Assembly (NCBI GenBank): GCA_009746045.1
Contig: RPFO01000065.1
Span: forward strand, 7,441,862-7,505,861
Length of the DNA: 64,000 bases
From: Mesostigma viride
Lineage: Eukaryota; Streptophyta; Mesostigmatophyceae; Mesostigmatales; Mesostigmataceae
Direction: 5' to 3'
A program made the translations under genes and the position numbers. The notes under the pieces are model-generated. The model was not told the origin of the DNA. It made no database searches and saw nothing but the letters and a program-made list of their open reading frames with translations. This document shows positions 1 through 64,000 of the stretch, piece after piece. How positions within the stretch are numbered: the first letter of the stretch is position 1; every line of letters starts with the position of its first letter.

Positions 1-3000
1 GCTGCCTCGGGCGACAAGTGCTGGGCGCTTGCGGAATCATTGGAGGCGGCGACGGAGCCCGTGTTGTGCCAGGATCTGTTCCGGGTGTTTGCGCGCACGG
101 TGTTATGCTGGCCGCTGCATGGTGCCGCCATGGATGCGGCGTTGTTTGATGACCTGCTGGCGCTCTTCTACTCCATGGCGGTGCTGCAGGTGGGTGCATT
201 TGGGCCGTGCACTCTAGTTGCAGAGACGTCGGCGAGCTAGTCGTAGAGAGAACGGGTGCTGGCAATGTGGACCGGATGGACCCTTGGCCAGGTTTGGAAG
301 GATATGAATGCCACAGGGTTTACCAAAGTTTTGCTAGTATTGGCTTGGCTTGCCTTGGCTTGCCTTGCCTTGCCTTGCCTTGCCTTGCCTTGCCTTGCCT
401 TGCCTTGCCTTGCCTTGCCTTGCCTTGCCTTGCCTTGCCTTGCCTTGCCTTGCCTTGCCTTGCCTTGCCTTGCCTTGCCTTGCCTTGCCTTGCCTTGCCT
501 TGCCTTGCCTTGCCTTGCCTTGCCTTGCCTTGCCTTGCCTTGCCTTGCCTTGCCTTGCCTTGCCTTGCCTTGCCTTGCCTTGCCTTGCCTTGCCTTGCCT
601 TGCCTTGCCTTGCCTTGCCTTGCCTTGCCTTGCCTTGCCTTGCCTTGCCTTGCCTTGCCTTGCCTTGCCTTGCCTTGCCTTGCCTTGCCTTGCCTTGCCT
701 TGCCTTGCCTTGCCTTGCCTTGCCTTGCCTTGCCTTGCCTTGCCTTGCCTTGCCTTGCCTTGCCTTGCCTTGCCTTGCCTTGCCTTGCCTTGCCTTGCCT
801 TGCCTTGCCTTGCCTTGCCTTGCCTTGCCTTGCCTTGCCTTGCCTTGCCTCGCCTCGCCTCGCCTCGCCTCGCCTCGCCTCGCCTCGCCTCGCCTCGCCT
901 CGCCTCGCCTCGCCTCGCCTCGCCTCGCCTCGCCTCGCCTCGCCTCGCCTCGCCTCGCCTCGCCTCGCCTCGCCTCGCCTCGCCTCGCCTCGCCTCGCCT
1001 CGCCTCGCCTCGCCTCGCCTCGCCTCGCCTCGCCTCGCCTCGCCTCGCCTCGCCTCGCCTCGCCTCGCCTCGCCTCGCCTCGCCTCGCCTCGCCTCGCCT
1101 CGCCTCGCCTCGCCTCGCCTCGCCTCGCCTCGCCTCGCCTCGCCTCGCCTCGCCTCGCCTCGCCTCGCCTCGCCTCGCCTCGCCTCGCCTCGCCTCGCCT
1201 CGCCTCGCCTCGCCTCGCCTCGCCTCGCCTCGCCTCGCCTCGCCTCGCCTCGCCTCGCCTCGCCTCGCCTCGCCTCGCCTCGCCTCGCCTCGCCTCGCCT
1301 CGCCTCGCCTCGCCTCGCCTCGCCTCGCCTCGCCTCGCCTCGCCTCGCCTCGCCTCGCCTCGCCTCGCCTCGCCTCGCCTCGCCTCGCCTCGCCTCGCCT
1401 CGCCTCGCCTCGCCTCGCCTCGCCTCGCCTCGCCTCGCCTCGCCTCGCCTCGCCTCGCCTCGCCTCGCCTCGCCTCGCCTCGCCTCGCCTCGCCTCGCCT
1501 CGCCTCGCCTCGCCTCGCCTCGCCTCGCCTCGCCTCGCCTCGCCTCGCCTCGCCTCGCCTCGCCTCGCCTCGCCTCGCCTCGCCTCGCCTCGCCTCGCCT
1601 CGCCTCGCCTCGCCTCGCCTCGCCTCGCCTCGCCTCGCCTCGCCTCGCCTCGCCTCGCCTCGCCTCGCCTCGCCTCGCCTCGCCTCGCCTCGCCTCGCCT
1701 CGCCTCGCCTCGCCTCGCCTCGCCTCGCCTCGCCTCGCCTCGCCTCGCCTCGCCTCGCCTCGCCTCGTCTCGTCTCGTCTCGTCTCGTCTCGTCTCGTCT
1801 CGTCTCGTCTCGTCTCGTCTCGTCTCGTCTTGTCTTGTCTTGTCATGTCTTGTCTTGTCTTGTCTTGTCTTGTCTTGTCTTGTCTTGTCTTGTCTTGTCT
1901 GGGCTTTGCGAGGGGAACCCCTTGTTGGAATGGGTCAGATTCCAAATCCTGAAAATCCTGCCCATTACATTCCCTGTTGCTATATCGTCATGCATCAGAC
2001 ATGGGCGGGTCATCCTCGCACCTATACTTGTACGCCTTGACCAGTGTTCTGATAGAGACCGAAATGCCTACCCCCTCCCACTTTTGCGCCCCAACCTTTT
2101 CGGTTTGGTTAGCCGTCTGGCGCGCCCGGTCTGCCCCCATCCCCTTGCCTCTTGTACTTTTCCATTGTCTCCTCCTTGCCCTGTCCCGTATATCTCTAAT
2201 GGAAACCTCTCATCGTATTATCTGGCTGGCAGCATGAGCCATCCTCTTCCTCCCCACCCAACCTGTCACGGTAAACATCTAAAAGACATCGTTTCATGCA
2301 CTCGTTGCATACTTACTTCCCCCTTAAACTTTTAGAAGACATCGCTTCATGTTCTATTTCCCAATCGATGCATACTTACTCCCCCCCACACCTTTTTCTC
2401 TCCTGCCTGCCTCCCCTCCTCCCCCCCCCGGTCTTCTCCCTACTCTTTCACCTTTTCTACTCACCATGCTTATCCACCTTACCTATCCACCTATCTGTCC
2501 CCTACCCCACTACAGGCCATGATCAGCTGCGCGCTGGACAGCGGCAGCAAGGGCCTGCGCAAGCGCGCCGCGCCTAAGAACGGGACGCCCACCAGCGCCC
2601 ACAAGCGCGGCGCCGCCCGCAAGCGTGCCGCTTTCAACGGGGGCATCCCCGCGCAGCGTGCCAACCTGGCGCATTCCCCCAGAGACCGCTTGTCCCCCCC
2701 ATCCGCGACACCGCTGATGGAAGTCCCCGGGACAGCGAGGGATGGAACTACTATTTCCCGGGACACCCCGCAAGGGCTGCCACTAAGCTCCGCCCCACCC
2801 CGCGCTGCTTCCAGCTCACCGTCCTCCTCGCATTCCGGGCAAGCCGCGCGTGCAGGCCCCAGCAGCAGCCATCGGGCCACCAGCAGCGCCGAACACGACC
2901 AGCTGAGTGGGGCCAGCGGGGGAGGAAGCCCCGGCCGACAACCTTTCTGGGGCCTGTCCCTCCCCTCCAGGGGAGCGTCTTCGCGCCTTGTGGGCGACGT

Positions 3001-6000
3001 TGACGCTGTGCGGTGCTGGCTGCACCGCAGCGCCAGCCTGTTGCACCCGCGGCAGGCACGGCCCACGAGCCTGTTGGCCCAGGCTGCCAACCCCCTTGGC
3101 CCGTCCCAGGGAGGGTTTGCGGTTAACTCACCCACGGTGACCGCGCCATCATTGTCATCCTCATCTGCAGTGCCATCTTCTCCACCTTCCCCCGGCGTTG
3201 AGCCCATGTGCTTCATCAGCGCGCTCGTCGCAAAGTCCCTGCTGGCATCCGCCGCGAGGGAGGCCGGTGGGGGCGCCGCCGCCACCGCGGCCGCGACCGC
3301 CAGCGATTCAAGCCCGATGGCAATCAGAGAGGCCAGCCAGACGGTGGTGAGGGGTGGCGATAGCCCGATGGCTGTGAGAGGATTAGGAGGAGATAGCCGG
3401 ATGGCAGCAGCGGGCAGCAGTCCGCGTGCGTTCACGTCCGCGAGGCCTTCGTCGCTGGCCCCTCGCGACGCGGACCTCAGCGCTGCAGCTTTGCCCGCTG
3501 CGTCGCATGGGGAGCAGGAGGGCGTGGGGGACAGCGGGCTCACGGACATGGCGGTGGCGGGTGTGCTTGCCGACATGGCAGCGAAAGCGGGTGGCCAGGT
3601 GGGTATGACGGAGGGGGGCGTTGGTGAGTTGGTCGGGTCCCCGATGTGTGTGTCCCCGCCCTGCGAGAGTGCCCTGGATGCCAGCAGTGATGGCGTTGCC
3701 ACCGGTGGCCCCGTGGGCCAGCACCCGGCAGATGCCACGCGTGCCAGCACTCGTTGCGACGGCCCAACTGCAACCACTGTTGCGGGCACCGAGTCACCTG
3801 GCAATGCCGATGCTGGGACTGCTCATGCTGGCGCCCGCGCGGGGCCCTCAGGACCGACCCCTCCAGGGTGCCTGGGGTCAGGCCCGCCCCCCTCGATCCC
3901 GGCGCTCGTACACGACACTCTGGCGTCCCTGTGCCTCACGTTCCTGCGCCAGGCCGCCATCCTGCGCTACAGCCTCTTCCCGGCCGACACGGTCACCCGC
4001 GCCGCTGAGGCCATGGCGTCCGCTTCCGGTGCCGCCGCTAATGGCAGCGGCGCTGCTGTGGCGACCACATCTGCAGGACGGGAGGGAAGGAATGGCAGCA
4101 GCAGCGGGGCGGAGCAGCAGCCGCAGGGGCAGAGGTCGCTTCCCGCAGGGGTTCCCCCTGTGCCGTCCTTGGCGGCGGCACCTGCTCCTGTGGTGGACAA
4201 GGGCAAGAGGGTGATGCGGGAGGAGGAGGAAGGAGAGCGGCCGGATGAGGCATTCCTGGCGTCCGTCACCGCCGAGCGCGCCATGCTGGCCGAGTGGCAG
4301 CTCCTGTTGCGGGCGCTCAGTCTCCCCAGCATCCCCTCGCTTCTGGCGCTGTCACGCTGCCAGTGCCCCACCGCCGCCACCACCCCCTTGAGGGAGCCGG
4401 GCCATGTGCACCCACTGGGCACGGGCGTGGCTGCTGTGCATGCGTCCCCGCCGCTGCGGCTGATGCGGCGCATGACCAGCTGGTGCGACGACGTGCTGGG
4501 AACGCTGGGCAGGTGGCTGACTGAGCCCGCGGCCTCCTCTGTTCTCGACCCCACTGTCGTGGTGGGGGGGATGCCGGTGGTGCCAGATGCCAGTGTTCCT
4601 GCGGGGGCTGCTACGGGGGAAGCCCGCCCGGAGGGTCTGGTGGGGAGCGGCCGTGGAGAGCAAGTGCAAGGGCCCGGGGAGGGCGGTTCGTCCGTGAGAG
4701 ATGCTCATGCCAGAGGTCAACTGGGGCCAGGCACTGCTGGTGCAAGCGCACCCGCAGGCACCGCGGCCACGGGGGCAATGGTTGATGCCGTTACGGGTGC
4801 TAGTGGCGCCGGGCCGAGGGGCGGCAGGACGGGCCGGCGGTCCCTCGTGCGTAGGGTCGTGGGCGGTGGTCCGCTTGTGCCGTACGTGCGTCGGCCGCAC
4901 CGCGTGTCGCCCGTGCAGCTGCTGCAGCTGCCGTTCTGCTTCCACGACCTCTTCCAGCTGTGAGTGAGACCTCTTGGCATGGACATTGCCCGTATTGCAC
5001 GTCCCTGGTGGTGGCGTGTTCACGTCGAAAAGTCGCGTTGGCTACACAACAGCGTATACCGTACGCTTTAGGTGAAAGGATTGTTCGGACTTTGACGCAG
5101 GAAAGGGTATTTGCATTAGGATTCAAAGGCAGGAAAGGGTAATTAGTACTCAACGCAGGAAAGGGTAATTAGTATTCAAACGCAGGAATGGGTAGTTTCG
5201 ATTTGAAAGCAGGACGCCATGCGCTCTCGCGTGCACGTGGGCATGTAAATGCTGCCATCTCATGAGCGTGCTGACAGAATGGGACTGTGGGACCGCGGTG
5301 AGATGCTGTCAGATAGCCGGTCTGGCCCCATGGCTGTCACAAGACATGGATCCTACCACCCACGTATCTGTTTCACAAAATTAACCAACTTTTTCATCCA
5401 CCCATTCACCCACTCATTCACCCACCGATTTTCCCACCCACTCACCCATCGGCTGGTTACTGCCATGATACTCAATCATGATCGTCAGGTCCTCTATCTA
5501 CACTAAACGCATGTGTAGTATTCAGCTTTCAAAGGAGTGAGAATGGGACTTATTACGTCATATATTCATGTAATGTATCCGTGTCATACACTGATCGCAT
5601 AATGTCATTGCATCCCACCACCACCACCTTCCCCCCCTGGCAGCTACGTCTCACGCCGCTGCCACAACTGCCAGACGGTGCCCGAGCGGCCCGCACTGTG
5701 CCTCCTCTGCGGCACGCTCGCGTGCGCGAACACCAAGTGCTGCGCCGCGCCCCCCAGCGCGCGCACCCACGGCCGCCACCGGCTGCAGGCGGGCGAGTGC
5801 TTCCAGCACGCGCACCACTGCGGCGCGCGCCTTGGCGTGTTCCTGCTGCTTAAGGTCGGTAGCAAAATGACTTGGGGGCATGGGTTAGGGACATGGGGAC
5901 GTGGGGACATCGGGTTGGGGGAATGGGTTAGCATCGGATAGGGGAACTATGTTGCAAGTCGAAGCAGGGCAAGGCAGGATGAGCCACGGTGGGGCGGGGA

Positions 6001-8191
6001 TGTATCGAGCAGCAGATTGCGCGGTCGCTCCCTCCGTGGACCTCCCTCTGTCTCATAAAAAATATTCATATCTTGAGTTATATCGAGTTATATACGCTTC
6101 ATGTCACTTTGCAAAACGTCATTTTGCGAAAAGTAATTTCCGCTGGCGTGCTTGGATCCTGGTTGCTGACTACCTCTGCCTTGATGGACGTTGTGGGTTT
6201 TCATGGATGGCATTCGTGACGACTGGCAGAGCACCGGCGTGCTCCTGCTGCGGTGCGAGAGGGCGTGCTTGTGGCCGTCACCCTACCTGGACGCCCATGG
6301 CGAAGAGGTGAGCAACTGAACGTTTTGGTTGTTTGCTGCATGCAAGCGTGCCTCCCCTCCAAAAGCAAGCTTGCCTCACCGCCAAAATCATGCGTGCCTT
6401 CCCGCCCGAAGCTTTCGTTTACTGTGGGATGCGTATGACAAAGATTTGACAAGCATACTCGGCAAGCTGTTGGCTGTTGAATTGTAAGTGTCGTATTATT
6501 ACGTCTGTGCGATTTCATGCCTTCTGGATTGGCCATCGTTGACAAAGGGGGATAATTATCAGAAGGGCCAACTTGCCAAGGCTTTGGGCACGACTGATTC
6601 TAGACTAGGTTTTGAACTACCATGACGGTCTCCAATGGCATAAGGGAATCCAGTAGATACAGAGCTGTGTCTGGATGGACTGGCGAGACAACGACACAGC
6701 TACCTCAGAAGGCAGAACTGACTAGCCAGCCATCCCCCGTGTGCGCATGCATTGGGGCGTGTCATTCATTATGTCAACAGAGCGGGCGGCTAGCAGAGTG
6801 AAAAGCTGTGATCCGCTCTCCCTTTCACCATTCTTACGTTGCTTCTGCGTGCGACATGCAAACTATTCCGTAGCTGTCTAGAGTATTCGTTATCGGCACC
6901 GCCTTCTGTCTTGGTCTGGAGAGCTAGCCATTCGCCAAGACCTCATAACAGGTTTATCCAGGGAACAAATCGCGAATGGTGGCAGGCGAGCTATGCTCTT
7001 CTGCCCCTGCGTGCAAAGTGCATGCTGTCGTTCTCAACCGCTCAACACCGTGCGTTTTTGGGTTCCCTCTCGCCTGCTTACCTCTCCCTCCCCCGCCCCC
7101 CCCCTCAATGATGGGTGTCGGGTGACAGGACGTGGACCTGAAGCGCGGCAAGCCGCTCTACCTGAACGCGGAGCGCTACGAGATGCTCACCACCATGGTG
7201 CGTGGGCCAGAGCGCATCGTGTGCGTGTGTTGTCCTAGTCGTACGGTGTGGGTGTGTATGCATGTGGTCATTTGGTTAGCTTCTTTCCGATACCGTTGGC
7301 CATGTGGTGGTGTGCCTTAAGAGGTGCAAAGACATGCGCCTACTCAGTGTTCACCATGTGTAGCTTGGGGTCATTTGTGGGTTGCTTGGGGTCGCTTGGG
7401 GCCGCTTGGGGCCGCTTGGGGTCGCTTGGGGTCGCTTGGGGTCGCTTGGGGTCGCTTGGGGTCGCTTGGGGTCGCTTGGGGTCGCTTGGGGTCGCTTGGG
7501 GTCGCTTGGGGTCACGTTGGGTCGCTTGGGTAGCCAGGAAGTTTAGGGAGTAGACCTGCATGTTGTGGGGAGAAGGGACGTTTGCTGCAGTTTGTATCAA
7601 GACGAGGGGAAAAGACAGGGAGGAGAAGGGACCAAACTGGGTTGTGCTGGACTAGCGACTTCTCAAATCGAGCCACCGTGTGATCATTGAAATGTCAAAG
7701 CGGTGTGTTGTGTTCGCTGATTCCCTTTGGCCTATTTGTAAGAAGTATAGTGGGTGATCCGTGGTATGCCATCAAGAATATGGTCTGGACTGTTGTGCCG
7801 CCAGTGTGCACAGGGCCTGGTGTTGGGTGTACAAATGCTGTGGGTGACCAGTATGTTGCTGGTCTCCGGTGCGTCATCGAGATTGTCTCTATCGAGATGA
7901 GGCTTGTTCAATGTTGGATGTATGGACGGTTCAAACATCGGTAGGCTAGTGCTCTCGTGGAATGGCGGTTGCTGGTGGGTGTTGTTCAAGAAGACATTAT
8001 TCCTGAGACATCTTATTTTACCAAGGCCCGCGCCGCGTCCCTCTTCCACCACTCTCCCCTCCTATCTGCCGTTCTGGGCGAACTTCGCGGCCCTTGTTCT
8101 CTTGGCTACTTTCCAGGTCGCCAAGGGATCGATGGAGCACAACTCGGTGGTGCTGGCTCGCACAGTGCGCCGGGATGGCATTGTTTTCTAA
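1..8191 (+). CDS. UBR1/PRT6-type N-recognin E3 ubiquitin ligase, 3' part (spliced, 5' end outside window)
   Basis: Spliced gene. I infer coding exons 1-189, 2516-4959, 5644-5854, 6230-6307, 7129-7197 and 8117-8191; every junction has GT..AG and the frame is kept throughout (only exon 2516-4959 ends mid-codon). The first exon reads like the helical segment before the C-terminal domain of UBR proteins (DLFRVFARTV...MAVLQ). The last exons give the Cys-rich UBR C-terminal domain, with C..C, PALCLLCG, GECFQHA, SPYLDAHGEE and RGKPLYLN in family order. N-recognins bind destabilising N-termini and build ubiquitin chains (N-degron pathway). The UBR box and RING are not in the window; they would lie upstream or outside. 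Family assignment is from motifs and is strong; exact orthology (PRT6 versus another UBR) is not settled. Confidence 0.85.
346..1900 (+). repeat. Pentanucleotide array in four homogeneous blocks, intronic
   Basis: Array of 5-bp units inside the first intron (190-2515) of the UBR gene. From 361 the blocks are: TGCCT, 98 units to 850; CGCCT, 183 units 851-1765; CGTCT, 13 units 1766-1830; TGTCT, 14 units 1831-1900 with one TGTCA. Neighbouring blocks differ by one transition, and register never changes. The long reading frames across it (LALPC.., LASPR..) arise because a 5-bp repeat is open in all frames without a stop; they are not genes. Confidence 0.98.
2516..4959 (+). CDS. Large internal exon of the UBR-type ligase with a long low-complexity insertion
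   Basis: Open for 814 codons after a CTACAG acceptor, and joined in frame to exon 1-189. Roughly residues 1-460 of the exon are Ala/Ser/Pro/Gly-rich with no recognisable fold. Order returns at about residue 460 (VHDTLASLCLTFLRQAAILRYSLF) and again near residue 585 (AEWQLLLRALSLPSIPSLL), which fit the UBR segment before the C-terminal domain; another variable stretch separates this from the exon end. The exon ends QLPFCFHDLFQ at a GTGAGT donor (4960), exactly where UBR proteins have the ...DLF.. motif that leads into the Cys-rich domain. The TGA just after the donor is intronic. The long unstructured insertion is algal-style expansion rather than a separate gene. Confidence 0.82.
5090..5215 (+). 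repeat. Short intronic minisatellite (GCAGGAAAGGGTA units)
   Basis: Five starts of a GCAGGAA(A/T)GGGTA-like unit at about 5097, 5129, 5154, 5182 and 5209, spaced 25-32 bp, inside the UBR intron 4960-5643. Confidence 0.8.
5644..8191 (+). CDS. C-terminal zinc-binding exons of the UBR-type ligase
   Basis: Four small exons: 5644-5854, 6230-6307, 7129-7197, 8117-8191. The first carries the zinc ligands (RRCHNCQTVPERPALCLLCG, then ACANTKCC and GECFQHAHHCG) and ends LGVFLLLK at a GTCGGT donor. The second gives SPYLDAHGEE before GTGAGC. The third gives DLKRGKPLYLNAERYEMLTTM. The fourth gives VAKGSMEHNSVVLARTVRR and stops at TAA 8189-8191. In UBR1/UBR2/PRT6 this region is the terminal domain that folds back on the substrate-binding part. 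The order of motifs matches the family, so I take these as real exons although each alone is short. Confidence 0.85.
7374..7535 (+). repeat. 10-bp tandem repeat (GTCGCTTGGG) in UBR intron
   Basis: About 15 tandem copies of GTCGCTTGGG (a few GCCGCTTGGG) within intron 7198-8116. G-rich on the coding strand, unlike the pyrimidine-rich array of the first intron. Confidence 0.95.
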
Positions 8192-8932
8192 CTTTGTGAA
8201 CCAGGCAACTGGGTTGCACCCATCAACTTAGTATCGAAAAATATATCACATGCTGTATGGCGCATGCGTGATCATTTCAGAAAGTATCACATACAACGTA
8301 TGATGTGTGTTTAACTGTGGTGGGCTGCGCGTAAAGCATTCTGCACAGGGTCAACTTCATGCGACCCCTTCAGGTGAGAGCCCTTCTTGTTTTGAACATG
8401 GGGCCTGCCTGCTCACTGAGGGCACTATGTGTGGTAATGACTGCTCCAGCCTCCAGCCTGTGACATTAATAAAGTAATGCCTGTGACATGGAAGCAGACT
8501 GTGGAGCTGCGAGGCCGTTTTGACCATAGAAATTCCTAGCTTACTTCTGTCCTAGCCGCGTTGCCGATCTGCTTATGTAGACAGACAGTGAGAACTGATA
8601 TGGTGAGTTGGGTGGTCAGTTAGGGGCAAAACGTGACATTTCTACAGTGTGTACCCAGTGGGCCGCAGCTGTATTGATAGCTCAGTCTATCAAGTGAGAC
8701 AACTATAATCATAACCATGTGAAGTATGTCTGTGGATGTGCAGTCTTATAGGAGAATGGATATTAGAGTATGCTGCCATCTGGCCTGAAATGAGTATGTA
8801 ACATGTTTGCTAGTTTTGGTCAGTGGTGATTGTGTGTGGATCTATATGCACACATGTGTGGGGAGATGTTACCGAGGTGTGCTGCCCTGTTGGCATGTGC
8901 TGATTCATCTGTTTGTAACTATTTCATTACAC
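8192..8932 (+). other. 3' UTR and intergenic DNA; edge of a 58-bp repeat
   Basis: No coding region seen. The last ~30 bp (8898-8927) match the 58-bp tandem repeat at 10856-11000, so the TIR element that follows sits inside that repeat array. Confidence 0.5.
8797..8801 (+). other. Candidate TGTAA polyadenylation signal of the UBR gene
   Basis: First TGTAA after the UBR stop codon, about 600 nt downstream. TGTAA is the usual signal in Chlamydomonadales and a 3' UTR of this length is plausible there. Inferred only from motif and position. Confidence 0.4.
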
Positions 8933-10855
8933 GGGGACTCGCACGTCCAAAAGCCTGAAAAACTGACTTTAATGAATATCAATTCCAGTGCACTTGGGAA
9001 CCATCTAGTGATGATTGAGTACCATAAATATGATGTTAGGACATTCATTCCACCACTTAAGTTGGGGGTACTACCCCCAACCACGCACCGGTGGCGAGCT
9101 AAAAATAGAAAAAGACGCTATTTATGAGATATTTTGCCCAAGACAAACCACTTATCCAAATGACCTGCCCATACATTCCTGCAAAGTTCCCCCACTTAAA
9201 AAAATCTGGGCTATTCACATGGCCAAAATAATTACATTTGTTTGAGTTATTAATTTCCCCGCAAAATGGGTACTTTTTTTAGCCAAAAAAAATAAATCAA
9301 ATCATCAACACATCGATAGGGTCATCCATACATTCGAAATTCCACTGAGTGGGGGTAAACACAACCCCAAAGTTTGAGCTCATTCTGACAAGCGTAGCTC
9401 AAGTTATATATTGATTTCCTGTGATGCCACCTGGGCAGACGCTAAAAGAGAATTGAGCTAGTGCTGAGCCAAAATGACTTGTGTTTTGCCACCCTAGACA
9501 CCCAAAAACATGCCCAATTTGATCACGGAATGTGAGGAGGATGCCCGGCGCGTCATACGCCATACCCTGCCATCGGCACAGCCAACCTTGCGAGTCTACC
9601 TTTAACAACAAGGCTGGTAGGACGGCACGCCTGCAGAGCAGCATATGCAATGCCTATCTCATGCTAATAATGTGTGCTTTTGTGCCAACAACCAAGTTGT
9701 TCCACCCAACAACACATTAAAAACCCTCTTCCAAACTTGCCCAACAAGCCGGACACGTGGAGGACCACACACGCAGTATATAAAGAGAAAATAAGCTGAG
9801 TTCTTATCCAGCAACCCGTGGCTAGCTGCTGTGGCTAGCATCACAAAGGCTATCATTTACTCAGTGGGAAAGGTGAAGAGAACATTGGAACAACCTACCT
9901 GACGCATGTGCCACCAACGCATTGTGTCCAGCAAAATGCACACTGCCTCCTTTCTAGCAAGCACGAGCCACTTTCTTTAGGAGACAGGTGCCAGCTCGCC
10001 AGTGTCTGGGGACAATGATGCCGCTGCTTAGGAAGACCGCGTGAATTTCCTCGAACACAACTGTCTATACCACAAAAGAAATGTCAGAGAAGCATGGAAA
10101 CAAAAGCATGACACCTTCCCGACAGGTTGTGGGCCACGCGCTGCAGCCAGCCAGCCACGTCACAGACGAACTGGCTGAAAACCATCCAGGATTCTAACGA
10201 TGCAGCGCCAGGACCCGCAACTTCATGGCAGCATCTGGCTGGAAAGAAGGCAAAAAGCTTACGTTTAAAGAGCCAAGAAAGCAGGAAAACGCTAGCTATA
10301 GACGTTTTATACAATAACGTACCATAACGGGCATTTATTCGTGCCCAGGCGCACAAGAAAGGCCAGCCTTTCATGGAGAGGTGGGGCGCGAATCGCGCAG
10401 GCCTAATATTATCTTACCGCAAAATGACGGGAAAGGTTCATAGAAGCAGCGGGAAATTTACGGATTTAGAAACATCATTACACTAGCTTCCCTTACGACC
10501 ATCAAATCTGGTAACAATCGACAATCACACGGGTCCGCAGGCATCCATTATACTTATAATTCATCCCGGCAGAAATTCAGGTCGGACCCCCCCTGCCGAT
10601 GGTAAAGAACAAAAGCCCGCGACATTATAGATCGCAACCATCCCACCATAAAGTGGAATCATCAACTAATCTTCTCCAACAATCGAGCATGTTTTCCGCC
10701 TTGCGCGTGCCAATTTGTCACGTTTCGTGTAAAAGCAGTCGCCATGGCCACTTCCGCAAGGGGTGCGCGCACCGTGCACCCACTTTTCACGGTACGTACG
10801 GAGGGGTACCGCGGAATTTTTTTGGCGCAGAAAATATTCGCCGCGCCGAGTCCCC
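8933..10855 (+). mobile_element. TIR element T1, copy 1 (non-autonomous DNA transposon)
   Basis: Ends in inverted GGGGACTCG (8933-8941) and CGAGTCCCC (10847-10855). The right end abuts TTAA (10856-10859), as does copy 2, suggesting a TTAA target; the left flank is altered (TTACAC). The first ~1.77 kb is repeated in inverse orientation at 30617-32378. A perfect G/C-rich palindrome (about 9061-9081) is kept in both copies. Only short frames are present and none resembles a transposase. Insertion into the 58-bp tandem repeat is shown by repeat sequence on both sides. Confidence 0.75.
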
Positions 10856-11000
10856 TTAATAACCTCGGTGTCCGCTACCAAGAGCTGATTCATCTGTTTG
10901 AAACTATTTCATATTAATAACGTCGGTGTCCGCTACCAAGAGCTGGTTCATCTGTTTGTAACTATTTCATATTAATAACCTCGGTGTCCGCTACCAAGAG
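10856..11000 (+). repeat. 58-bp tandem repeat, 2.5 copies plus a stray piece left of T1
   Basis: Unit starts TTAATAACCTCGGTGTCCGC and ends in CTGTTTGAAACTATTTCATA. Copies begin near 10856, 10914 and 10972; the 3' half of another copy lies at 8898-8927 on the other side of T1. Confidence 0.85.
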
Positions 11001-11410
11001 GGCCGCACCCGGGCTGAGCTCTACTGCGAGCTCCCTCTTGTCACCCATACCATCCGACACCGCCGCCTCCTCTTTGCCGGCCATCTTGCCCGCACAGCTA
11101 GACCATGTGCGATACCGATGTGGGCCCCGCGTGTGGGCTTAGGACTGGCCAACCAGGTAGACACCTCCTCCTATGGCAGGGTCCCGTCCGCAACCTAGTA
11201 CTGGCAAACTTACGCGCGCGCCCCTCACCGTCGCGGCGCGACCCGGACCTATGTGACACAAAATTTTGCTTGCCTGATGTAGGGCGTCTGGGACTATCTG
11301 TCCTCCACGCCCACATGATAGACAAGGAGAAATGGGCTGCCGTCTGCGATAAGCACCTTCCTGAGGGGCGTGCTCCTGTTTTATCCCCACGGGCCCCGCG
11401 GCCCATAATT
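11001..11410 (+). pseudogene. LINE ORF2 C-terminal fragment
   Basis: Reads RTRAELYCELPLVTHTIRHR then LLFAGHLARTA, the post-RT motif of APE LINEs; the same motif is in the LINE copies at 38883-40288 and 56235-56400. The frame breaks after about 60 codons and continues in another frame with a W-containing tail. Fragment only. Confidence 0.7.
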
Positions 11411-11544
11411 TGCTAGAATGCAGGCCGGGTGGAGGTTATTGCCCCTGAGGATAGCCGCGCGCTACACTAGCTACCGCCTCGTCTGCCATTACATCAGAGG
11501 ACAGCTCAGATGAGGATTATATCCCCCTTTAGTGACTATATTAA

Positions 11545-12333
11545 TTAATTGGAATTTTATAAATTAATAAAAAATTATAAATTAATAAAAAATAAAGAAC
11601 ATAGCTCCGTGGGGAGCATATATGTAACACATAGCCCTGAGAAAGGGGCATCTATGGGTTTGTAATACAATCAGGGCGACAACCTGCAGGTGTAGGATGT
11701 ACAACTATCACCTGCTCTGGGGCACAAGGTGCACCTGCACCGCCATGATGGTTCATGCCTCCAAATCGAGCTCACACAGGGCGGCTTGGGGAGAAGGCCG
11801 GCCTAGAAGGCCTGCATGACATATGGGGTGGAAGGTATATATGGCTAGGCTATAGCTGGTGTACACATGGCATCTCAGCAGGGAGTAACTCCCTGCATGG
11901 GCAAAGCATGACTCGAAATTGCTACGGCTATTGCAAGGGCTGGTGTGGGCCCATCACGTAGGCATACATGGCCACATAACTAAGCTTTCTAGTCTACGTA
12001 CTACTGCTACATTCCCTAGGCTGGGGTGGCTGGGGTGGCTGGGGCGGCAGGGGTCGCCTGCCAGGGCTTGTGGGCGACGTAGATGTCCGCCCCCTTCCAG
12101 TAGACCGGCTTCTGCCCCGCCGTCTGCCGGAGTTGGAGGTAGGTCGGCCACAGCTCCCGTCGCCGTTGTTGCTGCGTCAAGGTCAAGTCGTCGTCCAGCG
12201 TGTAGGAGGTCCCCCCAAGCCGCTTAATTGCGACGCTTGAGGAACTCCATCTTATCCGCCAATGATGGTGTCAAAGGTGCCTAGCAAGGGGGAGGGGCCG
12301 GCCTTACTGACCCCGCGAGCGGGGAAGGCGGTA
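11545..12333 (-). mobile_element. Family X element, 5'-truncated copy
   Basis: On the minus strand this matches the end of the X ORF (LDDDLT...; GK/YW motifs at about 12060-12200) and the X 3' UTR, ending with GGGCTATGTGTTACATATAT, CCCACGGAGCTATGTT and an AT-rich tail (AAATTAAT units) at 11545-11600. It is cut at about 12333 within the sequence that matches 57880-57900 of the long copy. Confidence 0.75.
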
Positions 12334-13239
12334 TACCATATAGTGACTATATGGTTGGGGCATGATGCAGACATATCTATGATGCAGACAAATTTCTATG
12401 CCACGAGGTCTACCCGCCACGATGTAGCCATTGCTGACAGCGGAGCTCATAACTTTTACGTAACTAGGGCTCCAAATTTTGTCGCAACTATCACAATCGG
12501 TGTAAAACTGGCTTCAAATTTCAAAGTTTCGCGCAAAGCTAGGCAATCGTAAGGTCGCGGGTCCGCGGAACAGCGGAAAGGCAACCAATAAGGGCGCGGG
12601 ATAAGAAATCGGAGTAAAACTGCTGATGAGGCGAGTTTCTATTGGCTTTAGTTTGCAGTAATATTGTACGACAACATGTCAAGGGTGACGAAAAGTACTG
12701 AAGTCGCGGTAGTGTCGCGGAAACGTTTCTAGATGGCGAAGTTAAATAAGAGGTTTAGGTCCAGAGATATCGGTGATTTGAATGGTAGTGCATTGGTGGT
12801 ACTGCAAGACGGCATTGGACGGAGTTCCCGGTCTGGCAAGCGGATTTTGCATCAGTCACGTTCAGAAAAGGGCTCGGGTACACGACGCGGCGCGACGTTG
12901 TAAAATGGCTCGCACAAAAGGAACCTAGGCGCCGCGTCGGTCCTGACGTTGTTTACTCCGTTGGATCTGCATCTACGGCGTTCGTTGGTTGTTTCGAAAA
13001 CCGGTCGATGAGATTTAAAGGAGAAATCGGGTATATAATTGATCCTCTTGGTAGATTTTAATTAATCTCTGGCCCCCCTGTTTGAGTTGCGCGACCTTTG
13101 AAATTTGAAACTTGAAATTGGACTCGAGAGACAATCAGTACAAATCCAATCGCTTCGCCCTTTGTAAGATGCACACGCTGATATATATTCATTGAGAATG
13201 ATAGATTACGCTGATATATATATTATAAAAATATAATTA
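12334..13239 (+). other. Non-coding; copy of dispersed repeat R and LINE remnants
   Basis: About 12405-12500 matches 56565-56660 (end of a LINE copy). About 12640-12760 matches 40855-40960 (GGCGAGTTTCTATTGGC..., TTGTACGACAAC, GTCAAGGGTGACG), a repeat called R here. No supported gene. Confidence 0.6.
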
Positions 13240-13418
13240 CTTACAGCAGAGTGAAATCACTCAAACCAAAGCAAACGCCCAGCTATAAACCTATATACAG
13301 AGCTATGTCAAAGCTCTCTATACTACGATAAGACCAATGGAAACGCCTAACGGGAGGAACCTAATACATAGCCCTGCTGCACTGCAAAAGCAGCCCGCGT
13401 ACGGCGCTGATATGTATA

Positions 13419-13995
13419 CCTTGCCTGCATGGGGGGCCAACAGAATCAGAATTGGTATTTGTATTTGCACACTGTCCTCCTGACGGTGGTGCTCGCCATG
13501 ATTCGGTCGGTTTTCCCCCACGCGAACATCCGGTCCGAGGATGCGGATGGCGCTGCCTTCTATTCCCCCAACCACCGGCCTGACATCGTGGTGCTGGACT
13601 TTGAGGGGGGTGGCCGGCATCTGCTTATTGACGTTTCGGTGGCGCGGCCCTTGGCTCTTAGCCACGTGGCTGGGGCCTCCCTCACGGCAGGTTACACGGC
13701 GGACCGGGCGGAGCGGGCCAAGCTCCTGGCCTACGGCGACGTCGGGCACCATCGTGTGGTGCCCTTTGTCCTGGAGGAGTTTGGGGCCATGGGGCCCCTG
13801 ACCTCCGCCTTCTTCAAGGAGTGTTGCCGGCTCCGGGAGGACCGGCTGGACCTGGAGGGCCAGCGGGCCCCATGGTCGGCGCGGACCTGGACGTCATATT
13901 GGCGTCAGCGCTTGTCGGTGGCGCTGACTCGGGCCATGGCGGACATCATGCTCCGCCGTACGCGGGCTGATTTTGCGGTGCAGCAGGGCTATTAG
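13419..13995 (+). pseudogene. RLE-LINE C-terminal endonuclease domain, copy 1
   Basis: Frame of 189 codons starting inside the gene. Motifs RPDIVV and LLIDVSVARP followed by a GYTADRAERAKLLAYG helix fit the PD-(D/E)XK restriction-like endonuclease at the C-terminus of R2/R4-type LINEs (also in Dualen/RandI of green algae). Compared with copy 2 it has a small change (GGGRHLLIDV for GVAGICLYIDV). 5'-truncated: no RT. Confidence 0.7.
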
Positions 13996-14846
13996 GTTCC
14001 TCCCGTTAGGCGTTTCCATTGGTCTTATCGTAGTATAGAGCTTTGACATGGCTCTGTATATAGGTTTATAGCTGGGCGTTTGCTTTGGTTTGAGTGATTT
14101 CACTCTGCTGTAAGTAATTATATTTTTAATATATATAGATTATATTTTTAAAATATATATAGATTCATTGAGAATGATAGATTACGGAGGTGAGATGAGC
14201 ATGCAACATAAGGAAAAACCCGATGTAACTGGGAGAATAACCCTGAAGAAATTAATAGTAATCTGACACTGACATCCAAGGATCACGCCAGCTGCACAAT
14301 TAGGTACAACGAACTGTACATCACAAAACTACACGCAGCAACCTAGCGCTGCCGGCCCACCATGCAGGCCTGGAAGGGATCTAGACCGCATGGGTCGCGA
14401 CAAAGTCGGCCCGGGTGCGGCGGAATAACACATCATCAGCCACGGTGCGAGTGAGGGCAAGTGACAGGCGCTGCCGCCAATATGAGGACCACGTGCGCTG
14501 ATATATAATAAAAATATAATTACTTACAGCAGAGTGAAATCACTCAAACCAAAGCAAACGCCCAGCTATAAACCTATATACAGAGCCATGTCAAAGCTCT
14601 ATACTACGATAAGACCAATGGAAACGCCTAACGGGAGGAACCTAATAGCCCTGCTGCACCGCAAAATCAGCCCGCGTACGGCGGAGCACTGATGTCAGCC
14701 ATGGCCCGAGTCAGCGCCACCGACAAGCGCTGACGCCAATATGACGTCCAGGTCCGCGCCAACCATGGGGCCCGCTGGCCCTCCAGGTCCAGCCGGTCCT
14801 CCTGGAGCCGGCAACACTCCTTGATATATATTAAAAATCAGCCACG

Positions 14847-15735
14847 GTGCTCCCTGCTCGCGTCATCGATAAACACCAGAAAACCTACGCGGGTATTCTG
14901 CACACGGCTGATTGGATTGCTCTTTTCGCGGACCTCAACGCCCAGGGACGTGCGTGGCTGTTCTCGCTTTCCTTGCGGAGTGTGGGCTCGATCGGCGTAC
15001 CTTCGTGCTCTTCCCATGGCCCCCCCATTCGCCTTGGCTCCCAGCCACTACTCGGTGGCGCTCCGGCACCAGCTATTTGCCCCGCAGCCTCTTGTTCCGG
15101 CCGGGCGGCCTTGTGGTAGCTGTGGGCAGCCGCTGGATCCCACGGGGACTCACTACCTTGCCTGCATGGGGGGCCAACAGAATCAGAATTGGTATTTGTA
15201 TTTGCACACTGTCCTCCTGACGGTGGTGCTCGCCATGATTCGGTCGGTTTTCCCCCACGCGAACATCCGGTCCGAGGATGCGGATGGCGCTGCCTTCTAT
15301 TCCCCCAACCACCGGCCTGACATCGTGGTGCTGGACTTTGAGGGGGTGGCCGGCATCTGCTTATATATTGACGTTTCGGTGGCGCGGCCCTTGGCTCTTA
15401 GCCACGTGGCTGGGGCCTCCCTCACGGCAGGTTACACGGCGGACCGGGCGGAGCGGGCCAAGCTCCTGGCCTACGGCGACGTCGGGCACCATCGTGTGGT
15501 GCCCTTTGTCCTGGAGGAGTTTGGGGCCATGGGGCCCCTGACCTCCGCCTTCTTCAAGGAGTGTTGCCGGCTCCGGGAGGACCGGCTGGACCTGGAGGGC
15601 CAGCGGGCCCCATGGTCGGCGCGGACCTGGACGTCATATTGGCGTCAGCGCTTGTCGGTGGCGCTGACTCGGGCCATGGCTGACATCATGCTCCGCCGTA
15701 CGCGGGCTGATTTTGCGGTGCAGCAGGGCTATTAG
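14847..15735 (+). pseudogene. RLE-LINE C-terminal zinc finger and endonuclease, copy 2
   Basis: Extends further 5' than copy 1. Upstream frame reads DKHQKTYAGILHTADWIALF; after a shift the Cys-His motif CGSCGQPLDPTGTHYLAC appears, the finger that precedes the endonuclease in RLE LINEs. Then RPDIVV and LYIDVSV follow. It ends FAVQQGY-stop like copy 1. The reverse transcriptase is absent; at least one frameshift lies near 14975. Confidence 0.7.
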
Positions 15736-15880
15736 GTTCCTCCCGTTAGGCGTTTCCATTGGTCTTATCGTAGTATAGAGCTTTGACATGGCTCTGTACT
15801 GATATAGGTTTATAGCTGGGCGTTTGCTTTGGTTTGAGTGATTTCACTCTGCTGTAAGTAATTATATTTTTAATATATAT

Positions 15881-17712
15881 CTCCCCGAAGCTATTACGCA
15901 ATATTATGACGGGCAAACGCTCCGGCCACGACAAGAAGGCAGCGGTGACACTAACCAAGCTAGCGTTAGTGGTCTACTTAGCTTCTCCTGCGGCCTCGCC
16001 CTCGGCGCATCGCCTGAGCCCAAACGCAGTCGCCCTATACGGCCGTTCCTCGCCGGCGCGAGATCGACTTCGACATCACCTCTCCCGGCTGTTGGCAACG
16101 CACCCCGATCCAATTCATGGATGACGTGTTTGTCGGAACGCACGCCTCGCTTAAGTGGAACTGTGCCGGCACCTTAATTAATTACGGCCAGAATCGCCTT
16201 GATCAACTCTAGGATCGGCTCCCAGATCTATCTATTATAGAACCCGCATTCGCTCAAAATCGCTGCGGACCTTATTCACTTTACCCCTCGCCCCCGCCTT
16301 CACCGCTTCGCTCTCTGAGCATCCCTCCTCGGGCGCACCGAGGCCGAGATCTGGGAATCTCCCCCCCCCCGCGGCCCGCCCCCCGGCCCCCCGTCCTCTC
16401 CAAAACCACCTTTCGTTCCATCCTCACGGAGATCGGCCTTGAACAGCACGCGTGACCCCCCTTGCATGCCACAGATGTGGCGGCATTGGGAGCTAGGCAC
16501 GCTGGCTGCCGCGAGCTCGATCCCCTCCTCTCCACCACCGCCACCGCCACCTCCAAAGCCACCGATCGAAGCCATCACCGCCCAGCTCGACATCAACCAG
16601 CGCCTCCAGGACAACCCCCGATCGCCATCGAGTGCCTGCAAAACACCGCAGGCCTCACTGCCCAGGCGGTGAAGGACATTGCCGCGCCTCGGCCAGCCCC
16701 TGCTGCCCCAGCCGGCGATGCACCTCCCACCCAGACCTGGGCAGCCATGCTGATGAACTGGATGCATGACCACCACCACTACTGGTGCATGACCACCTCT
16801 GCCATCGCGCACAGCTTAAGTGCAACAGACGCTCGACCTCCGCGAGGAGGCCGAGCTCGACAAGCGCAGCCATAGCGTGCATCGTCAAGCACTTCGACCG
16901 GCTGCTGGAGGAAGGTGAGGACTCCGAGAACTCTTGCCCAGGCGTTTGAGGACAAAATCCTTGCCCCCATGGCTCTCGATCATAGGCGAGCGCTCCGGCC
17001 GGAGGTCAATTCGCCTGCCCCGCTCGCGGGGTACCAGGCTGCATGGACTGCCGGCCACCGCTGCTGCTCACAGTTTGAGTACATGGCGGACAAGCTTCTG
17101 TTCCTCAAACGTCGCCGGCAAGCGGCTCGAGAGGACTCCCTACACACTGGTTGACGACTTGCACCCTGGCGCAGCAGCAATGGCGCCGGGAGCTATAGCC
17201 GACCTACCTCCGCCTCCGGCAGGCAGCGGCAGGTAAGAAGCCGGCATACTGGAGGGGGCCGCAGTCATCTATACGTCGACCACAAGCCCTGGCAGGCGAC
17301 CCCAGCGACCCCAGCACCCCCAGCATGCAACGGGGTCCCAGCCTCTAGTAGGGGACTATAGCAGTAGTGTAGTAGACTAGTAAGCCAAAAAATTCGGGGG
17401 TGTCCCGTCCCCTTATTAAGTAGATGTGGCCATGCATGCACATGTATGCCAATGATGGGATCCACACCAGATGCTGCATTAGCCTTAATAAGTAGTTAGC
17501 CTTGCTTTGCCCATGCAGAGAGTTACTTCCTGCTGAGATGCCATGCCCTACTATAGCTAGCTATTGCCTAGCCATAATCATCTTCCACCGGCCCATGTCC
17601 GCACCTTCGTTGGCCGGCAGCGCTGCACGCTGGTGAATACATGGAGGTGCAGATGCACCTTGTGCGCCCAGAGTAGGTGCATGGCTGTTTACATCCCGTT
17701 CCACCCCCATGC
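15881..17712 (+). mobile_element. Family X element: LINE-ORF1-like gene without RT, 3' end lost
   Basis: Starts CCGAAGCTATTACGCAAT, the same 5' terminus as the copy at 56695. It carries a decayed ORF1-like gene: FMDDVFVGTHASL near 16118, Pro-rich stretch, then EYMADKLLFLKRRR and the end of the domain near 17150-17240. The 3' UTR is shared with 58100-58560. The last part and the tail are missing because Copia A follows at CATGC (17708-17712). No RT or endonuclease between ORF1 and 3' UTR. Confidence 0.75.
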
Positions 17713-18064
17713 AGTTAAAGCCCCCGACCGGCTAAGCTATGGCGGTCGGTCACGTTGAGCTTGGGAGAAGGTGAACACAGAGAACTGCTGTCGGAGCTGG
17801 CCAACCACTGGTTTATGTCTTAGCCAGCAAAGCCTATCCGGTTAGCCGTAACCGTGGGACAGGCTAGCTGTCCGTACCGACCCGGATAAGGCCCCGGATC
17901 GACTGGGGCCTAGGTGGCGCCGGCCCTAGGCGCCGCCCTTAGACCGGTCGACCGCATCGGACCGCCGGATTATAGCCGGCGGCTCAGCGGACGCTAGCGG
18001 AAGGCGTGCGGACGGACATGGGGAACTTAGAGCCAGATCCTAGGGCTCTAGAGTTACTCAACTC
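17713..18064 (-). repeat. Copia A 3' LTR
   Basis: Near-identical to 23527-23877, with a few small indels (for example the extra CC near 17720). Confidence 0.9.
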
Positions 18065-18438
18065 CGACATACTCTTTTGTTCTTTGTCAAAATAATTACA
18101 TCAAATGCAGACCATACAAAAACCTCTAAGGTAGGGAACTCAAGGGGGCCTCAAGGCCGTCAAAATCACCACGGTATCGACCGGCCGCGCCCTTGTGATC
18201 ACACATGAATAGTGATGTAATAAGTATCGAGAAAAAAACCAACTATGCCACCAGACAAAAGGTGACCCATTTTATTAGGACCAGTGACCCGCCGACGGGC
18301 CCAAGGCACCGTCCAACGTGGCTAGGGTATGGTCAGGACAAGCAAAAAAAACTACCACCATGATATTCGTGAATGCTAGCAACACAGGGTGAGTTATGGC
18401 TGTATTCATAAAGCGCCCGAGCCGTAACCCTGTGTGGC

Positions 18439-20757
18439 TCACGGGTGTTGCATCGTCATGCGCTTGCGCAACACTGCGTACTGCGGGGCAGCCTCCCGCG
18501 CCTCCTTGGTGAGTGCATCCGCGGGATTGAGTTCATCCGCGATGTGCTGGAGACGCGTGACGCAGGAGGCCGCCTCAGCGAGTACGAGGTAATCAACGTC
18601 CTGTGACCGCGCATAGGGATTGTCAAGGAAGGCCAAACAACTTTGTGAGTCAGTGTGCACCGTGCTAGTCCAGTGAAGAGTGAACCCACACGAGCCAAAT
18701 ACCCAACCCAGCAAGTACCGCAGCCACATGCCATGTGAGATAGCTGAAACAATGCCCCGGCATTCAGCCGTGTTGGGGCTAGTGGCAATGCGGCTGTGCA
18801 AGCGCGAGTACCAATCTAACAACATGCCAGGCTGGCCCTCATTGCTGATAAAGAACAGTGCCCCCATGCGGGCCCGCACTTGGCTGACTGTGCGCGTCTC
18901 TAGATTAGCATCCGTCACTATCTCGAGGTGCACCGGCTGTGAGCAATCGAGCCCACGAAGCACAATGCCGGGCGTCATGGCCAGCTGCCGCCGAACATGA
19001 ATGGACCCTAGTCCTTCCAGCACATCATCGGGCAGGCGAGCGAGCACTGCCAAATCAGGTGCCACCGTGTCCGCCAACCACCCGAGCTTGCCCTTAACCG
19101 AGGGCCCATGGGTTGCCAACAGCGGGGACGGGAGGTCGGCCAGCAGGTCAACCACATAGTTGCGGCTATCCTGCATGTGCATGACCCATTCGCCAGAACG
19201 CGAATCCCGCTGCAACGTAGACTGCACGCCGCAAAACACCACGGGTTTACCCTCCTCATGATCCACCGCCCTGCCCAGGGGAAACTTAGCCGCCACTGCA
19301 GCAAGAAACTGGGTAGCAAAGGTGCGAGGTGCCACCAGCTTGAAGTCATCGCCATGCCACACGAAGAGGGCTGGCTCGCCAGGGACGCCGGTGGGGACCA
19401 CAAAGAAGTTAGGATCCGCGCGATGGTACGTGGCCCCTAAGCTCTGCAAGACCTCCTCCGCGGAAATGCGGAAGATGATGGGAGAGCTCTGCAGCCCCTC
19501 CACCCCTGTCAACAGCTCGATATACTCGCTGCCAATGGTGCCATCCTGCCAGACCACCGGGACCTTCACCACGTAGCGGGTGCCTTGCCATGTTTGCTGC
19601 GCGACCCCAGCGTCGCTGTGGAGGAATGCCCGCTGAAAGTCACCGCACCACATCCCGTAGTCCTTGCCCGCGTTCCGCTTGCCCAAGTAGATGACCGTCA
19701 GTAGCCGATGCGAAACATGGTTGAGCCCAGGGGTATAAAGATCCTTGGCGTCCAGCGGGGAGGACCCCTTCGTCTCCGTGACCACGGGCCTTACCCGGAA
19801 CACCACCGAAGAGTTGGTCTCGTCCGGCTTGTAGGTGAGCACGAACTTCAACCGCAACCGCGTGGCCCCGGCTGGCACACTCTCCAATCCTCGGTAGACC
19901 TCGCGCTCTCGCCACTGCTCCTTGGCTCGAATGAACGCGTCGCGCCACAAAGCAAACTTGAGAGGATCTTGACAGTCCAGGACAAGTTGCTCCCACGTCA
20001 CAGGGCTATCCGCCGCCAGTGAGTGTGAGTGGAGGCCGAAGCTGCGCGGGTGCCAATCCTGAGGCTGAATGATGGACTGGACGAGCGGCGGTGTGGAAAA
20101 CGCCGCCATCGGTAAGCGCCGCACGACGCCGGGCTGCCCGACCACCACCCCCAATGGAGCGTGGTACTCGCGAAGCGGGATGCTGCCCACCCCCGCGACT
20201 GACAGCAAGTCAGCGGACACTGAGAACCCCGGGTATGATACGAAAGGTTCGCCCAGCAAGGCCACATCCTCGTAGCCATCCACGACGTGAAACGGCGTGT
20301 CAATGCCCAACACCGGCAGCACCACCATCCCGGTAACTTGATATGCCGAAGTGCCTGCAAAGTCGGTCACCGATTTGTACGGCGACTCTAGCACTGGATA
20401 CAGGGTGGCTGCCCGACGAGAGATAATAGACACGGATGCTTGCGTGTCCACAGCCACCAGCTGCCACGGTCTACACGTAGGAAACAAGGCTGACTTAACC
20501 GGCCTGACCCCCTGTGAGAGAGTTTTGACCTGAGCCACCCCTGATGCAGCTTTCGCTTTAAGCGCCTGAGCACGCCACAAGGCCGTGACCGTTGAAGCCA
20601 GGTCCCTAGGTGGGCGAGGCGCATGGGCAGGACCCTGACCCTCCGGCGAGGCCACGCTAGGCGGGCCTCCCACATTATCCGTGGCTAGCACAGGAGGTGA
20701 GTCACTACGTGCACTAGGTCCCGTCAAACCCACCCCATCCTCATCCCACCCATCCAC
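18439..20757 (-). CDS. Copia A ORF2: protease, reverse transcriptase, RNase H
   Basis: 772 codons; the first codon counted is GTG and the frame stays open upstream through the C-run, so it is probably read by frameshift from ORF1. Near residue 105, AVDTQASVSII with ALLGEPFVSYPGF ~70 residues later is a retropepsin pattern with Gln for the usual Gly. RT follows: KFVLTYKPDE, MWCGDFQRAFLHS, and WHGDDF in place of YVDD (~residue 465). RNase H: SRIATSPNTAECRGIVSAI, DSQSCLAFLDNPYARS, and the ending ADELNPADALTKEA. Sequence order and motifs are typical of Ty1/Copia apart from the position of the protease. Confidence 0.88.
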   Translation of the reverse strand: MDGWDEDGVGLTGPSARSDSPPVLATDNVGGPPSVASPEGQGPAHAPRPPRDLASTVTALWRAQALKAKAASGVAQVKTLSQGVRPVKSALFPTCRPWQLVAVDTQASVSIISRRAATLYPVLESPYKSVTDFAGTSAYQVTGMVVLPVLGIDTPFHVVDGYEDVALLGEPFVSYPGFSVSADLLSVAGVGSIPLREYHAPLGVVVGQPGVVRRLPMAAFSTPPLVQSIIQPQDWHPRSFGLHSHSLAADSPVTWEQLVLDCQDPLKFALWRDAFIRAKEQWREREVYRGLESVPAGATRLRLKFVLTYKPDETNSSVVFRVRPVVTETKGSSPLDAKDLYTPGLNHVSHRLLTVIYLGKRNAGKDYGMWCGDFQRAFLHSDAGVAQQTWQGTRYVVKVPVVWQDGTIGSEYIELLTGVEGLQSSPIIFRISAEEVLQSLGATYHRADPNFFVVPTGVPGEPALFVWHGDDFKLVAPRTFATQFLAAVAAKFPLGRAVDHEEGKPVVFCGVQSTLQRDSRSGEWVMHMQDSRNYVVDLLADLPSPLLATHGPSVKGKLGWLADTVAPDLAVLARLPDDVLEGLGSIHVRRQLAMTPGIVLRGLDCSQPVHLEIVTDANLETRTVSQVRARMGALFFISNEGQPGMLLDWYSRLHSRIATSPNTAECRGIVSAISHGMWLRYLLGWVFGSCGFTLHWTSTVHTDSQSCLAFLDNPYARSQDVDYLVLAEAASCVTRLQHIADELNPADALTKEAREAAPQYAVLRKRMTMQHP

Positions 20758-23507
20758 GGGGTCATATTGGGGCCCAGGGGAGGGGGGGGTGTAGCTGTGT
20801 CTGCCCCTGGGAGCGACCCGTGGGGTACCACCTCAGATGCTACGACAGGCGCATTATCCTTCACTACCCACCCCAGTGCCCTGTTGGCTGCCAGCTCACT
20901 CTCCATGCTATCCCCTTGCTTATAGCCTGCCACCGATGCCCATGGTACCCTATACACCCGATCATTCCACTCTATGTCTATGACCCGCAGCGGCCAGTCT
21001 AACTTTGTGATGGCCCCAGGCCCCTGCATGGTGCCCCGTTTGCCGCTGGGCGAGCTCTCCTTGTGGAACATGACCAACTGCCCGACCTCAAAAGCGCTAG
21101 ACAAATCAGGCAGCGTGGCATCCTTGAGCCGCAGCTTGGCGGCGGTATCCTGTAGATGCTGTTGGTATGCCTCTACTACCTCGGGTGAGTAGGTGCCCGC
21201 TGACAGCCCCCGAGGCGTGACTAGCCCAAAGCCCTTGACATCAAGCACGTGCCTATGGTTGCACACATGCATGAGCTCCTTGCACCACGCCGTCTTGACC
21301 GCGTAGGATTTGCCATGTGGGTTATCCTGTCGCTTGGCTGCCACAGTCTTGACATAGCTTACAGTGCGATCTATCATGCCCATATTGCCGTGATCCTCAC
21401 GCCCCACGATGACCACGGCCTCCATCCCCGGCAAACCTTGCACACAGCGGAACTGCTGGTCTAGCATGAGCTCCACTACGGGATGAAAGAAAGCCAGGCT
21501 GATCTTGATAGCCCTGTGCAGGTCAGCCTCAAACATGTGGGGCAGCGGCTCAATGTAGGTGGCCTTGCTGAACCTATCCTTGACTATGAAATAGGTGTCC
21601 CCCCCTTCCATGTGCATGACATCCCCCACAAGGTACCCTCGCTCCAAGGGTGGAGTCTTGGCATGCCGCCTACGCGACTTCTTCCTGATCTTGATGCAGG
21701 CAGGACACTGAGCACGCACATTCTTCAGCTCGTTGTATAAAGGTGCCCCCAACATGTGTGCCCCCTCTACCTCGGCTTGGGCCTCATGCCCGTATGCACG
21801 GTGCATCTGGTATGCTAACAGTTTCAGGGTGACAGCCTGAGGTGCAGTGGCATTGTCAGGATTCTCAACAGGTGGGGTGACTACTGGGGTAGTGACATTG
21901 GCTAACTGGGCAGCTTCAGAGGCTGCACGAAAGGCCGCCCGTGTGAGCACCTTGCCAATGTGAAGATCCACACTAGGGTGGTGTGTACCGAGAACATCTG
22001 CCCGCCCAGCATTCTCTTGCACTGTCACAACATTCCTCATAGGCCCAACCGCCCCAGTATCTAGCTGGGGTGCTGCAGTAGTGCTTGGTCGCTCGGCGTT
22101 GTACACACCCGACCTAGAAGACACCACATTGCTTAGGTCACGCATTGTAGACCCGTGCTCAGGAAGCACGTGATCCTGGCGCGACAGAGCCAGAGCAGCA
22201 TCAACGGATTGCGTGAGCACATCACGGAATGAGACAGAGGATGCAGTCACGTTGCTTTTAGGAACGACGTCAGGCTCTACGACGGCCCGGTTCAGCGTGA
22301 CGCATTGAGCAAAAGAAGGGGTATCGAGCGTGCTCTCACCTGACTTTCGTGCTGCCCGTCGCTCTGCCCACTCCTCGCGTGTGCCGTGGACGACGATGCG
22401 CTTGGCCTTGCACGCCTCCACGCTGTGACCACGCAGAACGTCGTGGCACTTGCGGCAAAGGTTGTCCTCGAGCTCCAGGTCCGGGCGAACTCGGCAGTCA
22501 TCCCGGACATGGCGACGTCCGAAGCAGCGCTCACAGCGTTGCTTGCGGTCAGTAGACGCCCCCTGCTGCCGCTTGGCCGGGGGATTATCACCCTGCTTGG
22601 CGTCGCCACCATGCCCGCGCTTGCGCCCTCGCTGGCCCCCGTTGTTGCCGTGGCCGACGACCTTTTTCAGGATGGCCGTAAGCTCCGACCGCGTAATTGG
22701 AGCCTCTGCGCCTGAAGAAGAAGACGCGCCGGCATCCACCTTGCGCAGGGATGGCAGAGCAGCCGAGGCAGCCGGCTTGGACTGCGCACTCTTGAAGCAT
22801 GAGATCAAATACAGCATGCCCTCGTCGAAACTGACGGCACTCTTCTTTTTGAGTTCCGTCGCTATGGTCAGATGCACATCCGACGACAGGTCGCATTTCT
22901 TGAGAAATCGATTGCACAGGAAAATGGGCTTGAGAGTATCTAGCAGCTTGTGCTTGTGCACGAAGACCTGGAAATCACGTGCAGCCCCGGGCAAATTTGC
23001 CTTATTAACTGCATAGCCCTCGAAGTCGTTGAAGGCTTGCTCGTCGGCCTCTTCCTTAGACCGCGACAAGTGGGCATCTAGACCGTTGTAAAAAACTTCC
23101 CAGGTTTGTTTGTTGTCGTCCGCAATGCGAACTAGATTGGCAATGTTTGGGTGCTTTGTTGTACTGCAGAATACTGCACGGAACTTGCCAATCAGCTCCG
23201 AATCTTTGTCTGCGCGTCCATCGCGCAGACGCTTGAGAGCAGCTAGAAAATCTGCTGCGTCGTCCGCCGTATAGTCGGCAGGTAGATCAGCGGGCACCTC
23301 CGTTTGCTTGAGAGGGCCGCGATTCAGTGCATCGTCAGCAGCAAGCATCAGATGCTTGAACTGCTTGGCCAGTTCAGGTTGCGCCACGAGGGGTTGCATC
23401 AACCTCATGGCCTCGTCCGCACTAAAGCGTGGCAGGACGGACCCTGCGGCCTCGCCACTTGGCGTATCTGTGTGTTCGCCCGTGCGGCTCCGTGTACCGG
23501 AAGCCAT
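20724..23507 (-). CDS. Copia A ORF1: Gag plus integrase
   Basis: 927 codons from ATG (MASGTRSRTG). Residues ~1-300 are Gag-like with a W..F segment (KQTWEVFYNGLDAHL). A CCHC knuckle RCERCFGRRHVRDDC lies at ~322-336, with a second Cys pair CRKCH. Around 565-600, HRAYGHE ... CPACIKIR is an HHCC integrase zinc motif, followed by a core starting GDVMHMEGGDTYFIVKDRFS. The catalytic acidic triad cannot be assigned with confidence; the usual Glu region reads GMIDRTV. A lone DTGA near residue 480 lacks protease context. The C-terminus resembles the integrase tail (RVYRVPWASV). The frame ends just after the overlap with ORF2. Confidence 0.85.
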   Translation of the reverse strand: MASGTRSRTGEHTDTPSGEAAGSVLPRFSADEAMRLMQPLVAQPELAKQFKHLMLAADDALNRGPLKQTEVPADLPADYTADDAADFLAALKRLRDGRADKDSELIGKFRAVFCSTTKHPNIANLVRIADDNKQTWEVFYNGLDAHLSRSKEEADEQAFNDFEGYAVNKANLPGAARDFQVFVHKHKLLDTLKPIFLCNRFLKKCDLSSDVHLTIATELKKKSAVSFDEGMLYLISCFKSAQSKPAASAALPSLRKVDAGASSSSGAEAPITRSELTAILKKVVGHGNNGGQRGRKRGHGGDAKQGDNPPAKRQQGASTDRKQRCERCFGRRHVRDDCRVRPDLELEDNLCRKCHDVLRGHSVEACKAKRIVVHGTREEWAERRAARKSGESTLDTPSFAQCVTLNRAVVEPDVVPKSNVTASSVSFRDVLTQSVDAALALSRQDHVLPEHGSTMRDLSNVVSSRSGVYNAERPSTTAAPQLDTGAVGPMRNVVTVQENAGRADVLGTHHPSVDLHIGKVLTRAAFRAASEAAQLANVTTPVVTPPVENPDNATAPQAVTLKLLAYQMHRAYGHEAQAEVEGAHMLGAPLYNELKNVRAQCPACIKIRKKSRRRHAKTPPLERGYLVGDVMHMEGGDTYFIVKDRFSKATYIEPLPHMFEADLHRAIKISLAFFHPVVELMLDQQFRCVQGLPGMEAVVIVGREDHGNMGMIDRTVSYVKTVAAKRQDNPHGKSYAVKTAWCKELMHVCNHRHVLDVKGFGLVTPRGLSAGTYSPEVVEAYQQHLQDTAAKLRLKDATLPDLSSAFEVGQLVMFHKESSPSGKRGTMQGPGAITKLDWPLRVIDIEWNDRVYRVPWASVAGYKQGDSMESELAANRALGWVVKDNAPVVASEVVPHGSLPGADTATPPPPLGPNMTPWMGGMRMGWV

Positions 23508-23526
23508 CGGGATTTTTATGAATACA

Positions 23527-23877
23527 AGTTAAAGCCCGACCGGCTCAGCTATGGCGGTCGGTCACGTTGAGCTTGGGAGAAGGTGAACACAGAGAACTGC
23601 TGTCGGAGCTGGCCAACCACTGGTTTATGTCTTAGCCAGCAAAGCCTATCCGGTTAGCCGTAACCGTGGGACAGGCTATAGCTGTCCGTACCGACCCGGA
23701 TAAGGCTCCGGACTGGGGCCTAGGTGGCGCCGGCCCTAGGCGCCGCCCTTAGACCGGTCGACCGCATCGGACCGCCGGATTAATAATAGCCGGCGGCTTA
23801 GCGGACGCTAGCGGAAGGCGTGCGGACGGACATGGGGAACTTAGAGCCAGATCCTAGGGCTCTAGAGTTACTCAACT
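23527..23877 (-). repeat. Copia A 5' LTR
   Basis: Lies just upstream of the Gag start at 23507 on the minus strand; the leader between LTR and ATG is only about 20 bp. Confidence 0.9.
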
Positions 23878-24371
23878 CATGCCTCGACCTAGTCGAGTGA
23901 TAGACATGGTGGTACCGGTATTTCGGGCTAGAACGACAGCTCTCAGCAGTCAGATTCGCAGTACACAACGCCTGCTAGATTAGGCCTACGCCTCGGCGTT
24001 GCGCAATCATCCCCGAATACCCAGAGCAGGCGGCAGGCTCCGCATCCTACGCCTGCAGGACAAGCTCCATGCGATGAAAAGCACTAATAATTCCATCCGC
24101 TTCCCTCCCCTCCGTTCCATCCCCACCCCCATCTTCCGCTGCATCCACCTTATCTCCCATCGTCGTTCTCCCCTGTTGGGCCAGCAGGCACTGATGACCT
24201 TGGCCCTCGCAACTTTCAACGTACGCACATTGCTCGCAGATGGCGACCATATAGCTAGTAACCGGGAGGAGGACTGAGCTTGTTGCCTTTTGCATTGCAC
24301 ATCGTGTGTCTATTATTATACTAGGCGTGCAGGAGCATGCATCGTCGCGCGGTGCCTTCTGGCACGGTGCT

Positions 24372-26430
24372 ATACTAGTTACTCATTGGAGGCCATGGAG
24401 TTAGATAACCATGCAACCAGATACACTAGTTTGTTACAAATACGTGCCTGCCCATAAAAGGCGGCAAGCTCACAAAACACAGTTTTCAGCTGAGAAATTC
24501 GTTCACTATAGCTCCAGCCCGCTGGCATGGCAGCAAAGTCCTACTGCAGTGGGTGGGTGGGTGGGTGGGTGGGTGGGTGGGAAGCTGCAAAGTTAAGGAT
24601 GCCTCCCCTCCCCTCCACCGCCCTTAGTACAACGCTAGCTCCACAACCGGAGTACGGATGAGGGCCTTAAAGTTAAGATAAGGCCGGTAAGTATATGGTA
24701 ATTCGCCTACGGAAAGGGGTGTATGTATGCCACAAAATTATTCTGGCACCAATACACCCCTTCCGCCCTTTCCTATATGACACCGCCGGTACCACTAATT
24801 AGGTGCCGCACACCTAACATTAGATATAGGCACCACCGGCCCTAGCTCCTATTCCCTTAGATTCCCATTCCGTCATTTTTACTATAGGTCGTTTTTCAGG
24901 TCGGGGGGTAAAATATTACCCACGTTAGATAGGAAACTATCTATTAAACCGGCTGGGTGCCCTTCCCCTTGAGCCCCTTTGTCGTTCAAATAAAATACGA
25001 GCATAAGCTCACCAAATACTAGTTATACTCATTGGAGGCCATGGAGTTAGGAAACCAACCAGATACACTAGTTTGTTACAAATACGTGCCTGCCCATAAA
25101 AGGCGGCAAGCTCATAAAACACAGTTGTCAGCTGAGAAATTCGTTCACTATAGCTCCAGCCCGCTGGCATGGCAGCAAAGTCCTGCTTTCCCCCCCTGGC
25201 CCGCGGCCGCTCCATGTGCTCGCCTCTGTCCGGTAATTCCCCCTCATTAGGTCGATACCTATGGCCGCTACGATCCCTCCATTGGCGGCCGAGAGGAAGC
25301 CAGTTTTCGTCCCCCCGCGTAAACGCGGCCGGCGATCCCCGCAGTGCCACACTTTGGATTTACGCTCCGCGAGGACATCTGGTTTGGTAGATGTGACATG
25401 ACTCGCCCGATGTATCTTAGCAGAATTCTGGTGCCCGGTGAGGCGCCAGTTCCCGCCCTCTCGTCTGTAGCACGAGGCTCCTCCTCCTCCATGCGTCGGG
25501 TACATGCGTCCTATGTATGACCCCCCCATGGAGTGCATGGGCACTTCCCCCAACAACTCGGCGCACCGCCATCACCCGCACCTCCCCATGTCTGGTCCAC
25601 CGCTGTGGTTACAGGCGGAGGTAAACAGCCAGGTGAGCCCGAATCTCGGGCAGTATGCAGCTTGGCCCACGCAGTCACTGCCTTACAGTAATTTCCTACG
25701 CCGTCTCAAGACTTTAACCACCCGCTAACGCACAACAGTTTCCCATATCCAAGCCCTGGGGCCGAGCCAGAAAATGCATCCCATGGCAGGGGATGCCTTT
25801 CGTTCTTAGTGGCATCGGCCCAAATAATGCGTTGGAAGTCGATATTTGCACCTCAAAGGCAGTGGGGCATGGTCGGGATTTTAATTCATGCGTAGCCCAC
25901 CCGCCAGGGGTGGGCCGGTAGCTGTCGTCTGATAATCGGCGCTGAGCCGCCATGGCCAGCCGCCACCGTGATTACCCCGGTGCATGGATGCGAAGCTGCA
26001 AAGAGGACGCCTCCCCTCCCCTCCACCGCCCTTAGTACAACGCTAGCTCCACAACCGGAGTACGGATGAGGGCCTTAAAGTTAAGATAATTAAGGCCGGT
26101 AAGTATATGGTAATTCGCCTACGGAAAGGGGTGTATGTATGCCACAAAATTATTCTGGCACCAATACACCCCTTCCGCCCTTTCCTATATGACACCGCCG
26201 GTACCACTAATTAGGTGCCGCACACCTAACATTAGATATAGGCACCACCGGCCCTAGCTCCTATTCCCTTAGATTCCCATTCCGTCATTTTTACTATAGG
26301 TCGTTTTTCAGGTCGGGGGGTAAAATATTACCCACGTTAGATAGGAAACTATCTATTGAAACCGGCTGGGTGCCCTTCCCCTTGAGCCCCTTTGTCGTTC
26401 AAATATAATACGAGCATAAGCTTACCAACA
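24372..26430 (+). mobile_element. Split-direct-repeat element K3
   Basis: Order A-spacer-B-A'-C-B': A 24372-24542, (GGGT)n spacer 24543-24580, B 24581-25015, A' 25016-25184, C 25185-25991, B' 25992-26430. A/A' and B/B' are near-identical direct repeats. C has no recognisable gene. It sits in the endonuclease of LINE A, which reads on either side. The design matches DIRS-type/TOC1 split repeats; K3 lacks RT and recombinase genes and would be non-autonomous. Confidence 0.82.
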
Positions 26431-26574
26431 CTGATCGCCTGGCAGGCGGTTGGCGTTTTTACTTTGCTGGAAGTGGGTCGCCAGGCCAAGGTGGCGTTGG
26501 CCTTTTGTAGTTAGCCGCCGGCTCGGCAGCTGCCAGCCTCAGCACGCTGATCGAAGTTTCTAACCCCACCCCTT

Positions 26575-27249
26575 ATGGTGGCACATTTCACCTCAGCTGA
26601 GGGGCGGTCTAAACACCACCTCCTCACGGTTGGTGGGGTGCCAGGGTTACGCACCCCATATAGTGGTCTACCTCAGTTGGAACGCCAGAAGTTCTTCGAG
26701 GACCTGCATAGCCTTGAGGGGGCCACCCCGGCCCGCCACTTCTTGGTTATGCTGCTCCGGCGACGCCAAGTCGCCAACGCCACGCTTCCCGTGGGCACTG
26801 CTGGCAGTCGCTTTGCCGGCCTGCCGGCACGGCTGCTACACATGTATAACGACAACCCCCCCTTGTTTTCTGCCCTTTTGCGGGATAGCGGGATGGTTGC
26901 TGTCAACTGCCACTTCCAACGTCCCTCACAGGACTTGGTCACTTTTCGGGGCCCTAACGACCGTCAGGCCTGTCTGGACTACGTGGTGGTACGGCAGCCC
27001 AGGTGCACCTCGGTTCTGGATACTCGAGTGTTCGACCCACCCACTCTGGTGTGCTCTGACCAAAGGTTGGTGCGTGCGACCATTCGGCTCCGGTTCCACG
27101 CCATGCCAAGCGCCGCGCCCACGTGGCCCGTCCTGACTGGTCTGCGCTACGCCCGGTCCTGGGGGATCCTGAGGACTGGACAGACGCCGAGCACGAGCGA
27201 AACAGGTGCCGACGGCCGGGCGCACCTGGAGGCCCTGGACGCCCACTGA
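26575..27249 (+). pseudogene. LINE A endonuclease C-terminal half
   Basis: 225-codon frame containing VNCHFQRPSQDLVTFRGPND, QACLDYVVVR and LVCSDQRLVRATIRLRF. The Asn, Asp-Tyr and Ser-Asp motifs match the last motifs of the APE endonuclease (SDH is SDQ here). It continues in other frames to about 27465. Confidence 0.75.
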
Positions 27250-27469
27250 GGCGGACGTCGACGCGCTGGCCCAGGGTGCTCCCTGAACGCTGCCATTTTT
27301 GCGGGCTTCAAATGCGGCCCGCGCGCCCCGTTGCTGGCGGCCCGACACCTGCCGGTCCTGCCCCGCCGCCGCCCCGGCCTGCTCTACCGCCCTGAGGAAC
27401 CCAAGGTCTTGGCTGCCCGGCACCGCCTCAAGCGCAACCGGGACCCGCTGCTGAATTATTGCGTCACGT

Positions 27470-28100
27470 GGGTGCCAATACAGAGTAAAAAAGGAACCTC
27501 TAACCCTATATACACAGCGAGAAGGAGGGAGGGCGCCCTAGCTTCTCTCACTGCCGCAAGTGGGCAGGCCACAGAGCGCTCTCTCCACGGCATGGTGCAT
27601 CATGCCGGGGCGCAACACTGTGGGTGCAATACAACAATTGTGCAATACCATAGGTAGGCTGACGCATACATAGCTGATGCTACAAATGTGAGGTGGGCTC
27701 AAGACGTCGGCTAATTAAGGCGCAAGCTGATGCGCATGACCACAAGGTGCCAGAGCTAATTGAAGGTACTATAAAACGCTGTGCGCTAATATCGTTTCAA
27801 GTGCTGTAATGCCTAAGCTATCCCATATGTAATCGATTGCCGCCAGCTAGACAACTAGCTTGAGTGCTCTATCCCGGGGAAGCCCGGGGGGGCTTCCACA
27901 GTTTTTTGTTGACATAAAGGTCCCCGCCCCGCCAGTACACTTGGGGCTTCTCGGGGTTGGTCTTGGCGGATGTAGTCGGGCCACTGATCGCGGCCGGCAT
28001 TGCTGCTGCTGGGCTGGCGGCAGGTCGTCGTCATGCGACCAGGAGGTGTCCACCAGCTTCTTGCGGCGAGAGAGGAACTGAACTCGGGCTGTGATGTCGC
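27470..28100 (-). mobile_element. Family X element, truncated copy inside LINE A
   Basis: The minus strand reads LSRRKKLVDTSWSHDDDLPP and, in another frame, KPQVYWRGGDLYVNKKLW, matching the C-terminal domain of X ORF1 (GKPVYWKGAAIYVGHKPW at 58095-58150). The 3' UTR continues to about 27480 with a short A-rich end. Boundaries are approximate. Confidence 0.65.
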
Positions 28101-28599
28101 TGAAGGTGAGGACCACTGGAGGGACCCGGCCGCTGCTGAAACCGGTGCTCAAGGCCGCCCTTGTGGAGGCCTACGCACAGGCCGGCTCAGGATCGACGCA
28201 GAGGCCGGGCCCAGTGCATCGCGGATGCCAAGGCCTGCCAAGCTCGCAACCAGGGCACGGGACATGTGGTATACCACCTCGACCGGCTCGGCGGCCGGCG
28301 GCAGCGCACCCCGGTGGAGCGCACGGGGGACGGCCCGGCGCCAGTTATAGCCTTGACCGCTGGTTGGCCCACAATTAATGTTTCCTTGACGTACCGGTGG
28401 GGCCCGCGCCCCTCCCCCGCCGCTTCACCCCGAGACGGCCGCCCGTCTATAGGTGTTGTCGGACCCGATCTTGTGCTCCGGCGGGCGGCGGCGTCGGCGG
28501 GGCCCCCCGCCATGCACCAGCGCCCCCCTCCTCGGCCGCGGACTACCAAGTCCCCGCCTTGAAGGATCGAGGGCTGCCTTGCCACCAACAACGTCGTCC

Positions 28600-29671
28600 A
28601 CCCCAAGTTCTTCGCTTTGGAGGAATTGGACGGCGCCCTTGCTCGCCTGCGGTACGACGCGGCGGTCGGTGCAGACCACCTTTCGGCTGAGCTGCTGAAG
28701 ACCCCTGACCCGGCGGTCAGTGAGGGAGCTTCTGCTGGCGTTCTGCAACCGTGTCCTGCTCTCTGATGAGCCTCCGCCTGCTGAGTGGCAGACGGCCATC
28801 CAAGTCATGAATGCTGTATACAAGCTAGAAGGGCTCGGCTGCGCTGCTGACCCCGGTAACTATTGGGGTGTCTGCCTCCAGAGCGCCGCGCTGAAGGTCT
28901 TCGTGCGCATGATGCTGCACAGGCTGCGCGCCGAGCTGGACCCACACCTGGGTGAGTCTCAGATGGGTTTCCGTCGTGGCCGTAACACTGTCATGGCTGT
29001 ATATTTGTGGCGCGCCGGTTGATGGAGGAGCTAGGTGCGTCGCATTTGCCCTGATGGTTTTCCGCTGGTCTTCAATTTTGTTGACTATATCAAGGCTTTC
29101 CGGCGACACGGTCCTCTGGGAGGCTCTTTGGGCCATCGTAGCTCTGGACCGCGTGCCCCCGGCGTTTATTGCTGCCATTCGCCGGCTGTATGAGGGCTCA
29201 CAGGCAGTAGTGCGGACTGCGGAGGGCACCACCCTGACCATTCCCGGCCCCTTCATCACGGGGTGTGGCAAGGTTGTGTCCTGTCCCCATACCTGTTCAT
29301 TATTGTCGTGGATCATGTCATGCGCCAGGCATGCGCGTGAACGCTTTACTGCTCTTAATTAAGCGGGTCTGAGTCCGGCTTGGACATCCTTCGATCGCGA
29401 ATATGGCAGCGGTGTCGCCCTGGCTACCGCCTAGCTGTCCGACCTGATTTATGCGGATGATACCACCCTCACTCATCGAGCGCCCCGAGCACATTCAGAC
29501 CTGGCTAGACTGCCTGGGCTTGGAGGCGCGGGCGGTGGGGTTGGAGATTAGTGTCAAAACTGAGGCGATGGTGGTTGGGGCTACCAGTCGCCCGCCGCTG
29601 CCGCGGCTGCTAGACGGGACGGAGGTCCCGCACCGTGATCGCTTCAAAATGTTGGGGAGCATGCTCCCCGA
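28600..29671 (+). pseudogene. LINE A reverse transcriptase, frameshifted and 3'-truncated
   Basis: Starts FALEELDGALARLRYDAAVG, then (other frame) NYWGVCLQSAALKVFVRMML and SQMGFRRGRNTV, then VLWEALWAIVALDRVPPAFI. The catalytic box reads DLIYADD near 29440-29465, followed by GLEARAVGLEISVKTEAM. Several stops and shifts. It ends at 29671 at the junction with Copia B, so no 3' end is present. Confidence 0.8.
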
Positions 29672-30560
29672 GTTAGATAATGATAGTCCTGGCGGACAAT
29701 CTGCTCATAGGAGAGGGTAGACATTTTTGCAACATCATATTTTACCATTCCAAATGCTTTAGGGTGCAGCTTCTGACTGTGTACGTACCAAATCTGCCAC
29801 ACGTGGTTCTTGCCCAGGTGCATACTTTGGTGCAACAAATTTGACAGTGGCTGGCTGACAGTGTGTCAACCAAAGTCTGGAGTGGTACCTGGAAGTGATC
29901 AAGGGACACCCCACCCAGGCCCTGTACCTCAAGCCTATCACAAGAGATGGTGACATGGCTGGGTATGAAAGAAAGGGATCACCCAACAAAGCATTTCCTG
30001 TGTACCTAGCTGTCCAATACCGGCTCAAATGCAGGTGTGCATGGGTATACCAAGGATGTTTAAGGTAACCTGACCTTTAACAGTCAAGCTAACCGGCTGC
30101 CCAGAGAAATCAGCCACCCTTTGCCATGGGGAAGGCTCTAGTCTAACTCTAGGTGTGGTACAGCCAATGCACTGATGATGCTAACCTGAGCTTGGGTGTC
30201 AACTGCGACTATAGAGCTTGATTGTTGTCACTGTGACCTGCCCTACTCACTTTGGCTAGGACCCTGCAGCAGTGTGAGCTTTAGCTCTATGTGCTGCTTG
30301 CAGTATGCGGACCGCTTCTGCTAGCCCATATTTGGACACGGTGGGTTTGGGTTGAGCTGGTACCGCTGAAGGTGTGCTAGCTGGCTTGCTGACCACCTTA
30401 CTATCTTGGTTAGTGCCCTCATTGACAGGTGGTCTAACCTGCTGTGGCTGGCTAGGCTCACTGAGGGTGACCTGGGGTGCAAATGCGTTGTGGCTATCAC
30501 ACTCATGCACCAGTGTGTGTTCCAAACAACCACTCACTGGGTACTCCAGATATGCCAGGC
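29672..30560 (-). pseudogene. Copia B protease and first part of RT
   Basis: NALLGDPFLSYPA (near 29960) aligns with ALLGEPFVSYPG of Copia A. KAFGMVKYDVAKMSTLSYEQ (about 29690-29750) aligns with the Copia A segment RSFGLHSHSLAADSPVTWEQ that precedes the RT. AEAVRILQAAHRAKAHTAAG at about 30265-30325 aligns with the start of Copia A ORF2. Stops and shifts are present. Confidence 0.7.
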
Positions 30561-30616
30561 AACTGTACAGAGCTGTCGACCTTCAGCTCTTCCTCCTCTG
30601 GCCCACGTCTCAAAGC

Positions 30617-32378
30617 AGAAAAAATGCTCGATTGTTGGAGAAAATTAGTTACTGATTCTAATTTATGGTGGGATGGTTGCGATCTATAATGTCGCGGGCT
30701 TTTTTTCTTTGCCATCGGCAGGGGGGGTCCGGCCTGAATTTCTGTCGGGATGAATAAAGTATAATGGATGCCTGCCGGTGTGATTGTCGATTGTTGCCAG
30801 TTTTGATGGTCGTAAGAAAAGCTAGTTTAACCACGTTTCTAAAGCCGTAAAAATTACCGCTGTTATGTTTACCTTTCCCGTCATTTTGCGGTAAGATAAC
30901 ATTAGGCCTGCGCAATGCGCGCCCAACCTCTCCATGAAAGGGTGGCCTTTCTTGTGCGCCTGGGCACGGATAGATGCCCGTTATGGTACGTTCTTGTATT
31001 AAACGTCTTAATCTAGCGTTTTTCTGCTTTCTTAGCTCGTTGAGCGTAAGCTTTTTGCCTTCTTTCCGGCCAGCTAGATGCTGCCAGGAAGTTGCGGGTC
31101 CTGGCGCTGCATCGCTGGATTCCTGGATGTCTTTTAGCAAGTTCGTCTGTGACGTGGCTGGCTTTCTGCAGCGCGTGGCCCGCAACCTGTCGGGAAGGTG
31201 TAATGCTTTTATTCCCATGCTTCTCTGAAATTTCTTTTGCTTAATAGACAGTTTTGTTCGAGGAAATTCACGCGGTCTTCCTAAGCAGCGGCATCATTTT
31301 CCCCAGACACTGACGATCGAGCTGGCACCTGTCTCCTAAAGAAAGTGGCTCGTGCTTGTTAGAAAGGAGGCAGTGTGCATTTTGCGGGACACAATGCTTT
31401 GGTGGCACATGCGTCAGGTAGGTTGTTCCAATGGTCTCTTCACCTTTCCCACTGAGTAAATGATAGCCTTTGTCATGCTAACCAGAGCAGCTAGCCACAG
31501 GTTGGCTGGATAAAAAGTCAGCTTATTTTCTCTTTATATACTGCGTGTGTGGTCCTCCACGTGTCCGGCTCGTTGGGCATTTTGGAAGAGGGTTTTTAAT
31601 GTGTTGTTGGGTGGAACAACTTGGTTGTTGGCACAAAATCACACATTATTAGCCTGAGATAGGCATTACATATGCTGCTCAGGCGTGTCGTCCTACCAGC
31701 CTTGTTGGTAAGGGTAGACTCACAAGGCTGGCTGTGCCGATGGAGGGGTGGGGCGTATGACGCTCCGGACATCCTCCCCACACTCCGTGATCAAAGTGGG
31801 CATGTTTTTGGGTGTCTAGGGTAGCAAAACAGATGTCATTTTGGCTCAGCACTAGCTCAATTCTCTTTTAGCGTCTACCCAGGTGGCATCACAGGAAAAT
31901 CAATAACTTGAGCTACGCTTGTCAGAATGAGCTCAAACTTTGGGGTTGTGTTTCCCCCCACTCAGTGGAATTTCGCATGTATGGATGACCCCATTCGATG
32001 TGTTGATGATTTGATTTATTTTTTTTTGGCTAAAAAAAGTACCCATTTTGCGGGGAAATTAATAACTCAAACAAATGTGATTATTTTGACCATGTGAATA
32101 GCCCAGATTTTTTAAAAGTGGGGGAACTTTGCAGGAATGTATGGGCAGGTCATTTGGATAAGTGGTTTGTCTTGGGCAAAATATCTCATAAATAGCGTCT
32201 TTTTCTATTTTTAGCTCGCCACCGGTGCGTGGTTGGGGGTAGTACCCCCAACAAGTGGTGGCATGAATGTCCAAACATCATATTTATGGTACTCAATCAT
32301 CACTAGATGGTTCCCAAGTGCATTGGAACTGATATTCATTAAAGTCAGTTTTTCAGGCTTTTGGACGTGCGAGTCCCC
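30617..32378 (-). mobile_element. TIR element T1, copy 2, inner end missing
   Basis: Inverted copy of 8933-10700. Its outer end GCGAGTCCCC abuts TTAA (32379-32382) within the Copia B integrase. About 155 bp of the other end, including the second TIR, is missing at about 30617, so this copy is truncated. Confidence 0.78.
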
Positions 32379-32382
32379 TTAA

Positions 32383-32990
32383 TATAGCTCTGTGCAACTG
32401 AGACTTATCCATACCAGGGAGAGGTTCTATTGCTGTGTACCTGGACCATGCGTCCTTTAAATTAAGCCAGATATAGGGCTGTCCCTTGATATGGAACACA
32501 TCCCCGACCACTCGATCTGCCCTTGCACTTGGGTGGTGTAGCTACATGCCACTTGGGTGGTTTGGGTGCATTCATTTGACAGTGCTGACTGCTGACAGTG
32601 CTTTAATTCTGATCAGCTGACATCCCTTCCTGAGTGCTGTACCTCCCAATGCAGCTGCTACCACTTCAGCACATACCTCATGACCAATACAGTAAGTGCA
32701 GTTGCCGGCCATGCCATGCAGCTCCTCACAACTGATGTTACTAAGAGCTTGGGTTATGACCCGGGACACCTTGGGTACCAAGGAGGTGAGCCTGGGTTCA
32801 CTGTCAGAGGTTTCTGTGTAATACTTCAACAACACTTTGCCAGCCTTGCTTACAGCCTTGACAGCTGAGCATGCAGGTGGAGAGTGAGAGGTGAGAAGTC
32901 GGACATCCTGTCGGCAACAACACCTTCCCATCCTGTGTCCCTGCCTGGGCAGTGGAGCTGGATGTTGGGTGGTGCATGTAGGGGACATGA
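32383..32990 (-). pseudogene. Copia B integrase fragment
   Basis: Minus-strand RVVGDVFHIKGQPYIW and IEPLPGMDKSQLHRAI (32383-32540) match VGDVMHMEGGDTYFIV and IEPLPHMFEADLHRAI of Copia A. Upstream, GHEVCAEVVAAALGG (about 32630-32690) matches the HHCC segment. T1 copy 2 interrupts the frame immediately after LHRAI. Confidence 0.78.
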
Positions 32991-33059
32991 CTCATCATGA
33001 CAGTGAGGGTGGTGAGGGTGTGAGGACTTACATTTCAGGGTGGCTGCCACGGTTCCTCA

Positions 33060-34972
33060 TGGTGCACTTGGCGGGGCCCTGTGAGGAGGTCCCAAGCACT
33101 TGTGGCAGCTGAGCACTTCCAGATCGCCCAAGTGCTCCCTGTGTTTGTGGCACTTGTCTTTGATGTGACCACGACGCCCACAACGTGTGCATTTCACATC
33201 CTTCTTGGGGGTGGAGGACCCATGCAGCCCGGCCCAGAAGTCTTCTTGTATACTGTTTAATAGTAGTATTCCCCCCTCAGCTGGGGGAGATGACCTACCC
33301 TTCCCCTTCCCTGCCCCTTGCCCTTGTTCTTGCCCTTGCCCTTGCCCTTGCCCTTGCCCTTGCTGAGGCTCTTATTAGCAAACTGACTCATGAGAGTCTT
33401 GACCTCAGCCAACGTGACAGGACGCTTATCCTTGGCCTTCCTGGCCTTGCCTTACTCATCTGACCGTCCTCCACCCGGGTCCGCTTGACAGCTAGCAGGG
33501 GGGGAAGAGGTGGATGGAGGGGGGGCAGAGTCCTGGCACAGTGGACCCAAAGCTAGCTGTACATAGTCGAGAGCCGATTTCATCGTCTCCGGCAGTGAGT
33601 AGCCAGGCCTGTGGTAATCATGGCAAAAATGTTGCGATCAAGGTTAAGTTTCTCTAGCAGCGGAGTGCACAAGCCATTTGTGATCTAGGTTGCTAACCGC
33701 AGGGACGTGGGCTTTCATAGCAAGGTCCTACTTCTTGATTTCTGCTACATAGTTCTGAGTTTCAACCTTATAGTTCTTCACCCAGGTGAAAGCAGAGTAC
33801 TATATCAACAGTGGTGGGGGCAGACAGCAAGTCATGCAAGTCACGCAGAAAACTCTCCCATGGCTCCCTAAACTGGGTATCCCAGTGCCAACTGGGGTAC
33901 CTCTGCTGATCGATGGACACCAAGTGCTGGATCATTGGATGGGTTGCCGATTGGTGGAAGAAATCCCCCTGCATGAGTGCCCCAAACCAGTTTTTCACAT
34001 TCAGTTCCTCCTTAGCTAGCTTATAAGGGAAAGGAGGATCTGAGCGCCCTGCACTGGCAGCCCCCTAACCAAGATCCTGTCAATAATGGCCTGTGCTCAT
34101 TATAAACTGGCCAATCCTGTGAGGGAGAAGATGGAGATGGAGAGGAAGACCTGCCTGGGGATGTAGCAGCATTGGCAGTGGTGGGAGTGCCAGGAGAAGC
34201 CTGTGAGGGCCTGCTACGCGATGCTGACTGAGTTGGGGTGGTGGGTGCCTGCATGCACTATACATGTACTGCATGGTGAGGATGGCGAGTCCGTGCCCCC
34301 CTGTGCACACCCTGCATCTGAGCCTGCCTAAGACTTGCGTGCCCTAGCTGCCTCCCATTGCACAAAGGTGGGGGAGAGGGAAGCATCACTTTCCTCACTA
34401 CTCGATGAGCTTGACTGCTGCTCTCCCCCCCCCCGCTGGCTACCAGTACATATGTACACGCAACCAAGTGGGAAGATACGTACCTGCATGCCGGCTCCGC
34501 CAAGCACACCTGGTGCAACTGCTGCGCCATCTGCACCATCGTGGCCAGGTTCACCCTGATCTTCTTGCCTCGCAGCAAGGTCTGCAGGGCGCGCCCGCGG
34601 GAAAAAGTGCCTGGCACATCTTCCTGCATGGTCATCTGCTCGATCGATGGTTGATCCAGCAGGTGACTATACATGACCCCACTCAACAAGCTGGCATGCT
34701 CAGCCAACTTCGGTCGTCCAGCCGTTCGCTGCATGGCCCCCCCTTGGATACCCTGGGCGCAGCGCTGGACTGCACGCCAAAGGGCTGGGTCACGGAGAGA
34801 GACCACGTCATCCCCATGCAGGGATACGTGCCTCGGCTGTCTCCATATCCACGTCGGGCCTCTTCCCCTGGGGGAGCGCGCTGGACGATCCCCTGCCACA
34901 CTGCCTGGGCCGTGGCAGGTTCCTTGCCCTTGGGGGCTCGGAACTGCGATGGGGTTGCCAAAGCACCCGCCT
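33060..34972 (-). pseudogene. Copia B Gag, C-terminal part with CCHC knuckle
   Basis: VKCTRCGRRGHIKDKCHKH (about 33135-33192) is a CX2CX4HX4C zinc knuckle. Upstream is a KGKGKGKG run coded by a 6-bp repeat (33300-33362), and further upstream SDPPFPYKLAKEELNVKNWF...PWESFLRDLHDLL (about 33800-34040), which matches the W..F segment of Copia A Gag. The part 34258-34972 (containing TLLRGKKIRVNLATMVQM) is not recognised. Many frameshifts. Confidence 0.62.
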
Positions 34973-34976
34973 TTAA

Positions 34977-36666
34977 CTCGTCGTCTGTCCCTGGTCCTCT
35001 ACAGTACGGAGGACTGAGTTGAACTCAGTCCTCTCTAGAGGACCGAGTTTTTGGGTTTCGTAGAAAATTCGCCCCGGTCAGAATGTTTGACAAAAAATTC
35101 TCTCAAAATTTATTCAAATACTACGTGAAAAGATCTTTCTTGGACATTTTTTGGGATTTTTTTGGATTTGGTATGAGCGGCTAAATGTACGGTCAAAGTA
35201 TAGGTGGTAAGGGTACTTTTCCACGTGAAACGCGAGTTCCGGAAATGCACGACCTAGCCATGGCGGCTCGCGCCCATGCATGCAGTTTACGTTTGCGGAC
35301 GAGTTAGCTGTCCAAACTCAGGAAAAAGATTTAACATGCGATTTACCCGGTGTCGGCACTGTTCTTGCTGAAAAAAAATGCGATAAGGCAGGTCGACGGA
35401 ATTGATGACTGCGCTTGCTTTCCGGCGCAATTTCAATGGCTGATAGGTTTCTTTCTACATTTTAACATGCATTGTATTAGAATAAATTGAGTGACAGTAT
35501 AGATTTGATGATTTCGACCATTCTGTCACGTCATGGCCTATGTGCCGCAATTAAAGTGCCACTTTTGCGGGCACCGCCTGGGCCAAGGTAACGCCAGCCG
35601 TGCCAGGTAAAGCCGGATAATCGTTGCCTCTTCGTTTCTTGATGTTCGTACATGAGTTTAAGCTTGCGAGGCGTTGTCAGGTTCAAGTCTTGATGCTCTT
35701 TCTTGACCGTTGCCTGCCCCTCTCTGAAACCCCCTTTTCAGATGATGTTATCAGGCATTTGCCCATTAACCCAGTGTAGTTGTGCAGGGTTTTAGGAGCT
35801 GTGCAGGTTTAAACACCTTCATAGATGTTAGTTATTCTTTTGCTACGTTCATACTGCATGATTGTGTGGCCACGGGCTGCGTCAAGGGTGCATTCAAGCT
35901 TTTACGGGTGAGTGAAAAGTCTTGGTGACAAACCACTGCCATCATGTGCCAGCAACTCAGTGTTGGCCACATAATGGCAAGGCAAAACAGTTATAGCCAT
36001 ATCTATTGTTGTTAGAAACAATGGAAATATGCTTAACCTACCCATTATATTGGTGGTTGACACTTATAACATAACCCTTTGTTGGTAGGTATCCAAGCCC
36101 ATTCCCTACATGCATGCATAGGCTCTCACTACATGATAAGGTATGATATACCTGAAGTATGATGACGCAAGTGTGTTGTCCTGTAATGCTTGAAGGGAAA
36201 TGAGTTGATTGGGATGGTTGGTGGCCACGGTGGTGTGTAGTATGACCGCACTTACATGCTAGCAAAGTTAGCAAAAGCCCCATTCCTCTCCTGAGGACTG
36301 AGAGTTTTTTAATTGTTTCAGGCAGTTGCAGTGGCCAAATTGAGCCCAGTTTTTTGCCACCTTTCAAGAACTATATTGTTTACATGCCTATATTTTTTCT
36401 TCATGCACCAGGATTTGATTGAATTTTTCCCACTCGTTCTTATCCTGAAAAATGCATATTCGCGAGGGGTGCCCAACGCCCGTGTAATTTTCAGGTGTTC
36501 GGGTCAAGTTTTCACATATGCAGTATTTTTGCCAACAAAATGACATCTAGTACACCCCTGATCCACATCAAAACATTTGGGATGGACCCCCCACCTAGTC
36601 GCTACACGCGGTTGAAAGTTGTCAACTCAGTCCTCCTGTGAGGACTGAGTTGGGACAGACGACGAG
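34977..36666. mobile_element. MITE with 15-bp TIRs and TTAA target duplication
   Basis: Perfect inverted ends CTCGTCGTCTGTCCC (34977-34991) and its complement (36652-36666), each flanked by TTAA (34973-34976, 36667-36670). Next to each TIR is a second inverted motif, GGACTGAGTT/AACTCAGTCC, that can fold by itself. 1690 bp, no transposase frame. TTAA duplication points to the piggyBac superfamily. Confidence 0.85.
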
Positions 36667-36670
36667 TTAA

Positions 36671-37889
36671 TTGCGTGGGGGTGGGTGGTGATGGCGTCGG
36701 TGTTGTCGGCGCTGATGCCGACGGCCGGGTCTGACTCAGCGGCGGTGGCCGGTGCCGCTGTCATGGGGACTCAGGCGACTTGCACTTGACCGTTCTGCCC
36801 TCCCGGGAGTCGCTGTCGCTGCCACTGCCGGGGTGCCGGACGGGGCGCCCGCGGGTGCAGCCGTCTTCGATGCCGTCAGGGTCGCTGCCTGGACCGGCCG
36901 GTGGCGACGCCGGGTCGGCTGCCGCCTGCTGCGATCGATGCCGTCGACGTCGCTGCTGAGCCAGGGGAAGCTGTGACAGGCCCCCAGCCAACTGGCACGA
37001 CACTTGGCATCTTCCAGGCAGCTCCTCTGCCGGCTTGGGTGGCTTGGCCACCACCGTGGCAGCTGCCACCGCATGGCGCGCCTGAGAGTACATGTCGTTA
37101 ATTGCATGCACACCGTGCCGCACCGCCAAGTAAAACAGCCGGATGATTCCAGATGGCTACCTGTACGTCAGAGAGTCGACGACCGACGTCCACCGCGAGC
37201 TCCGATGCTACTGCATGCCTGGTGAACCACGAACTTGGTCAGGACGATGTCGTCTGGAGGCTTGCTCTGCGCCCGCAATTAAAGGCCAGCCGTCAAAGGG
37301 CAAAAAGGTGGGTACATTGCGTACCGGGATCTTGAATGGGATCTGACCACATATCCATTGACATAATACCTCACCTGCGTCCTGGGACGCAGGAGCCGGG
37401 TCCGCGCTGAGGGTCATTCCTGCCAGCGCCCTTCCAACTGAGGTGTTACCAGACGACGACTTCGTCTGGCCAGAGGTCGCCTTTCTCCTGGGAGATGGCG
37501 GAGCCTCCGGCCCTCCTCCGAAGAGGAGGACTCCTCGATCGTCCACCTGTCGCCCTGGGGCGGGTGGCATGAGGACGTTCGGGGCGACCTCGGACTCGTT
37601 AAGAGTCCCGGAGCCCCTGCTCCCCTGGGGGGCCGACGTCTCGGCAACGACAGCTTCACGCTGCCGGCGAGAGGCCGGTCTGCCACTGACCATGCGATAT
37701 TGTACGAGACATTGTTGTCCCGCTGACGCTGTGGGGAGGTTCGAGGAGATGTTCTCCTCGGAGGCGCCGTAAACGGCTGCCTCGCGGTGATGGGTGGCTC
37801 CTGACGTACATGCAGGAGGCCGACCCCGACCATTTCCTGCCCCGTCACGCTGCATGAGGGTTGGGGCGAGCATTGTTGTTCGAGTCCAT
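36671..37889 (-). pseudogene. Copia B Gag N-terminal region, not recognised
   Basis: Two long minus-strand frames (37208-37873, 36761-37129) rich in Arg, Ser and Pro, with no known domain. Position between the LTR and the rest of Gag suggests an unusually long Gag leader region; an ATG at about 37889 (MDSNNNARPNPH) is shifted out of frame after 14 codons. Confidence 0.4.
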
Positions 37890-38161
37890 TTTCGGAGGCA
37901 TCAATCTTTATCCAAGTTAGATAATGATGAGCGAGCGAGACGTTGGGAACTCAGTGAGAGACACTGAGATGCAAGGACGCCAGCTAGGCCGGATCGGGCC
38001 CGGTCTGAATTGTTCCTTGTAATTATTATTCACTCCAATAATAATGGGCACACATTATATGTCATGACACATCACTCACACGAGTTCCCTATAGGACAAC
38101 TGTACTACGCAACCTTTGTCCGCCACGTGTCCAGGCTCTAGAGGCTTCTAGACCTACAACA
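37890..38161 (-). repeat. Probable Copia B 5' LTR
   Basis: Minus-strand sequence starts TGTTGTAGGTC at 38161 and lies immediately upstream of the Gag start. There is no second LTR to compare with, so limits are inferred. Confidence 0.5.
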
Positions 38162-38404
38162 TCGTTACTACGCCCAACGCCCATCAGACTAGTTGAATTG
38201 CGTCCACGCACGTGTGCGTCGCGCCACAACCGGCGCTCGGCACTGTTATTCAGTCTCCGCCAGAATAACTCCGGTCACATTTTATGTTCCCCCTGTGTGG
38301 CTCCGGCCACAAGTCAGCATCGAGGTATCTCAGCTAACTCCCCGACACTCACCGACGATGTGGACCGATCCGCATCGGCCTGGCCTGGGCTATAGGCATC
38401 GTTT

Positions 38405-38808
38405 GCTCCAAACCTAGCTACTGGCGCTCAAAGGACCTGGGCGGTCACCGCAAGTGCATGCTCTTCAAGGTCCTGGTCCTCACGGTGCTCACCTACGGCG
38501 CTGAGGCATGGACGCTCACGGACACGCTGGCCACGTACACGGCTGAACGGCACGGTAACCAGGATGCTCCGGCGCCCGGCCAGGCCCTGAACGTGGGGAT
38601 TTCCACACATAGGTCTTTAGAATCTTTGTACCAGGGTATGCCTCGCATTTCGGACGAGATTAGACAGCGTAGGATAGCATTCGTAGGACATCTTGCTCGC
38701 ATCAGTCAGGCAGACACCGACCTTGGTCTGGCCGGCCCCCCGAGCGGCTTGGCCAGCCAGGGCGGCATAAGTCCTGACCTGGCCTGGCCCCAAGGACATT
38801 CCTAGAAA
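38405..38808 (+). pseudogene. LINE ORF2 C-terminal fragment
   Basis: Reads VLVLTVLTYGAEAWTLT, then ESLYQGMPRISDEI and RRIAFVGHLARISQADTD, the region after the RT in APE LINEs. Similar to but diverged from LINE B. Confidence 0.72.
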
Positions 38809-38882
38809 GCTGGGTAAACATGCCATGACCTATCCAGTGTTTACACAGTGATTGGTTTCGGGTTACACGCCAGACACCTCAT

Positions 38883-40288
38883 TAATTAATTAATTCATTA
38901 ATTAATAGACACGTGACTGCGTCACGTGAGCATAAGTCCTCAGTGAGAGGCGGGAACATGGGATGGGATGGATGGTGTAAGCTATCTAGGTCCTAGTTAC
39001 AGGGGTGTGGGCACCGCGGCCCGAATCGCTATGAATGCCATTATTACGCGGTCGCACGCGGAGTACCCACAGACTTGGGGGTGGTCTCCTTCATCACTAC
39101 TTGCCATCTATCCTTGCGTACCATCTGCCTCCATATTACAGACAAACCAGGAGGCTGCCCGGGCGTGAGCCCGTCGCGTCTAGTGTAGCACATGTCCATG
39201 CCGAGTCTATCACGAAAAGTCCACGGGTGGCGGCCCTGCCGCGCGCGGCCTGGGGCACGCCATGCAGGTGAGGACATATCGCCCACTGGCTGGGCGGGTT
39301 TGGTGCCAGCTAGTCTATCTGATGTGTCTACCTGATCTGTGCGGGCCAGGTGCCCGGCTAGGCCCAGGCGCCTGTGCCTAATAATGTGGGAAACATAGGG
39401 CAAATCAGCGTACAAATCCTCATTACTAATGTGCAAACCAAAGGGGATGTTAAGGGCCTTGCGCAGCATCTTGGTGACGGTGCCGTCGAGTCGTTGCTCC
39501 AGCTCCTGCGTCAGTGTCCAGGTCTCGGCGCCGTAGGTCAGGATCGTCAGAATGACGACCTTGAGGAGGTCACGCTTGACGATCCGGGGTAGGGCGGGGT
39601 TGCTCCACCAGCGGCGGTGGTCATGGAGGTGCGCCCACGCCATGCCGATCCATGTCGTCATGCAGGTCGTCCTCGCAGTCGGGAAGCCAACTGCCGAGCA
39701 GCTTGAAGCGGCCTGAAGTAGGGTAGGGGACCTCGGTGTCGTCTAAGAGGCGGAGTGCATGTGGGCCGGTGGGGGCCCTGCCATGCCGATCGGGGGCCAG
39801 GGCCTCCGTTTTAGGGCTGATTTCTAGACCAACCGCCCGAGCCCTCGAGCGCCAGGCAGTCCAGCCAAAGTTGGGCAGACTCCGGCTTCTCGATGAGCGT
39901 GATGTCGTCGGCATAAATGAGGTCAGCTAGTAAATTCTGCTTGTTGGTCGGCCCCCCTTCTCCAAGCTCGTTCGTGATCGTTAGGCCGGGGGCACGGCCT
40001 GCAATGCTAGCAAAGCGAGCACGTGTCTGGCGCATAACATAATCCACTACAATAATAAACAGGTACGGCGTCGGACAGGACGCAACCCTGCCAGACGCCG
40101 GTCTGCAGTGGGCATGGCGGGGTAATGCCGTGTTGAGTGTGCACCAAAGTGGTCGACCCCTCATACAGCGTGCGGATGACGGTAATCAGGGGAGTGGGGA
40201 CGCGAGCGCGAGCAAGTACAGCCCATAGAGCGTCCCAGAGGACAGAATCAAAAGCCTTGATGAAGTTGACGAAGATCAGGATGGCGGG
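38883..40288 (-). mobile_element. APE LINE copy (LINE B), 5'-truncated, with 11-bp TSD
   Basis: Flanked by AGACACCTCAT on both sides (38872-38882, 40289-40299). The minus strand reads from RT (AILIFVNFIKAFDSVLWDAL; LLADLIYADDITLIEKPESA) through LTYGAETWTLTQELEQRLDG to RHRRLGLAGHLARTDQVDTS and a stop near 39046. The 3' tail is ATTA-rich (38883-38907). It has frameshifts near 39830 and 40010 and is 5'-truncated within the RT. Confidence 0.88.
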
Positions 40289-40748
40289 AGACACCTCATG
40301 TTTATTACAAATTAACTTGAAATAACACACCAGCGCTAAGTCTAGACTCTAAGCGGAATGACACACAAAATTTGGGATGGCAGCATAATCACCTAAACTG
40401 CCCGTCCCCCGTCCCCCGTCCCCCAAGGGTGGGTGGGTGAGGAGTCAAGAAAACGGGTAGGCTCACCGCCATGCCCCTCCCCCTTTATAGAAAAACCTCC
40501 CCAGCAAGGGGGAGGGGGGTGACCTGTGCCAGAAATATATATAGTAGTATATTTTTAATTTTTTCTAAAATCTAGCGGCGAGTACCCTGACCCTAATGCA
40601 CTGATGTAGCACAAGATGATACGAGCATTAGCTCACAAAATCCAGTGTTTACACAGTGATTGGTTTCGGGTTATACACGCCAGACACCTCATGTTTATTA
40701 CAAATTAGTGATATAACGCACCAGCGCTAAGTCGGGGTAAAATTGGCT

Positions 40749-41341
40749 CTTTTTTAGCAAATTAGCAAATTAGCGGAGGCGGGGGCCGAGATTAATTAAG
40801 AGGTACCTTGAAATTAAATAAGAGGCATGCCTCTATCGAGATATATGTATGGAGGCGAGTTTCTATTGGCGTTAATTTGTAGTATTGTACGACAACTGTC
40901 AAGGGTGACGGAAAGTACTGAAATCGCGGAAGTGGCGCGGAGACGTTTCTACTTTCTAGATCGATTGCGCATTCGACGGTTAAAAGGCAGAGGTGCGGTC
41001 GACTGGCAGTACTGTACGACGGTGTTGGACGGAATTTCCGGTCAGCGATGCGGTCTAAAGCTTTGCATCTCACGTTGTCGGATCTTAGCCCATGCGTCGC
41101 GCTGTGCTGTGGCGAACTTATTCTCCGCCGTCAGATTGCACCGTCGATGAGCGTCGATGCTCGTCGATGAACCCAACGCAAGCCATGTGACGAAAAGAAG
41201 TAAAAATTGGTGCGGCGGCACACGGGGGCGAGTTTGGTAAGTTACGGAACTTGCAGCCCGGCGACTTCGCGTAAAGCAGTCCGCAGGTAGTCCGCCGGCG
41301 TTAATTTGTTAATTTGTTAATTTGTTAACTGGGGACAACCT
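40749..41341 (+). mobile_element. Dispersed repeat R, flanked by a 19-bp direct repeat
   Basis: AGTCGGGGTAAAATTGGCT occurs at 40730-40748 and 41342-41360, on both sides. The right end has TTAATTTG repeats, resembling a non-LTR tail. A related copy is at about 12640-12760. No coding region recognised. Confidence 0.55.
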
Positions 41342-41422
41342 AGTCGGGGTAAAATTGGCTAAGTCTCTAAGCGGAATGACACACAAATTCGGGACAGCAT
41401 CCAAATAGGTCAATCCACGTAC

Positions 41423-41598
41423 AGCAGTTGCTGGCCGACCTAGTGGTCCCAGCCCCGTTTGAACATCGCATTCATTCCCTCTCTCTTGCTTGGACTGCTA
41501 TGCCGAACAAGCGGAGGTGGAAGACGATTGTCCAGGCTCATACGCCAGCCCCTGTGGGCAAGCCCCCCCCCCTGGAAGAGGAAGGGGCGCTTTGCTGA
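41423..41598 (+). pseudogene. Possible LINE ORF2 terminus with shared 3' UTR
   Basis: Frame LADLVVPAPFEHRIHSLSLA...KRRWKTIVQ ends at TGA 41596-41598. The following ~150 bp ends CCCAACGGAGTCATGTTATA plus TTTAATTTAATC, the same 3' motif as family X. A second, similar 3' end lies at 41815-41870. Confidence 0.45.
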
Positions 41599-42321
41599 GT
41601 AGAGTCGGTAGGGTTTTCTAGATTAGATAGCTTAGAGTTAGCATAGTTCGATTCCGCGGCTTCGCCCACCTCCACCCATCCAGCAAGGAATATGTGCTAC
41701 ATGATCTCCCAACGGAGTCATGTTATAATTTAATTTAATCTAATTTCATTTTACATCCCCCACCTAGTGCAGGTCAGTTATAGCCTAGAATGTACGTGGC
41801 CTAGAATGAAACCATATGCCCCTTCTTAGGGATACATGTGTTACATAATATGCTCCCCACGTCACTAAAATTGAATGGACCACGTATACAGGTCTAGGAC
41901 CTAGCATGTAAGAAACTATATATACGTTAATGAGAAATAATCAGAGTGAGATCGAACACCCAATCAAATCAAATCGTATGTACGTGCGTGTGCTGGCCCC
42001 AGCTTGGTAGCCGTGCACACGCCGTAAGGAGAACCTCACCATTAAGGATCTTGTAACAGTAATGCATTTCGATCTCAGTTGAATGCACATTCTCTCGTTG
42101 ACAGCAGTCCAGTTGTCGAACATGCTCATATCACCACAAGCAGCGAAACACCACAGATGCTGTGGATATGAACATCACTACACAACATTTACCCGTGTAT
42201 GATCCTGCAGACATGAAGTATGCACTGTACCATCAATTATCGAAAGCCAACCTGGGCACTCACATGGGACATGGAAACTCTCATAACCAAATTGACTAAA
42301 TTAACTCCCTCTTAATCCTTA
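41599..42321. other. LINE 3' ends and downstream region of the helicase gene
   Basis: 41599-41880 is LINE-type 3' UTR sequence. 41880-42321 has no recognisable feature and must contain the 3' UTR of the minus-strand gene ending at 42322. Confidence 0.45.
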
Positions 42322-44296
42322 TCAGGGCTGATGTGGCCCTCTGCTCGGACCTGCCCTGGTACCCCCAGCAAAGCTCTTTGTCGTGTTGCCATTGCCCCTC
42401 TGCAAAAACTGGCTGTTTCTCACGGGCTTGTCCCTTGCCCCCTGTCCACCACCATTTGGTTTGTTTCCCGTCTTTGCTGGCGACCCCGCAGAATGTAGCA
42501 CTTTGCCCTTGCCCGCCGCTCCCGCCGCTGGCCTGTTCTCCCCAGCTCCCTTCCCTGCAGGGGCTGACTGCAGCGCGGCCGATGACAGCTGTGGCGTCTG
42601 GGCCAGCCACTGCCTCCACAGAGGGCATGTCTTCAGCGTGGGCGCATGGCCGACACCCACGAGCGCAAACCGGCTGCGCGTGAGCAGCACGTTGGCGCGG
42701 CGGGGGTCCTCCAGGAATCCCAGGTAGGAACCCGAGCGCACGGCGGTGAACACGACCACATCGCGCTCGTAACCCTGGAACCCATCGATGGTCGACTTGC
42801 GCACGAGCGGGTTGGGGAGCACCTCCTCCAGCAGCTTCAGCTGGCCACGGTAGGGCGTGAGCACCACCACCTGGTCGGGGCTCAGCTTTCCGGATGCCAG
42901 GAGCCGGTCCACGACCGCAGCCACCACGGCCGCCTCGGCCTGGTTCTTGTAGGACGTGCCCAGCGCGTGTCTTTCCGCGGAGCCCTCCACGTGCACAAAG
43001 CAGCTGGGGTGGTGGTTATCCGGCCACGGGAATAGGCTGTCCGGCAGGACGCGCTCCGCCGCCATGCTAGGGTCTGATGTTAAGCGGCTGCCATAAAACT
43101 GCTGGGAAGGAAACGCTGCCAGGTGCGGGTGCATGCGGTGCTGGACATTCAAGAACACACGGGGGGTGCCCTCCACCACGTTCCAACGATGGAACAGGGA
43201 CATCTCCATCTCGGCCAGCGTCGGCAGGCCCGGCCGTTCCAGGTATGCTGGCGCACGCGCGACCGTGGGCGCCAGCTGTGCGGGGTCACCGATCAGCACC
43301 AGCCGGCGGCACGCATGGGACAGCGCGGGCCATAGCGCGGGCTCCGTGGCCTGCGTGGCCTCGTCCACCAAGACCGTCCCAAACGCCAGGGACCTGAGCA
43401 GGGGGTCCCCCGCGCCGTCGCAGGTGGTGCACACGACGGACGCCGCCCGCAAGAGCCGCCCCGCTGCTGATTTGGGGAGGAACTTGTCGTCTGCCTCGGC
43501 ATCCGACGTCCCCCAGTTGCCCTCGCGGCCTTGCGACAGCTGTCCTTGCAGCGTGATGGGGTGGAGGTCGGGCGCCACGAGCTGGAGCTGGTTGCAGAAG
43601 CGCACCACGTTCAGCCCGTCCCTGTGCGCACGCCGGGAGATGTTGTCGATGGCGATGTGGGTGGCTGCCACGACCAGAACCCGCGAAACTGATCCTCCCC
43701 CTCTAACCTCCATCCGGCTGTCTATGTCTGTCTCTTCTCTATCCTTGTCCTCTTCTTCTCCATCCTTGTCCTCCCCAGTGAAGACTTCGCTACGCGACGC
43801 CCCATGGGTGGCCTGCCGGCGCTTGCCGGTGCTGCTAAGCTGGCACACGTTGCGCAGAAAGGCCGCCGCCACGTGGGTCTTACCAGTGCCAGGTGGCCCG
43901 TGGATCAGCGTCACGGGGCCATGCAGGGCCAGCTGTACCGCACGATGCTGCATATCATTTAGATTGTCATTGCCACCACTGCCGCCACCGCTTCCACTGG
44001 CACTACCGCTTCCACCGCTTCCGCTGCCACTACCGCTTTGACTGCCATCACTGCCACTTTCAACGCCGCCATCGCTGTTGCTTGTATCTCTCTCATCCCC
44101 ATGACTGTGGCCATTCATGCCATTCATGGGGGCACTCTGGCTGCCATTTGAGTGCATATGATCATTCGAGTGCATTTGACCATTCGACTGCGTACTACTA
44201 TGACCATTCAAGCCTATTTGAACAGCAGCACCTTCATTACCGTTGGTGCTGTTCATCTCTAGCCTTGCACGGCCCTGCTGATTCTCGATGTAAAAT

Positions 44297-44337
<41 letters not shown>

Positions 44338-44775
44338 ACGCGTGCCAGGTGGCAGCCACAGAGGCAGAGAGTGGCACATGAGGCCGCCGCCCTCGCTCAT
44401 CCTCAGGCACGCCTCCAGCACCCGCTTGTACACGACGATGTTGGGCAGCGGCTCCACACGCCACGCACGGGCGTAAGCCCCGCTCTCCATGTCCTGGCGC
44501 AGCAGGTTCGAGGAGGGCGGCCACGCAACCTGCACTGTGAGCACGAGGGGCACTTGCAGCACTGCCTGCGCCACCAGCGCGACCTGCTGTTCCTCCGACT
44601 GCTGTTCATCTGGGAGGCCACCACCCGCTGGTAGTGTGAGGTCGGACCGCCGGGGTGTCCTGCGGGACCAGGCGCACCCACTGCCCACGCTGGTAGGGGC
44701 ACCCGTGCGGCGGGGGCTGCGTGCCAGCGAGCGCCACGAGGCGGTGCCGACGGTTCTCCGCCGGCCCCCCGTCAC
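42322..44775 (-). CDS. SF1 (Upf1/Hrr1/SDE3-like) RNA helicase domain of the AAA-RDR-helicase gene
   Basis: Open frame of about 800 codons ending at 42322. Motifs in order: I HGPPGTGKTHVAAAFL (~residue 290), Ia VVAATHIAIDNI, II VLVDEATQATEPALW (~468), III LIGDPAQLAPTV, IV NVQHRMHPHLAAFPSQQFYG, V TIDGFQGYERDVVVFTAVRS (~664), VI VLLTRSRFALVGVGH. This is a complete Upf1-family core (DEAT box). Before it are a polyQ of 13 and a Ser/Gly linker; the tail is Gly/Lys-rich. The true reading enters from the frame of 44606-45466 by a shift near 44640-44690, so the first ~40 residues of this frame are probably not protein. Upf1-like helicases such as Hrr1 and SDE3 work with RDRs in RNA silencing. Confidence 0.85.
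44299..44337 (-). repeat. CAG/CTG trinucleotide repeat, 13 units, coding polyQ
   Basis: In frame within the helicase part, giving Gln13 between an RDR-helicase spacer and a low-complexity region. Pure, uninterrupted run. Confidence 0.95.
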
Positions 44776-45466
44776 CGCCTGCCTTCATGTCCTCACGATG
44801 CGCCGGCCGCACAAGGAGACCTTCCAGTGCGTTGGGGACCGAGACAGTCGGCGCCGCGTGTACCTGCCGAAGGTCACTTTGAGCGCCGGCAAGTCTTTGG
44901 GAGACACTAATATTACTATTTGTCCTGGGATTAAATAGTGCTCCATGGCCTCCAAACGGGGACACGTGGCGGCCCTGAGCGCGCGGCGGGCTCAGCTGTG
45001 CGCACTCGGCCATCAACGCCAGCAGGTGCAGGTAGCAAAAAAAATTGCTGTAGTCTAGCGGCGTGGAGACGTGCGCGGCCGTCGCGGGAACGGGGAATCG
45101 GCCCACTTTGGGGTCAAACAGGAAACGCGCAAACGCGGGCCACAACCCGCCCTTTGGCGCCACCGCCCAACGGCACCAGATATCCCAGCGTACCAGCAGG
45201 CCGTGGCGCAAGAAGTAAAGCCATTCGTGTTCCGTCTGGTCTCGTGATGGAGCCGGCAACGACGTGCACCGCTGCTCAAGCGCTTGCAGCAGCTGCTGGC
45301 ATAACCCCCGGAAGGGCTTTGGAGACAGGGCATCCAACTGGAAAATCAGCAGGAGCCATTTCCACCACCAGCAGGGTGCGTCTCCCCCGCTTCCTTCCTC
45401 GGTTGACCCTCCGTTGCTGCCTTCCGCCAACGACCCCCCATCCTCAAAAAAAAAATACCCCAGCAT
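44606..45466 (-). CDS. Linking segment between the RDR and helicase parts, same gene in a shifted frame
   Basis: 285-codon frame that takes over from the RDR frame at a run of ten A (about 45446-45455) and hands over to the helicase frame near 44640-44690. Content is folded-looking (LLIFQLDALSPKPFRGLCQQ, WLYFLRHGLLVRWDIWCRWA, TPLDYSNFFCYLHLLALMAE), then HGCPYQRGQWVRLVPQDTPA, which resembles the beta-barrel stalk entry of Upf1-type helicases. No introns fit the joins. Family of the first part not recognised. Confidence 0.7.
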   Translation of the reverse strand: MLGYFFFEDGGSLAEGSNGGSTEEGSGGDAPCWWWKWLLLIFQLDALSPKPFRGLCQQLLQALEQRCTSLPAPSRDQTEHEWLYFLRHGLLVRWDIWCRWAVAPKGGLWPAFARFLFDPKVGRFPVPATAAHVSTPLDYSNFFCYLHLLALMAECAQLSPPRAQGRHVSPFGGHGALFNPRTNSNISVSQRLAGAQSDLRQVHAAPTVSVPNALEGLLVRPAHREDMKAGGDGGPAENRRHRLVALAGTQPPPHGCPYQRGQWVRLVPQDTPAVRPHTTSGWWPPR

Positions 45467-48400
45467 GATCTCTCCACCATCTCCACAAACCCAGCGTCGA
45501 GGGCTGCCTCACGCGGCTCCTGCCTTCGCTGCACCAAGAGGGTGCGTAAAGCCTGCAAGGTCGCGCAGGGCTCCGACTCAGGAACCACAGGAAGTGAGCC
45601 TGGCAATACGTCCCCCAGCCCTCCCCACATGTCCTCATCCCATCCGAATTCGGCCGGGCCAGCTTGACCCGCGTTTCCCACGCGCTCCCCATCCCCCTCT
45701 GTCCACCCGTGCTCCAGCGCCGGAGCCTCCACCGCACACGTGTTGGTCCGCATGTTCGGGTGCTGGATGTATATCTCCGTGCGCAGGCACTTGCGCTTGG
45801 TGATCAGCGGGTGTGGTGGCCGCCGCGCGCTCGTCCCGGAAACGAGCGCGCGATCAAACCGTCGCAAGTCAATGCTGAGGCGGTCAAACAGGGCCGGTGC
45901 ACTGCCGCCGCCTCTGCCGCCACCACCAGCACTGTTGGCCTCGCTTTTGAACCAGAGAAAAGAATTCTTCTCGTGGCCCTCGAAAATCTGGAGCAGGCCC
46001 TCTCCTCCGACATCTTCCAGCCGGATGCGGTACTGCGGCGTGAGCACGTGGCGGAAGCGGTAGCCAAATGCCTCGGAGAAGAAGTAGACCGCCACCGAGT
46101 GGTTCACGGCGTTCCCCTCCCACCGTGTCTCGATGTTAACACCTTGTCCTGTCCCAGCTTGTCCTGTCCCAGCTTGGCCTGTCCCAGCTTGGCCTGTCCC
46201 AGCTTGGCCTGTCCCAGCTTGACCTGTCTGGCCACCGGTACCGTTGCCGCGGTCACCCCCTCCACCGCACCCATTACCATCGCCAGCGTCTGGGCTCCCG
46301 TGGGGCGCAGAAGACCGCGGAGTAAACAGCGGCCCCAGCAGCAGGATCGCGATGACCACGCCATCCGACAGCTGCTGGATGATCAGGGCGCGCTGGAACG
46401 CCACCAGGCTGGTCCACAGGGGCCCCCAGGAGCCATCGCGGCTGTACAGGCGCCAGCGGCCAGCCTCGCCGTCCCCCTCCTCTGCGGTGACCCTCGGCCG
46501 GAGGTATGCCAGCATGGACGGGGTCAGGATGGCGGAGCACGCGAACACGTCCAGCAGGGAGGACAGGGACGGCAGCCGCGGGAGTAATGCTAGCGCCCGG
46601 GCGTGCAGGTCCCGCAGGTGCTGCCAGGGGACGCGCCCCACGTCCACCCACGGCAGGGCCTTCTCCCAAAGGCGGTAGGCCTGCCAGCTGGACAACAGTG
46701 ACGAGGTCAGAAGCGACCGCGTCCATCGCAGCAGCAGCTCGAGCACCAGCGTGTCGCTCAAGGGGAAGCTGTCGCGGCTGCCAGAGGCCAGAGCCTCCAC
46801 CAGAGGCTCCAGTTCCTCGGGCGCCTCGCTGGCGATGGCTCCGCCTGCGTCACCAGCGGCGAGGTCAGAACGCAGCGAGGCTTCCAAGAAAGCGGCCGCC
46901 CTCCGCTTCAGGACTCTCCAGATCTTCCCCTCATGCTGCCCTTGGTCCTGGACGCCCCCAGGGTTCACACCTGTCTCCTGTTCCCGCTGCAGCTGCTGCT
47001 CTAATGCCAACTTGGCGGACGGCGACACAAACAGGTGGGGTGACACCATGACTCTCTCGCCCGACTTGGCCGCGTCGATGGCGCGCCCGAACAGCTGCCC
47101 CAGCTGTACGCACTCGAGGCACTTCACCCCATGGGGTGAAATGTCCGCCCACAGTTGGTATAGCTTGTGGACCAGGCCCACCTTGGACTGCACCTGGGAC
47201 GCGAAATAATCGACCCACGCGGCCTGCCGTGATGGCGCCCGCGCACCGCCCCCCGGCCGGGACGGTGCGGGTGGATAGTCATGGGGGCGTTGTATCTGGT
47301 TATCGGAAGGGATCAGATCCGTGTCCCACGTCACAAAGAACTGGTCCCCGTCCAGGTCCGACCCCGCGATCTCCTCCGCGGGCGATCGTGCCCCTCGTGT
47401 GGGGAACACCACACAGTCCACCAGGTGTTCTAGCGCCCGCAATCCCCTATAATCGTCGACGGTCACCGCGAGCAGCACACGCACGTCCCCCAGCAGGTAG
47501 CAGGGCGTCTTGGACACGATCACACGGCCGCGGATAGTGACCGGGTCCCCGCGGTGCATCACCCGCAAGAAACACGTGCCCTCGGGGAGAATGCCGTAAG
47601 GGTCGCACACGCCGAACAGGACGCGGGATTTGGGGATCAGGATGCGCAGGCGGGGGCCCTTTTCCATCAGGCACCGTCGCAGTTTTCGGAGGCCCGCCTG
47701 CACGGGCAGCGGGGCCACGGGGTCTGCCAGCGCGAGCGCCCACTCGTGCTTGTTCTCCCACAGGCACAGCTCGATCGCGTCCTCGCGGGAGGTCGTGCCG
47801 GGGTCCAGCAGCTTGAAGTATTCGTCCTGCTTCGCGAGGAAGACCTGGTCGGGGATGCCCAGGCCCGACAACAGCTGGATGTACTGCAGGTTGAGGTGGC
47901 CGAACTTGTACGGCTGCGAGTAGTCCTTGACGCCTAGCAACGGGAACGCGCTGGTGTCAAACTTAAGCATGGACTTCCGCACGTGCAGCGCATGGGAGGG
48001 GATGAGGGGGTCCACGCAGACCACCCCCTTGCAACCCTGGAAGCGCACCTGGAAGACCGACGGCCGGTACCGGTGGTTCATTATCAGCTTGCTGGTCTCT
48101 GCCCCTGGGTCCTTTAGCCAACTCCGCACCATGTTCCATACTTGACCCGCCAGCCCTGTGCCAATCTTGCCGCAACCGTCGGTCAGTACGTGCCCAGGCA
48201 TCCGCCCCTCGATGTCATCAATCTTGAACACACGGGTATTGTCCACGGGCACCGTGAGCCGCACAGTTGTCAATAGCAGCCCGAACCGCGCCAGCTGTTT
48301 CGAGACCGGCTGCTTCAGCAGGCTTGCGCTGGTACACTCGGTCACCATGGCATCGAGTTCCTCGGGGCCATCCGCGGCGTAGCAGTACCCGCGCCGCGCC

Positions 48401-49010
48401 TTGAGCCCGCTCGAGCTGCAACCGAGGAAGAGAAAACGGCGGCGGCCCACCTGGATGGCCCCCGACAGCAAGCTGGACACCAAGGGCGCCTCCATGCGCC
48501 CTTCAAACTCGACTTTAAGCCAGCGGTTAGGGTCACTGTAACGCGCGAACAGACGGGTCGTCTCGTCCGAGCTAGACACCAGGGAACTGGTGGAGTACAT
48601 GAGCTCGCAGGGCGAGATCGAGAGGGATGTCAGCATGGTGCTGGACGCGGTCGGGACCGCCACGTGGCGCTCCGCTATTGGGGGCCACGGGCCTCTCCCT
48701 GAACTCAGATCCGGCACAACCATGTGCGCCGTTGGGTCAAAGCACCAAACAGGGCGGCTCTTGCCCTGCTGCCTTGTCACCTCCGGCAACCGGGCGAACC
48801 GCTCCCACGTATACTGCAAGGTAACAGCTCTTCCGCGCACTCCTCCCAACCACACCCGCTCCAACTCGTCGCACCGCTCCGTGCGCCCCTTCTCCCTCAG
48901 CTCGTAGTACGCCACCCTGGACGCCGCCAGCAGGTCCCGATATTTCTGTGTGATCTCGTCCAGCTCCCGGCGGAGCCTCCTCGTGCCCGTATCCGCACGC
49001 CGTCGTCCGC
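45346..49010 (-). CDS. Eukaryotic RNA-dependent RNA polymerase (RDR) domain
   Basis: The frame is open from 49296 to 45346; the part upstream of about 49010 is covered by the AAA frame. RDR signatures in order: RRRFLFLGCSSSGLKARRG, HVLTDGCGKIGTGLA, PSVFQVRFQGCKGVVCVDPL, ALHVRKSMLKFD, LNLQYIQLLSGLGIPDQVFL, SRVLFGVCDPYGILPEGTCF, GRVIVSKTPCYLLGDVRVLL, HLVDCVVFPTRGARSPAEEI and catalytic GSDLDGDQFFVTWD (~residue 646 of this frame). The usual RPHP..E..SGSDLDGD reads RSPAEEIAGSDLDGD. Such enzymes make double-stranded RNA for siRNA pathways. Residues ~950-1300 have no known domain and include a GQAGT repeat. The frame ends after the A10 run, where the linking frame continues. Confidence 0.92.
46140..46235 (-). 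repeat. 15-bp coding minisatellite (GQAGT repeat)
   Basis: About six copies of CAGCTTGGCCTGTCC/CAGCTTGTCCTGTCC on the plus strand, coding GQAGT in the RDR frame without breaking it. Disordered loop. Confidence 0.9.
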
Positions 49011-49493
49011 TTGGGGATGTGGCAGCGGCGGCACCAGCACCACGAGGGCCTGCTTGTAGCGGCCAAGGCAGCCGTGCCACGCGTCGGATTGGAGGAGCCT
49101 CTGTGCACGCTCGGGCCCATCTGGCAGATAGTGGGATGTGTAGACCACAGGGTCCATGGCCCCCCGATCGGAGATGAATGCCCGGCCCTGCTGACCCTGT
49201 TGCTTCTCCCACTCGCGCTCGTACTCGCCCTGGCGTTCCAGAATGGCTTGCTGAAAGGAGAAAAAAAAGTCGGCGCTCTGGGGCGAGTCCGCGCACGTCT
49301 GCACGGCATGCTCAAGTGACCGCTGTGTGTACTGCGGTCGCTCCGTCATGATGTTCCGCGCCACCTCAAAGATCGGGTGCAGGGACCCCTCAGGAAGGCG
49401 GGCACAGATCTCACGGAAAAGGGTCGTCTTCCCCACCCCGCTGGCACCGCACAGGACGAGGTTGACCGGTGCTGGTGATAACGTCATACTCAT
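48897..49493 (-). CDS. N-terminal P-loop ATPase (AAA_28-like) of the AAA-RDR-helicase gene
   Basis: First ATG is 49493 (MSMTLSPAPVNLVLCG). Walker A GASGVGKTTLFREI; then FEVARNIMTERPQYTQRSLE, FSFQQAILERQGEYE, AFISDRGAMDPVVYTS and VLVPPLPHPQADDGVRIRA. This order (P-loop, E.aR, Q..R, DRg..D..Y, R lid) matches the AAA_28 family of kinase-like ATPases. Near 49000 the protein-like reading moves to the RDR frame (DTGTRRLRRELDEITQKYRD), which continues the AAA_28 C-terminal helix, so the two are one protein split by a one-base shift. The upstream 70 bp is a pyrimidine tract on the coding strand. Confidence 0.8.
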   Translation of the reverse strand: MSMTLSPAPVNLVLCGASGVGKTTLFREICARLPEGSLHPIFEVARNIMTERPQYTQRSLEHAVQTCADSPQSADFFFSFQQAILERQGEYEREWEKQQGQQGRAFISDRGAMDPVVYTSHYLPDGPERAQRLLQSDAWHGCLGRYKQALVVLVPPLPHPQADDGVRIRARGGSAGSWTRSHRNIGTCWRRPGWRTTS

Positions 49494-49499
49494 GATGAT

Positions 49500-49957
49500 C
49501 ACGCAAAGGAAAGCGGGCCAGAAGGAAGAAAAAAGGAAGAAGAGAAGAAAAAGAGAAAAAGAGAAGAAGAAGCTCGTCTGCGAGGCGATCCCCTCAGCTC
49601 CAACTAGGCAGAGCCTTTTGCGAGGTCAACCAGCTTAGCAGATCAAGCGGCAGGAGTGACGCAAGGTTATGAACAATGCAGAGTGCTGCCACGGGTCTCC
49701 TGCAATCGGGCCTGTCTAAAAGCTTGCTGCTCGCCGTCGGGCCACCCTGCGTTGAACAAGGAGACGTGCGCCCATGGATACATCGAGCATGATTTTTCGC
49801 CTGATCAGAAAGTGCCAGGTGTGTTACGCTGGGGAGAAGGTTTGGCAACACGTTCAGCCAAGGAAACACCGGTTGGTCGAGCATATAGTACGGCTTAGAA
49901 AAGGTTATTCTCAGAGGTACTACAGTTTCTCTGTTAAATAAACTTGCTAAACATAAG
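49500..49957. other. Upstream region of the AAA-RDR-helicase gene
   Basis: 49507-49572 is almost pure purine on plus (pyrimidine on the gene's strand). No TATA box is obvious. K1 starts at 49958, 465 bp before the ATG, so the promoter is probably within or next to the element. Confidence 0.45.
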
Positions 49958-51921
49958 TTCATGTCCCACGTAGCTCCCACAAAAACCAGCATCTTCATTA
50001 AAACAATAAGTGGAAGCATACATGTGACACTAATTGACATGCCCGGAGGCACGCCGTTCAAGGCCCTTCATGAAGTACGTTGCCCTAGAGGCAACCAAGA
50101 CAAGGGTGGGTGGGTGGGGAGCAAAGAAAGAGGCCGACAAAACCAGCCAGAGCGGCTTTTAGTCGCAAAACCTCCCTTATCCCTAGCTAACTGACGTCAT
50201 TAAACCCTTATGTTTAGTGGATGCTAGTAAGACGCTAACCGTACAGACCGGGGGTAGAATATCCCGAATCTGCACGGCTAGTATTAAATAATGCGTAGGT
50301 TGTTCTTTTCAGGGGCACTGCACCTCACGCCCCGTTCCGCCCGGGTATAATCAACCCAAGCGCGGAACGCACATTTTATTTAATTCATTTTTCAACCATG
50401 CACTATATTGCATCTACTAATCACAAAAGCTCTAGCCAAACAGCTACGAGTAAACACTGCGACCTATAAGCCGCTCATCCAGCGGCCTCTTGTTCCCGCA
50501 TTCACGTATAGAAGAAACTCCGTTCAAAGAACCCCGATTCATGTCCCACGTAGCTCCCACAAAAACCAGCATCTTCATTAAAACAATAAGTGGAAGCATA
50601 CATGTGACACTAATTGACATGCCCGGAGGCACGCCGTTCAAGGCCCTTCATGAAGTACGTTGCCCAATCACCCCCGCCCTGGCTTTCCCTTGAAGCCGCA
50701 CTCCACCTTGCTCGTTGTCACAAGTGACCGCCCTGCCGCAAAACGGGAGCCCCCCCACATCGGGAGGCGTGTGCCCGGCGGCTGTGGATGCATGGCCAGG
50801 CCCAAAAAGGCCCAGCGCATTTGCACTGCGATTGCGCACGGCCAGCCTATCATGACCCCTCTCGGGGCCCCGAGTCGGTACCGCTATGGCCGTCTCCCCA
50901 TAGACCCGGGGTGCTTCGAGAAAAAACGTGGACCTAGCCCAGGCCCCGCCAGCCCGGATGCCCGAGGCCACAGCCCCAGGCACCTGGCTGAACGAGAGTC
51001 CGTTCAGCCAAGACCGCATTCCCCCCGAGGTTTCTATGCGTGGGGAAAAAATTTCTAGCTTAGACGCTTTTCCCATCGCCGTCCCCAGCCCCAACCACCC
51101 CCCCCTCGGCGGAAGGCAATTGCAAAGTTTGCTGGCCAGCAGCAATTTCCGAAGAAAAAGCCGCAGGCCGCGGACCGAGACACGGGTCGCCAGTGCCAGC
51201 CATCCGGCTCCAACCCGGGGTGCAAGCATCCCCAGGTACGGAGCACCAGCTCGCGCACTGGGCCGACCAAGCGACAGTTGAGCACCTGTCACGGCATCCG
51301 GCCCACCAAAGACCCCAAGCTGGGGAAAAGGTGCGGACCGGAGGTAATCTTTTTCTTTTCTTTTAGTTAACCGGGCGAGGAACTACGCCTGGCCGGTTAA
51401 CAACTGGAAGTCTCACCACTGGCCAAGTGGCCAGTGCAACCAGTGCTTTTGGGATTTTGCTCCGCAGCACCCATAGCTGCGGCTGCCGCCGCAACGACAA
51501 CGAGCAAAGAAAGAGGCCGACAAAACCAGCCAGAGCGGCTTTTAGTCGCAAAACCTCCCTTATCCCTAGCTAACTGACGTCATTAAACCCTTATGTTTAG
51601 TGGATGCTAGTAAGACGCTAACCGTACAGACCGGGGGTAGAATATCCCGAATCTGCACGGCTAGTATTAAATAATGCGTAGGTTGTTCTTTTCAGGGGCA
51701 CTGCACCTCACGCCCCGTTCCGCCCGGGTATAATCAACCCAAGCGCGGAACGCACATTTTATTTAATTCATTTTTCAACCATGCACTATATTGCATCTAC
51801 TAATCACAAAAGCTCTAGCCAAACAGCTACGAGTAAACACTGCGACCTATAAGCCGCTCATCCAGCGGCCTCTTGTTCCCGCATTCACGTATAGAAGAAA
51901 CTCCGTTCAAAGAACCCCGAT
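49958..51921 (+). mobile_element. Split-direct-repeat element K1
   Basis: A 49958-50085 (128 bp), spacer with GGGTGGGTGGGTGGGG (50086-50118), B 50119-50538 (420 bp), A' 50538-50665, C 50666-51501 (836 bp), B' 51502-51921 (420 bp). A/A' and B/B' look identical over their length, so insertion is recent. C codes nothing recognisable. Left junction AAG|TT|CATGTCC, inner junction CCGA|TT|CATGTCC, right junction CCGA|TA|TTTTG; no target duplication. Non-autonomous DIRS/TOC1-type design. Confidence 0.85.
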
Positions 51922-53276
51922 ATTTTGATACTACTAAAATAATAAAAATAGTAGCTTCACGATGCTAGTTCTTAATAGACCATAAACACATCACTCAACA
52001 GCCATGACCGCTAGACTCCATTCTGCCGGTTAAAGTAAGCCTACATCGTGTCTGTGGCTAATTTTGCGAATAGCAATCCGCGAGGCACATGCAATAGTGA
52101 AACGCCTGTGTGATCCTTCAATTCTCTCAAAAAACCTCGAAATCACGCGAAAACATAGATAGTCTAGCAGCAAGCGGGCTTCAATTGCATAACTCTGAAC
52201 GTAACCTCCACAATTAAATGTTTCTTACAAAGGTGCGATGAAGTAAGCCTATGGAAGAGGGATACATGCATGGACTAACAGCAAACAGCTCTTACCTTTG
52301 CGTCGGCACGGTTGACGGCTAAATTATGCTGCTATCAGCCTCATGAAGGTGTACTAGCTATGCCGAAGTTAAGGCCAGAGTGATAAGATACCCCCGTTTT
52401 CAGGCCACTAGCCGAGCTACTTTGCATTCCAATCGAAGGCCGTAGAGTTGAAAAGAAGACCATGCAACATAAGGTTGCGCCGCATTAAGATAAGGCAAAC
52501 ACACCACAGGCAACCTGCAGACGAGCCCTGTGTTCAAAGACGATGATGCATCCCTTTGGAAAAATGAAGCCTTGCTTTAGAACATTTTCAAGGTAATGAC
52601 CACAGGCTGTCGGAAATCCATATGCGGATAACGCATCATAAAAAGCCCTGTGTCTCCGTTCCATCACTGCGCTCAATCTTTCATAAGTCTTGTCATTTCC
52701 TGTGTGAGCACAGATTTTCGGACTCTACAGTAGCTGGCATTACGTCCGCCTGTTCCCCCGAACCTGCTTCAACTCAGCCTAAGAATTTTCGTGGGACTTG
52801 CAGGCTCCGTCCCCCAAATAATACGGTAATTTCTCCCTAACGATTTTTGTTCGATTACGAACACAGAGGCTAGGGATAAACGTCGCTGTCAGGTCATGTC
52901 ACATCCGGTCAAGAATGAATGGGTGGGGAACTGGGGTAGCCGTTTATATAATTAAAGCGGTGCGCGGTGGTTCAAGGTGCTGTCAACAGCATTGCTGTCA
53001 AAAATCAAAATTCTGCGCGGGGAGCCGCGGGGACAGGTCGACAGGGTGGACGTTTATAATTATGCGTGCTCCGTTTATTAGGGCCCGCCATGCGACACGT
53101 GGCGGCCAAACCGAGTTGCGCCAGCTGCGTGAAAGACGGAGCTAATTATTGGACATCCCGAGCAAAGCAGGCGCCAAGGCGTTTCGGAGAACACAGGTAG
53201 ACAATTTTGTCGTCATAATCTCAGGATTAGGATTGCGACATTCGTATATTGCGCGACAGGTCAACATCAATCTAGG
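51922..53276. other. Intergenic DNA, nothing recognised
   Basis: AT-richer, short frames only; contains the upstream region of the P450 gene. Confidence 0.5.
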
Positions 53277-53342
53277 ATGGCGACCCGCGTCGGTGCCCAA
53301 ATTCTCTGGTGTTCTCAACGTGCCAGCGATTCGGTTGCACGT

Positions 53343-53350
53343 TATTTAAA
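53343..53350 (+). promoter_or_regulatory. Possible TATA box of the P450 gene
   Basis: TATTTAAA about 134 bp before the ATG at 53484. If used, it excludes the ATG at 53277 and favours the later start. Confidence 0.35.
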
Positions 53351-53483
53351 TGCGCAGCGAGGTACGACCCTGTATGTCGTCCGGCATTGGCAGCCGTTCC
53401 CTCCACGAATCCCGTGTGCCGTCTTACACAATTGGGAAGCACGAGGCTTTCCCCCGTCTTGCCGCTCAGCGAAGGCAGGTTTC

Positions 53484-54827
53484 ATGACCATGGCAGCTAT
53501 CGCTGTCGTAGAAGTTGAGAATTTCGATATCACACGGTTTGCAAAGGAATCTTTGCCGGTGGTCGTGGCTGAGCTGAACAAAGTGCATGGTCCGCTCCTC
53601 GAGCTTTTGCCTAATGATGGCAGCGAACCAGTTTTTGTTGCGACTCATCCCGGATTTGCGCAGCACGTACTCCGCCCCAACGGCAAATTCTCCCAGCGCT
53701 TTGGCAATCCGGAGGGGTTGGCGACATTACACATGCATGAACAAGGTGTAATTTGGAACAACACCGAGGAGGATTGGAAAGCAATTCGGAAATGCATTGA
53801 AAGCCAATTAACTGCCAAACAACTTCAACGGGCCGTGGAAATATCTCGGGAGGCCACGTTGTCGTATTGCCAACATTGGACCGGCACATCTGCGCCCATT
53901 GACGTTCTGAAGGAGCTGCGGGTGATCACTTTGGCGATAGTGCTGGAACTCTTCTTTGGCATCATCGGCAAACCGCATGGATTCCTGCTGCCGCTGACGG
54001 AAGAAGTGGTGGCATATTTCAAGGCCTGGGAGTACTGCCTGTTCAGATCCGGCGTGGAGGCGTCATCATCCCCCCGAGCACGACATGCCGTCGATGCAGT
54101 GAACGCCCTGACTGCAAGCATCACCAAGCTGATACCTGAAGCTCGCTCGGACTTCATGGACAAGCTGAAAACCTTGCAGTCTGAACACAACTGGTCGCAA
54201 GAGCAGATCGTTCAGATCGTGCTGGAAGTGGTGATCGCGGGGACTGACACGTCATCCGTCACCATGTCATATGCGCTGTTGGGCATGTGTGACCCACACC
54301 ACGTGGGTCTCGCGCAGCGAATACAAGCGCAGGCGACACAGCTCTGCGAGGCGATGGAGGCGGGTGAGGTACCCAAACAGGCAGCCTTGGACAAGCACAT
54401 GCCGACATTGCATAAGCTCTTGCTAGAGAGCATGCGGTTCAAGCCAGTGGGACCGGTAGTGCTCCGCAAATGCACGGCATCTGATCCTTATGGCGATGTT
54501 CCGCTGGAGCCAGGTGATCGTGTGATCCTCAACTTGGCTGCCATGCATCGGTCGGAAGATTTGTTTGAGCAGCCAGAGTCGTTCGACCCTGAGTGCAACT
54601 TTGCGGCTGAGTGCCCCAAGTTCGTGCCTTTTGGGAAAGGGCCCAAGGGTTGCGTCGGCCAACATCTGGCCAAGGTGGAGATGCTGGTGGTGATGTCCAC
54701 GCTGGTGCACAAATTCGACTTTTCGCTCGCCGAGGGTCAGGTTTCCCTGAACGAGCTGACCACTCATTGGGACATTGCCAATCAGCCTACCTCTCCGATT
54801 TACTTGGTGGCGAGACCAAGGTGCTAA
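53484..54827 (+). CDS. Cytochrome P450, CYP19 (aromatase)-like, intronless
   Basis: 447 codons from ATG 53484; the frame is open back to an ATG at 53277 (516 codons), but the extra 69 residues are not P450-like and contain the possible TATA box. I-helix AGTDTSS, K-helix ESMR, MHRSEDLFEQPESFDPE, and heme loop FVPFGKGPKGCVGQHL with the Cys ligand. GVIWNNTEEDWKAIRKCIES, the spacing LRKCTASDPYGDVPLEPGDR and ILNLAAMHR resemble the CYP19 clan more than plant P450s. No N-terminal membrane anchor is seen, so the protein may be soluble or targeted by an undetected signal. Substrate unknown. P450s are usually intron-rich in green algae, so lack of introns may mean transfer or retroposition. Confidence 0.88.
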   Translation: MTMAAIAVVEVENFDITRFAKESLPVVVAELNKVHGPLLELLPNDGSEPVFVATHPGFAQHVLRPNGKFSQRFGNPEGLATLHMHEQGVIWNNTEEDWKAIRKCIESQLTAKQLQRAVEISREATLSYCQHWTGTSAPIDVLKELRVITLAIVLELFFGIIGKPHGFLLPLTEEVVAYFKAWEYCLFRSGVEASSSPRARHAVDAVNALTASITKLIPEARSDFMDKLKTLQSEHNWSQEQIVQIVLEVVIAGTDTSSVTMSYALLGMCDPHHVGLAQRIQAQATQLCEAMEAGEVPKQAALDKHMPTLHKLLLESMRFKPVGPVVLRKCTASDPYGDVPLEPGDRVILNLAAMHRSEDLFEQPESFDPECNFAAECPKFVPFGKGPKGCVGQHLAKVEMLVVMSTLVHKFDFSLAEGQVSLNELTTHWDIANQPTSPIYLVARPRC

Positions 54828-54886
54828 CTCCCGAACTTGCATGCATGCATGCATAAAAATTTCGCATGCATACTATTGCCACGTTA

Positions 54887-54891
54887 TGTAA
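54887..54891 (+). other. TGTAA polyadenylation signal of the P450 gene
   Basis: TGTAA 60 nt after the P450 stop codon, the usual algal motif; supports the gene being transcribed as an algal mRNA. Confidence 0.55.
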
Positions 54892-55298
54892 AGAATTCTG
54901 GAACAGTGTCCAATTGTGAGATGTTTAGTCGTCAAGTTTTGAAGCTAGCTAGCTCATTCTTTTTTTATTCAATTGACTGTTGAGTGTCCTTGTCAAAACT
55001 GCTCACAAAACTAGACGTATGAATGAGACGTATGTCAGGTTTAATCGTTTACTTTTGCTAGATACAAAATATAATGAAACAACCTTAGCTTAGGTTTGCA
55101 TATAAATAGATGTCCGTCAGGAATCTGTGCTCGTGCATATGGCGCCATGAGCACATACCCTGAGCGCCATGCGAGCTATAGCTATATGAACAGTGTCTAT
55201 ATACACAGGCCAAAAATCCAATTGATATCTGCCCCATAATAAATTAAAAGTATATGCATGAGATTTCGTGATTTTATATAAGTCATCTTTGCCATTAC
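54892..55298. other. AT-rich intergenic DNA, nothing recognised
   Basis: No frame longer than about 60 codons and no repeat shared with the rest of the window that I can see. Confidence 0.45.
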
Positions 55299-56694
55299 TG
55301 CTGTTTATTATTGTAGTGGATTACGTTATGCGCCAGGCACGTGCCCGCTTTGCTAGCATTGCAGGCCGTGCCCCTGGCCTAGTGATCACGAACGAGCTTG
55401 GGGAGGGGGGCCGACTTTAAACAAGCAGAATTCACTAGCTGACCTCATTTATGCCGACGACATCACGCTCATCGAGAAGCCGGAGTCTGCCCAACTTTGG
55501 CTGGACTGCCTAGTGCCTGGCGCTCGAGGCTCGGGCGGTTGGTCTAGAAATCAGCCCCAAAACAAAGGCCCTGGCCCTCGGTATGGCAGTGCCCCCGCCC
55601 ACACTCCGCCTCTTAGACGCCGACACCGAGGTAAACTACCCCACTTCCGGCCGCTTCAAGCTGCTCGGCAGTTGGCTTCCCGACTGCCAGGACGACCTGA
55701 CGACACGGATCGGCATGGCGTGGGCGCAACTCCATGACCACCGCCGCTGGTGAAGCAACCCCGCCCTACCCCAGATCGTCAAGCGTGACCTCTTCAAGGT
55801 CGTCATTCTGACGATCCTGACCTACGGCGCTGAGACCTGGACACTGACGCAGGACGGCTGGAGCAACGACTCGACGGCAACGTCACCAAGATGCTGCGCA
55901 ATTAATTAATTAATTAATTAATTAATTGATTAAACTCGTGCTCCCGTTGGGGAGTCACGGAGCACCGAAGTGCTTTTAATCCCTGAGTGTGCACAACAGG
56001 AGAAAGGGCAGAGACCCCCAGTCTCCTAATTCATGCCTAAGGCATGCCACAGCTGCATGCGGGCACGCTATAGCTAAACGGACACGCTAACGATCCGGCA
56101 GTCTGTGGGTGCAATAAGACCCATCATGTGAGCATATCATAACAAGGAGCGTGGGCAAGTAATCTGATCATAGCCAGGACGTAGCATGGCTGTACAAGGA
56201 CTGTGCTGCGCAAGGCCGTGTTGTCCCCTTTGGTTTGCACATTAGTAATGAGGATTTGTACTATGATTTGCCCTATGTTTCCCACATTCTTAGGCACAGG
56301 CGCCTGGGCCTAGCTGGGCACCTAGCCCGCACAGATCAGGTAGACACATCAGATAGACTAGCTGGCACCAAGCCCGCCCAGCGCCAGCCTGGGCGTTATG
56401 TCCTCACCTGGCGTGCCCCAAGCCGCACGCGGCAGGGCCCGGCCACCTGTGGACTTTTCGTGATAGATCGACTCGGCATGGACATGTGCTACCCTAGACG
56501 TGACGGGCTCGATCACACCCGGGCAGCCTCCTGGTTTGTCTGTCATATGGCGCATGGCTTCTCACGAGCCACGAGCCACGAGGTAGCCATGGCTGACGGC
56601 GGAGCTCGTAACTTTCACGTTTGGGCACCAATTTCGGCCGTGAATATCGCAATCGCTTCGTCTTTCTAAGAATCCGTGTACACGCTGATATAAT
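55299..56694 (+). pseudogene. APE LINE copy (LINE C), 5'-truncated, with a nested SINE-like insert
   Basis: Very close to LINE B: LFIIVVDYVMRQARARFASI, ADDITLIEKPES region, NPALPQIVKRDLFKVVILTI, then interrupted at 55901 and resumed at 56204 with ISNEDLYYDLPYVSHILRHR and LGLAGHLARTDQVDTS. Frameshifts and stops. 5' truncation falls at 55299 inside the RT. It ends next to the family X element starting at 56695. Confidence 0.82.
55901..56203 (-). mobile_element. SINE-like insertion with 9-bp TSD and ATTA tail
   Basis: Flanked by TGCTGCGCA (55892-55900 and 56204-56212), cutting LINE C at its MLRKA codons. The minus strand ends GTGACTCCCCAACGGGAGCA, then an AATT/TTAA tail (55901-55931). The 3' motif CCCAACGGGAG... 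is shared with family X 3' ends, so it was probably moved by the same LINE machinery. No clear pol III box. Confidence 0.75.
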
Positions 56695-58670
56695 TTTCCG
56701 AAGCTATTACGCAATGTATGTCGAGCAAACGCTCCTCCGCGCAACGCAGCCTGGCGGCTGCGCTAAGCCCTGAAAATATACATCTGCAGCTCCGGCTGCA
56801 GCCTCGCCCTCAGGTCCGGAAGGCAGTGCATGACACTAGTCGCGCACTGGTGGTCGCCCAGATCCCTCCCGAGCTTTCCTCGCCCTCTGCATCGCCTGAG
56901 CCCAACGCAGCCACCCGGCCTGCCGAGCCGCATTGGGACGAGATCACCTTTGACAGCAACGCACCTGGCTATACTGGACTCGCAGCCCAGGAGCCTTCAT
57001 GGAAGACGTGTTTTTCGGCACGCACGCTTCGCTTGTCAACCTGTGCTCGCACCTCATCTCCCACAACCGCGGCCGCTGGCCAAGTGGCCAGCCTTTCATC
57101 CCCGCCGAAGATCTCCCAAAAATTCTCGATCCGCATGAATCAGTCGCCCCCGGCTCCAGCGCTTCGCCCTCTGCTCCCTCCTCGGGCGCTCCGACGCCGA
57201 GATCTGGGCTTCCCCACCGCCCCACCCCACCGTCGCGAGCGACACCATCATCCGCAACCTCCTTAAGGAAGCTTTCGAGCAGCACGTGACTCGACCCCTC
57301 GCTGCAGATGTGGCGGCAATGGTCCGCACGCTGGCTACTGAGCTCCCTCACCTTTCCACGTACCGGCCACCGTCACCTCCACCTCTGGCCGGACACCCTC
57401 CTCGCCTCCTCCACCGCCCCGGCCCACCCCCGCCTCCGACGCCATCACCGCCAGTCTGCGACATCAACCAGCGCGCCTCAAGGACAACACCATCGCCATC
57501 GAGTGCCTGCAAAACACCGCAGGCCTCACCGCCCAGGCGGTAGTGAAGGACATTGCCGCCAAGCCAGCCCCCGCTCAGTAGCCGGCCCGGCTGGCGATGC
57601 CCCTCGATCCGGCCCACCCAGACCTGGGCGGACATGCTCAAGCAACACACTGGCCACCTCCACCACCTCCGCCGTCGCAGCACGGCTCCAGCAGCAGACG
57701 CTCGATCGACCTCCGCGAGGAGGCTGAGCTCGCCAAGCGCAGCCTTAACGTCATCCGCGTCAAGAACTTCGACCTGGTGGAATGTGAGAATTCCGAGAAG
57801 CTTGCACGTGCGTTTGAGAGAGATCGAAATCCTTGGTCGCATGGGCCTTAATCTTGGTGAGATCGAGCTGGTCGCCCACCGCCTTCCCCACTCGCGGGGT
57901 AAGGCAGGGGCGCCCCCGCTTCTTCTCAGTCCTTTAACAACCCGGCGGACAAGCTTTCTTTTCTCAGACGCCGCAAGCGGCTCGATCGAGAAGACTCACT
58001 TCACCCTGGACGACGACTTGACCCTGGCGCAGCAATAACGGCGACGGGAGCTATGCATGGCCGACCTAGTATACCTTCAGCTCCGGCAGACCACGGCGGG
58101 GAAGCCGGTTTACTGGAAGGGGGCGGCCATCTACGTCGGCCACAAGCCCTGGCATGCACGCGACCCCCGCGGCCCCATGCAGCGACTCCAGACGCCCCTG
58201 CATGATGAGCTTAGTAGGGGAATACAGCAGTAGCAGTGTAGAATAGTCCTGAAGGCCTAGCCACCGTGGCCTTGTACATGTACGTACGCCTACTATATGC
58301 ACTATACCTGCTTATGCATTAGCATTATTTAGTCTTGTACAAGTGTGCCTATGATGTGCCACACACCAGATGATGCCTAGCTTTATTTAGTTATGCTGTG
58401 CCCACGCAGGGAGTTACTCTCTGCTGAGAAGCCATGCCCTAGCTCGCCTTTGTATTGCCATGCTGCTCTTCCCCCCCTATGCCAGCGCCTTCCGGTAGGT
58501 GCTAGGATGTCATAGGGGTGCCGCAGGTGCACTTTGTGCACCGGCAGAGCAGGTGTATAGTTTACACCCTACTACACTTGCAGGAAGTAGCCCAGAGTGT
58601 ATTAATTAAAGGCCATATGCCCCTTCTCAGGGATATGTGCGACATATACAGTCCCAGCGGAGTTATGTTT
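56695..58670 (+). mobile_element. Family X element, full-length copy: ORF1-only non-LTR element
   Basis: 5' terminus CCGAAGCTATTACGCAAT as in the copy at 15881. The decayed ORF1-like gene runs ~56716-58150: FMEDVFFGTHASLVNL at ~56997, a Pro/Ser-rich linker, then ADKLSFLRRRKRLDRED, TLDDDLTLAQQ (58000-58036) and GKPVYWKGAAIYVGHKPW. The last part resembles the C-terminal domain of L1-type ORF1 proteins (D-L-T..Q..R..lwp...GK..yW). The 3' UTR ends GGGATATGTGCGACATATAC, CCCAGCGGAGTTATGTTT and continues directly into (CAATT)n. There is no RT or endonuclease. Confidence 0.78.
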
Positions 58671-59473
58671 CAATTCAATTCAATTCAATTCAATTCAATT
58701 CAATTCAATTCAATTCAATTCAATTCAATTCAATTCAATTCAATTCAATTCAATTCAATTCAATTCAATTCAATTCAATTCAATTCAATTCAATTCAATT
58801 CAATTCAATTCAATTCAATTCAATTCAATTCAATTCAATTCAATTCAATTCAATTCAATTCAATTCAATTCAATTCAATTCAATTCAGTTCAATTCAATT
58901 CAATTCAATTCAATTCAGTTCAATTCAATTCAATTCAATTCAATTCAATTCAATTCAATTCAATTCAATTCAATTCAATTCAATTCAATTCAATTCAATT
59001 CAATTCAATTCAATTCAATTCAATTCAATTCAATTCAATTCAATTCAATTCAATTCAATTCAATTCAATTCAATTCAATTCAATTTTGTTTGATTCGATT
59101 CAATTCAATTCAATTCGATTCAATTCAATTCAATTCAATTCAATTCAATTCAATTCAATTCAATTCAATTCAATTCAATTCAATTCAATTCAATTCAATT
59201 CAATTCAATTCAATTCAATTCAATTCAATTCAATTCAATTCAATTCAATTCAATTCAATTCAATTCAATTCAATTCAATTCAATTCAATTCAATTCAATT
59301 CAATTCAATTCAATTCAATTCAATTCAATTCAATTCAATTCAATTCAATTCAATTCAATTCAATTCAATTCAATTCAATTCAATTCAATTCAATTCAATT
59401 CAGTTCAATTCAATTCAATTCAGTTCAATTCAATTCGATTCAATTCAATTCAATTCAATTCAATTCAATTCAA
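58671..59473 (+). repeat. (CAATT)n array, left part, tail of the X element
   Basis: About 160 units with rare CAGTT/CGATT variants and one disturbed spot near 59083-59100. It starts exactly at the X 3' end and ends at the K4 element. The FNSIQ frames across it are repeat artefacts. Confidence 0.95.
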
Positions 59474-62400
59474 TTTCTGAGCTATCTGCTCATTTTATAG
59501 TTATGTTATGACACTTGAGCTCCCAAGAAAACCAGCATTTGATTGAAAACAATGAGTAGAGCCCCTGCCAAAGGCAGGTTTAAGTAGTCATCTCGTCTCC
59601 CTCGCATGCAGGAGCAAGAGCCCCCCAAGGGTGGGATGGGTGGGAAGAAACAATTACGGGTCACAACCCGCCGACCATGCTTATCAAGCCTACCGTCAAA
59701 ATGGAAAACGGCAAAACCAGAAATATCCTAACGCTGACAATTTTTTAATTCAGCCAGCCAGCTCATCTGTCACACGTCTGAGCTGTCAGGCCATGTGTAC
59801 TCTTCGAATGCAACCCTGAACACACTACCCAACCAAGCAGCACACCAATCAATTGGTGAGTGCTGGTTACATCAGATTTTATTACAGCTTTTTGACGCAA
59901 CTTCCGTCAGCATTCCACACATGGCCGGCCGTTCAAACAAACGGCGCCTGACTTACAAAAGGCAAAGCTAGTTGCCAGTAGGATTCCCCGGTAAACAACA
60001 AGTCGTCCCCATTCGTCTAACAAGCCTCTCTGCATGTACAGCCACAAGGTTGTGGCGGCCCTTTCTTTCCCGCATTCTGTTTAATAAACTATTTTCAGAG
60101 AAATCCGATTATGACACTTGAGCTCCCAAGAAAACCAGCATTTGATTGAAAACAATGAGTAGAGCCCCTGCCAAAGGCAGGTTTAAGTAGTCATCTCGTC
60201 TCCCTCGCATGCAGGAGCAAGAGCCCCCCGATCCACCCCAGTCCCTGGCGCCATTGCCCTCCTCCCCCGCACTGTCGCCGTTCAGGAAACAAAACTTGAT
60301 AGGATCACTGTTGCCCCAATAACAGTGAACAAAGAAAAGAAGAAGAATCCCCCCCCTCTTCCAGGCAGCCTCGAGGGTAGCCGCTTCCATAAAAAGACCA
60401 CAAAGTGGGGCGTGTCGCAACATCTCCTTCATGGCGACTCAGCCCGCACAAGGCTATAATAACCCCCTAAGGGGCCCGACGATAAAAGGTTAGCGAATCC
60501 GCGGAGCCGCCTCAGCAAAATATGATTCCAGATAAAAACCCAGAAAATTCGCATTCCGACGCCACCAGGGTTTGAACCGCTACCTGCCGGGTGCTGAGCA
60601 GGGAGAGACGACAAGGCCAGGCACTGCCACTGCCAGCCGAGACGCCTTTCCGATACTCGGTTCCTTTTGTGGGAATTTTGCAAATATATTTTCTTCCGGA
60701 ACGCAAGAAATTAGCCGGCCGCGCGTCACCCTTATATCCCTCGCTGGCCCATAACAAAAAAGGGCCGCGCACCAAGCCGAAGGCAGCGCCATGCAGCGCC
60801 CTAGGCTGTGGGCCGCTGACTGACTACCAGCGCAGTCTCATGGAATCCAAATTAATCTATTGACCTTCGCACAGTTTCCGCATTAGCTGCGGACTTCTTA
60901 GTCGACATGATTGGCTCCGCTGCTGGAATTACCAGCAGCCGGGGCGGGGCGCCCAGCCCACTTTCTATGACCACCGAGACGCTGCCCAGCAAGGTGCCAA
61001 CCAGAACCACTTGGCACATTGGTAACGCGAAATTTCCGTTCCGTTCAAACCGCCCCTACCTGCCGTAAAGTCGCAAAACCCGCGACTTCATAGCAGGCAA
61101 GGACGGGGTCTTTGCCTAATTTTCTTTAGCCCCGCCGCCATAGCAGCGAGGCCGCTCATACTGCTTCAGTGAGCACATTCAAAGAAACAATTACGGGTCA
61201 CAACCCGCCGACCATGCTTATCAATTCAGAGAAATCCGATTGCGGCGGGCTCAAAGGGGGCCGATCTGCCGCCTGTAGCGTAGCTCTACCGTACGTCACC
61301 TACACCATGTAAGGTGCTTGTTGTTACTTAGGACTAGAGAGAGAAAGGGACCGGCGGTGCGCCGGTACTATAGTGCCTACTGGCAACCGTGCCCGCCCTT
61401 GATTGAGGGGGGCGCGGCGCCTTGAGACATGTGCTTTGTTTTCCATTTTCATGTGCACCGTACTTAGAGTGGTGTGGTGAACGTAGAGAGGCCTTTTTGC
61501 AGCTCGCAACTTTCCAATGTGAGGAAAGGTGGGCTGGCCGCTAGGGGGGCCGCTATGGCTGCTACGCCCAATGTAAGTACGTCGACGCTGCGGGCCTCCC
61601 CGTGTTACGGAGAGGTGACCCGCTGTTGTTCGAAATATTGGTGAAGGGTTGAAGTGCTGTTCCTAGGGTGTTCCCCCATGGCGCTGGGGTGCGCCGGCCG
61701 GGCTCCAGTTGGGAGCCCGTAGTGACTTGAATTTCGAAAGTCAATGAAGAAGGAAGGCGGTTTTTAGAGAAGGCGGTTTTTGGCGGAGAGCCCTGCGAAA
61801 GGACAGTGCGAGGTGACCAGCCCTGATTAAGGAAGCGCTAGATTTGCTCTCGGGTAAAGTGTCCGCCGGGGATTTTTTATCCCTGTAGCGGCGTGCACGG
61901 GGGATCGAAACAGGGCGTTTTTCATAAAGATGGGGGTCAAAAGAAACCAGAGGCGGAGGAGGGTGCACCAATGGCAGCGGCTGCCGTGGGTCGGGGGGGT
62001 CCTGTCGGCATGGGAAGGTCGGCAGGCACCCTGTACCCTCTCGGAGCTCCGGCGAGCAGCTAGGCCGGCCCCTTAAGGCTTCTGCCCTTGGCGATAAGGG
62101 AGAGGTGGGAAGCTGCGGAAAACCGTGGGTATCCATGCGCACTTACAAAAAAGAAACTCTACAGCGCCTGGCAAGCCTGGAAAAAAATTTTCCCCTCGAG
62201 GGGGGCGCGTGAAAACGGCAAAGGGAAAGCGGAGCCCGCCGCCTTGCCCCCCTCGAGGGGGGGGGGGTGCGTGTGGAACCCGGCAATGCGGTCCGGCTTT
62301 GTTTTAAGAAAATGCATTATATACCATAATAAAGCTCCACTCGGCTGCGGCTGCGCCAAGGCTCGTGACACCATGGCGATGGTGAGCCTTGGCGCTAGGA

Positions 62401-63567
62401 GGTCCGCAGCCATCATTATCACCACGATGGGGGGTAATAGAGCCAGTGGCGGTGGCTCTACCCTCGGGAAATCCCAGCGGCTTTGCCGGCCGGTGGGCTG
62501 GTGATGGTGGTTGGGTGAGCTGGAGACGTTCCCAGGTGGCATAAGTCCTAAATTAAAGCGGCAGCACTGCCGGATGCGCCCCTCTAACAAGGGGAACGCA
62601 TGTGGCTCCGCCCTGCGTCCGCCGGGAGACCGTAGCGGCCACACGGGGGCGGGAAGGGGGGCATCATCATGCCAACAAGAGCCCAGCATTCCAAGTGGTT
62701 GTGTTCCTACCACCAGGGCTGGAAACGGCCTGGGTGGCCAGAGATGGTGATGTGGGACAAGATTGGACCAAGGGGGCATGTGCTGGGCCCCAGCATGGTG
62801 AACTGGCCTAACTTGACAATGACTTGTACAATGATTTTGAGGGTGTGGCTAGGCTCAACTGTTAAAGCCTGCACACACTTATTGTAAGAAACTTGTTTCT
62901 CTGGTAGGAAGGCACTCCAAGGGACCTTAGCTTCAGCACCTATTTTCTGAGCTATCTGCTCATTTGTTTAATTAACTTTTGTGCAATTATTTTTCTAATG
63001 AGATTAGCATAGTACTCCGTGGCATGCCTTTGCGCATGACACGCAAGTACTTACTTACTTACTTACTGCTCATTTTATAGTTATGTTGCGGCGGGCTCAA
63101 AGGGGGCTGATCTGCCGCCTGTAGCGTAGCTCTACCGTACGTCACCTACACCATGTAAGGTGCTTGTTGTTACTTAGGACTAGAGAGAGAAAGGGACCGG
63201 CGGTGCGCCGGTACTAGTGCCTACTGGCAACCGTGCCCGCCCTTGATTGAGGGGGGCGCGGCGCCTTGAGACATGTGCTTTGTTTTCCATTTTCACACCG
63301 TACTTAGAGTGGTGTGGTGAACGTAGGGAGGCCTTTTTGCAGCTCCCACCCACCCACCCACCCTCGCTGCTGTTAGGGACAAGATTGGACCAAGGGGGCA
63401 TGTGCTGGGCCCCAGCATGGTGAACTGGCCTAACTTGACAATGACTTGTACAATGATTTTGAGGGTGTGGCTAGGCTCAACTGTTAAAGCCTGCACACAC
63501 TTATTGTAAGAAACTTGTTTCTCTGGTAGGAAGGCACTCCAATGGACCTTAGCTTCAGCACCTATTT
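59474..63567 (-). mobile_element. Split-direct-repeat element K4, interrupts the (CAATT)n array and hosts K2
   Basis: Read on the minus strand: A 63567-63376, spacer with (GGGT)4 at 63375-63346, B 63345-62946, A' 62945-62754, C 62753-61506, B' 61505-61242 plus 59505-59474 (split by K2). A/A' are both 192 bp. B carries an extra ~110 bp compared with B' between two CTGCTCATTT copies. Flanks on both sides are CAATT units in register. Frames inside C (for example 62159-62779) are not recognised. Confidence 0.82.
59506..61241 (+). mobile_element. Split-direct-repeat element K2, nested in K4
   Basis: A 59506-59626 (121 bp), spacer AAGGGTGGGATGGGTGGG, B 59645-60110, A' 60109-60229, C 60230-61181, B' 61182-61241. 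B' has lost about 400 bp internally, joining at TCAATTCAGAG. A starts TTATGACACTTGAGCTCCCA, similar in layout to K1's A (both have CTCCCA.(G/C)AAAACCAGCAT). Left GT|TT... and right junctions share TT with the uninterrupted sequence at 63081-63095. Confidence 0.83.
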
Positions 63568-63800
63568 CAATTCAATTCAATTCAATTCAATTCAATTCAA
63601 TTCAATTCAATTCAATTCAATTCAATTCAATTCAATTCAATTCAATTCAATTCAATTCAATTCAATTCAATTCAATTCAATTCAATTCAATTCAATTCAA
63701 TTCAATTCAATTCAATTCAATTCAATTCAATTCAATTCAATTCAATTCAATTCAATTCAATTCAATTCAATTCAGTTCAATTCAGTTCAATTCAATTCAA
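63568..63800 (+). repeat. (CAATT)n array, right part
   Basis: About 46 units, in register with the left part once K4 is removed, so both are halves of one array. Confidence 0.93.
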
Positions 63801-64000
63801 TGGCCATGGCTGGAAGACGGGGCATTGACACCAACGGAACATACCTATAGATCTAGTAGTACTTACGTACGTGCTTGTGTGCCAGAAAGGCATGCAGGGA
63901 TCAACCTGCATGTGTGCATACATGCCAAGAATTGTATAGGTAAATTGCATGATTTCAGCACGCACATACAATGGTATCTTGTTGTAGAGCACGTATCACG
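63801..64000. other. Unassigned DNA at window end
   Basis: No frame or repeat recognised in the last 200 bp; it should be the original flank of the X element insertion. Confidence 0.4.

Follow-up and report, generated by a model that had tools for sequence, protein, structure and literature searches.

An RNA-dependent RNA polymerase (RdRP) domain with an AAA_12 domain on one chain is already known from Fusarium and from amphioxus. Fgrdrp5 of Fusarium graminearum combines an RdRP domain (PF05183) with a DEXDc domain (1277-1478) and an AAA domain (PF13087, i.e., AAA_12; 1475-1677) and takes part in the accumulation of exonic siRNAs (PMC11237814). In case of Branchiostoma lanceolatum, BL02069 is reported from a proteome prediction as an RdRP candidate that also has an AAA_12 domain (PMC6396948). 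Fusions of an RNA-dependent RNA polymerase (RDR) to a DEAD-box helicase are described for Peronosporomycetes, Dictyostelium, Hydra, and Nematostella (PMC4791657). RdRPs of fission yeast and C. elegans act with separate SF1 helicases, Hrr1 and ZNFX-1, respectively, in small-RNA amplification (PMC9276528). RDRs have furthermore been reported in Volvox (PMC5093975), Coccomyxa (PMC3446292), and Chlorophyta (PMC7994812). Due to the published occurrence in Volvox and Coccomyxa and to four other RDR loci detected in the genome considered here (C1613, C1435, C668, and C1106; 13 matches, 12 candidates scored), the presence of an RDR in a chlorophyte is unsurprising.

Here, we describe a locus in a window of 64,000 nt, by which we mean the whole stretch of DNA that was analysed (C1468:7441862-7505861); the genome searched comprises 439.9 Mb in 2,243 contigs. 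As judged from its sequence, the locus is probably a green-algal RDR gene of about 2,390 codons, which encodes an AAA_28 domain, an RdRP, and a UPF1-like helicase on one chain and has a putative role in siRNA amplification.

Domain Content and Extent of the Gene

The features of the locus are as follows (positions within the window).

49493 to 42322, minus strand: AAA_28-RdRP-helicase gene, with the first ATG at 49493 and the stop at 42322-42324
48880..49460, minus strand: P-loop domain of the AAA_28 family, distributed over two frames (Pfam, join test)
49422-49448, minus strand: Walker A of AAA_28 (sequence reading)
45449..48984, minus strand: RdRP reading frame with the end of AAA_28, a short linker, the RdRP, and the C-terminal region (stop-to-stop ORF 45346-49311)
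47047..48561, minus strand: cellular RdRP domain PF05183 (Pfam; best PDB match RDR2, 7eu0)
47344-47358, minus strand: catalytic DLDGD, intact (sequence reading)
46143..46228, no strand assigned: in-frame 15-bp tandem repeat encoding a Gly-Thr-Gly-Gln-Ala linker (repeat search, translation)
45449..46146, minus strand: C-terminal region of the RdRP, conserved in both copies (alignment to the second copy)
45446-45455, minus strand: second frame change, a run of ten T (sequence; alignment to the second copy)
44666..45448, minus strand: middle frame, which precedes the helicase core and is conserved between the two copies (alignment)
44541..44683, minus strand: third frame change, inside a variable linker (the second copy keeps one frame across the linker)
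42604..43974, minus strand: UPF1-like SF1 helicase core with AAA_11 and AAA_12 (Pfam; best PDB match UPF1)
43876-43899, minus strand: helicase motif I (sequence reading)
43351-43368, minus strand: helicase motif II (sequence reading)
42670-42702, minus strand: helicase motif VI (sequence reading)
42322-42324, minus strand: stop codon of the helicase frame (sequence reading)

The Pfam search suggested along with the initial annotation recovered AAA_28, PF05183, and AAA_11/AAA_12 in the window, all on the minus strand and in the order AAA_28, RdRP, AAA_11, AAA_12 (E-values of 8.8e-12, 4e-93, 1.6e-37, and 1.9e-44, respectively). Joined across three net frame changes within 7.2 kb, the reading comprises 2,388 codons with no other in-frame stop, and no sign of an intron was seen between the first ATG and the stop. 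Profiles and stop-free joined frame thus agree with the earlier description of a P-loop ATPase, an RDR with DLDGD, and a Upf1-type helicase on one strand with three net frame changes. Considering that the motifs of AAA_28, RdRP, and helicase are all intact and that a collinear second copy is present in the genome, the domain array is not a matter of chance. No Rfam match at the gathering threshold was found within the window.

The RdRP part is assigned to the RDRs by a PF05183 score of 313.5 bits (curated cut-off 23.8) as well as by the catalytic motif, and its nearest solved chain is plant RDR2 (7eu0) with 32.5% identity over 504 aligned columns. For the RdRP C-terminal region, no Pfam family scored above the cut-off. 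AAA_11 and AAA_12 along with motifs I, II, and VI place the helicase in the UPF1-like SF1 group, and among its solved relatives UPF1 is the nearest (5.6e-64), followed by SEN1 (1.4e-36), NFX1 (4.7e-27), and SMUBP-2 (1.6e-23). Due to the missing Pfam match to the zinc-binding CH domain of UPF1 in both the helicase and the middle frame, the helicase is not classified as UPF1 itself. Searches with the joined middle region yielded neither a Pfam family at E 1 nor a solved chain below E 0.29; the region is attributed to the fusion protein on the basis of its conservation with the second copy rather than of any profile.

The first part of AAA_28 runs down to 48993 and the rest from 48984 in the frame of the RdRP, i.e., the first frame change (between 48993 and 48984, near 48990) falls inside this domain. 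In the first frame alone, AAA_28 reaches 45.7 bits and covers positions 2-128 of 164. With both frames joined, the score rises to 57.4 bits (55.4 bits within a longer piece; cut-off 27) and the match extends over positions 2-162 of 164 of PF13521, whereas with each of four shuffled tails the score was only 47.4-48.9 bits and the match ended at positions 130 to 145. By itself, the tail yielded no Pfam match at E 0.001. Since the shuffled tails do not reproduce the joined score, the final part of AAA_28 shares its frame with the RdRP. The near full-length match and the Walker A assign the domain to AAA_28; an NCBIfam match above the cut-off is absent, and the region matches a PHROG thymidylate kinase with 1.9e-9.

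Second Copy and Continuity of the Reading Frame

A search of the same genome with the helicase resulted in 22 matches, and besides the window gene a single one of them is close. This second copy on contig C1794 shows 78% identity to the window helicase over 315 residues and follows the joined protein collinearly over 1,168 residues (1114 to 2281), which comprise the RdRP C-terminal region, the middle region, and the helicase. With the RdRP C-terminal region as query the C1794 copy was found again, and no third copy was found in the genome. Five frame breaks and two to four stops (our count), one of the stops at the Walker A lysine, mark the second copy as dead. It is also truncated at its 5' end, where AAA_28 and the RdRP core are missing; a leucine-rich ORF, identified by reading, is situated upstream in place of the missing part.

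The second copy keeps one frame across the positions of the T run and of the third frame change of the window gene. In the pairwise alignment, the window copy is one base shorter at the ten-T run. The third change is readable either as one +1 step or as two -1 steps, and both versions were built. A frame break of its own occurs in the second copy within about 20 codons past the T-run position, in a low-complexity variable linker, and thus continuity at the T run refers to the stretch up to this break. Values of dN/dS between the copies, which blend selected and unselected change as one copy is dead, range from 0.23 to 0.49 in 8 out of 9 segments (0.27, 0.35, and 0.43 in those of the middle frame) and reach 0.92 in the ninth, which has 12 codons. 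We conclude from this comparison that the two copies descend from one open frame selected as a protein, and there is good support for a single ancestral frame that takes in the RdRP C-terminal region and the helicase. The link of AAA_28 to the RdRP is supported by one copy, that of the window, as the second copy starts downstream of AAA_28. The second copy and the join test together bear out the proposal of the initial annotation that an RDR and an SF1 helicase form one chain, to which a P-loop domain is added at the N-terminus.

Adjacent but unfused genes for AAA_28, RdRP, and helicase might be suspected, since each domain has its main ORF in the frame of the respective stretch and no linkage follows from Pfam matches alone. 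The position of the first frame change inside AAA_28, the single frame of the second copy across the other two changes, and the overlap of the ORFs, which therefore leaves no space for transcript ends, make such an arrangement highly improbable. Very little probability is likewise given to the use of the T run as a site of programmed -1 ribosomal frameshifting, with AAA_28-RdRP as the short product and a longer product that includes the helicase: a U_UUU_UUU heptamer is indeed in register there and the change at this site is -1, but in the second copy this run is missing and the frame is maintained throughout that site, and no such heptamer was seen at the other two frame changes.

Codon usage was evaluated with a model trained on the three domain cores and tested on 13 other internal segments. 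The expected frame was the best of six in 11 out of 13, with three of these wins by 0.02 or less; the misses concern the tandem repeat (46130-46299) and 44800-45000. Two stretches, 45250-45650 and 44800-45000, give a weak signal, and since several values do not leave the range covered by 2,867 non-coding windows, this test is weak by itself.

The designation of the locus as one continuous unit therefore holds for the ancestral gene, but not for the assembled copy, which is broken by the frame changes. With regard to this copy, the same fused gene may be present as a young pseudogene with real frame changes that yields fragments only, a reading compatible with the fused architecture. In agreement with such decay are the three frame changes, the LTR-like repeats just upstream of the gene, and the dead sister copy. 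The catalytic motifs are intact, however, no in-frame stop occurs over the 2,388 joined codons, and one of the breaks is the ten-T run, a common site of sequencing error. The stop-free frame does not by itself exclude decay, since at the ratio of stops to breaks in the second copy the chance of 0 stops beside 3 breaks is estimated at about 0.17 to 0.36. Taken together, we regard a pseudogene in the window as unlikely, though with a substantial chance of being correct, and continue with the reading as a fused RDR gene, possibly an intact one.

Genomic Context

Retroelement sequence flanks the fusion gene on both sides, and the LINE pieces found there represent separate elements. Exact 420-bp LTR-like repeats are located at 50119-50538 and 51502-51921, beginning some 630 bp 5' of the ATG, and look like a recent insertion. 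The frame changes of the fusion gene may also stem from the assembly; for comparison, a Copia-like element in the window contains one frame change in about 5 kb, and a nearby P450 gene occupies one ORF without any.

Introduction of the gene by an integrated virus or transposon that carried it as cargo would be in line with the retroelement sequence on both sides and with the lack of visible introns, as opposed to the RDR loci of C1435, C668, and C1106, which match in separate pieces. The only AAA_28 match found in the genome, among 29 of 112 candidates scored, is that of the window gene, which points in the same direction. On the other hand, the RDR of C1613 is also in one piece, as is the P450 in its single ORF, and no repeats enclosing the gene as ends of an element were seen. 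Moreover, no relative was confirmed in the viral contigs (queries: RdRP, helicase, and an RdRP alignment of three rows), in the genome contigs, or among phages, these collections holding viruses and prokaryotes. We thus consider an origin as cargo improbable, and an algal gene is the preferred reading.

Five frames taken from the other four RDR loci showed the RdRP only and no extra domains at E 0.01. Piwi matches occur on six contigs of the genome. RNase III matches amount to eight, including two pairs within 6 kb, and one pair member has two stops. Chlorophyll a/b proteins are represented by 33 matches, and the host is accordingly taken to be a green alga. Among solved structures, one of these proteins is closest to two multi-domain LHCI chains of 9vfj (516.9 and 411.3 bits), followed by the single-domain LHCII chain 6kac_Y (363.7 bits), 6kac being a Chlamydomonas structure.

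Proposed Function

The domain content suggests, as the likely function, a polymerase that amplifies siRNAs and carries an RNA translocase of its own. UPF1 translocates with 5' to 3' polarity. The UPF1-type module may load on a target or aberrant RNA and remove proteins and structure, and by travelling 5' to 3' it would carry the tethered polymerase to the 3' end of the template, i.e., to the site of initiation. There, the RdRP would synthesise the second strand, and the resulting dsRNA would be passed on to the RNase III enzymes and Argonautes of the alga.

AAA_28 takes the place of the own N-terminal region of canonical RDRs. The AAA_28 family includes nucleoside kinases as well as P-loop proteins of the TTD14 type. 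TTD14 binds GTP (PMC4624897). In the window gene, AAA_28 most likely acts either as a nucleotide-binding switch or as a kinase of nucleotides or RNA ends, the odds of which are about even.

A more far-reaching reading, which is speculative and rather doubtful, is that of a third eukaryotic RDR architecture in the form of a self-contained dsRNA factory. AAA_28 as kinase or GTP switch might gate or end-modify the RNA, the RdRP might copy it, and the UPF1-type translocase might deliver templates, with RNA quality control coupled directly to siRNA amplification. If this is true, the protein joins the fungal and amphioxus RdRP-AAA_12 proteins as a case of recurrent or ancient coupling. AAA_28 would add a new activity to an RDR. 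Finding an RdRP fused to a UPF1-type helicase in one more lineage points to a possible mechanical coupling between the surveillance of templates and the synthesis of dsRNA, and the window gene offers a single protein in which this coupling can be tested. In addition, one green alga is seen to possess several RDR loci plus a divergent fused RDR.

Comparison with Known Systems

In a literature search covering sources other than most subscription journals and bioRxiv preprints, no paper on the order AAA_28-RdRP-helicase was found. The N-terminal AAA_28 and the three-domain order are apparently new. Plant RDR2, the nearest solved RdRP to that of the window, is not known to carry a helicase or AAA_28, and its solved chains are named RDR only. 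UPF1/NAM7 is the nearest solved helicase, but the window helicase is joined to an RdRP and has no zinc-binding region detected by Pfam; an NFX1-type chain scores below UPF1 against it.

Regarding the view of the initial annotation that no protein of such an order has been described, AAA_28 and the order of the three domains were indeed not found in print, but the combination of RdRP and AAA_12 was, namely in Fgrdrp5 and BL02069, with which the window gene shares an RdRP and an AAA_12 helicase on one chain, here in one ancestral frame. Fgrdrp5 differs in being fungal, the consulted extract of its description does not mention AAA_28, and its domain order is presumed from the helicase at 1277-1677 (PMC11237814). 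For BL02069, the corresponding extract neither mentions AAA_28 nor states the order (PMC6396948). The DEAD-box fusions likewise carry helicase and RDR on one chain, but the helicase of the oomycete RDR is of the DEAD-box type and N-terminal, whereas that of the window gene is UPF1-like and C-terminal (PMC4791657). In case of Hrr1 and ZNFX-1, an SF1 helicase is paired with an RdRP as in the window gene, but the partners are separate proteins (PMC9276528).

Genomic context of the fusion gene

Repeats and other features of the window
50119-50538 and 51502-51921: direct repeats of 420 bp, exact
49958-50085 and 50538-50665: repeat of 128 bp, exact, adjoining the 420-bp repeats
39459-40062 and 55301-55901: two fragments of a reverse transcriptase, LINE-type by reading, in opposite orientations
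18439-23528, minus strand: Copia-like element (type from reading the translation)
362-1827, 58669-59475 and 63566-63801: long pentanucleotide arrays (GCCTC, TTCAA)
53544-54824, plus strand: cytochrome P450, single ORF

Taken together, the 420-bp and 128-bp repeats perhaps represent a recent LTR-type insertion immediately upstream of the fusion gene. The two LINE-type fragments, approximately 90% alike, are situated one on each side of this gene. In case of the Copia-like element, the translation revealed open gag/integrase and reverse transcriptase parts in two frames, separated by one frame change; a Pfam search of the element gave no match.

Loci elsewhere in the genome
C1613:2450311 onward: L010, a further RDR locus
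C1794 (L037), upstream of 70824: leucine-rich-repeat ORF

The RDR of L010 has a long N-terminal region, and its RdRP match continues in a single frame until a stretch of N. The leucine-rich-repeat ORF adjoins the truncated second copy directly upstream.

For the P450 encoded in the window, comparison with solved chains identified aromatase CYP19A1 as the closest (6.2e-38), which is unexpected for an alga.
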